From: a virus
IMG/VR virus record: IMGVR_UViG_3300010354_000284
Location: 1 to 34,551 of that record
Length of the DNA stretch: 34,551 bases
Reading direction: 5' to 3' (one strand)
Shown here: one piece after another, positions 1 through 34,551 of the stretch
Position numbering within the stretch: the first letter of the stretch is position 1
Layout of the letters: every line of letters starts with the position of its first letter
Translations under genes and position numbers: made by a program
Notes under the pieces: generated by a model
Databases searched by the model: none
Told to the model about the DNA's origin: nothing
What the model saw: only the letters and a program-made list of their open reading frames with translations

Positions 1-169
1 AGAGGGTCTTAAAGAAACCGTTAAAGCAGTGGCAGAAGAACTACAGGTTAAGCCAAGTATTATTAACAAGGCCATTCGTATTGCTCACAAAGACAACTGG
101 AAGAATCATGAAGAAGAGTGGAATGAAATTGAAATGATTCTTGGTGTAACTAAACGTCTTCCAGAATGA
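1..169 (+). CDS. dsbA: DsbA-like dsDNA-binding late transcription factor, C-terminal part
   Basis: This reading frame is open from base 2 to a TGA at 167-169, so only the last 55 residues are inside the window. The tail, with the stretch NKAIRIAHKDNW followed by an acidic helix ending in EMILG, resembles the C-terminal half of T4 DsbA (LLALYHKDN and its acidic helix). DsbA is a small dsDNA-binding protein that helps late promoter transcription in T4. The stop overlaps the start of the halogenase gene (ATGA), which suggests coupled translation. The match is by eye over a short segment, so it is a reasonable but unproven call. Confidence 0.55.
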   Translation, partial: EGLKETVKAVAEELQVKPSIINKAIRIAHKDNWKNHEEEWNEIEMILGVTKRLPE

Positions 170-1593
170 ATATAACCGTAGTTGGCGGCGGTACTGCCGG
201 ATGGCTTGCCGCTTATCTTTTTTTAAAATCGCAGCCTGGTAGGCATAATGTTACGGTAATAGAAAGCACATCTATCGGTATTATTGGTGCCGGTGAAGGT
301 TCTACTGGTTTTTTTACTGATGTTCTAAATGGACATTTTTCAAAAAGCGTGATCGACATTGACGATTTCGTATCGCAATGTGATGCCACTAATAAAATTG
401 GTATTAAATTTAAAAACTGGAATGGTGATGCCACAGAATTCTTTTCTCCGTTAGACGGTAGTCCGTCTGGAGGTGTTAGTAATGACTTTATTTTTAAATA
501 TGTTTTAGCCAAGTACGGAAGATACAAATCACATCTAGCTTCTAAAATTGGTTTAGATTACGAACTACGTAGAAACTGGCATCGTTATAATTCTTTACAT
601 TTCAACGCTCACAAAGTAGGACAATATTTTAAGAACATTTGTTTGCAAACAGGAATAACATATCACGACTCTGTTGTTCAGGAAGTCAATTTGAACAATG
701 AAACAGGATATATTGATTCAATTACACTAGAAACAGGACAAAAAGTTTTTGGAGACTTGTTTATTGATTGTACAGGATTCAACCGTGTGCTAATGAAAGC
801 ATTGGGTGTCAAGTGGCAGGATTGGTCAAATTACTTGCCAGTGAATACTGCTATGCCATTTCTTTTAGATTACACAGAGAATGATAAAATAAATCAGGGT
901 CCTTGGACAACTGCCACAGCATTGAATTCTGGATGGATGTGGGATATTCCTTTACAGACTAGACGTGGATGCGGATACGTTTATAATAAAAACTTTATTA
1001 CAAGAGAAGAAGCAAAAAGAGAAGTTGAGAGTCTTTTAGGCAGAGAAATAAATCCTATTAAATTTATTGACTTTATTCCTGGAAGAGCAGAAAGTCTATG
1101 GCAAAAAAATGCGTTGTCTTTAGGTCTTGCGTCTTGTTTTGTTGAACCTTTACAAGCAACATCTATACACACAACAGTTGCACAGCTAGTTATGTTTGTG
1201 TCAGAATTTTTAACTGAAGACAAAACATCTGTGTGCGCTCAGTCAAACATAGATGCCTACAATCGAAGAGCTTCTACATTATACGATTACAATTTAGACT
1301 TTGTATCAATGCATTATCAAGGTGGGCGTAGTGACACAGCATTTTGGCGTCATATTAAAGACAACAAAATCGTATCACCATATGCTGCTGATGTGATCGA
1401 AAGATCTAAAAGAAGATTAGTAAGTTTCCATGATATGGGTCCTATGTTTGGATCACCTGCCATTGGATTATGGAATTGGACCATGGCTGGGTTGGGAATT
1501 ATAACACCCGAACAGGCAAAATATGATCTAGATCTATCGGGAATATTTGATCAGGCAGAAACACAATATCTTCAATTTGTATCGCAAAATTAA
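166..1593 (+). CDS. Flavin-dependent tryptophan halogenase-like protein
   Basis: The 475-residue product has the flavin-dependent halogenase layout. There is an FAD-binding GGGTAG at residues 7-12, a DCTGF flavin motif at 201-205, and the halogenase signature WMWDIP at 257-262 (family WxWxIP). Lys77, in CDATNKIGIKF, sits where PrnA has its catalytic lysine. The family uses FADH2, O2 and halide to make HOCl/HOBr that halogenates tryptophan or another aromatic. In the EPLxxTS block (327-333) residue 330 is Gln where PrnA-type enzymes have a catalytic Glu, so the substrate or activity may differ. Length is a little under the usual 500-540. A flavin reductase is not seen nearby. The start overlaps the stop of the DsbA-like gene. 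The family call is firm and the substrate unknown. Confidence 0.88.
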   Translation: MNITVVGGGTAGWLAAYLFLKSQPGRHNVTVIESTSIGIIGAGEGSTGFFTDVLNGHFSKSVIDIDDFVSQCDATNKIGIKFKNWNGDATEFFSPLDGSPSGGVSNDFIFKYVLAKYGRYKSHLASKIGLDYELRRNWHRYNSLHFNAHKVGQYFKNICLQTGITYHDSVVQEVNLNNETGYIDSITLETGQKVFGDLFIDCTGFNRVLMKALGVKWQDWSNYLPVNTAMPFLLDYTENDKINQGPWTTATALNSGWMWDIPLQTRRGCGYVYNKNFITREEAKREVESLLGREINPIKFIDFIPGRAESLWQKNALSLGLASCFVEPLQATSIHTTVAQLVMFVSEFLTEDKTSVCAQSNIDAYNRRASTLYDYNLDFVSMHYQGGRSDTAFWRHIKDNKIVSPYAADVIERSKRRLVSFHDMGPMFGSPAIGLWNWTMAGLGIITPEQAKYDLDLSGIFDQAETQYLQFVSQN

Positions 1594-1827
1594 ATGATTC
1601 TATCAAAATATTTAAACAGAGATTTTATTTTAGAATGGGGCATAACTTTAACTTTAATTGTTGGAGTAGCCCTTACTAGTTTTAATATTTTCCCTCTTAA
1701 TCTTTGGGTCAGCATGATTGGCAACATCGGTTGGCTATATCTTGGATATATTTGGAAGAAGTGGAGTCTTTTTGTTGTACAATTGGTTATAACAGCTATA
1801 TACATTATAGGTCTGTTGAATCTATAA
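1594..1827 (+). CDS. Small membrane protein with two to three hydrophobic segments
   Basis: This 77-residue product starts with an ATG that directly follows the halogenase stop, so the two are probably co-translated. It has hydrophobic stretches at about residues 15-33, 38-53 and 58-76, separated by short polar turns including YIWKKW. That predicts a small inner-membrane protein. I do not recognise a functional family. Similar tiny membrane proteins are common in marine T4-like phages. Its place between the halogenase and DNA polymerase genes gives no clear functional clue. Confidence 0.6.
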   Translation: MILSKYLNRDFILEWGITLTLIVGVALTSFNIFPLNLWVSMIGNIGWLYLGYIWKKWSLFVVQLVITAIYIIGLLNL

Positions 1828-1866
1828 TATAAAGGTAGGCGAGGCCATAAGCCGCACTATTGGTAT

Positions 1867-1890
1867 TTGCGAGCCCTAAATCGCAAGGAG
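1867..1890 (+). promoter_or_regulatory. Hairpin overlapping the gp43 ribosome binding site (candidate autogenous operator)
   Basis: TTGCGA at 1867-1872 pairs with TCGCAA at 1881-1886, a perfect six-pair stem with an eight-base loop (GCCCTAAA). The 3' arm runs into the Shine-Dalgarno AAGGAG (1885-1890) of the DNA polymerase gene. T4 gp43 represses its own translation by binding a short stem with an eight-base loop just upstream of its ribosome binding site. The same geometry here suggests a homologous operator. Stem and loop are seen; protein binding is inferred. Confidence 0.55.
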
Positions 1891-1896
1891 AAAAAA

Positions 1897-4566
1897 ATGA
1901 GTTACGTTGATGCTTTCTATAATAGAGAGCAGGATCAGATCTTAGTTGTTGAAAGAGACACTAAAGGTCAAAGGCATTATAAAGAATATCCTGCTCGTCA
2001 TTTGTTTTATTACAAAGATCCCAAAGGCAAGTTTGAATCTATTCACGGTGAATCACTAAGCCGTGTTAGCTGTAAAAACATCAAAGAGCTTCGCAAAGAA
2101 CTTGCTATTCATTCAAACAAAAAACTTTACGAAAGTGATATCAACCCTATCTATAGGTGCTTAGAAGATCATTATCTCAATGTAGATGCTCCAAAGTTAA
2201 ACGTTGCGTTCTTTGACATTGAGGTAGACTTTGATCCGGAGCGTGGTTATGCATCACCTGATGATGCATTCATGCCTATTACTGCTATTGCTATTCATCT
2301 ACAATGGTTAGACACATTGGTGTGTTTTGCGATTCCTCCTAAAACGCTTAACATGGAAGAGGCCAAACGTCAGGTTGCAGAATTTCCTAACACTATATTG
2401 TTTGAAACAGAAGCAGAAATGTTGGATGCTTTTTTAGATCTTATACAAGATGCTGATGTGTTAAGTGGGTGGAACAGTGAAGGCTTTGATATTCCCTATA
2501 CTGTTAATCGTGTGGCCAAAGTTTTAAGTAAAGACGACACACGCAGATTTTGTCTTTGGGATCAATATCCCAAAAAACGTGAATATGAAAAATATGGCAA
2601 AACTGCGGTCACTTATGACTTAATCGGTCGTGTACACTTAGACTCATTAGAGCTTTATAGAAAGTATACCTATGAAGAACGTCATACCTATCGACTAGAT
2701 GCCATTGGTGAGATGGAAGTTGGAGAGAGTAAAACAGTCTATGAAGGATCATTAGATCAGCTTTATAATAACGACTTCCGTAAGTTTATTGAATACAATC
2801 GTCAAGACTGTGCTCTACTTGATAAACTTGATAAGAAACTAAAGTTTCTAGATCTAGCTAATAAACTAGCACATGAATGTACTGTGTTATTACAAACCAC
2901 TATGGGTGCCGTAGCTGTTACCGAACAAGCCATTATTAACGAAGCTCATCGTCGAGGAATGATTGTACCTAATCGTCCTAAACAAGATGACAAGGTTGAC
3001 ACGCAGGCAGCAGGTGCTTATGTTGCTTATCCTAAAAAAGGAATTCACGAATGGATTGGATCGTTAGACATCAACTCATTGTACCCGTCGGCGATTCGTG
3101 CCTTGAACATGGGTCCAGAGACCATTGTTGGCCAATTGAGACCAGAGGGAACCAAAGCACACATAGAAACAGAGATGGGCAAGGGAAAGAGTTTTGCCGC
3201 AGCATGGGAAGGTATGTTTGGTTCGCTGGAATATACCGCAGTGATGAATCGAGAAGTGGGTAGAGAAATTACCATAGACTGGGAAGATGGCCATCACGAT
3301 ACTCTAAGTGCTGCTCAAATTTATGATTTAATCTTTGATTCAAATCAACCTTGGATGCTTTCAGCTAACGGTACAATCTTTACCTACGACAAAGAGGGTA
3401 TTATTCCAGGATTGCTTGCTCGTTGGTACAAAGAGCGTAAAGAAATGCAGGCAAAACTTAAAGAATGCATTACCGCTGGTAATAAAATTGAAGAAGAATA
3501 CTGGGATAAGAGGCAGCTGGTTAAGAAGATTAACCTCAACTCTTTATATGGTGCTATTCTTAATCCAGGTTGTCGCTTCTTTGACAATCGAATTGGACAA
3601 TCAACTACACTTACTGGTCGTGCTATTGCGAAACATATGGCCAGTAAGGTTAACGAAATCATAACAGGAGAATATAATCACGTAGGCAAAGCAATTATCT
3701 ACGGTGACACTGACTCTTGTTATTTTAGTGCGTATTCTACATTGAAAAATGAAATTGGAAAGGGTACTATTCCCTGGACCAGAGAAACTGTGATTGAACT
3801 TTACGATACTATAGGAGGTGAAGTAAATGGCACATTTGTTAAATTCATGCAAGATGCTTTTCATGTACCCAAAACCCGAGGGGAGGTCATCAAAGCAGGT
3901 CGCGAGATTGTTGCAAGCAAAGGACTCTTTATCACCAAAAAGCGATATGCCGTCCTCTACTATGACAAAGAGGGCAAAAGAACAGACTCAGGCGGTTCTC
4001 CTGGCAAAATCAAAGCAATGGGTTTAGATCTAAAAAGATCAGATACTCCTGTCGTCATTCAAGACTTCTTGTCAGAAGTCTTAACTAAGGTTCTAACAGG
4101 TATTAGCAAAGAAGAAATTCTAGAATATATCACTGATTTTAGAACTGAATTTAAAACTCGCCCAGGTTGGGAGAAAGGATCACCTAAACGTGCAAACAAC
4201 ATTACAGAATACGCCAGTAAAGAGAAGAAACTTGGTAAGGCAAATATGCCTGGTCATGTTAGAGCAAGCCTTAATTGGAATACGCTCAAAAGAATGTTTG
4301 ACGACAAATACTCTATGTCAATCACAGACGGAGCCAAAGTCATTGTCTGTAAAGTAAAAGATAATCCGATGGCATATACATCAGTGGCATACCCTGTTGA
4401 CGAACTAAGACTACCTCAATGGTTTAAAGATTTGCCATTTGATGATGCTGAAATGGAAACTACCGTCATTGACGAAAAACTAGAAAATCTAATTGGTGTT
4501 TTGGAATGGGACATCAGTTCTACAAGGAGCGACAATACATTCAAAAAACTTTTTGATTTTGAGTAA
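1897..4566 (+). CDS. 43: DNA polymerase, T4 gp43 family (family B)
   Basis: The product is a replicative family B DNA polymerase with 3'-5' proofreading, 889 residues against about 898 in T4. Exonuclease motifs are DIE (107-109), NSEGFD (193-198) and YNRQD (300-304). Polymerase motifs are DINSLYPS (391-398), KINLNSLYGA (544-553) and YGDTDS (602-607), followed by a KKRY block in the thumb region. All catalytic aspartates are present and the gene is unsplit. I chose the ATG at 1897 because AAGGAG lies six bases upstream; an in-frame TTG at 1867 falls inside the hairpin and has no binding site. The gene is followed by the sliding clamp after 57 bases. The clamp loader genes are not adjacent. Confidence 0.97.
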   Translation: MSYVDAFYNREQDQILVVERDTKGQRHYKEYPARHLFYYKDPKGKFESIHGESLSRVSCKNIKELRKELAIHSNKKLYESDINPIYRCLEDHYLNVDAPKLNVAFFDIEVDFDPERGYASPDDAFMPITAIAIHLQWLDTLVCFAIPPKTLNMEEAKRQVAEFPNTILFETEAEMLDAFLDLIQDADVLSGWNSEGFDIPYTVNRVAKVLSKDDTRRFCLWDQYPKKREYEKYGKTAVTYDLIGRVHLDSLELYRKYTYEERHTYRLDAIGEMEVGESKTVYEGSLDQLYNNDFRKFIEYNRQDCALLDKLDKKLKFLDLANKLAHECTVLLQTTMGAVAVTEQAIINEAHRRGMIVPNRPKQDDKVDTQAAGAYVAYPKKGIHEWIGSLDINSLYPSAIRALNMGPETIVGQLRPEGTKAHIETEMGKGKSFAAAWEGMFGSLEYTAVMNREVGREITIDWEDGHHDTLSAAQIYDLIFDSNQPWMLSANGTIFTYDKEGIIPGLLARWYKERKEMQAKLKECITAGNKIEEEYWDKRQLVKKINLNSLYGAILNPGCRFFDNRIGQSTTLTGRAIAKHMASKVNEIITGEYNHVGKAIIYGDTDSCYFSAYSTLKNEIGKGTIPWTRETVIELYDTIGGEVNGTFVKFMQDAFHVPKTRGEVIKAGREIVASKGLFITKKRYAVLYYDKEGKRTDSGGSPGKIKAMGLDLKRSDTPVVIQDFLSEVLTKVLTGISKEEILEYITDFRTEFKTRPGWEKGSPKRANNITEYASKEKKLGKANMPGHVRASLNWNTLKRMFDDKYSMSITDGAKVIVCKVKDNPMAYTSVAYPVDELRLPQWFKDLPFDDAEMETTVIDEKLENLIGVLEWDISSTRSDNTFKKLFDFE

Positions 4567-4574
4567 TAATTCAG

Positions 4575-4603
4575 TTGTTTTTTACTCACGATCTAAATAT
4601 AAT
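4575..4603 (+). promoter_or_regulatory. Candidate overlapping early and late promoters of the clamp gene
   Basis: A perfect TATAAT at 4598-4603 lies 17 bases after TTGTTT (4575-4580), a weak -35. Overlapping it, TCTAAATA at 4592-4599 matches seven of eight bases of the T4 late promoter octamer TATAAATA. The 57-base gap between gp43 and gp45 is one of the few gaps on this strand large enough for a promoter. Both assignments rest on short motifs only. Confidence 0.4.
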
Positions 4604-4623
4604 CTTAATATACGGAGAACAAA

Positions 4624-5358
4624 ATGAAAGATATCCTTCAAGACATTGTTAGTCACACGCAAAATCTAGGATTCTTAACTACGGTTAAGATCACAGGATC
4701 ACAAGATAAAACAATTATCAATTCTATGGCAGACGACCGTTCAGTTATTATGGAAGCTGAAACTAGTCATCCTTATCCAGATATGATCGGTGTATTTGGT
4801 ATGCCTCAATTGCAGAAATTAAAATATCTACTAGACGGTGCAGAATACAAAGAAGATGCAAAGATCAGTATTACTACCGCTGATCGAAATGGTGAAACTA
4901 TTCCTGTTGGTATTCACTTTGAAAACAAAGACGGTGACTTTAAAAATGATTATCGTTTTATGAATACTGAGATCATCAACGAAAAGATGAAGACTGTTAA
5001 GTTTCGCGGCGTTAAGTGGGACGTTGAACTAGAGCCAAGTGTTGCTTCAGTACAACGTTTTAACTTCCAGGCAGGTGCTAACAATGAACATCCTACATTC
5101 CTTGCTAAGACAGAAGGCGGTAATCTAAAGTTTATCTTTGGCGATGCATCAACACACGGCGGTGAGTTTGTGTTTGCCGCAGGAGTTGCTGGTAAGTTGA
5201 GCAGGGGCTGGACGTGGCCAGTGCTTCCGATCCTAAGCATCCTGAAGATTGCAGACTGCAATAATACTAAGATGAGTCTCAGCGACGAAGGTGCAATCCA
5301 GATCACACTAGACAGCGGATTGGCAGTTTACAAATACATCATTCCTGCACAGGCCTAA
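4624..5358 (+). CDS. 45: DNA polymerase sliding clamp, T4 gp45 family
   Basis: The 244-residue product matches the T4-like phage sliding clamp in length (T4: 228) and pattern. The N-terminal part begins MKDILQDIVSHTQNLGF, and the C-terminal domain contains the clamp-like alternation ending in SGLAVYKYIIPAQA. The clamp trimer encircles DNA, tethers gp43 and, in T4, also activates late transcription with gp33 and gp55. A GGAG at 4614-4617 lies six bases before the ATG. In T4 the clamp is next to clamp loader genes 44 and 62. Here it directly follows gp43 and is followed by a virion-like gene instead. The identification rests on overall sequence pattern. Confidence 0.88.
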   Translation: MKDILQDIVSHTQNLGFLTTVKITGSQDKTIINSMADDRSVIMEAETSHPYPDMIGVFGMPQLQKLKYLLDGAEYKEDAKISITTADRNGETIPVGIHFENKDGDFKNDYRFMNTEIINEKMKTVKFRGVKWDVELEPSVASVQRFNFQAGANNEHPTFLAKTEGGNLKFIFGDASTHGGEFVFAAGVAGKLSRGWTWPVLPILSILKIADCNNTKMSLSDEGAIQITLDSGLAVYKYIIPAQA

Positions 5359-5360
5359 TT

Positions 5361-5732
5361 ATGATTAATGGCATTTCAACCATTGGAAAATATATGCTGG
5401 CCAGCGGAGGTTATGGATCAAATCCATACATCAACATGAACAATCTTTCTGCTGGTATGGTAAGATATAATGGCAACAACAATCATCTAGAAGTATACGA
5501 TGGATCAACCTGGTACCAAATTTCAAACACAACTGCTAGTGTTGGACTTAATGGCGAGGCAGAATCGTTGCTTGACTGGGCACGTCAAAAGCGGAACGAA
5601 GAACTGGCTTGGGAGAAGTTGGCAAAAACCAATAATGGTGTTAAACTAGCTTTAGATAATGTAGAAGAAGCTCGTCGTCAATTGGACATCGTAGCTAAAC
5701 TAGCGAGAGAACATGAACAAACAACCAGTTGA
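5361..5732 (+). CDS. Conserved phage protein with fibre-like N-terminus and helical tail
   Basis: The product has 123 residues. The first half is rich in Gly, Asn and Tyr and contains GMVRYNG followed by LEVYDGSTWYQI. This is a motif seen in many phage tail fibre or virion proteins, where a short beta unit ends in a Trp. From about residue 65 it becomes a charged helix (LDWARQKRNEELAWEKL and onward) with coiled-coil character. Related short proteins occur in marine T4-like phages; a structural role is plausible but not shown. The ATG is three bases after the gp45 stop and the end overlaps the DpdA-like gene by 20 bases, so these genes are one transcription unit. Confidence 0.6.
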   Translation: MINGISTIGKYMLASGGYGSNPYINMNNLSAGMVRYNGNNNHLEVYDGSTWYQISNTTASVGLNGEAESLLDWARQKRNEELAWEKLAKTNNGVKLALDNVEEARRQLDIVAKLAREHEQTTS

Positions 5733-7257
5733 TCTAACACCTTTACAAAAAGACTATGCTGTATATTTGCCAGCAATCAGTTCTTTTTACAGTACATATG
5801 TAGCTAAACAACGTATTGAGGAATTCGTTCCTAATGCTCGTATCCCTAAAGGATTTGATCAAGGCATTGAAGGTATGAACTTTCTTAATCCTGAACAAGG
5901 TTACTTTCATTATAAGTATGCTTTGTATTCAGCAGGTCACGCACAGTTAGACTTGAACAAAACAATGGTTCAAGATTCAATGATTCAACAACGTGACAGA
6001 AACACTACGCTTATACTAGGTGACTCCGGCGGTTATCAGGTTGGTAAGGGTGTTTTAAAATTTGACTGGTTAAACTTTGAAGGTGCCAGTGCTAATAAGA
6101 CCAGAGACGATATTCTTAACTGGTTAGAACTTACAGCCGATTGGTCAATGTTATTAGACGTTCCTACCTGGGCCTGTGATCATGTACACAGTCCTAAAAC
6201 AGGATTAAAGAGCTTTGAAGATTGTCTTGACAAGACTAGATTTAATAATGAATATTTCTTAAATAATAGAATAGGTGCTACAAAATTCTTGAATGTTTTA
6301 CAAGGTTCCAATTGGGATAACGCAGAACAATGGTATCAGGGCGTTAAAGAATTTAGTGATCCTAAAGTATGGGGCGACAAGGCCTGTGAAGGTTGGGCTA
6401 TGGGTGGTGCTAATATGTGCAAAATGCCCATTACACTTCGCAGACTGGTTACCATGCGCTTTGATGGAATGTTGGAAGGCAAAAACTGGATGCACTTCTT
6501 AGGTACAGCCCAATTAGATTGGGCTTGTTATCTAACTAGTATTCAACGTAGAATTAGGGAGCATGTTAATGAAAACTTTACAATCAGTTTCGACTGCGCA
6601 AGTCCTTTTATCGCTACAGCTCACGGGCTCGTGTACACTAACGCCCAACACACAAGTAAAAGATTTAGTGTCATTATGGACAAGGCCCCTGACAATAAGA
6701 TGTTGGCCGGACGGCACGATATTCCTTTCCCATTCGAAAGCGAGCTTGGACGCCGCTTGTCGGTTGCGGATATCTGCCACTACGCCCCGGGAATGTTGAA
6801 TAAGATTGGAAAAGAAGGTAAGACATCTTGGGATAGTTTTGGCTATGCTCTAATGATGGGTCATAATGTCTACTGTCATATTGTTGCTGTTCAACGTGCA
6901 TGTAACTTAATGGATATTGAAATTGCATCTCATAAACCTAATTGGCGTGCATGGCGCAAGGTTAAGGATGCTGATAAGAGTGATGAATATTCAGAATGGG
7001 TACCGCGTAATATTCTTTACTTTGATCGTTTTGTGGAAGAACTATTTGCCTGCAAAACTAAATCAGAGTCCTTTGAAATGATTGCAGAAGCTGAACGTTT
7101 AGGTTTCTTGCAGAATCTAGAAGGTGCTAGACTCCGTGGCGGTGTTACAAACATTGTTAACAGTCTATTTGACGAAGTTAAAGAAGATGGGTCTGTTTCT
7201 GTTCCTTGGACAGATGATCGAGAAGATAACGAATTAGATAAACTTAAGGCAGAATAA
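5713..7257 (+). CDS. dpdA: DpdA-like 7-deazaguanine transglycosylase (TGT superfamily)
   Basis: The 514-residue product carries the active-site series of tRNA-guanine transglycosylases in order. These are DSGGYQ (104-109; TGT DSGGFQ), LDVPTW with Asp149, VLQGSN with Gln197 (TGT VQG), MGGAN (230-234; TGT GG loop) and FDCASPF with Asp294, where TGT has its nucleophilic Asp. The zinc-binding CxCxxC of tRNA enzymes is absent, and the protein is longer than bacterial Tgt (about 375). Both points fit DpdA, which exchanges guanine in DNA for a 7-deazaguanine. The gene sits close to a QueD-like gene, folE and queE, which supports the DNA-modification reading. A divergent tRNA enzyme is the alternative, less likely given the missing zinc site. 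Confidence 0.82.
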   Translation: MNKQPVDLTPLQKDYAVYLPAISSFYSTYVAKQRIEEFVPNARIPKGFDQGIEGMNFLNPEQGYFHYKYALYSAGHAQLDLNKTMVQDSMIQQRDRNTTLILGDSGGYQVGKGVLKFDWLNFEGASANKTRDDILNWLELTADWSMLLDVPTWACDHVHSPKTGLKSFEDCLDKTRFNNEYFLNNRIGATKFLNVLQGSNWDNAEQWYQGVKEFSDPKVWGDKACEGWAMGGANMCKMPITLRRLVTMRFDGMLEGKNWMHFLGTAQLDWACYLTSIQRRIREHVNENFTISFDCASPFIATAHGLVYTNAQHTSKRFSVIMDKAPDNKMLAGRHDIPFPFESELGRRLSVADICHYAPGMLNKIGKEGKTSWDSFGYALMMGHNVYCHIVAVQRACNLMDIEIASHKPNWRAWRKVKDADKSDEYSEWVPRNILYFDRFVEELFACKTKSESFEMIAEAERLGFLQNLEGARLRGGVTNIVNSLFDEVKEDGSVSVPWTDDREDNELDKLKAE

Positions 7258-7258
7258 C

Positions 7259-7468
7259 ATGTACGAAACTAGACTAATTCATTTAATTGAATCACATCGT
7301 GTTTTAGATAATCATATTGCCAATCTACAACAATCTGGTAATTTTGATGATGATAAACTTAGCGAATTAAAGAAAAAGAAGTTACAATTAAAAGATGAAA
7401 TTTCGAGACTAAGACGTTTAGTCTGGGAAGACCAACAAGAAAGAGTAGACTTCGATGAAGACCGCTAA
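7259..7468 (+). CDS. YdcH/DUF465-like short coiled-coil protein
   Basis: This 69-residue product is almost entirely helical. It has the pattern of the YdcH (DUF465) family: SHRVLDNHIANLQ, then a short linker, then LSELKKKKLQLKDEISRL. That is a two-helix hairpin with alternating Lys and Leu. Proteobacteria and many T4-like phages encode such proteins, and no biochemical role is established. The start is one base after the dpdA stop and the gene overlaps the next by 14 bases. Confidence 0.65.
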   Translation: MYETRLIHLIESHRVLDNHIANLQQSGNFDDDKLSELKKKKLQLKDEISRLRRLVWEDQQERVDFDEDR

Positions 7469-7661
7469 AATTGAATTGAACAGAAAGCAACTTGGTCAAC
7501 TAGTTGAACTATATCAAAAGTTTGATGACGTTGAATGGTTCACTTTGACTAAATCTCACGAAAGTGGAATTGGTCCTACTGTAACAATCAAATTTGATCT
7601 ATTCAATAGAAACAACAATCCAGATACAACTATCGATATCACAGACGTATCAACTTGGTAA
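7455..7661 (+). CDS. Small conserved hypothetical protein
   Basis: The product has 68 residues. It starts with a lysine-rich segment and a helix (RKQLGQLVELYQKFDDVEWF), followed by a probable beta hairpin (GPTVTIKFDLF) and a polar C-terminus. I do not recognise the family. The ATG overlaps the end of the previous gene, in keeping with translational coupling. It may be an accessory protein of the same operon. Confidence 0.5.
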   Translation: MKTAKIELNRKQLGQLVELYQKFDDVEWFTLTKSHESGIGPTVTIKFDLFNRNNNPDTTIDITDVSTW

Positions 7662-7665
7662 CATA

Positions 7666-8139
7666 ATGAAAGAAGAATTAGATAATCTGCTATGCAAAAA
7701 GTATCCTAAAATTTTTAAGGATAGAAATGCACCAATGACAGAAACTGCCATGTGTTGGGGTTTTGAACACGGCGATGGATGGTTTAATATTATCGATCAT
7801 CTCTGTGGGAATATTCAACATCACATTGATTGGAAAGAAGAATGTCGTGAGCGAGAAGTTAAGAGAGGACAAGCAGGCGAATCTGGTATGCCTAGAACAC
7901 CCCATGTTCCCCAAGTTGTGGCTACTCAAGTTAAAGAAAAGTTTGGTACACTTCGTTTTTATTACGACGGAGGGGATGAATATATTCATGGTCTAGTAGC
8001 CATGGCAGAATCAATGAGTGCTGTTACCTGTGAAGTGTGCGGTACACCTGGACAGGTGCGTGGCGGTGGTTGGCTCAGAACACTATGCGATGAACATGCA
8101 GACGGAAAAGAACCAATAAGAAATCACGAAGATGAGTAA
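7666..8139 (+). CDS. Conserved phage protein with C-terminal zinc-ribbon-like motif
   Basis: I place the start at the ATG of 7666, shortly after the previous stop, rather than an upstream in-frame codon at 7594 that would overlap the previous gene by 68 bases. The 157-residue product has an N-terminal part with GFEHGDGWFNIID and a segment VKEKFGTLRFYYDGG. It ends in a Cys/His cluster (CEVCGTPGQ ... GWLRTLCDEH) that looks like a metal-binding ribbon. This layout recurs in hypothetical proteins of many tailed phages. Function is unknown; a nucleic-acid or protein-binding adaptor role is only a guess. Confidence 0.6.
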   Translation: MKEELDNLLCKKYPKIFKDRNAPMTETAMCWGFEHGDGWFNIIDHLCGNIQHHIDWKEECREREVKRGQAGESGMPRTPHVPQVVATQVKEKFGTLRFYYDGGDEYIHGLVAMAESMSAVTCEVCGTPGQVRGGGWLRTLCDEHADGKEPIRNHEDE

Positions 8140-8299
8140 GTGCAACCTTTGTAGAAAAGAGATTGATCCGGCTTGTGACTGGCAGCAGGGAAGATGTCCT
8201 CATAGAAAAACACCCCTTACATCAACAGAAAAAATATTTCTCTACGCTATTTTGTTTGTGTCTATACTAATCATAATAGGAGTTTCGTCTAATGAGTAA
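8132..8299 (+). CDS. Short Cys-rich protein with C-terminal membrane anchor
   Basis: A 55-codon frame runs from an ATG at 8132 to TAA at 8297-8299. The cytosolic part has Cys4, Cys7, Cys15, Cys22 and His24 (CNLCRKEIDPACDWQQGRCP), a spacing that suggests a small zinc-binding knuckle. Residues 35-52 form one hydrophobic segment (FLYAILFVSILIIIG), predicting a tail-anchored membrane protein. It overlaps the upstream stop by eight bases and the next start by eight bases. It is the only candidate that fills the 152-base gap between the flanking genes, which supports it being real. Confidence 0.6.
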   Translation: MSKCNLCRKEIDPACDWQQGRCPHRKTPLTSTEKIFLYAILFVSILIIIGVSSNE

Positions 8300-8783
8300 A
8301 CTTTATCGCATTAAACCTTTAGAAAAGAAAAACATTGAATATTTTGTAGATGTTTATTCTAAAGACAAGGATGGAAATATCAGAGGCTGGACTGTCACTG
8401 AAGTTTATCGTTGGGGACAAGGGTTTAGAGATTTTGATAATCCTATCAGCGAATGGGAAATTGGACGTAATGGTGTTCATTGTGATCCCAGTGTTGGTTG
8501 GGGTTGCGAACTAGAAGACCTATGCGGTGTGTATTTTGAATTTGACGATTCATTTAGTGACGAAGAAAAACAAGAAATAGAAAGTCGTTGGGATGGTGTA
8601 GAAGATGAAGAAGGCAGATGGGGTACCGCTTGGCTTCATGACGGCGACCACGATTGGCTAATTGAAGACGAACATGTTCGCGTAATTGGTCCAGTACAGA
8701 TTGACATTGTACTTGACGAAGTGTACAATAGTGTAGTAGAAGAAAACATTCATCCAGAACCAAGGATAATTAATGAAGCGTGA
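8292..8783 (+). CDS. Conserved acidic hypothetical protein
   Basis: The product has 163 residues and is strongly acidic. It contains many Trp residues and runs such as WDGVEDEEGRWGT and HDGDHDWLIEDEH. A GGAG at 8279-8282 lies nine bases before the ATG. I do not recognise a domain. The acidic, aromatic-rich composition could suit a DNA-mimic or an inhibitor of a DNA-binding host protein, but nothing in the sequence proves that. It overlaps the next gene by 11 bases in the same operon. Confidence 0.6.
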   Translation: MSKLYRIKPLEKKNIEYFVDVYSKDKDGNIRGWTVTEVYRWGQGFRDFDNPISEWEIGRNGVHCDPSVGWGCELEDLCGVYFEFDDSFSDEEKQEIESRWDGVEDEEGRWGTAWLHDGDHDWLIEDEHVRVIGPVQIDIVLDEVYNSVVEENIHPEPRIINEA

Positions 8784-9291
8784 TTACATTGATGGTGTTG
8801 CAGACGATATTGCTTTCTTTATAGGAAGTGAAGTTGAACACACCCCCGCTTATGGCAAGGCTACTTTATTTGTAACCGGTATTCAAAATATTGAAAACAT
8901 TCAATCGTATGTAGAGAGATATGAATTAGAACATATCTTTTTTGGCGCTAACCATAGTTACAACCCTAAAACTTATGATGAACATAAAGAATGGGAAACT
9001 ATGATCTATCATTTTCTTAAATTAGATTATCTATGTACTCTAGATGTTCCTATGAGTCAAGTAGAAGAATTTCACGAAAGTGGCTTCTGCGAGTATAATA
9101 ATTTTATTCCGCAGATTCGTGTGCCAATTCCTTACATCAAACTTTGGAATTATAATACAATGCTTAAAATTGATGACAAAGATTTTAAGGCAACCAATCC
9201 CGGTGTGTGGTCCCACAGTCTACACACACTAATGGATCGTAGTAAGTTCACAGACTGGACACAATACAAAAATGATGAGATTGTAAAATGA
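8773..9291 (+). CDS. Conserved marine T4-like phage protein of unknown function
   Basis: The 172-residue product contains VEHTPAYGKATLFVTGIQ near the N-terminus, HIFFGANHS in the middle and a characteristic end with LKIDDKDF and NPGVWSHSLH. From memory this pattern is shared by uncharacterised proteins of marine T4-like phages. The conserved His, Asp and Cys residues could form an active site, but I recognise no enzyme family. The stop overlaps the next start (ATGA). Confidence 0.6.
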   Translation: MKRDYIDGVADDIAFFIGSEVEHTPAYGKATLFVTGIQNIENIQSYVERYELEHIFFGANHSYNPKTYDEHKEWETMIYHFLKLDYLCTLDVPMSQVEEFHESGFCEYNNFIPQIRVPIPYIKLWNYNTMLKIDDKDFKATNPGVWSHSLHTLMDRSKFTDWTQYKNDEIVK

Positions 9292-9641
9292 GTGGCGCAT
9301 ATGCTCAACAAAAAAGAGCGATGAATACAGTAACCGCTGTAAACCCTGCAAGGAAAAAAATGGCAACACATCCAATTAGAAACTGGATTCGTAATTACTT
9401 TGTAAATTTTGATAATGATAGAGAACTTCGTCCTACACTAGAAGTGGACAGTGAAAGTCCGTCATTACAGAGTAACGGTATGAGGTTTCAAGTGTATAAA
9501 GCACACGGTGGCTTTGTGATTGAAACTACTCATTGGGATCGACGTAAGGACGAACGTAATCATAACATTTACATTGTTAAAGAAGACGACAGTCTTGGAG
9601 ACAAGATTGGACAAATTCTTACTATGGAGAGTCTACGATGA
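9288..9641 (+). CDS. Conserved hypothetical protein
   Basis: The frame encodes 117 residues from the ATG at 9288, which overlaps the previous stop (ATGA). A second possible start is the ATG at 9360, which has AAGGA five bases upstream and would give MATHPIRNWIRNYF. The second half alternates polar and hydrophobic residues (GMRFQVYKAHGGFVIETTHW), which suggests a beta-rich fold, and ends in a helix with LTMESLR. The family seems to be phage-specific. The start is uncertain and the function unknown. Confidence 0.55.
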   Translation: MSGAYAQQKRAMNTVTAVNPARKKMATHPIRNWIRNYFVNFDNDRELRPTLEVDSESPSLQSNGMRFQVYKAHGGFVIETTHWDRRKDERNHNIYIVKEDDSLGDKIGQILTMESLR

Positions 9642-10033
9642 CTACCTTCAAAATGCATGAGGAAAGACCTCATAAAATGATTTGGGTTACCTTTCGCAAA
9701 GAAGGTATCCATATGTATCCGGCAGCGGCTACAGATTCAAAACTTGCCACAGGAGATGAGTATGACGTCAGCTTCCTCGGTACTCCGCATCGTCATATCT
9801 TCCATTTTCAAGTCTGGATTCAAGTTTTTCATGATGATCGCGATATTGAGTTTATTCAGTTCAAACGTTGGCTAGAAAGTCTTTACAACAAGGGGACACT
9901 TCAGCTAAACTATAAGTCCTGCGAGATGATTTCAGAAGATCTCCACGCTGAAATCACAGCTAGATATCCTAATCGAGAGATTTGGATTGAAGTAAGTGAA
10001 GATGGAGAAAATGGTTCCTTTATTAAATATTGA
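9638..10033 (+). CDS. QueD/6-pyruvoyl-tetrahydropterin synthase-like T-fold protein
   Basis: The 131-residue product resembles QueD in length and order of elements. TPHRHIFHFQVWIQV (49-63) matches the HGHxYxVxV zinc strand, DIEFIQFKRWLESLY (69-83) matches the VDFxxLKxxL helix, and IEVSED near 117-122 matches the strand carrying the substrate-anchoring Glu. QueD turns dihydroneopterin triphosphate into carboxy-tetrahydropterin, the step between FolE and QueE. The catalytic Cys four residues before the HGH motif is missing here (Leu47), so activity is uncertain. Its position between dpdA and folE supports the pathway link. The similarity is remote and was judged by eye. Confidence 0.5.
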   Translation: MTTFKMHEERPHKMIWVTFRKEGIHMYPAAATDSKLATGDEYDVSFLGTPHRHIFHFQVWIQVFHDDRDIEFIQFKRWLESLYNKGTLQLNYKSCEMISEDLHAEITARYPNREIWIEVSEDGENGSFIKY

Positions 10034-10041
10034 GGTATAAT

Positions 10042-10308
10042 ATGGCCAATGAATGGCGCAAGAAGCAGTTGACTATGAAGCCCGAAGTGGTAAAGATCTT
10101 TGAAGATCTAGAAGCATACCACGATTGGTGCAGATTTGAATTGTGTGACTTTAATCCGTCGCACCTGTATGATAGATCAAGTCCTTTATATAGGGCTTAT
10201 TTAGATAGTCAACGCCCACGCCGGCAGTGGAACGGTGAACGTAAACCACGCGGTGAATACAATAGAAGCGGCAACAACCGCAGGTATAATGAAAATTTTT
10301 CTAATTGA
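10042..10308 (+). CDS. Small conserved protein with basic, Asn/Arg-rich tail
   Basis: I choose the ATG at 10042, preceded by GAGG at 10032-10035, over a TTG at 10030. The 88-residue product has a helical N-terminal half with EDLEAYHDWCRFELCDF and then a basic tail rich in Arg, Asn and Gly (from about residue 60). The tail could bind nucleic acid and is probably disordered. The C-terminus overlaps the glycosyltransferase gene by 20 bases. The family is unknown to me beyond similar marine phage proteins. Confidence 0.55.
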   Translation: MANEWRKKQLTMKPEVVKIFEDLEAYHDWCRFELCDFNPSHLYDRSSPLYRAYLDSQRPRRQWNGERKPRGEYNRSGNNRRYNENFSN

Positions 10309-11353
10309 TTTAGAAGCAGTTGAGACAAGGTACACGGGTCAATGGAAGGCCCATGTACCTTCCCTCTTAAAAAAGGCGGGACACAATGTTCAAGTTATCT
10401 CTGGTCCTACGGACATTCCTAATGCCACTACTCCTGGCGCCTTTCTTAATTTTGGCGGGACTAATATCTATAAGTCTAGTCAAGTTGAGCAGATTAGCCG
10501 CTTATTTTGCGCCGGATCCGTTTATCCCGGCGACCATTTTATTTTTACTGATGCTTGGCATCCGGGCATTATAAATCTAAAATACATGAGCGAGCTTCTT
10601 GGCATCCCTATCAAGATTCATGCGTTATGGCATGCTGGTAGTTATGATCCGCAAGATTTTTTAGGTCGTCTTATTGGTAATGCCCCGTGGGTAAGAGACG
10701 CTGAGAGGTCCTTCTTTGGCGCTATTGACTATAATTACTTTGCCACAGACTTTCACATAGATATGTTTTGCAATGTATTTTTAGATCCATGGGCTAAGGA
10801 ATCCTGCATTAAAAACGGAAAAATTATTCGGACAGGTTGGCCTATGGAGTATATGCTCGATACGTTGTCAATGTATAAGCATATGCCCAAACGTAATCTT
10901 ATTCTGTTTCCGCATCGTATTGCTCCTGAGAAACAGGTTGAGATATTCAGAGACCTTAAAGAACACTTGCCACAGTACGAGTTCGTAGTCTGTCAGGATC
11001 AACAGCTAACAAAGAATGAATATCATAATTTGCTAGGCGAAGCCAAACTAGTGTTTAGTGCCAATTTACAAGAAACACTAGGTATCAGTTGGTATGAAGG
11101 TGCCATTGTAGATGCTATTCCTATGGTGCCAGATCGTTTAAGCTATAGTGAAATGGCTTTTGACACTTTTAAATATCCAAGCGAATGGACTGAAAGTTTT
11201 GCGGCCTATAAGACTTACAGAAAAGAAGTTTGTTCTAAGATTATACAGTACATGGAAAATTATGAAAAGTTTCTACCTAGCCTAAATAAACAGGTAGATG
11301 CACTCAAAGATAATTTCTTTAGTTGCGATAATCTACTAAAAATGCTAAAATAA
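10289..11353 (+). CDS. GT-B type glycosyltransferase-like protein
   Basis: The start is taken at the ATG of 10289, just after AGG; an upstream in-frame start at 10235 would add 18 residues inside the previous gene. The 354-residue product has two-domain GT-B character. The second domain opens with RNLILFPHRIAPEKQ (202-216), like the PHRxxPEK donor-site region of GT4-type enzymes. It continues with QETLGISWYEGAIVDAIPMV (261-280), which fits the ExxG donor-sugar loop. The acceptor is unknown. Because the gene lies between the QueD-like gene and folE, a role in sugar decoration of modified DNA is possible but is inference. A perfect 8-pair inverted repeat lies near its 5' end. Confidence 0.7.
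   Translation: MKIFLIDLEAVETRYTGQWKAHVPSLLKKAGHNVQVISGPTDIPNATTPGAFLNFGGTNIYKSSQVEQISRLFCAGSVYPGDHFIFTDAWHPGIINLKYMSELLGIPIKIHALWHAGSYDPQDFLGRLIGNAPWVRDAERSFFGAIDYNYFATDFHIDMFCNVFLDPWAKESCIKNGKIIRTGWPMEYMLDTLSMYKHMPKRNLILFPHRIAPEKQVEIFRDLKEHLPQYEFVVCQDQQLTKNEYHNLLGEAKLVFSANLQETLGISWYEGAIVDAIPMVPDRLSYSEMAFDTFKYPSEWTESFAAYKTYRKEVCSKIIQYMENYEKFLPSLNKQVDALKDNFFSCDNLLKMLK
10327..10361 (+). repeat. Inverted repeat near the 5' end of the glycosyltransferase gene
   Basis: AAGGTACA (10327-10334) pairs with TGTACCTT (10354-10361), followed after one C-A mismatch by GGG with CCC, around an 11-base loop. It starts 38 bases after the ATG. The motif AAGGTACAyGGGT is also present in the queE hairpin. Confidence 0.7.
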
Positions 11354-11359
11354 CAACAT

Positions 11360-11385
11360 AAGGGATCCACCCCTTTAACTCGGAG
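11360..11385 (+). promoter_or_regulatory. Small hairpin and Shine-Dalgarno before a TTG start
   Basis: AAGGG (11360-11364) pairs with CCCTT (11371-11375) around a six-base loop in the 40-base gap before folE. A GGAG follows at 11382-11385, eight bases before the TTG at 11394, and this spacing decides the start. There is no T-run after the stem, so a terminator is not supported. The stem might modulate initiation. Confidence 0.4.
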
Positions 11386-11393
11386 AAACAACT

Positions 11394-12140
11394 TTGACAG
11401 ATAAAAAAGAAACAGCGTTAGATGCCATGTACGGCGAAAAAGAGTACAAAGAAACACATCTTTCAGATGCTATTCGTGCTCGTATGAAACGTGATAATAA
11501 ACGCTTTTGGGCCGGAGACAATATTAGCGACTACTTACACGATACAGATAAGGAATATCTAATCAATGAGGCAACTGAAGCATTTGAACTAGTACTTGAC
11601 CGTTTACTAATTGATCGAGAAACAGATCCTAATTCAAAAGGAACAGCTCGTAGACTTGCCAAGATGTACTTTAATGAGATCATGGCAGGACGTTATGAAC
11701 CCATGCCTGCGGCCACTTCATTTCCTAATGACGGTGAAGATGCTTATAAAGGCATGTTAGTTGTTCGTAGTGAACTTAGATCAATGTGCTCACATCATCA
11801 TCAGCCTGTAAACGGCGTAGCCTATATTGGTATCATTCCCAACGGCAAAGTCATTGGTCTATCTAAGTATACACGTATTGCTCAATGGTGTGCTCGTAGA
11901 GGAACACTTCAAGAAGAACTATGTAACGATATTGCCAGAGAGATTGTTAACGCAACCAATAGTAAGAATGTTGGTGTGTATATTCAGGCTACGCACGGTT
12001 GTTGTGAGAATCGTGGCATAATGGCACATTCAAGTCTTACACAAACTACAGTTTTGAAAGGATCATTTGAAAGTGATCCTGCTACAAAAAAAGAATTCTT
12101 TGATAATATCAAACTACAACAGGATTTTGCTCCTAGATAA
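11394..12140 (+). CDS. folE: GTP cyclohydrolase I (FolE type)
   Basis: The 248-residue product converts GTP to dihydroneopterin triphosphate, the first step to both folate and 7-deazaguanines. Motifs are clear: MCSHHHQPVNGVAYIGIIPN (131-150) with the zinc Cys132 and neighbouring His, KVIGLSKYTRIAQWCARR (152-169), and HGCCENRGI (201-209) holding the other zinc Cys. The start is a TTG with a well-placed GGAG; the next ATG would remove the first residues. The N-terminal 50 residues are phage-specific. With the QueD-like gene upstream and queE downstream it points to 7-deazaguanine synthesis rather than folate. Confidence 0.93.
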   Translation: MTDKKETALDAMYGEKEYKETHLSDAIRARMKRDNKRFWAGDNISDYLHDTDKEYLINEATEAFELVLDRLLIDRETDPNSKGTARRLAKMYFNEIMAGRYEPMPAATSFPNDGEDAYKGMLVVRSELRSMCSHHHQPVNGVAYIGIIPNGKVIGLSKYTRIAQWCARRGTLQEELCNDIAREIVNATNSKNVGVYIQATHGCCENRGIMAHSSLTQTTVLKGSFESDPATKKEFFDNIKLQQDFAPR

Positions 12141-12142
12141 AA

Positions 12143-12457
12143 ATGACGAATAAAAAAGATTGGTTAGATTCGCAGGCAGATGAAATTAATGAGGCATTTG
12201 CCAAAGAATTAAGTATGCTTGACCAATCAGACATAGAAAGATTAACAGGAACTAGACATATGAGAACTGAAATTATTAACACACTAGCAAAACATTTTGA
12301 AGCGCACATTCTAAAACATAAAATGAATGTTGATATCATGTTAGCTAATCCTAGAGGCATTCATGATCATACAGACTATATGGACGCAGTTGAAAAAGAA
12401 CTAGCACAGATTGCCGAGTATATGGATAAGTTAGAAGTTCTAGAAAAGTATTTCTAA
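12143..12457 (+). CDS. Hypothetical helical protein
   Basis: The product has 104 residues and is predicted to be nearly all helix, with charged segments such as DEINEAFAKELSMLDQSDIERL and a C-terminal VEKELAQIAEYMDKLEVLEKYF pattern. I recognise no family. It starts two bases after the folE stop and ends just before the peptide deformylase gene, so it belongs to the same operon. A protein-protein interaction role would suit the helical composition but is not shown. Confidence 0.55.
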   Translation: MTNKKDWLDSQADEINEAFAKELSMLDQSDIERLTGTRHMRTEIINTLAKHFEAHILKHKMNVDIMLANPRGIHDHTDYMDAVEKELAQIAEYMDKLEVLEKYF

Positions 12458-12461
12458 AATA

Positions 12462-12986
12462 ATGTTAAAATTAGTTACACATCCTGCTGAAATTCTAAAT
12501 AAAGTCATGCCAGACTTTAACTTTGCCAATCCTGTTCTCAGTCCCTACGAGCTTGAAGAACAAATGGTCAAACTTATGTTTGAAGAAAATGGTATTGGCC
12601 TAGCAGCACCTCAAGTTGGTATTGAAACGAGAGTTTTCACTATTAAAACTAGAAATATATCTGAAATCACAGAACCGTTTGCTGTTTTCAATCCAGTAAT
12701 TCTTGCTACCAGCGAAGAAACTGAATTGGAAGAAGAAGGTTGTCTAAGTTTTCCTAATTTATTTTTCAAAGTTTCTAGACCTGCAAAAATTATTGCTGAG
12801 TTTTCAGATCGAGATAATAAGTTACACAGATTAGAGTTTACTGGTATTGATGCAAGATGTTTTCAACATGAACTTGATCACCTTAATGGCATCTGTTACA
12901 TTTCTAAAATTAGTAGAATGAAATTAGATCTTGCATTGAGTAAAAGAACTAAAATAGAAAAACTAAGAAAGAGACAAAAGGCATAA
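12462..12986 (+). CDS. def: Peptide deformylase
   Basis: The 174-residue product has all three peptide deformylase motifs: GIGLAAPQ (44-51), EGCLSFP (92-98, metal ligand Cys94) and HELDH (136-140, two metal His and the catalytic Glu). The enzyme removes the formyl group from new proteins. Marine phages often carry a copy, which may speed processing of phage or host photosystem proteins. Unlike many phage copies, which end soon after HELDH, this one continues for about 34 basic residues. It starts four bases after the previous stop. Confidence 0.95.
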   Translation: MLKLVTHPAEILNKVMPDFNFANPVLSPYELEEQMVKLMFEENGIGLAAPQVGIETRVFTIKTRNISEITEPFAVFNPVILATSEETELEEEGCLSFPNLFFKVSRPAKIIAEFSDRDNKLHRLEFTGIDARCFQHELDHLNGICYISKISRMKLDLALSKRTKIEKLRKRQKA

Positions 12987-12987
12987 C

Positions 12988-13446
12988 ATGATTCTTAAAT
13001 TCTTAGAAAAGATTGGAAGAAAGCGAATCATTTTAGATAGGCAAAGTAACGATCCTTATCTAGAAAGATACTATGTATTTCTTAAAGATCGTAAATGGTT
13101 TCCTTTTAACATTTTTGTTCATAAGTTTTTGAAAAGCGATCCAGACGATGTTCATGATCATCCCTGGCCATACGCAACCTTAATCCTCAAGGGTGGTTAT
13201 TATGAATGGGTACCACAATTTAACTCCACAGGACAAAAAATTGGAGAGCTCAGGCACTGGCGTGGCGCTGGTCATTTCCGCGTTTGTACTGCTGATTCTT
13301 TTCATCGTATAGAATTAGATCCAAATGTAGAATGTTGGACTTGTTTTATGCCTGGTCCTCAACGTAAAGAATGGGGATTCCTTGTGAACAATAAATGGAT
13401 ACATAACGAGCAATATATCAAGGAAAGGGCAGTGACACATGGATAA
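12988..13446 (+). CDS. Cupin-fold metal-binding protein
   Basis: The 152-residue product contains VHDHPWPYATLILKGGYYEW, which fits the first cupin motif (two His, then a Gly-rich turn), and later ADSFHRIEL, which provides the second-motif His. These would place a metal site in a small beta barrel. The family includes dioxygenases, sugar epimerases and binding proteins. Related single-domain cupins occur in many marine phages without known function. The start is one base after the deformylase stop and the end overlaps the next gene by eight bases. Confidence 0.7.
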   Translation: MILKFLEKIGRKRIILDRQSNDPYLERYYVFLKDRKWFPFNIFVHKFLKSDPDDVHDHPWPYATLILKGGYYEWVPQFNSTGQKIGELRHWRGAGHFRVCTADSFHRIELDPNVECWTCFMPGPQRKEWGFLVNNKWIHNEQYIKERAVTHG

Positions 13447-13627
13447 ACCTAGTGTAGACGATAAATGGATTGGTAATAACCAAGAAGTTTTTTTAGTTAC
13501 CAGAATTGTATATGCAGACAAGAATGCATGGATACATTATGAAAAACTTTCTGACGGGACTCAATATAGCTGTTTAGAGGAAAGTTTTGTTTTTAGATTT
13601 ACAAAGTTGTACAATGAAAACAAGTAA
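13439..13627 (+). CDS. Small hypothetical protein, probable beta barrel
   Basis: The 62-residue product has a pattern of short strands (EVFLVTRIVYADKNAWIHYEKL, then GTQYSCLEESFVFRF). This looks like a small SH3-like barrel of the type found in phage DUFs. I cannot name the family. It overlaps both neighbours by a few bases, which is typical for this operon. Confidence 0.5.
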   Translation: MDKPSVDDKWIGNNQEVFLVTRIVYADKNAWIHYEKLSDGTQYSCLEESFVFRFTKLYNENK

Positions 13628-13847
13628 TTGGTGGGACTTTGATAAAGATCCAAATAAAATAATAACTGTACAGTGGCACAATCAAACAAATAAATGGTGG
13701 AATGAGACCTGTGCTAAAGTACTAGAAACATTTGGTTTACCCGGAGAAAGATTTCATTATACACCGCATAAAGATTACATGACCTTTCAGTTTAAAACCA
13801 AACAAGATGCATTCTTGTGTAAAATTTTATTAAGCGATAGATTGTGA
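13614..13847 (+). CDS. Small hypothetical protein rich in Trp
   Basis: I place the start at the ATG of 13614, which overlaps the previous gene by 14 bases, rather than at an upstream codon (13587) deeper in that gene. The 77-residue product contains SNWWDFDKDPNKIITVQW and ends with FKTKQDAFLCKILLSDRL. It may form a small alpha/beta domain. I do not recognise the family. Confidence 0.5.
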   Translation: MKTSNWWDFDKDPNKIITVQWHNQTNKWWNETCAKVLETFGLPGERFHYTPHKDYMTFQFKTKQDAFLCKILLSDRL

Positions 13848-14098
13848 AATATTTGATAGGTTTTTTAATTGCATGTATACTATGGTTAGTAGCGTTGCAC
13901 AATGTCAGTATGCCAGAATACAGAGTATATGATTGTAGACTAGCAGACATACATCCTGATTTTCCAGCAGATGTTAAAGAAGAATGCCGTCGTAAAACAC
14001 TTGAAGAATGGAGACGAGAGCGTGAAGGAAAAATTCAAACAGGCCTACATGAATACAGCAAAGGTCTTTGCAAATTTAAGTCATGCCCGACGACTTAA
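13844..14098 (+). CDS. Small secreted or membrane-anchored protein
   Basis: The 84-residue frame begins with GTG at 13844, overlapping the previous stop. Residues 3-18 are hydrophobic after a single Lys, which suggests a signal peptide or single membrane anchor. The segment after it contains EYRVYDCRLADIHPDFP and EECRRKTLEEWRR, with two Cys that could pair in the periplasm. Its last 26 codons overlap the dCMP deaminase gene in another frame, which is an unusually long overlap for this window. The C-terminal end may therefore be less constrained. Function unknown. Confidence 0.5.
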   Translation: MKYLIGFLIACILWLVALHNVSMPEYRVYDCRLADIHPDFPADVKEECRRKTLEEWRREREGKIQTGLHEYSKGLCKFKSCPTT

Positions 14099-14534
14099 AG
14101 TTGGTGCTATTGTTGTCAAAGATGATAGGATAATAAGTATTGGTTACAACGGTATGCCCAGCGGTTGGGATAACAACTGCGAAGATAAGGTATGGGATAC
14201 CGGGGCAGGTGGCTGGCTAAGCCCTGAAGAGTTGTATGCCATGTATCCTTACACTGAGTATAACGAAGAAGCAGAAGAAGAATACAGATACGGTTTGAAA
14301 ACTAAACCAGAGGTTCTTCATGCTGAGTCAAACGCCATTGCTAAGTTAGCCAAAAGCAATGACAGTGGCGATGGTGCTGATCTATTTGTAACCCACAGTC
14401 CTTGTTTAGAATGTGCTAAATTAATTTACCAGACAGGTATTGGCCGGGTGTACTACGGTGAAAATTATCGTAATGACGACGGTCTTGTATTTCTTAGAGC
14501 ATCGGGAGTAGAAGTTGAAAAAGTGGACAATTAA
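14022..14534 (+). CDS. cd: dCMP deaminase
   Basis: The 170-residue product deaminates dCMP to dUMP for dTTP synthesis and matches the T4 Cd family. There is an N-terminal block KVGAIVVKDDRIISIGYNG (26-44), the catalytic HAE (100-102) and the zinc motif PCLEC (127-131). I choose the GTG at 14022 because GGAG lies at 14010-14013, eight bases upstream, and homologues begin close to this point. An ATG at 13971 would lengthen the overlap with the previous gene. Between residues 50 and 99 there is an insertion rich in Tyr and Glu, as in other phage dCMP deaminases. Confidence 0.92.
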   Translation: MKEKFKQAYMNTAKVFANLSHARRLKVGAIVVKDDRIISIGYNGMPSGWDNNCEDKVWDTGAGGWLSPEELYAMYPYTEYNEEAEEEYRYGLKTKPEVLHAESNAIAKLAKSNDSGDGADLFVTHSPCLECAKLIYQTGIGRVYYGENYRNDDGLVFLRASGVEVEKVDN

Positions 14535-14679
14535 TGTAGAAGAAGATCCTGAAAGTGGTGATGCCATTATTACCTTTCCTCCAGACCTTATTGAAGAAAC
14601 TGGATGGAAAGAAGGAGACACTCTTGAATGGAAAGATAATGGTGATGGGTCTTGGATTTTAGAGAAAAAGAATGTATAA
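14515..14679 (+). CDS. AbrB/MazE/SpoVT-like small protein
   Basis: A 54-residue frame starts with TTG at 14515, six bases after GGGAG (14504-14508), and ends with TAA at 14677-14679. The order of elements is a first strand KKWTINVEEDPESGDAIITF, then PPDLIEETGWKEGDTLEW, then a final strand DGSWILEKK. This fits the swapped-hairpin AbrB fold found in antitoxins and in small phage proteins. It overlaps the dCMP deaminase gene by 20 bases and the next gene by eight. It may be a DNA-binding regulator, but no toxin is seen beside it. Confidence 0.65.
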   Translation: MKKWTINVEEDPESGDAIITFPPDLIEETGWKEGDTLEWKDNGDGSWILEKKNV

Positions 14680-14944
14680 TAAAACACAAGAAGCACTTGA
14701 TATTTTACAAGAAGAATGTGCAGAAGCCATTGTTGAAGTAAGTAAATGTCGAAGATTTGGTTTAGAGTCAAATCATTATAAAACTGGAATCAAGCATTCA
14801 GAAATGCTTGAGATGGAAATAGGCGACATCTTAGCACTAGTAGATATTCTCGTTGATCAAGGAATTCTAAATACTGGTGCTTTAGAAAAAGCTAAAGAAG
14901 CAAAAAAATTAAAACTTAAGAAATGGTCAAAAATTTATGAGTAA
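14672..14944 (+). CDS. MazG-like nucleotide pyrophosphohydrolase
   Basis: The 90-residue product has the all-alpha NTP pyrophosphohydrolase pattern: LQEECAEAIVEVSK supplies the EExxE metal-binding helix, and EMEIGDILALVDIL supplies the second ExxD helix. Such enzymes hydrolyse (d)NTPs, and in marine phages MazG proteins have been proposed to affect dNTP or alarmone pools. The size fits a single catalytic domain. It overlaps both the AbrB-like gene and queE by eight bases. Confidence 0.75.
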   Translation: MYNKTQEALDILQEECAEAIVEVSKCRRFGLESNHYKTGIKHSEMLEMEIGDILALVDILVDQGILNTGALEKAKEAKKLKLKKWSKIYE

Positions 14945-15791
14945 ATTAAAAGTAAGTGAATTATTTTATAGTATCCAAGGTGAAGGAAGGTACATGGGTG
15001 TACCTTCCGTGTTCTTGCGTGTGTTTGGCTGTAACTTCACCTGCGACGGATTTGGAATGCCTAGAGGAGTAAAATCAAATGAACGAAACTTGGTGGCAGA
15101 GCGTGTTGATGAATATAAACAGTATAGAGATTTACCTCTTGTTCATACCGGTTGTGACTCTTATGCTAGTTGGGATCCTAGGTTCAAACACCTTTCACCG
15201 GTACTTACAACAGATAGCATTGCGGAGACTATCTGCGAAATGCTCCCCTTTAAAGAATGGCGAGAAGAACACTTAGTAATCACGGGCGGTGAACCTTTAC
15301 TAGGTTGGCAACGTGCCTATCCAGATCTACTTCGTCACCCTAAAATGTCAGGACTTAGAGAAATAACTTTTGAAACTAACGGTACCCAAGAACTATCGGA
15401 TGATTTTGCTAATTACTTGTTAGAATGGATTATGCCCCATCCTGATTACACTAGAGAAATTACATTTAGTGTAAGTGCTAAACTTCCAGTTAGTGGCGAA
15501 CGATGGGACGAGGCTATTCTTCCAGAAGTTGTATGTGATTATGAAAGCCTAGGTTATACATATCTTAAATTTGTAATTGCCACAGAGCAAGATTTTAAAG
15601 ATGTTGAATGTGCAGTTGGTGCATATCGTAAAGCAGGATTTAAAGGTCCAATTTACTTGATGCCTGTAGGCGGTGTTGAAAGTGTTTATAGTATGAACAA
15701 TCGTCGTGTAGCAGATCTTGCAATGAAAAATGGATTTAGATATAGCGATCGACTACAAGTTCCTCTGTTTAAGAACGAGTGGGGCACCTAA
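14937..15791 (+). CDS. queE: 7-carboxy-7-deazaguanine synthase (radical SAM, QueE type)
   Basis: The 284-residue product is a radical SAM enzyme that would make 7-carboxy-7-deazaguanine from carboxy-tetrahydropterin. It begins with SELFYSIQGEGRYMGVPSVF, the QueE start signature. It has a GCNFTC cluster block (Cys32 and Cys36), a third Cys in TGCDSYASW (Cys73), and the SAM-binding TGGEPLL (116-122). The third cluster Cys is 36 residues beyond the second instead of two, so the cluster loop holds a large insertion. The start overlaps the MazG-like gene. A 9-pair inverted repeat lies in the first 25 codons. Confidence 0.9.
   Translation: MSKLKVSELFYSIQGEGRYMGVPSVFLRVFGCNFTCDGFGMPRGVKSNERNLVAERVDEYKQYRDLPLVHTGCDSYASWDPRFKHLSPVLTTDSIAETICEMLPFKEWREEHLVITGGEPLLGWQRAYPDLLRHPKMSGLREITFETNGTQELSDDFANYLLEWIMPHPDYTREITFSVSAKLPVSGERWDEAILPEVVCDYESLGYTYLKFVIATEQDFKDVECAVGAYRKAGFKGPIYLMPVGGVESVYSMNNRRVADLAMKNGFRYSDRLQVPLFKNEWGT
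14985..15008 (+). repeat. Inverted repeat near the 5' end of queE
   Basis: GGAAGGTAC (14985-14993) pairs perfectly with GTACCTTCC (15000-15008) around a six-base loop (ATGGGT). It begins 48 bases after the queE ATG and encodes the conserved GRYMGVPS region, so protein constraint may explain part of it. Confidence 0.75.
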
Positions 15792-16252
15792 TGAAAAATC
15801 TATTAAAGAAAATATTTGGCATAACCGAAATGGAAAATGCCATTGCAGACACTAGACGTGCTCTAGAAGAAGCAGAAGCCAAGGTCCAGGCAGCTCAAAA
15901 GGCTGCTGATGAAGCTGTTCAAGCAGAAAAACTAGCACTTGAAAAAGAAGAATTGGCTAAATTATCACCAAAAGAACGTGCGACTAGATTGAAAGAAGCT
16001 TGGGTTGGCGTTTTGAACACTCATGTCAACAAGGATAATATTCGCAACGGCTTTTTTGAACTTGACTGGAACGATCATTTTGTGTTAAAATTAAAGCAAG
16101 AAGGTTACGGTGTAGACGGTGATCCAGACGAAGAAATCGTAGATCGTTGGTTCCGTGAACTTTGTGCCAATGTTGTTGTAGACGGCGATTATGGTGGTCC
16201 TGTAAATACAGGTGTTATTGACATACAGAGTGTAAAGCGAAATAACTCATGA
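15791..16252 (+). CDS. Conserved coiled-coil protein
   Basis: The ATG at 15791 overlaps the queE stop (TAATG); a GTG 12 bases earlier is less likely. The 153-residue product has an Ala/Glu-rich coiled coil at about residues 12-58 (RALEEAEAKVQAAQKAADEA). A globular part follows with GFFELDWNDHFVLKLKQEGY and FRELCANVVVDGDY. I do not recognise the family but similar proteins appear in marine T4-like phages. Its stop overlaps the RNase H gene (ATGA). A structural or scaffold role cannot be judged. Confidence 0.6.
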   Translation: MKNLLKKIFGITEMENAIADTRRALEEAEAKVQAAQKAADEAVQAEKLALEKEELAKLSPKERATRLKEAWVGVLNTHVNKDNIRNGFFELDWNDHFVLKLKQEGYGVDGDPDEEIVDRWFRELCANVVVDGDYGGPVNTGVIDIQSVKRNNS

Positions 16253-17238
16253 CATATATTATAGTTGATACTGCTAACACATTTTTTCGTGCAAGGCATG
16301 TTATTAACGGCGATGCCGATATTAAACTTGGCATGGCATTTCACATTACTCTAAATTCTATTCGCAAGGCATGGCAAGACTTTAATGGTAGTCATGTGGT
16401 ATTCTGCCTCGAAGGTCGTTCGTGGCGCAAAGACTTTTATACGCCCTACAAACGTAATCGGCAAGAAACTCGTGCCGCTATGAATCAACGCGAACAAGAA
16501 GAAGATCGTGTATTTTGGGAAGCCTTTGACAAGTTCAAAGAATTTATTATTGATCGTACTAATTGTACTGTACTACATCATCCTCAACTAGAAGCAGATG
16601 ATCTTATTGCAGGGTGGATTCAAAATCATCCTACTGACAATCATGTAATCATCAGCACAGATACAGACTTTGTACAATTGATTGCTCCCAATGTGAAGCA
16701 GTACAACGGTGTAACGGAAACAACCATTACACACGAAGGTTTCTTTGACAAAAAAAATAAGCCTGTTGTTGATAAAAAAACAGGTGAAGCAAAGTCTGCA
16801 CCAGATCCACAATGGTTACTTTTTGAAAAATGTATGCGTGGTGATACTACAGATAATGTCTTTAGTGCATATCCAGGTGTTCGTGAAAAAGGCACTAAGA
16901 ACAAGGTTGGACTACGTGAGGCCTATGCTGACAGAGATGGTAAAGGATTCAATTGGAACAATATGATGCTTCAGCGTTGGACCGACCACGAAGGAAAAGA
17001 GCATCGTGTAAAAGATGACTATGAACGCAATCGTCAATTAATTGATCTTACTGCTCAGCCAGATAATATTCGAGAAGTTATTAATACAACTATTAATAAT
17101 GCAATTACATCTAATAAAAACATAAGCCAAGTTGGAATTAGATTGATGAAGTTTTGTAATTTATATGATTTGAAAAAGATTTCAGATCAAGCACAGAGTT
17201 ATTCTGAACCATTAAATGCGAGATATGCTTATGACTGA
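16249..17238 (+). CDS. rnh: RNase H / 5'-3' flap exonuclease, T4 Rnh family
   Basis: The 329-residue product matches the T4 RNase H (FEN/PIN-like) family, length 305 in T4. Metal and DNA-binding residues are visible in order: VDTAN with Asp7, RKDFYTPYKRNR (60-71), EADDLIAGW (115-123), STDTDFVQLI (136-145) and MRGDTTDN (196-203). The enzyme removes RNA primers from lagging strands, acting with gp32 and the clamp. Its presence completes a partial replication set with gp43 and gp45 in this window. It overlaps the genes on both sides. Confidence 0.9.
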   Translation: MTYIIVDTANTFFRARHVINGDADIKLGMAFHITLNSIRKAWQDFNGSHVVFCLEGRSWRKDFYTPYKRNRQETRAAMNQREQEEDRVFWEAFDKFKEFIIDRTNCTVLHHPQLEADDLIAGWIQNHPTDNHVIISTDTDFVQLIAPNVKQYNGVTETTITHEGFFDKKNKPVVDKKTGEAKSAPDPQWLLFEKCMRGDTTDNVFSAYPGVREKGTKNKVGLREAYADRDGKGFNWNNMMLQRWTDHEGKEHRVKDDYERNRQLIDLTAQPDNIREVINTTINNAITSNKNISQVGIRLMKFCNLYDLKKISDQAQSYSEPLNARYAYD

Positions 17239-17707
17239 CCTTCATGCTAAACCAATCATTGAAAATAAATTTTGGATTGTAGAAAAGAACGGATCTAAAT
17301 TTGCAACACTTAGAAAAAACGAAGACAATCGTTTTGTGATGAGTAATGAGTTAGGTGTACAAATTTATGAGTCCAAAGAAAGTCTAACTAAAAAGTTTGG
17401 CAAAGATTTTTTTATCGCTAAAATTGTCAAAGAAGCCGACGATGCCTTGCCAAACGAGGTACATGGATACAGCACAAGTGCAGAACCGCACAATGCCATG
17501 TATGATATCAAACGTAAACTTCCTCTTTTCACAAAAAGTTCAGATTCAAAAAGTTTATATTGTGCAGGTTATTATGTTATCCGTTTTGAAAAGGGATGGG
17601 TAAAGAGTTTTTGCCCTAAACTTATTACATTACAGCGTTATGAATTTCAAGGTCCCTTTAAAACAGAACTTGAAATGAAACAGGTACTTAGCAATGTCTC
17701 AAAATAA
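17231..17707 (+). CDS. Conserved hypothetical protein
   Basis: I choose the ATG at 17231, overlapping the RNase H stop by eight bases, rather than the ATGs at 17216 or 17225. The 158-residue product starts MTDLHAKPIIENKFWIVE and contains a Lys-rich middle (KKFGKDFFIAKIVKEADD). It ends in a domain with SLYCAGYYVIRFEKGWVKSF and CPKLITLQRYEFQGPF. It has the look of a compact alpha/beta phage protein conserved in marine T4-like phages. I cannot assign a role. Confidence 0.6.
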   Translation: MTDLHAKPIIENKFWIVEKNGSKFATLRKNEDNRFVMSNELGVQIYESKESLTKKFGKDFFIAKIVKEADDALPNEVHGYSTSAEPHNAMYDIKRKLPLFTKSSDSKSLYCAGYYVIRFEKGWVKSFCPKLITLQRYEFQGPFKTELEMKQVLSNVSK

Positions 17708-17945
17708 TATACCAACTACATTACCTGGTGTAGAAAAACTACTAAATCGTATAGCAGTTGCAGAACGTAGTCAACAGAAAGAAATACGCATTAGTATTCA
17801 AGAAGCTAGAGAATTAACGTTAGAATTATCTATAATGACTGCTAGATTGGCAAAAACCGTGCAGGAAGTACATCAAATGCTTGGTGAAATACGAGACAAT
17901 ACTACCAATATCAATGTGCGCTTCGACGGCGGCGGCTTCAATTAA
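17694..17945 (+). CDS. Small coiled-coil protein
   Basis: The 83-residue product begins SQNNIPTTLPGVEKLLNRI and is helical from residue 12 to about 68, with hydrophobic heptads (LTLELSIMTARLAKTVQEVHQ). It ends in a glycine-rich tail (FDGGGFN). It overlaps the previous gene by 14 bases. The gene is the last of the long plus-strand run before a regulatory gap. Function unknown. Confidence 0.55.
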   Translation: MSQNNIPTTLPGVEKLLNRIAVAERSQQKEIRISIQEARELTLELSIMTARLAKTVQEVHQMLGEIRDNTTNINVRFDGGGFN

Positions 17946-17946
17946 T

Positions 17947-17982
17947 GATAAATATATACGTGCTTTATTAGAGCATGTATAT
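17947..17982 (+). promoter_or_regulatory. Late-promoter-like octamer with an RBS-masking hairpin
   Basis: GATAAATA at 17947-17954 matches seven of eight bases of the T4 late promoter. An 11-pair stem with one G-T pair joins 17954-17964 to 17972-17982 around a seven-base loop, and it ends one base before the ATG at 17984. A late transcript would begin inside the 5' arm and lack the full stem, whereas read-through RNA would fold it over the start. T4 genes such as e and soc are controlled this way. No T-run follows, so a terminator is unlikely. Confidence 0.5.
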
Positions 17983-17983
17983 T

Positions 17984-18268
17984 ATGAGTAGACCAAAACC
18001 AAAGATTATATTAGAATATACAAATAAAGAAACTTTCAAAGTAGAACAAATACTTGAAAGCGACGCTATTTGGGCTGTGTTTTACAAAGATCAACCCTTT
18101 AATTTAAAGAGCGGTAGTATGGTTGCTAGTTATCCAGGACCTAAATACAAGAAAGTAAGTTTTTCAAATCCCGGACATGCTCATAATCTTGCTAAAAAAC
18201 TTAACCGATTATTTAAGTGTACTGATTTTGCAGTTTTCAAACTCAGCAAAGGCGATAAGATAGATTAA
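17984..18268 (+). CDS. Conserved marine T4-like phage protein
   Basis: I take the ATG at 17984; an ATG at 17975 lies inside the hairpin arm. The 94-residue product is basic and contains SDAIWAVFYKDQPFNL and SYPGPKYKKVSFSNPGHAHN, segments I associate with a conserved small protein of cyanophages. The C-terminus is helix then strand (LAKKLNRLFKCTDFAVFKL). Function unknown. The next gene starts two bases after its stop. Confidence 0.6.
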   Translation: MSRPKPKIILEYTNKETFKVEQILESDAIWAVFYKDQPFNLKSGSMVASYPGPKYKKVSFSNPGHAHNLAKKLNRLFKCTDFAVFKLSKGDKID

Positions 18269-18269
18269 A

Positions 18270-18659
18270 ATGAATCTAAAGGATACCTATACATCGGTAT
18301 TCCTAAAAGCAGCAGATCAGCCCGCGGACGAGGAATCCATTAAAAAACATAAACCGATCTGGTGGTACAATTTCCGCAAAAAAAATGAAGGTGGCCTTAG
18401 ATTAACAGAATCAGGTCTACAGTTCATAAAAGAACAAGCACAAATCAAAACTTATCAAATAGACATTGATAAAAATATAACCCTTACTCCTCAAGTTTTA
18501 GTTTGGTTAGATCAATTTATAGATAGCCCCTACTTTGTAGACAAAAAACAAATTACCGTTATAAGAGAAAGAATAGCATTTGAATTACATCTATTCAGCG
18601 GTGATATTAAAAAAATGGGCTATGCAAAGGCTATGAATAAACGTCTACGCCAAGATTAA
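18270..18659 (+). CDS. Conserved hypothetical protein
   Basis: The 129-residue product is mixed charged and mostly helical, with HKPIWWYNFRKKNEGGLRLT near the N-terminus and WLDQFIDSPYFVDKKQI in the second half. It follows the previous gene directly. Such proteins are recurrent in marine T4-like phage genomes and have no assigned role. The WWYNFRKK block and the helical C-terminal half (RIAFELHLFSGDIKKMGYAKA) suggest a single alpha-helical domain. Confidence 0.55.
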   Translation: MNLKDTYTSVFLKAADQPADEESIKKHKPIWWYNFRKKNEGGLRLTESGLQFIKEQAQIKTYQIDIDKNITLTPQVLVWLDQFIDSPYFVDKKQITVIRERIAFELHLFSGDIKKMGYAKAMNKRLRQD

Positions 18660-18679
18660 TAAACTACATACATTTCTCT

Positions 18680-18687
18680 AATAAATA
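18680..18687 (+). promoter_or_regulatory. Late-promoter-like octamer
   Basis: AATAAATA at 18680-18687 matches seven of eight bases of the T4 late octamer. It lies in an 85-base gap between the flanking genes and about 57 bases before the ATG at 18745, which has its own GAGAGG binding site. Position in a real gap raises its credibility over coding-region matches. Confidence 0.45.
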
Positions 18688-18744
18688 TTTCAGATGATAG
18701 ATTTGAATCCTTTAAATATTCTTGGAAAGCGAGAGGTAAAAACT

Positions 18745-18969
18745 ATGCCATCTCATTTTTCAAAATTAAAAATAGAATACCGAGAATTTCTACACGAAGA
18801 TGATGAAGTTCGTAATTGGGTATCGTCAAAACTCAAAGGAAGATTTTCTATTAAGAAAATGCCTACAATAGGCAATGACGGTAGGTTAAAATCTGATTTC
18901 TATATAGGATTTGAAGATCAAAAAGAACTTACCTATTTTATTTTAGCTTGCCCATATATTAGGAGATAA
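18745..18969 (+). CDS. Small conserved hypothetical protein
   Basis: I choose the ATG at 18745 because GAGAGG (18731-18736) lies eight bases upstream; an in-frame ATG at 18694 has no binding site and sits on the promoter-like octamer. The 74-residue product starts MPSHFSKLKIEYREFLHEDD and ends GFEDQKELTYFILACPYIRR. It is probably a small alpha/beta domain. Function unknown. Confidence 0.55.
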   Translation: MPSHFSKLKIEYREFLHEDDEVRNWVSSKLKGRFSIKKMPTIGNDGRLKSDFYIGFEDQKELTYFILACPYIRR

Positions 18970-18971
18970 AA

Positions 18972-19187
18972 ATGGAAGAGAATGTAACACAAGAACCCCA
19001 ACAGCAACCAGAATCTACTGAAACAAAGTCAACGCCTGATCTAAATCTTAACGATCTAGCTGCTCTAAGAAGTATTCTAGAAGTAGCAGTTTCACGGGGT
19101 GCTTTCAAGGCACCAGAATTAGAAGCAGTTGGTAAGGCATTTAATAAGTTAAATGCATTTTTAGAAGCAGTATCTAAAAAGGATTAA
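18972..19187 (+). CDS. Small conserved phage protein
   Basis: The 71-residue product has a disordered Gln/Thr/Glu-rich start (residues 1-24) and then a helical unit with LNLNDLAALRSILEVAVSRG and VGKAFNKLNAFLEAVS. The second part is a pattern I associate with small proteins of marine T4-like phages. A GGAG at 18961-18964 precedes the ATG. Its helical unit might act as an oligomerisation or chaperone module, but this is a guess. Confidence 0.6.
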   Translation: MEENVTQEPQQQPESTETKSTPDLNLNDLAALRSILEVAVSRGAFKAPELEAVGKAFNKLNAFLEAVSKKD

Positions 19188-19188
19188 T

Positions 19189-19821
19189 ATGAAAAATATT
19201 AAACACGTTGGTCGTATTAAAAATACAGGAGCGAAAGTCCTAGTAGCATTTAGGACTCTGCCTGGCGAATCAAATATGTGTTTGATTGTACCAACAGAAT
19301 CTTTACCTGATAGATATCATGATTCAATTATGGAACTAGTTGAAACGGATTTTGCGCAGGAGTCATTTGAATTTGGTGAAGCTCTGTTCACCAAATATTT
19401 TCCAGACGGTAGAATAATGTTGGCAGCACTACAGCAAGACGGGCGACTAGTTAAGTCACCAACAGATAATGTAGTGATGACTCCAACTCCAACAAGTCAG
19501 ATTCCTCTATCTGATCTAAACACACTTATTGCTGAGCAAAAAAATTGTGCTATTGATGACCTATGTACATTTGTCAAAGGAGCACCAAAAGACGAAGAAA
19601 AAGAAACTGTTTCAGCAAAATCTGAACCTAAAACAGAGAGTGTTCAACCATTGCAGGCCAATACAAATTCTGTGTTAAGTGATAAAGATATTGCTAAAAA
19701 TTATCGTAGTCAAGCAGATGCCATGTACAAAGAAGCTGCAAGATTACGTAAAGAAGCGGACGATCTTGATCCACCGGTTAAAAAGTCAACATCTAAGGCT
19801 AAGTTAGAAACAAGTGCCTAA
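19189..19821 (+). CDS. Conserved phage protein with disordered linker
   Basis: The 210-residue product has a folded N-terminal part with GAKVLVAFRTLPGESNMCLI and VETDFAQESFEFGEALF. A middle domain with NTLIAEQKNCAIDDLCTFV follows, then a low-complexity linker (about residues 128-165) rich in Lys, Glu and Ser, and a C-terminal helix with YRSQADAMYKEAARLRKEAD. The layout suggests a structural or assembly protein. From memory it is conserved in marine T4-like phages without a named role. The next gene overlaps its end by eight bases. Confidence 0.6.
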   Translation: MKNIKHVGRIKNTGAKVLVAFRTLPGESNMCLIVPTESLPDRYHDSIMELVETDFAQESFEFGEALFTKYFPDGRIMLAALQQDGRLVKSPTDNVVMTPTPTSQIPLSDLNTLIAEQKNCAIDDLCTFVKGAPKDEEKETVSAKSEPKTESVQPLQANTNSVLSDKDIAKNYRSQADAMYKEAARLRKEADDLDPPVKKSTSKAKLETSA

Positions 19822-20119
19822 GAAATTTTTTAAAACGCCATTAGATTTGGTTCAAGAATGGCCGGAAGTTTTTGAAGATATGTACATGAACACTATGCCG
19901 GTGGCTTATTTAAAAGGCCTCCGGCTAGCATTCAAGGATGGTAGGATTTGGGAATTAGACGTTCAGGAACAATTAACAGATAGTACTAACGACGCTGTGG
20001 CTGAAAAAATCTTAGATATTTTTGAAGAATACAAAGAAGAAATATCTAAGATTAGTTTTACTATCGATGTTATTAAATTAAAAGAAGATATTAAAAATCA
20101 AACAAAAGATATTCTTTAA
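19814..20119 (+). CDS. Conserved marine T4-like phage protein
   Basis: The 101-residue product starts with a GTG at 19814 that overlaps the previous stop. It contains KTPLDLVQEWPEVFEDMYMN and LRLAFKDGRIWELDV, segments typical of a small conserved protein in marine T4-like phages. The C-terminal half is helical and Lys/Glu-rich. Its stop overlaps the stop of the converging minus-strand dehydrogenase gene by four bases. Function unknown. Confidence 0.6.
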   Translation: MPKKFFKTPLDLVQEWPEVFEDMYMNTMPVAYLKGLRLAFKDGRIWELDVQEQLTDSTNDAVAEKILDIFEEYKEEISKISFTIDVIKLKEDIKNQTKDIL

Positions 20120-21342
20120 CGACTATTACCATAGTGTATCACAGTAATATCTTTATCTTCTGTTTTGTAATTTCTCCAAGGGTCAACAACAATTGACCCT
20201 TTTTCTATTTTGCAATATAACTGTTGGTCTTCTTTAAATCCGCGGTAATCATAAGTTACTTTTTTATTATGTGCTAGTAACACTACACCCTTAACTGATT
20301 CATTTACAGTATCACCAGTTAAAGGATCAATATAGATAGGATCAACATTGTATGCATTTTTTAAATGCCAGCCGATGAGTAAACTATAACTACCGTCACA
20401 ATAGGCAACATCAGGTTTATATGCTTTGCCGTGTATATAGATTGGTAGATTATGTTCTTGGCCTTTACGATATAAGAAATCTGCTATGTTCAATGCTTGG
20501 ATTTCTCTAGCATTCATAATAGAGTCAAAAAGATCGTATCCTAGATTTAAATTTTTTGCTAGGTATCGTAGAGCAATATTGTCTCTTGGATGACAGGCAC
20601 CACCGTCACCCATTCCTGCTTTCATATATTGAGGACCCATAATGCGCATTGTTGATTTGGACAAGGCATCTGTAACAACATCTACATTTATATTGCCCTG
20701 CTTGATAGCGACATCTTGTATCATGTTTACTAATCCAATTTTGGCACTAATGAAAGTATTATAAAAAACTTTGATACATTCACACTCGTCCCATGTTCCA
20801 ACAACATATCTTGGATTGTTTTCCATGACAGTTTTATAAAATTCTATTAGTAATTTGGCATCACCGGTGGTGCTACCGTCCTCTGTTCCTATCATTATCA
20901 TTTCTGGATTTACCATATCCCATGCCACGCTTCCCATAGCAATTAAGTATGGATTGTAAACAAATCTTGTGTTATTAGTCAATTGAATAAATTCGCGTCT
21001 AGTAGTTCCAGGCAATACTGTTGAAATCAAAACTAAAAGTTGATTTTTCGTCATCCATTTGTCTGCTTCTATTAAACATGTTTTCACAATATCATAATTA
21101 AAATCTTTTGGTTCTAAGTGAGCAGTTGGATGTCGTCCATCGTATGCAGGATCATGTGGCGTTGGCACAGCTATGAAAACAATATTAGCATTTTGAACAC
21201 ATTCTTTTATAGAAGGCACAATGTTTATATAACTGCTTGCTCGTGATGCGGTATCATATCCTGTAACTGTATGACCTTTCTTGGCCATTTCTTCTGCGCA
21301 AGGCATTCCTAATTTTCCAACACCTATAAATCCTATGTTCAT
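20116..21342 (-). CDS. UDP-glucose/GDP-mannose dehydrogenase family protein
   Basis: The 408-residue product is an NAD-dependent nucleotide-sugar 6-dehydrogenase-like enzyme. Its Rossmann start is IGFIGVGKLGMP (3-14), with STVLPGTT (107-114), and the catalytic loop is GDGGACHPRDNIAL (245-258) with Cys250 in the place of the family's GGSCFPKD Cys. It would oxidise UDP-glucose or a related sugar to a uronic acid. The C-terminal domain is present, so length is near normal (family about 390-450). It diverges from a glycosyltransferase-like gene and ends against the converging small gene. It may supply a donor sugar for the nearby transferases. Confidence 0.85.
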   Translation of the reverse strand: MNIGFIGVGKLGMPCAEEMAKKGHTVTGYDTASRASSYINIVPSIKECVQNANIVFIAVPTPHDPAYDGRHPTAHLEPKDFNYDIVKTCLIEADKWMTKNQLLVLISTVLPGTTRREFIQLTNNTRFVYNPYLIAMGSVAWDMVNPEMIMIGTEDGSTTGDAKLLIEFYKTVMENNPRYVVGTWDECECIKVFYNTFISAKIGLVNMIQDVAIKQGNINVDVVTDALSKSTMRIMGPQYMKAGMGDGGACHPRDNIALRYLAKNLNLGYDLFDSIMNAREIQALNIADFLYRKGQEHNLPIYIHGKAYKPDVAYCDGSYSLLIGWHLKNAYNVDPIYIDPLTGDTVNESVKGVVLLAHNKKVTYDYRGFKEDQQLYCKIEKGSIVVDPWRNYKTEDKDITVIHYGNSR

Positions 21343-21352
21343 AATATACCCA

Positions 21353-21377
21353 TATAAATATTACTTTACTATTTAAA
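21353..21377. promoter_or_regulatory. Divergent late-promoter-like octamers
   Basis: In the 40-base gap between divergent genes, TATAAATA at 21353-21360 on the plus strand is a perfect T4 late octamer. It lies 22 bases before the ATG at 21383. TATTTAAA at 21370-21377 reads TTTAAATA on the minus strand, seven of eight bases, and lies 27 bases before the dehydrogenase start at 21342. Together they could drive both genes late in infection. Confidence 0.55.
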
Positions 21378-21382
21378 ACAGC

Positions 21383-22630
21383 ATGATCAAAATACAAGCA
21401 GAGTTGACTGAAAATCCCTACATACGAAATGATATTCTGACTACCCAATTTACCATGCTTGTAGATGATGCGATGTCTAAACATCCTTCATTGAAAACAT
21501 TAACGCAATTAGAATACATCCATGGTTTCATAAAATATCCGCATTGGAATTCTGATGCTGATTTGTTTTGCAACATAGATCAACACAATCTTAAAAGGTT
21601 ACAGAATGAAGAGATTTTCTTCATCCTAGATGCAAGTGTTGAAGGTTATAGTCCAATACATCAAATACCGTTTTTTGATATTCTACATCATAATTGCGAC
21701 AAATATAATGTAAATCCAGAACGTGTTATATTTGTCAGCGCCAATCTGTTAGATGAACAAAATTACGAACGATATTCAAAATCAAAAAATAAAAAATTAA
21801 AAATTTTTAGTTTTAATTTTTTTGAAAAGGTAGCTGAGGCCCCATTAGAATGGCGAAGTTTGATTGAAAATGGTGAGGACATTTTACCTCAGGTTACATT
21901 ACAACGTGTAAAACAAGAAGTAGAAAATAATTTTGTTGATAAGTTTTTTTCAAGTCTAAGCCGATTAAACAGATATCAACGCACTATTGCAACATTTCTT
22001 CTTTCTCAACACCCTGTAAGTAAACATGCACTTATAAGTCATAACAAACTTAAATTAGATAGACCGGATATTTGGCTTCAAGTAGCTGGCTTAGAAAAAT
22101 ACGGCATTGAAAACTTGTTGCAATGGTTAGATTCTCTACCGTTAGTAGTTGATCATAATGATTTTGAAACTAATTGGGCTATTCAAACACCTTATGCACA
22201 CATACATCATAGAACCTTGTTTCAAATAGTGAACGAAACGTATCAATCTGATTTTAATGGTACATCGTTGTTCTACAGCGAAAAAACTTTTCGCCCTATG
22301 ATTTGTATGCAACCTTTTATAATTTACGGACAACCAGGCAGTAACAAATATCTTAAAAATCTAGGATACATTACATATGATGATTATTTTGATTTGTCAT
22401 TTGATGATGAGCCCAACGATACTGTAAGATATCAAATGATCCTACATGTGGTATCAACGCTATGTAAGAAACTTGAATCTATGTCTAGGCAAGAACAGAT
22501 TAAGTGGCGGTTTCAACGAGAAGATGTGCTCCTGCATAATTTTCAAATAATGAGAGAAACTGCGTTAACAAAAAACAAAGTGATTGCATTTTTAACTAAA
22601 GAAATTTATGGAACAACTAATACACACTAA
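21383..22630 (+). CDS. Glycosyltransferase-like protein with SEKTFRP motif
   Basis: The 415-residue product contains QIVNETYQ (281-288) followed by YSEKTFRPMICMQPFIIYGQ (298-317) and LKNLGYITYDDYFD (324-337). The E-x-x-x-x-x-EKTF-P pattern followed by a hydrophobic strand and small-residue turn is shared by fucosyltransferase-like and other GT-B enzymes, where it lines the nucleotide-sugar site. A gene two positions downstream shows the same pattern. The acceptor and sugar are unknown. No Shine-Dalgarno is evident; a perfect late octamer lies just upstream. Its end overlaps the SGNH-like gene. Confidence 0.55.
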   Translation: MIKIQAELTENPYIRNDILTTQFTMLVDDAMSKHPSLKTLTQLEYIHGFIKYPHWNSDADLFCNIDQHNLKRLQNEEIFFILDASVEGYSPIHQIPFFDILHHNCDKYNVNPERVIFVSANLLDEQNYERYSKSKNKKLKIFSFNFFEKVAEAPLEWRSLIENGEDILPQVTLQRVKQEVENNFVDKFFSSLSRLNRYQRTIATFLLSQHPVSKHALISHNKLKLDRPDIWLQVAGLEKYGIENLLQWLDSLPLVVDHNDFETNWAIQTPYAHIHHRTLFQIVNETYQSDFNGTSLFYSEKTFRPMICMQPFIIYGQPGSNKYLKNLGYITYDDYFDLSFDDEPNDTVRYQMILHVVSTLCKKLESMSRQEQIKWRFQREDVLLHNFQIMRETALTKNKVIAFLTKEIYGTTNTH

Positions 22631-23477
22631 ACCTAAACGCTTGTTTGCTTTTGGATGCAGTTTTACAAAATATTTTTGGACATCTTGGCCTGAATTAGTA
22701 GCAGATGCCTTAGACATTCCTTTTTATAACTTTGGGCGTTCGGGAGCCGGTAACCAATATATAGCTAATGTATTAATGCAAACCGATAAACAATATAAGA
22801 TAACACAAGACGACATGGTAATTATTTCGTGGACTAATGTATGTAGAGAAGATCGATGGGCTAAGGGTACTTGGTTACTTACAGGAAACGTCTACAGTCA
22901 AGGTATCTATGATGATGTATTTGTAGACAAATTTGCAGACCCAGTTGGATACTACATTAGAGATCTAGCCACTATGAATTTAGTTAAGACGTTCCTAGAT
23001 CATAAAGAATGTCAATATAAATTTCTTAGCATGTGTAACATTTTAGAAAGACAAGATCAAGGTGAGGATTATAACCTTATAGAAGAAAAATATATGTCTA
23101 TGTACACTCATGTTGCAAACTTATATAAAGACATTACTGATATGGTGTTGCCAAGTTTTTATGAAGTCTTGTGGGAGGACAATATTCATAAAAACAAATT
23201 TGATATTGAAAGGCAAACACTTTCCCCTTTATTTTTAGATGGACACCCTAGTCCAATTGAACATTGGAAATATTTAAAAGCTGTATTTGATTATCCATGG
23301 CCGGCTAGTACTGAAGAAAAAGCCTTAATTGCACAAGAAAATTATGTAAAGATTATTAAAGATATGGCTGCTGAATACAAGAAACCATTTTCAATCTACG
23401 ATAGGCCAAAAGAAATATTAGACAATCTAAGAGAAAAAACTCTTGTCAAGCAATCGTTGCCTGTAAGACATATCTGA
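22608..23477 (+). CDS. SGNH/GDSL hydrolase-like protein
   Basis: The 289-residue product fits the SGNH fold: block I FAFGCSFTKYF with Ser18, block II NFGRSGAGNQYI with the oxyanion Gly, ISWTNVCRED with Asn77 for block III, and LDGHPSPIEHW with Asp211 and His213 for block V. These hydrolases act as esterases or, in sugar contexts, as acetyltransferase partners or deacetylases. Its position between two glycosyltransferase-like genes suggests that it trims or acetylates a glycan. It overlaps the upstream gene by 23 bases and its stop shares one base with the next start. Confidence 0.7.
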   Translation: MEQLIHTKPKRLFAFGCSFTKYFWTSWPELVADALDIPFYNFGRSGAGNQYIANVLMQTDKQYKITQDDMVIISWTNVCREDRWAKGTWLLTGNVYSQGIYDDVFVDKFADPVGYYIRDLATMNLVKTFLDHKECQYKFLSMCNILERQDQGEDYNLIEEKYMSMYTHVANLYKDITDMVLPSFYEVLWEDNIHKNKFDIERQTLSPLFLDGHPSPIEHWKYLKAVFDYPWPASTEEKALIAQENYVKIIKDMAAEYKKPFSIYDRPKEILDNLREKTLVKQSLPVRHI

Positions 23478-24589
23478 TGAAAATACATAAGTTATCTGAT
23501 ATTAACCCTTTGATGAATTCGCATCATAGCCATTTTTTATCATTTGACATTGAATACGATACCTGGGTCCCAACTAATGATTTATCTGCCTGTGATATTA
23601 TTCCGCTTCTTGTTCCTTATAGCGATGACGAAATAATTAAACAATGTAATTTTATCATGTCCAACGGATATAAAGGTCAACCACTATTAGCCATTGATCT
23701 GTTTCATGCCGATGATCAAGTTGACGACAAGAAAAGATATTCTTTGTTTAAAAATACGTGCAAGAATTATCTTACAGATAAAATTGCAGTTGTTCACACA
23801 AATAGAGAAAATGATACAGACATTTTTTATGATTTTCTTTGGAACCGACAAAAGGCGTATTTTACTGATTACAACAAATTTAACATGGACGACAGAGTTT
23901 GGACATGGGGTTCAAATATTAAAATGTTTGGCCTAACTAAGATATTTAAATTTCCTGATTGTAGGATTTTCCTCTGTCCTAATAGAATACAAATTGTTGA
24001 CGGTCAGATGGCAAAACATCATCGGTTTACCTGTAGAAGTAACCTAGCTGAATTTTTAAAAGATCAAAATGGTTTTATCAGTGATCCAGCGAATGACATA
24101 ATTTTAGATCCCGAGCAGACGGAAATTAGAAATTCCTTATTAGGAGGAAGGAGTGGTACTTGGTATCCTGTTGCTAATCATTTATACAATTCGTCATTCG
24201 TATCTATATACATCGAAACTATTACAATGACCAGCAGCATGGGATTCAAATATAAGACTATTACAGAAAAGACTTGGGATCCACTTATTAAGGGACATTT
24301 TATATTACCGTTTGGTTATATGGGATTAGTTGAAGATATTAAGTCTTACGGATTCTGGTTGCCAGAATGGATAGATTATTCTTACGATCAAATATACGAC
24401 GATAATGCAAGATTTGAAGCTTACCTAAAATCAATTGATAAGCTTCTAGTAAACGACATTAATTTTTTTAGAAAAGAATTTGAAAGATCTATAGATAAAT
24501 TATATCAAAATAGAATGTTGTTTTGGCAACGGCCTTACGATAATCTATACAGTAAAGTTAAAAATTATTTTAACATTGAACAATCGTAG
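23477..24589 (+). CDS. Glycosyltransferase-like protein with TEKTWDP motif
   Basis: The 370-residue product has an Asp-rich N-terminal half. Its C-terminal domain contains SIYIETITM (243-251), TITEKTWDPLIKGHFILPFG (261-280) and IKSYGFWLPEWIDYSYD just beyond. The order E, EKTxxP, hydrophobic strand, GF..P matches the 415-residue protein upstream, so the two appear to be distant paralogues. Enzymes with this motif use nucleotide sugars. Its end overlaps the end of the converging radical SAM gene by 25 bases. Substrate unknown. Confidence 0.5.
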   Translation: MKIHKLSDINPLMNSHHSHFLSFDIEYDTWVPTNDLSACDIIPLLVPYSDDEIIKQCNFIMSNGYKGQPLLAIDLFHADDQVDDKKRYSLFKNTCKNYLTDKIAVVHTNRENDTDIFYDFLWNRQKAYFTDYNKFNMDDRVWTWGSNIKMFGLTKIFKFPDCRIFLCPNRIQIVDGQMAKHHRFTCRSNLAEFLKDQNGFISDPANDIILDPEQTEIRNSLLGGRSGTWYPVANHLYNSSFVSIYIETITMTSSMGFKYKTITEKTWDPLIKGHFILPFGYMGLVEDIKSYGFWLPEWIDYSYDQIYDDNARFEAYLKSIDKLLVNDINFFRKEFERSIDKLYQNRMLFWQRPYDNLYSKVKNYFNIEQS

Positions 24590-25935
24590 TAAAATTTTTC
24601 GTATTCTGGAAAAGTTTCTAAAAAATTAGTTCCGCGTCTACGATCATATTCGTTAAACCAATTAAAGAAATCCTTACGTCCTTCTACAATTTTGGCTGTT
24701 GAATATTCTGTAGTCTCCATGTATTTGACTACACGACTAAATTTGTCTACTTCTTCTTGACTAAATTTAGTGTTGTCATTTTCATTACAATTGTCTTGCA
24801 TAAATTTTAATGAATCATTCATGTAATTCATAAACTCTTCTTTAGGAAGAATATTCATGTCGTATTGTAAAGGTTCTTTTAAATGCGGTGTATCAAATCC
24901 AATTCTACGGTACCGTTGGTCAGTTGAAGTATGATACTTACTTCTCCATTCTAAAATCTTTTTAAGTAATTCAGTAAAACTTGTAACTGTTAAGATATTA
25001 AATGTAATCATAAAAGTTACAGGAGCAGAAGTTTTTGTCATGTATTGATCAAAGTTTCTTTCCCAAATTTCTAAATCTAGTCCAGTTCTAATGTACTCGG
25101 CTTTAGGTCCCCATGTATCAATGCTAGTAAACAACTTGAACTCTCTAATTTTATTATGAGTTGTTAGATGATTTACGTGATTAACAAACCTCTCTATGAT
25201 AATAGGCTTAGACCCTAAATTACTGTTTAGATTTAATCCTAACTTAGGCATAGGAGTTTCTGTCAGACTTTCAAACAACCGCCATGTACTTTTTTGAAGC
25301 AAAGGCTCGCCGCCAGTTATTCTCAAAATATGCAAAGTTTTACTAACTTCTGGCCACCAACGCCACCAGGCGTCTAGATACGGATTGTCTTCTTCTTCAT
25401 AGATTGTAAACCAATTAATATCATTCCTATGGTTCTTTACCATAGTGTAAGGGCCATAATCTTTTATTTCTTTATAATAACTTGAACTATATTTTGGATG
25501 ACAATAACCGCATTTGAAATTACATTCGTTACCAAAACTTATTTCAATGTATTCAGGATTTATATTATAATTATGATCTGCGCTGGCAACTTCTTCGTAA
25601 CGATCATCTGTGAAAATATTCTCGTTTCTATGATGCCTATCTGATCTGTATTCGGGTCCCATCGCTTCAATTTTCCAACAATAATCACAACCAGAAGGCT
25701 TTTCTCCTTCCAACATCATGCGTCTTTGCTGTTTTTTCTCAGATGTATTATGTAATGCACTAGGATTATTTCTTAATTCTTCTAATTTAATTTCATGAGG
25801 CGGAGGATGATAGCAACTATGTGTTTGGCCTAATTGCAAATAAATTGTAGAATGATGCCATTTTGCAAAACAAAATGTAGGGCTTATTCTATCTAACAAA
25901 CCTTTTCTGTAAAACTTTAATTCTTTTTCATCCAT
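24565..25935 (-). CDS. Twitch-domain radical SAM protein
   Basis: The 456-residue product has a radical SAM core with CNFKCGYC (Cys138, 142, 145) and RITGGEPLL (205-213). An N-terminal region contains further Cys at 22, 41, 83 and 86 (FCFAKW, CYHPPPHE, GCDYCW), as in proteins with an auxiliary cluster (twitch/SPASM-like). Such enzymes modify peptides or small molecules by radical chemistry. I choose the ATG at 25935 over a TTG at 25947; it overlaps the upstream gene by eight bases. It is the last gene of a minus-strand operon of glycosyltransferases, so a role in making an unusual sugar or modified protein is inferred. Confidence 0.82.
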   Translation of the reverse strand: MDEKELKFYRKGLLDRISPTFCFAKWHHSTIYLQLGQTHSCYHPPPHEIKLEELRNNPSALHNTSEKKQQRRMMLEGEKPSGCDYCWKIEAMGPEYRSDRHHRNENIFTDDRYEEVASADHNYNINPEYIEISFGNECNFKCGYCHPKYSSSYYKEIKDYGPYTMVKNHRNDINWFTIYEEEDNPYLDAWWRWWPEVSKTLHILRITGGEPLLQKSTWRLFESLTETPMPKLGLNLNSNLGSKPIIIERFVNHVNHLTTHNKIREFKLFTSIDTWGPKAEYIRTGLDLEIWERNFDQYMTKTSAPVTFMITFNILTVTSFTELLKKILEWRSKYHTSTDQRYRRIGFDTPHLKEPLQYDMNILPKEEFMNYMNDSLKFMQDNCNENDNTKFSQEEVDKFSRVVKYMETTEYSTAKIVEGRKDFFNWFNEYDRRRGTNFLETFPEYEKFYYDCSMLK

Positions 25936-27283
25936 AAGATTTGTCAAACATTCTTTTTAACCATTCAAAATCGTTAATTTTTTTCAACGCTTCAAGGTCG
26001 TCTTTATTTTTTTCACCGTATTCACAGCCTGCTTTAGCACCTGCTATTGCACAGTCACCGTAGGGTCTATCTAAGCCTACGGTGCACCATGTATCTAAAC
26101 GAGACATAGTTTCTTCATTTTTTTGTCTATCAATAACCTTACTTGACAATTTACAGCATTCTCTAAACGCACTTTTCCATGTATTAAACGGATCGGTGTT
26201 GAATCCAGTTACATTAGATAAAGTGTGTACCGCCTTAAATTTACTAGAAATACTAGTAGTCATATCTGGTTTTGACACATCCATGTTCAGTGTTAAATCA
26301 GTTGGTAAAAGTTTTACACCGCCGTATCCGTAGACTAAATCGTTGACAGGATTTTTACTACGCCACACATGTACGATGTCTCTCTCATAGCTTGACACTT
26401 CATGATCAAAATAAAAGTCTTTTACAATTTCTGCATCGCCGTCGACCACCCAAAACATAGTAGTATTAACTAACTTGGCTGCTTCAATATGTGCTTGATG
26501 GATGCCTTTTATCCCGTGTACTCTTTTAGCTCTAGGAAATCTTTTTCTTAAATTTTTAAAATTATCATCTGCGTTTGGTTCATTGTAACTTATGAACACA
26601 ATATCATAAGGTGCGACCATACTGGCTACTTCTTTGTATTGTTTTTTATCAACTAAAAATCTATGCTTGATTTCTTTTTGCGTTAATGTGATGTCTTTAG
26701 GAATTAGAGATATTCCAGTATATGTTTCCTCTCCCCGAAAAATATGTTTAAAAACATGATTGCTTTTTTTATCTACAACATTATGAGAGGGAAAATAATG
26801 ATTAAACTTAAACGTTGGATTTACTTCAACTTCTTTAGGAACGAAATAGAATAACTCAGTATAACATTTTTCTTTGGCAGAAAGATATTCTTCGTATGTA
26901 TCAATTACAAAACGTTCGTAGGCCTTTGGTGCTGATGCAACAATATCAATTTCTTTTTTATTTGTAAAAAATCTGTATGTGAATTCTTTATTTGTTATTT
27001 CATGTTGTTTATTGAAAATGTTTATACCGTCAAAATGATCACCATTTTTAAATACATGTACGTATGATTCGTCCCATTTAGGTACTACATAATCTAACAA
27101 AAAATTATCTCTAATAACTAAATCATCCCATACTACCCAAAATAGCTTGGTGAAAGATTTAGATTTTAGTTGATCAAAATTTTCAACGTGTTCAATTAAT
27201 CGAGCAGTTGGAAACTTTTTAGAAAAATTAAGCCAACTTTGCGGATCAACAGAACCCCTTGAAACGTATAATATATCGTACAT
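25928..27283 (-). CDS. Multi-module glycosyltransferase-like protein
   Basis: The 451-residue product has a C-terminal domain (226-430) that resembles the protein encoded by the next gene upstream in the operon. It has YDIVFISYNEPNADDNF, then FPRAKRVHGIKG, then WVVDGDAEIV with the DxD-like Asp281-Gly-Asp283. The N-terminal half repeats parts of it: residues 1-119 and 145-224 share the pattern xHVFKxxx...G..........KEF.xRF.....xxxVAS. The copy at 49-54 (WVVWDD) lacks the DGD. I read this as duplicated and partly degenerate modules. The likely activity is a GT-A type transfer; substrate unknown. Confidence 0.6.
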   Translation of the reverse strand: MYDILYVSRGSVDPQSWLNFSKKFPTARLIEHVENFDQLKSKSFTKLFWVVWDDLVIRDNFLLDYVVPKWDESYVHVFKNGDHFDGINIFNKQHEITNKEFTYRFFTNKKEIDIVASAPKAYERFVIDTYEEYLSAKEKCYTELFYFVPKEVEVNPTFKFNHYFPSHNVVDKKSNHVFKHIFRGEETYTGISLIPKDITLTQKEIKHRFLVDKKQYKEVASMVAPYDIVFISYNEPNADDNFKNLRKRFPRAKRVHGIKGIHQAHIEAAKLVNTTMFWVVDGDAEIVKDFYFDHEVSSYERDIVHVWRSKNPVNDLVYGYGGVKLLPTDLTLNMDVSKPDMTTSISSKFKAVHTLSNVTGFNTDPFNTWKSAFRECCKLSSKVIDRQKNEETMSRLDTWCTVGLDRPYGDCAIAGAKAGCEYGEKNKDDLEALKKINDFEWLKRMFDKSYG

Positions 27284-28185
27284 TATCTATCTCTACTATA
27301 GTATGTGTTACACAAATTAATTGTTTCTTGATAAAGGTCGTAGGTGTACCTACTTTGTTCTATATTAAGATAAGGATAATTAAATCCTATGTCTTGATGT
27401 AGTCTTGTACCTAATTGTTTAATTTCTTCTACCAACATATCTTGATCATTTTCAAATTTTTTGACCTGATCATTATAGATGTCTCGTAGTATTTCAAAAT
27501 CTCTAACATCTACATAACTCCAATCAGTGCAATTAGTCATGTAATTTCCCATCCTAGCACCAAGTATAGCAAATAATCCATGCTGGACATGTGAACCAAT
27601 AGTTGACCAAATTTTTAATCTATGAAGGTTGTGCCACCAAACACGTTCTTGTATTTCGTGTCTGGGAACTTTGACGCCATCTGCAAGAGTCATCTTTACG
27701 CCTTCACGAAATCCTGCACGCCAGGCTTGGAATGAGCTTCCATTTATATGTACATCACTATAACAAGTCATAAACTGCCGATAACCGTTTTCCCAACAAA
27801 AATCTACCTGAGCACGTTCGCTGTCACTGGCTTCATGTGTTTTCATATTAAGTATGAAATCTTTACGCCAAATTTTTAATCCGCCGTTACCATATTGAAG
27901 GCCGTTGATATTATTGCGTCCTAGCCAGCTGTAGACATCAATAGCATCATTACTGAAGTCTAAATCTAAATTAAAAAATTTATTATCAACAATATTATCA
28001 GCATCAACAGTAATTACCCAATCAGTTTCACTTTGACGAGCGGCTTCTTTATGTGCTTCGTCGCTGCCTTTGACTCCGTGAACACGTTTAGCCCAAGGTA
28101 CTTTGTTACAGAGATCTGCAAAATGCAAATCTGCATTTGGTTCATCGTAGCTTAAAAAAACTACGTCAAATTCAATAACTCTCAT
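27283..28185 (-). CDS. GT-A type glycosyltransferase-like protein
   Basis: The 300-residue product starts FDVVFLSYDEPNADLHFADL and has VHGVKGSDEAHKEAAR and WVITVDADNIVDNKF, with a DAD at 61-63 that would bind a metal and nucleotide-sugar. A Trp/His-rich region with SFQAWRAGFREGVKM and SRYTYDLY follows. It is a paralogue of the C-terminal domain of its downstream neighbour. The start overlaps the end of the upstream gene by four bases and the end touches the next gene by one base, so it is translated as part of the operon. Confidence 0.65.
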   Translation of the reverse strand: MRVIEFDVVFLSYDEPNADLHFADLCNKVPWAKRVHGVKGSDEAHKEAARQSETDWVITVDADNIVDNKFFNLDLDFSNDAIDVYSWLGRNNINGLQYGNGGLKIWRKDFILNMKTHEASDSERAQVDFCWENGYRQFMTCYSDVHINGSSFQAWRAGFREGVKMTLADGVKVPRHEIQERVWWHNLHRLKIWSTIGSHVQHGLFAILGARMGNYMTNCTDWSYVDVRDFEILRDIYNDQVKKFENDQDMLVEEIKQLGTRLHQDIGFNYPYLNIEQSRYTYDLYQETINLCNTYYSRDR

Positions 28186-28772
28186 GTTTCAATTAGTAGA
28201 TATTTTTTAAATAGTCGTCTTGTAAAAATACTGAATCTTTTTTCTTCTCCGGTATAAATTACCGTTTGCGGGAACTCTTTTAGATCATCAAGTTTAATTA
28301 CAACATTCTGTATTACATGGTAAGGATCGTTATATGCTGTTACTAAAAATTGTGCGTTTGTTTCATCGGTCCAAAGTATTTTTTTAGTTTTTAAACTTTC
28401 GCTCATTGTGAATGTTATACTTCTTGCAGTATGATTATAAACTATTGTAATATCAGGATTATCAATAGTAACATATTTGTTACTTGGTATTCTATGAACA
28501 ATGTCGTCAATTTTTCTTAATCCGTATCTTTCAATAATTTCAATTGTTTCAGAGTCTGTATCAACAAAACAAGTATTCATCCTTATGACACCGTTCATGA
28601 TGTCTTCGGCCATCTCTCTATCAATTTTAATCTTGTACTGTTGTTCCTGAGCAGCTGAATCAGGATAAATTCCTACTATCTCACCTGTTTCATGATTATA
28701 GATTGCCCAATAAGAAAGTTCTGGAGGAGTGTAATTTTCAATCCAGGTGTCAAAGTCTGTTACTTCTTCCAT
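28182..28772 (-). CDS. Hypothetical protein, possible beta-rich virion or accessory protein
   Basis: The 196-residue product starts MEEVTDFDTWIENYTPPELS. It has SYWAIYNHETGEIVGIYP, a pattern also seen at the start of phage tail-fibre associated proteins, then alternating strands (IDNPDITIVYNHTARSITFT, SIFTRRLFKKYLLIE). I recognise no enzyme motif. It overlaps both neighbouring genes of the minus-strand operon, by 4 and 13 bases. It may bind a glycan or interact with the transferases, but that is a guess. Confidence 0.5.
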   Translation of the reverse strand: MEEVTDFDTWIENYTPPELSYWAIYNHETGEIVGIYPDSAAQEQQYKIKIDREMAEDIMNGVIRMNTCFVDTDSETIEIIERYGLRKIDDIVHRIPSNKYVTIDNPDITIVYNHTARSITFTMSESLKTKKILWTDETNAQFLVTAYNDPYHVIQNVVIKLDDLKEFPQTVIYTGEEKRFSIFTRRLFKKYLLIET

Positions 28773-29599
28773 GCTATTTCTTCCAATATGCTAACAGTTT
28801 CATCAGTTACAAAAGTTTTTTCGTTGTAATGAACTATGTCGTGTTGTTGAAAATTTCCAATTTTTAATTTTGCGTTCAAATCAAAATAAAATCCAACGTG
28901 GTCACTGACTGTACTAGCTGGCCAAGGCCAATTTTGTATCATAGGTTTTAAATGTACTACCTTTGGAAATTCTAAATCAAAGGCTATCTCGTCATGAATA
29001 TCTAAAATTTTAGCTGCTAATGCAAATGCTTCATCGGTTCCAATAATCTTGGGCTTATATCCTTTTAGGAACAAATTTTTAAACTCTGTGGGATTTTTAA
29101 TAATGTATCTACCAAGTTCAAAAAACTCTTTGGCCAACACTGAATCCTTCTTAAAAAAAGTATAAAACGAATATAAGTTGGGTAGTTCATTGTGAGTAAA
29201 TGCTTTTCTATAATAATCATCTGTTACAACTTCACCTCTATATGTATAAGATTTTGGTGTTACATATAGTTCTGTATTTTCAATGAAATAATCTACCCAA
29301 TGACTGTAATCTCTAAAAAATAACATATCAGCATCTAAGCAGATAGTTTGATCCCACGGACTAAGCTCGTCCATAAAAGATCTACCATCCCAATGTTTTT
29401 CTTTATCCCATTTAATTACTCTATCAAACACCCAGGGACTTTTTATCTTTTTTACAGATTGCACATCGTCAGTAATTAAGGCTACCTTATCGTAACCTTC
29501 ACGCTGTGTATTTTTAATACTCAAAGCTAAAGCATATGCTAGTTTTAAATAATCAACTTCATCGTTTTTAGAAATAATTATTAGATATCCAAAGTTCAT
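28760..29599 (-). CDS. GT8-like glycosyltransferase
   Basis: The 279-residue product starts NFGYLIIISKNDEVDYLKLA. It has LALSIKNTQREGYDKVALIT and then ICLDADMLFFRDYS with the DAD at 89-91, the metal-binding motif of GT8-type transferases. A His at DHVGFYFDLNAK and later a HDIVHYNEKTF segment may complete the metal site. The family uses UDP-sugars. A close relative lies immediately upstream in the operon. Overlap with neighbours is 13 and 4 bases. Confidence 0.7.
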   Translation of the reverse strand: MNFGYLIIISKNDEVDYLKLAYALALSIKNTQREGYDKVALITDDVQSVKKIKSPWVFDRVIKWDKEKHWDGRSFMDELSPWDQTICLDADMLFFRDYSHWVDYFIENTELYVTPKSYTYRGEVVTDDYYRKAFTHNELPNLYSFYTFFKKDSVLAKEFFELGRYIIKNPTEFKNLFLKGYKPKIIGTDEAFALAAKILDIHDEIAFDLEFPKVVHLKPMIQNWPWPASTVSDHVGFYFDLNAKLKIGNFQQHDIVHYNEKTFVTDETVSILEEIAWKK

Positions 29600-30456
29600 A
29601 TTAGACTCATAAATTCTTTAGCGTGTCGAACAATTGATTGCTTGTTCATTACGTGTATATCTCTTTTAGAAATAGTAGTAGCAACTACATTATCTTCAGA
29701 CATGTCATCATTAATTAACAATTTAATTTTATTATCCATTACTTCATAGATAACATCTTTACCAGACGCTGTTAATACAGGAGGAAGATAGTTGTAATCG
29801 CTGTGTTCAAATCCATCTAACATATGCAAAGCAATGCTAAATGCTATATCGTTTCGATAAATGTTAGGATTAAATCTAAACAGGTCTGCATAATTTGCAT
29901 AGTTGTCTTTGATATATTCAACTAAGTTAAAAACAAGTTTAGTTTTTTTATTTTTTGTAAACATCACCGTTGTGGCCCAGCACAACGGAATTCCTGTTTC
30001 AGAAACATGTTTATCTAAAACACCTATACGATCACCTCTAATATCATTCATACTAGGTGCTATCATAAAATCGCTATCAGCGTCCCAATACTCACTAAGA
30101 TTAGTTGACTGCACTAGATAATCTGAATCAATTAATAATGTTCTTTCGTAAGGTGTAATATCCCAAGCAGATGACCTATTCAAATTTACAAAAGGCACCA
30201 TTTTTGAAGTATAGGCATCTACAAGTAAACGCTGATTTGACGTTACGGGTTTTTTAACCTCAATAATTTTATCAAAGACTGTTTTAGCCTTAGAGATGGT
30301 TTTAGAAATCTTCATCCATTCTAGTGTAGATTCGTCAGTAACTAGAGATACAGGAACTTGTAAATTTTTTTTAGCTAAGCCACCAGCAACTATTGCCATT
30401 AGGGCATAATCAACTTGCCTGCTATTGTGTGCGAAAATTAAGACACCTTTGTTCAT
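29596..30456 (-). CDS. GT8-like glycosyltransferase
   Basis: The 286-residue product starts NKGVLIFAHNSRQVDYALMA and contains LLIDSDYLV with a DSD at 110-112, so it resembles the neighbouring GT8-like protein in layout. A region with GIPLCWATTVMFTKNKKTK and RNDIAFSIALHML follows where GT8 proteins bind the acceptor. It would act on an unknown acceptor. Its start overlaps the end of the upstream gene by four bases. The two GT8-like copies probably arose by duplication. Confidence 0.68.
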   Translation of the reverse strand: MNKGVLIFAHNSRQVDYALMAIVAGGLAKKNLQVPVSLVTDESTLEWMKISKTISKAKTVFDKIIEVKKPVTSNQRLLVDAYTSKMVPFVNLNRSSAWDITPYERTLLIDSDYLVQSTNLSEYWDADSDFMIAPSMNDIRGDRIGVLDKHVSETGIPLCWATTVMFTKNKKTKLVFNLVEYIKDNYANYADLFRFNPNIYRNDIAFSIALHMLDGFEHSDYNYLPPVLTASGKDVIYEVMDNKIKLLINDDMSEDNVVATTISKRDIHVMNKQSIVRHAKEFMSLI

Positions 30457-30803
30457 AGGTCCAATAGTTTCTCAACAGTCCTACTTTTCTTAACCTGTTC
30501 ATACTCTTTCATGTATTCAAAACTGGCAGAAAAATATCTATCAAAAATTTCATCACGGAATTTTTTTAGATCATCGATAAGAATTGGATTATCGTTTGAA
30601 TCAATCAAAGGTACATTAGATGTACGTTCTTGGTCAATGCACATTTGCACGAATGTAATTAGAGTCATATCAATATAAAATATGCCTCCGTTATAACCAA
30701 AAGTTAATTGGGCTTGCAATTTTTCTTTTAATTGCTTGCGTTGTATAGAAAGAGTTTGTCTGTATTTTGAAAAGTCTAAGGCTTTTTTTAGGCGATCATC
30801 CAT
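30453..30803 (-). CDS. Conserved marine T4-like phage protein
   Basis: The ATG at 30803 has GAGG six bases upstream, so I prefer it to the TTG at 30815. The 116-residue product is helical and basic (LKKALDFSKYRQTLSIQRKQ), with a hydrophobic middle (GGIFYIDMTLITFVQMCIDQ) and a charged C-terminal helix. From memory similar proteins lie near fibre genes of cyanophages. It opens the minus-strand glycosyltransferase operon just downstream of a perfect late octamer. It may be a fibre assembly factor, but this is not shown. Confidence 0.6.
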   Translation of the reverse strand: MDDRLKKALDFSKYRQTLSIQRKQLKEKLQAQLTFGYNGGIFYIDMTLITFVQMCIDQERTSNVPLIDSNDNPILIDDLKKFRDEIFDRYFSASFEYMKEYEQVKKSRTVEKLLDL

Positions 30804-30831
30804 AACTATCCTCAAAATTATAGTAGCAGTT

Positions 30832-30839
30832 TATTTATA
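30832..30839 (-). promoter_or_regulatory. Perfect late promoter octamer for the glycosyltransferase operon
   Basis: TATTTATA at 30832-30839 reads TATAAATA on the minus strand, an exact T4 late octamer. It lies 28 bases before the ATG at 30803 and in the gap after the last fibre gene. It could drive the whole minus-strand run down to 24565, timing it with virion assembly. Confidence 0.65.
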
Positions 30840-30861
30840 CCGCTGTTTTTTTGAAGAAAAA

Positions 30862-31803
30862 TTATGAACCAGTAATTGAACCTACTGTATATGTAGGGCT
30901 TGTGATTGTAAATGTACCAGATGGTACCAAAGAACCTGTTGCTTTTTTCTCTGTAACTGTGATTGTAAACACACCGTCAACACCTTCATTAGTTCTTGGA
31001 CTATCTTCTGGTGTATCACCTGGATCAACATAAGCATCGGTCATCACTACTTTTAAATTTACAATGCTAGCTGTGCCGCCTGAATTATCTGCTACATTAC
31101 ACTTAGCTTGTAATACATAAGAGTTAGATGCATACGGTGCAGAACTGGCCAATGAATAATAATTTTGATACACATTAGTTAATCTATAAAAATTTTGTCC
31201 GTTCATTGGACTAAAACCGCTTGTAGGTGTTTGACTTCCAAAAGATCTCATTCCTGCGGTAGATAATAATGTTGTCCAATCATTGTTCTGTGCATTATTT
31301 GTTCCGCCGCTGCGTGAACTCTGGATTCGTATTTCACCGCCACTATTGAAAAACCATCTTGCTTGATCAGCATTGGTAAATGTAGCTGTAATTTCGCATT
31401 GAATAGCAACTAACCAATACTGAGGAACAGTTGATCCACTCCATGTTCTTGTTTGACTAGTAGCGGCCTGTGTTAAAAATCTTCCGGATCCAACATTGAA
31501 TCTATTTGTAGTGGCTGTATTGGCAATGCTGGTATAGTTCGTATTGTTAGTAAAGGATATTAACTGGCCTTCTTCAATATCAGTAATTACAGGTGCCGAA
31601 CCATCCTGATGTGTTCTAGCATTTACGATATCGTACCGTAAATTATCCCAATCTGTTTGACTAACTTTATCGTGATCAGCCTTGTATGCGCTGGACATTG
31701 TCTGTCCATAACCGTATGTACCAGATCCTGTGCCGTAAACAGGTAGAATAATACTTCTTATCGTATTATAATCTACTGTTAAAACTTTATCATGCTCGGC
31801 CAT
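30862..31803 (-). CDS. Virion fibre-like structural protein
   Basis: The 313-residue product starts AEHDKVLTVDYNTIRSIILP and has GTGSGTYGYGQTM and WDNLRYDIVNARTHQDG, then ARWFFNSGGEIRI. These are the same blocks found in the next gene, so they are paralogues. The Gly/Ser/Thr-rich beta pattern and repeated Trp are typical of phage fibre or virion proteins, as seen in cyanophages. It ends TYTVGSITGS. AGGAG (31815-31819) lies 11 bases upstream of the ATG. It probably forms part of the tail-fibre apparatus; the exact position in the virion is unknown. Confidence 0.75.
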   Translation of the reverse strand: MAEHDKVLTVDYNTIRSIILPVYGTGSGTYGYGQTMSSAYKADHDKVSQTDWDNLRYDIVNARTHQDGSAPVITDIEEGQLISFTNNTNYTSIANTATTNRFNVGSGRFLTQAATSQTRTWSGSTVPQYWLVAIQCEITATFTNADQARWFFNSGGEIRIQSSRSGGTNNAQNNDWTTLLSTAGMRSFGSQTPTSGFSPMNGQNFYRLTNVYQNYYSLASSAPYASNSYVLQAKCNVADNSGGTASIVNLKVVMTDAYVDPGDTPEDSPRTNEGVDGVFTITVTEKKATGSLVPSGTFTITSPTYTVGSITGS

Positions 31804-31830
31804 TCTGGTTCATACTCCTAGTCCTTAGAC

Positions 31831-31838
31831 TATTTATA
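31831..31838 (-). promoter_or_regulatory. Perfect late promoter octamer
   Basis: TATTTATA at 31831-31838 reads TATAAATA on the minus strand, an exact T4 late octamer. It lies 27 bases before the start of the fibre-like gene at 31803, in the 41-base gap between the two paralogues. Both sites on this strand occur in gaps just before late-type genes. Confidence 0.65.
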
Positions 31839-31844
31839 AGGTGC

Positions 31845-32753
31845 TTATGAACCAGATATAGCAGTTATGGAATAACCGGGTCTCTGAATCGTAAATGCAC
31901 CTGTCCCTACAGGTTGTAAGATTCCAGATGCTCTTTGTTCATCTACCTGTACTGTCAAAGTACCATCAACTAAGTCTGGAAAAAATGAAGGCGTTCTAAA
32001 CGCTGTATAAGCATCAGTGAAATTCCATTGTATTAAAATTTGTGTTGCACCACCTAAGCTATTATCAGCTACATCGCAAGCAGCCCTAACTTGATAAACG
32101 TTTCCGGTGTAGTATTGAGAACTGCCAGTTCCTGTATAAATTGTAGTGTATGAATTTGTCAAATTCCAAAAATTCAATGATGACGAAACTGCACCAATAG
32201 TTAATATTCCAGCTGTATCTAAAATGCTAGACCAAGAACTATTTTGCAAAGATGCACTACCACCTGTTCTGTTTGCACTGATTCTCAATCGGCCTCCGCT
32301 GTTAAAAAACCACCGTGCTCTATCAGACGAACTAAAAGTAATAGTAGCCACTGCTGTTAAACTATTTTGCCAACTTGTACTTCTAGTTTGACTTGTTCCG
32401 GAATCTACAACGAATTGACCTGTACCGACATTAAATTTATTAGATATTGCGGTATCGGCTTGAATACTGTATTGCGTATTTGGATGGCCTGCACCATATC
32501 TAATAGGTTGTCCTTGAACGGCAGTAACAATAGTAGGGGATACACCGTCTTGGTGTATTCGAGCATTCAAGATATCATATCTTAAAGCATCCCATTGTAC
32601 TTTTGTAACTTGGTTACCTGTTGAAACAGCTGAACTTAGTAAAGTTTGTCCATAACCAGACTGGCCAGAACCGGCTCCCATAATTGCTATTATTTTATTT
32701 CTAATAGCATTATAATCAACTGCCTCAATTATTGAACCTGTACCTGCGGCCAT
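31845..32753 (-). CDS. Virion fibre-like structural protein, paralogue of its neighbour
   Basis: The 302-residue product shares its order of blocks with the 313-residue protein: VDYNAIRNKIIAIMGAGSG, SGYGQTLLSSAV, WDALRYDILNARIHQDG, RARWFFNSGGRLRI and a final YSITAISGS. That identity over the whole length indicates a tandem gene duplication. An AAGGA lies six bases before the ATG. It follows the large fibre gene after nine bases, so those two are probably co-transcribed. The role is likely structural and the target unknown. Confidence 0.75.
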   Translation of the reverse strand: MAAGTGSIIEAVDYNAIRNKIIAIMGAGSGQSGYGQTLLSSAVSTGNQVTKVQWDALRYDILNARIHQDGVSPTIVTAVQGQPIRYGAGHPNTQYSIQADTAISNKFNVGTGQFVVDSGTSQTRSTSWQNSLTAVATITFSSSDRARWFFNSGGRLRISANRTGGSASLQNSSWSSILDTAGILTIGAVSSSLNFWNLTNSYTTIYTGTGSSQYYTGNVYQVRAACDVADNSLGGATQILIQWNFTDAYTAFRTPSFFPDLVDGTLTVQVDEQRASGILQPVGTGAFTIQRPGYSITAISGS

Positions 32754-32762
32754 TTTATATCC

Positions 32763-34532
32763 TTAGAGTATTACAGCTTCAACTAATTTAATATCAGTAC
32801 TATCATTGCTTTCTAAAGCAATTGCAAATACATCATTAGCATGGGGTACTGCTGCTACTGCACACCCATTATTAGCTGCTACTAGTCTTTGACCTTTTCT
32901 AACTACTCCTGTTACCTTCACTGGTACACGTCCTTTTAATGCGACATATACACCACCTACCAAATCCATATTCATTCTAAATGCTGGATTTTCGCTTATA
33001 ACACCTATAGCTCTATCTCCGTAAGAGCTGGCTGTAATTTCTTTGTCACCACCAACAACCATTACTGTACCTACATCATATTCAGCATCTGGCAAATACT
33101 TTTCTGCAAGGTCAGCATATCTTGCGCTGGTAGCAGTACCATTTAAGACGTTACAAAAAATATCACCGCTAGCATCTCTAGCAACAATAGTACTCGCTGT
33201 GCCTGTAGTTTTTGCTGATCTAAAGTTAGGATCTGTGTCAACTGCGGCATTGTCTATCTTTAATCTTACAGCCTGCGTGGCTGTACCAATAAACGACGTA
33301 GCAGTTAAGGCACCAACTCCGTCTCTTAGAGCAACTGTATCAGCAAATGCACTAGTATCAGCTGGATCGCCATTAAGTGTAGTAGCATTGGTAGCTGTAC
33401 CGTTTAAACTTCCAACGAATACCGCAGTACCAGGTGTAGTGCCAGCAGTTACTACAGTAACTCCTGTTGACGAAATCACGTTGCCAATTAGATTTCCTGT
33501 AACATTACCTGTTACGTTACCAGTTAAGTTTCCTGTAACATTACCTGTTACGTTACCTACTAATGCACCTCTGAATGTAACTGCATAGACATTAGCCCAT
33601 CTTGCACCGTTTAGGCCGCAATCAAGTAGATTATTTGTTCCTGGATAGAAAGCATTTTGATTGAAAACATAATCTCTATCTCCACCACTATCAACAATTC
33701 TTAGGGTTAAATTTTGAGAACCGCTTGATCCTAGTTGATTTGAAAGAATAGGTTGATCACCGTTTTCAATGTAAAATCTTATATCATCGGAATCACCTAG
33801 TGTATAACCAACATCGTAAAACTTTGCTCCGTTTGGAAACAAAGGATTAGTATTTCTAATGAATTCGCTGGCAAGATATCCGCCCAATCTTAAAGAATTT
33901 GAAGCGGTTCCCCACCAATAATGGTCATCTGTAGTTACACCAGTCGCTGGCGTATTAATTAGAGTGAACCCTTTATGAATTTCACTAAATCCTGGAATAG
34001 GATTAACAGATCCATTTAGAGTAAAATTTGTTTTACTTGCTATAACCTGGCAATCAGAGCCAACGTTGAATTTAATAACTGTATGGTTAACGTTTAATAT
34101 GTCCTTGACAACCACTACCTCTACTGCGGTCGCTCCTAGATCTTCTACTAGTTCTGGACCAACTAATACAAAACTAGTCCCGTTCCATACAAACAATTGA
34201 TCAGTGGTGCTATCTAGCCAAAAATCACCTGCACTTAATCCAGAAGGCGGTGTTGGCCCAACTTCTGAACCGCCCGAAGTACGAAATCTTGACCCGTCAA
34301 AAAATTTAATTTTCTTGTTTGTAACATCGTACCAAATTTGACCGTTTAGGGCCTTTGGCGGTGGTGCGGTATTAGCAAAATTCTCTAATAAATGAACAAA
34401 ATTTTCGTTCTGAACTTCACCGTAACCAGCGTAATTTTTGCCTAATAAACGTAGATCGGTAGTAGTATCAATGGTACCGTCTTCTACTGAGACTAAAAAT
34501 GTTCCATTATATCTGTCTACTTGATATGCCAT
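32763..34532 (-). CDS. Large tail-fibre-like virion protein
   Basis: The 589-residue product starts at the ATG of 34532, with GGAG seven bases upstream; a TTG at 34535 is too close to that site. Its N-terminus (VDRYNGTFLVSVEDGTIDTT, GQIWYDVTNKKIKFFDG) fits marine T4-like fibre proteins. The middle has several GDFWLDSTTDQLFVWNG-type repeats. Residues about 325-352 are a run of GNVT/GNLT tetrapeptide repeats, and the C-terminal domain begins near RYADLAEKYLPDAEYDVGTV. The protein probably forms a trimeric fibre for host recognition. The gene is complete, 19 bases inside the window's right edge. Confidence 0.82.
   Translation of the reverse strand: MAYQVDRYNGTFLVSVEDGTIDTTTDLRLLGKNYAGYGEVQNENFVHLLENFANTAPPPKALNGQIWYDVTNKKIKFFDGSRFRTSGGSEVGPTPPSGLSAGDFWLDSTTDQLFVWNGTSFVLVGPELVEDLGATAVEVVVVKDILNVNHTVIKFNVGSDCQVIASKTNFTLNGSVNPIPGFSEIHKGFTLINTPATGVTTDDHYWWGTASNSLRLGGYLASEFIRNTNPLFPNGAKFYDVGYTLGDSDDIRFYIENGDQPILSNQLGSSGSQNLTLRIVDSGGDRDYVFNQNAFYPGTNNLLDCGLNGARWANVYAVTFRGALVGNVTGNVTGNLTGNVTGNVTGNLIGNVISSTGVTVVTAGTTPGTAVFVGSLNGTATNATTLNGDPADTSAFADTVALRDGVGALTATSFIGTATQAVRLKIDNAAVDTDPNFRSAKTTGTASTIVARDASGDIFCNVLNGTATSARYADLAEKYLPDAEYDVGTVMVVGGDKEITASSYGDRAIGVISENPAFRMNMDLVGGVYVALKGRVPVKVTGVVRKGQRLVAANNGCAVAAVPHANDVFAIALESNDSTDIKLVEAVIL
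33493..33557 (-). repeat. Tandem repeat coding GNVTGN units in the fibre gene
   Basis: A 29-base sequence at 33493-33521 is repeated exactly at 33529-33557, 36 bases apart. It lies within a longer run of 12-base units encoding GNVT or GNLT (about 33478-33562). Such runs form extended beta or collagen-like shaft segments and can change length by slippage. Confidence 0.85.
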
Positions 34533-34551
34533 CAATACACTCCAAATTTAT

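What the first reader, a model, noticed from the sequence alone, without database searches (positions are those of the whole stretch)
24565..30803. Late minus-strand operon of glycosyltransferases and a radical SAM enzyme next to fibre genes
Seven overlapping genes follow a perfect late octamer (30832-30839): a small conserved gene, two GT8-like, one unknown, two related GT-A-like proteins and a twitch-type radical SAM protein. Timing with virion genes and location beside fibres suggest that the products decorate fibres or other virion proteins, perhaps with a radical-made sugar or modification.
Basis: partly seen in the sequence, partly recalled or inferred. Interest (0 to 1): 0.6.

Follow-up and report, generated by a model that had tools for sequence, protein, structure and literature searches.

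The report
Phage tail-fibre glycosylation and radical-SAM operon
In a large, never-cultured group of T4-like viruses of bacteria, the genes for the tail fibres are consistently followed by a fixed set of sugar-transferring enzymes and usually by one to six radical-chemistry enzymes, which suggests that these viruses decorate their fibres with unusual sugars.

Summary
Seven overlapping minus-strand genes (24565-30803) follow a T4-type late octamer, 28 nt before the first ATG. Two are GT8-like; a third (GTA2) models as GT-A fold and its relative GTA1 is homologous to it; all four keep DxD motifs. The last is an N-terminal-twitch radical SAM enzyme (NCBIfam NF033640, E 3e-97).

New here: fibre-small-GT8a-GT8b-(unknown)-GTA1 is a fixed block in uncultivated phages. 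Among loci found through GTA1 alone, both GT8 genes and a fibre gene lie upstream in 32/32 close and 69/69 divergent cases. These genes co-diverge with the fibre, and the late motif precedes fibre and first operon gene but not internal genes. Radical SAM genes form a variable downstream array (0-6 copies) and do not co-diverge.

This favours fibre glycosylation, with radical SAM enzymes as exchangeable tailoring. Nothing tested shows the acceptor. Host-surface modification, the published reading for pelagimyophage cassettes, stays a real rival: bacterial relatives sit beside polysaccharide-export genes and a distant Vibrio phage cluster near PagP. PqqD beside the enzyme in one bacterial clade raises the alternative that it acts on a polypeptide. 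No relative of the operon proteins searched was found in 50,697 phage records.

The parts
30832..30839 (-). T4-type late promoter octamer TATAAATA of the operon
   Evidence: exact match, 28 nt before the ATG of 'small'; motif conserved upstream of 'small' in relatives; T4/KVP40 late consensus per PMC2984593
30453..30803 (-). 'small', 116 aa, conserved, directly behind the fibre gene; possible fibre chaperone (inference)
   Evidence: found in all evaluable close loci and 67/69 divergent loci with the GT core; no Pfam match; no match in cultured phages
29596..30456 (-). GT8a, GT8-like glycosyltransferase, 286 aa
   Evidence: Pfam GT8 E 0.0015; D110xD112 and H268..K272 conserved; weak glycogenin profile hit E 0.055
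28760..29599 (-). GT8b, GT8-like glycosyltransferase, 279 aa
   Evidence: profile hits glycogenin E 7e-6; D89xD91 and H257..K261 conserved
28182..28772 (-). unknown, 196 aa, C-terminal beta-sandwich
   Evidence: AlphaFold2 pLDDT 83; no PDB match E<=0.001; three BFVD matches E<=0.001, two named as uncharacterised phage proteins and one without a name
27283..28185 (-). GTA1, GT-A-like glycosyltransferase, 300 aa
   Evidence: homologous to the GTA2 catalytic domain (hhalign prob 100, E 4e-53); D61xD63; weak GT2 Pfam hits
25928..27283 (-). GTA2, GT-A glycosyltransferase, 451 aa: two degenerate N-terminal GT modules plus a C-terminal catalytic domain with D281xD283
   Evidence: AlphaFold2 pLDDT 92.7, Foldseek E 3.5e-7 to chondroitin polymerase; repeat units vs catalytic domain hhalign prob 97.7
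24565..25935 (-). N-terminal-twitch radical SAM enzyme, 456 aa
   Evidence: NF033640 E 3.4e-97; C138xxxC142xxC145 and C22, C41, C83, C86 conserved at 97-100% across 139 relatives
30862..31803 (-). fibre2, candidate acceptor; Ser/Thr-rich C-terminus
   Evidence: own late octamer at 31831; C-termini of the fibreS family 33% S/T against 11% in other proteins
31831..31838 (-). T4-type late promoter octamer TATAAATA of the fibre2 gene
   Evidence: exact match, 27 nt before ATG
31845..32753 (-). fibre1, paralogue of fibre2, candidate acceptor
   Evidence: synteny upstream of the operon in relatives
32763..34535 (-). fibreL, long fibre/structural protein
   Evidence: PHROG tail fiber and virion structural matches; weak Peptidase_G2 domain
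21353..24589 (+). convergent cluster with its own late octamer: 21383 (unknown, family recurs in the variable part of related loci), SGNH-like 22608, 23477 (unknown)
   Evidence: octamer 22 nt before ATG 21383; homologues downstream of rSAM genes in related loci

Best explanation
The operon is the modifying half of a fibre module. It is transcribed late, like the fibre genes. The two GT8-like enzymes and GTA1 (with GTA2) build a short glycan on the fibre protein encoded just upstream, probably as O-linked sugar on its Ser/Thr-rich C-terminal part, while the fibre is still in the cytoplasm. The 'small' protein may hold or present the fibre. The twitch radical SAM enzyme, and in relatives a whole array of radical SAM, B12-radical SAM, SGNH and carbamoyltransferase genes, tailors the sugars or their nucleotide precursors. 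The tailoring set is swapped between phages. Shown: gene content, folds and motifs of the enzymes named, late-promoter pattern, fixed synteny, co-divergence of fibre and GTs, variable number of rSAM genes. Inferred: late transcription itself, acceptor, linkage, order of steps, and what the radical SAM enzyme does.
For: Ascertained by GTA1 only, all 32 close loci and all 69 divergent loci with enough upstream sequence carry a fibre gene and both GT8 genes directly upstream, at identities down to about 40%. Pairwise distances of fibreS, small, GT8a, GT8b and GTA1 correlate at rho 0.62-0.85. A late motif lies before fibre genes and 'small' but not before internal genes. No operon protein has a hydrophobic segment typical of a membrane protein (maximum 19-residue Kyte-Doolittle mean 1.46), so the set can act on a cytosolic protein. 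GT8b resembles glycogenin, a protein glucosyltransferase. Best structural matches of GTA2 include protein glycosyltransferases: LH3, ppGalNAc-T, SunS. rSAM keeps all seven cluster cysteines. Precedent for virion glycosylation: mycobacteriophage capsid and tail-tube C-termini, as cited in PMC12619734.
Against: No acceptor, glycan or transcript has been observed. GTA2's structural matches also include polysaccharide and lipid-linked transferases (K4CP, RmlT, ArnC, GtrB). GTA and rSAM homologues occur together in Bdellovibrionota contigs without fibre genes (L122, L126, L135). Bacterial rSAM relatives lie near O-antigen-type ABC exporters and carbamoyltransferases. A distant rSAM cluster in Vibrio phage K566 lies near PagP. 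Co-divergence and synteny show co-inheritance, not biochemistry.
Confidence: 0.58

Rival explanations
1. The enzymes alter the host's surface glycan late in infection, for example to stop superinfection or to free progeny from receptor-bearing debris, and lie beside fibre genes because fibre and receptor evolve together.
For: Published reading of GT8-rich, radical-SAM-containing host-recognition clusters in pelagimyophages (PMC7029224); bacterial rSAM relatives beside polysaccharide ABC exporters and carbamoyltransferases; K566 rSAM cluster near PagP.
Against: No membrane protein, flippase or polyprenyl-phosphate transferase recognised among the operon genes (and annotation); the GT block is tied to fibre genes in every evaluable locus, whereas the published LPS-type genes are described as also scattered in small clusters elsewhere in the genome.
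Confidence: 0.22
2. Fibres are glycosylated by the GTs, but the radical SAM enzyme acts on a polypeptide (fibre or a small peptide), as RiPP maturases do: epimerisation, crosslink or C-C/C-S bond. This shares the fibre part with the main explanation and differs in the radical SAM step.
For: In seven Bacteriovoracia/Bdellovibrio loci of one rSAM clade a PqqD protein (a peptide-presenting partner) lies within 3.5 kb of the rSAM gene, and in five of these a Peptidase_S74 fibre-chaperone-type protein; twitch/SPASM enzymes commonly act on peptides (established knowledge; see reviews listed).
Against: No PqqD in any viral locus; the PqqD link is confined to one rSAM clade; the same bacterial loci also hold glycan-export genes; rSAM does not co-diverge with the fibre.
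Confidence: 0.16
3. The glycosyltransferases and radical SAM enzyme hypermodify phage DNA.
For: Phage glycosyltransferases hypermodify DNA elsewhere (cited in PMC12619734), and radical SAM enzymes take part in some thymidine hypermodifications (own knowledge).
Against: Fibre-linked late promoter rather than replication-gene context; no hydroxymethyl-pyrimidine enzyme recognised among the genes examined; window genes for FolE and QueE point, if anything, to 7-deazaguanine chemistry; matches are to GT8 and GT2-type folds, not to T4 DNA glucosyltransferases.
Confidence: 0.04

Closest known systems
Pelagimyophage host-recognition cluster (PMC7029224)
   Same: Hypervariable region beside tail fibres with several glycosyltransferases, GT8 being the commonest family, and gene cassettes with radical SAM proteins
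   Different: The paper describes the island as non-syntenic and reads the GTs as host O-chain modification; it does not describe the fixed fibre-small-GT8a-GT8b-X-GTA1 block in the passages read. Homology of its proteins to this operon was not tested directly
T4-like environmental viral genome with 12 radical SAM genes, TARA_ERS488813_N000010 (PMC5332604)
   Same: T4-like uncultured virus with a large set of radical SAM genes
   Different: Discussed as Fe-S metabolism; no link to fibres or glycosyltransferases in the passage read
Virion glycosylation in mycobacteriophages (Freeman et al. 2023, as cited in PMC12619734)
   Same: Phage virion proteins carry glycans, at C-termini of capsid and tail-tube subunits
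   Different: Different phages and acceptors, no radical SAM enzyme mentioned; original paper not held here
N_Twi_rSAM family NF033640 in Bdellovibrionota
   Same: Same enzyme family, up to 54% identity, in some genomes beside GTA-type glycosyltransferases
   Different: Chromosomal, no GT8 pair, no 'small' gene, no tail fibres next door; function unknown

Membership tests
N_Twi_rSAM (NCBIfam NF033640) | Score above curated cut-off over the full model | tested here: met
   326 bits against 170, model 1-398 of 398
N_Twi_rSAM (NCBIfam NF033640) | CxxxCxxC radical SAM motif and auxiliary-cluster cysteines in the N-terminal part | tested here: met
   C138, C142, C145 and C22, C41, C83, C86 conserved at 97-100%
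N_Twi_rSAM (NCBIfam NF033640) | Binds clusters and cleaves SAM | not testable with these tools
   needs biochemistry
Glycosyltransferase family GT8 (GT8a, GT8b) | Profile match to the family | tested here: inconclusive
   GT8a Pfam E 0.0015 and below cut-off; GT8b profile to glycogenin E 7e-6 but no Pfam hit
Glycosyltransferase family GT8 (GT8a, GT8b) | DxD metal motif and C-terminal His/Lys signature | tested here: met
   conserved at 90% or more
GT-A fold glycosyltransferase (GTA1, GTA2) | GT-A fold with DxD | tested here: met
   GTA2 model pLDDT 92.7, Foldseek E 3.5e-7, D281xD283; GTA1 by homology only, hhalign prob 100
T4-type late transcription unit | TATAAATA octamer 20-40 nt before the first gene, shared with virion genes | tested here: met
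   consensus from PMC2984593
T4-type late transcription unit | Observed late transcript | not testable with these tools
   no expression data
Phage virion-protein glycosylation system | Glycosyltransferases genetically tied to structural genes | tested here: met
   101 of 101 evaluable loci, a few of them near-copies
Phage virion-protein glycosylation system | Glycan on a virion protein | not testable with these tools
   no virion available; no cultured relative found
RiPP-type radical SAM maturase | PqqD/RRE protein near the enzyme | tested here: not met
   no PqqD homologue in viral loci
RiPP-type radical SAM maturase | Precursor peptide gene near the enzyme | not tested
   small reading frames were not screened systematically

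The most novel reading that the evidence does not exclude
A very widespread group of uncultivated T4-like phages, and possibly predatory bacteria, use exchangeable radical SAM enzymes to diversify the chemistry of glycans (or peptides) on their adhesive fibres, so that fibre decoration varies between phages while the core glycosylation machinery stays fixed.
Probability: 0.4. Interest if true: 0.82.

Novelty: new variant of a known kind. Interest (0 to 1): 0.62.

Why it matters
Glycosylation of phage virion proteins is known in few systems, and I found no report of radical SAM enzymes as part of it. It also gives a defined gene set to test, and a possible shared toolkit between phages and predatory bacteria.

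Tried and rejected
tblastn of rSAM, GTA1, GT8b, 'small' and a divergent GTA1 against 50,697 phage records: no match; only a tandem rSAM paralogue finds distant (about 23%) Vibrio phage proteins. PDB sequence profiles for GTA1 and the unknown gene gave nothing useful. Fold searches of the unknown gene against PDB and BFVD gave no function. The family of gene 21383 looks glycosyltransferase-like by eye but profiles found nothing useful in PDB or Pfam. I considered assigning the host to Bdellovibrionota because cellular rSAM relatives cluster there, but rejected it as unproven: well-supported branches force at least eight virus/bacterium changes in the rSAM tree, and contigs with the whole phage module turned up in MAGs labelled Rhodobacteraceae, Pelagibacter and Neomarinimicrobiota. 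DNA hypermodification was considered and given low weight.
Full report
What is in the window. The minus strand from 30803 to 24565 holds seven open genes that overlap one another by 1-13 bp. They follow TATAAATA at 30832-30839, 28 nt before the first ATG. The octamer occurs only three times in the window. The other two copies lie 27 nt before the fibre2 gene and 22 nt before a plus-strand gene at 21383, which opens a second cluster that converges on the operon. T4 and KVP40 use TATAAATA and cyanophage S-PM2 uses NATAAATA as late promoter (PMC2984593). The reversed octamer also occurs three times, so it is the position and not the number that counts.

The proteins. The last gene is an N-terminal-twitch radical SAM enzyme (NF033640, 326 bits against a cut-off of 170). 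Three cysteines of the radical SAM cluster and four N-terminal cysteines are conserved in essentially all of 139 relatives and tandem paralogues. I infer one auxiliary [4Fe-4S] cluster from the four. GT8a and GT8b are divergent GT8-like proteins: Pfam E 0.0015 for the first, glycogenin profile E 7e-6 for the second, with conserved DxD and C-terminal His/Lys. GTA1 and GTA2 are homologous to each other (hhalign E 4e-53). The GTA2 model is confident (pLDDT 92.7) and has a GT-A fold by Foldseek. GTA1 itself was not modelled. The fourth gene remains unknown.

A side finding is that GTA2 begins with repeat units of about 100 residues, and homologues fall into length classes near 225, 350, 451, 550 and 660 residues, that is 0 to 4 units. 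The units are degenerate copies of the DxD half of its own catalytic domain (hhalign prob 97.7, E 1.6e-12; unrelated families gave under 1%).

Is it a unit? The first set of related contigs was found through the radical SAM gene and is therefore biased. I therefore searched IMG/VR with GTA1 alone. In the 80 closest loci, all 32 with enough upstream sequence have fibreL, fibreS, small, GT8a, GT8b and the unknown gene before GTA1, and all 34 with enough downstream sequence have GTA2 and rSAM after it. With a divergent GTA1 as query, all 69 evaluable loci have fibreS and both GT8 genes upstream and 67 have 'small', but only 49 of 59 have a recognisable rSAM within seven genes downstream. Counting eight downstream genes in 127 loci of all three searches, the number of rSAM genes runs from 0 (11 loci) to 6 (4 loci). 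These are the best-scoring 80 of at least 596 and 597 relatives in the two GTA1 searches, so remote relatives without fibres could have been missed.

Co-divergence. Over 143 distinct loci, pairwise distances of fibreS, small, GT8a, GT8b and GTA1 correlate at 0.62-0.85, but those of the first rSAM gene correlate with them at only 0.25-0.29. Choosing the first of several paralogues lowers the latter figure, so part of the drop may be an artefact; loci without rSAM show the exchangeability independently. The late motif lies before 54% of 'small', 54% of fibreL and 39% of fibreS genes, and before internal genes at about background rate.

Cellular relatives. With NF033640, 39 of 119 genomes of the class of G001 (a Bdellovibrionaceae MAG) pass the cut-off, against 1 of 142 for the class of G125 (a Pelagibacterales MAG, the one hit being that MAG itself) and 6 of 149 for the class of G128 (a Flavobacteriales MAG) (class names are inferred from record titles). 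Nine genomes chosen because they held a hit carry 6 to 32 matches. L084 and L085, at 53-54% identity, sit among ordinary cellular genes. The tree needs ten changes between virus and bacterium, of which well-supported branches force eight. In one bacterial clade the gene lies beside PqqD (Pfam E 2.8e-11) and a Peptidase_S74 protein; in others beside ABC exporters, GT4-like proteins and carbamoyltransferases; in L126 the order GTA1-GTA2-other-rSAM resembles the phage order. GT8a, GT8b and 'small' were found in bacterial collections only on contigs that also carry the phage fibres. S74 domains are chaperones of phage-like fibres in Bdellovibrio (PMC10769870), which makes the fibre link suggestive, but the S74 proteins here are short and their role is unknown.

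Interpretation. The simplest account is a late fibre-glycosylation module with a fixed core and a swapped set of tailoring enzymes. The step from fibre-linked genes to fibre-linked sugar is an inference. FibreS C-termini are rich in Ser/Thr (33% in the last 20 residues, 24% in the rest of the protein, 11% in other proteins), which fits O-glycosylation but does not show it. Host-surface modification remains the main rival because it is the published reading for comparable marine clusters (PMC7029224) and because rSAM relatives elsewhere sit beside surface-polysaccharide or lipid A genes. The peptide-acting rival for rSAM rests on the PqqD neighbours. DNA modification is unlikely.

The phage. 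The window's DNA polymerase is about 50% identical to those of Sinorhizobium phage Phosso and Agrobacterium phage Atu_ph07, both near 470-490 kb, so the window is a fragment of a T4-like, perhaps very large, phage; related contigs reach 518 kb. The host is not known.

Novelty. GT8 and radical SAM cassettes beside tail fibres, and radical SAM-rich T4-like genomes, have been reported (PMC7029224; PMC5332604). I found no report of the fixed fibre-GT block, of its co-divergence, or of the exchangeable radical SAM array in the open-access library searched; subscription papers and preprints were not covered. I therefore call it a new variant of a known kind, phage virion glycosylation being the kind it most likely works like; membership cannot be tested without a virion.

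Noticed in passing
window 25928-27283: GTA2 carries degenerate copies of the DxD half of its own catalytic domain; homologues have 0 to 4 copies in steps of about 100 residues.
   Followed up: partly
window 166-1593: Tryptophan halogenase family protein (Pfam E 4e-91; PHROG 2928) in the phage window.
   Followed up: no
window 21353-24589: Plus-strand cluster with its own late octamer, an SGNH-like protein and two unknown proteins; its last gene overlaps the end of the rSAM gene by 25 bp. The 21383 family recurs in the variable part of related loci.
   Followed up: partly
L105, L110, L113, L114, L115, L117, L120: Twitch radical SAM gene beside PqqD, and in five of these loci a Peptidase_S74 protein, in Bacteriovoracia/Bdellovibrio contigs.
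   Followed up: partly
G005, G007, G008, G009: Genomes of Bdellovibrionota with 20 to 32 matches to the N_Twi_rSAM family; many clustered, e.g. a dozen or more on one contig of G007.
   Followed up: no
L011:11328-13781, L031:11346-13823, L108:9971-12475: Fusions of two radical SAM enzymes in one reading frame, viral and bacterial.
   Followed up: no
L028:14154-16394 and its family f27: B12-binding radical SAM protein in the variable array of several phage loci.
   Followed up: no
L324:13962-24424 (Vibrio phage K566): Cluster of radical SAM genes near PagP in a phage record; distant relatives (about 23%) occur in KVP40-like phages, a possible laboratory model.
   Followed up: partly
window 12988-13446: PHROG match to cysteine dioxygenase (E 1.5e-35), no Pfam match.
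   Followed up: no
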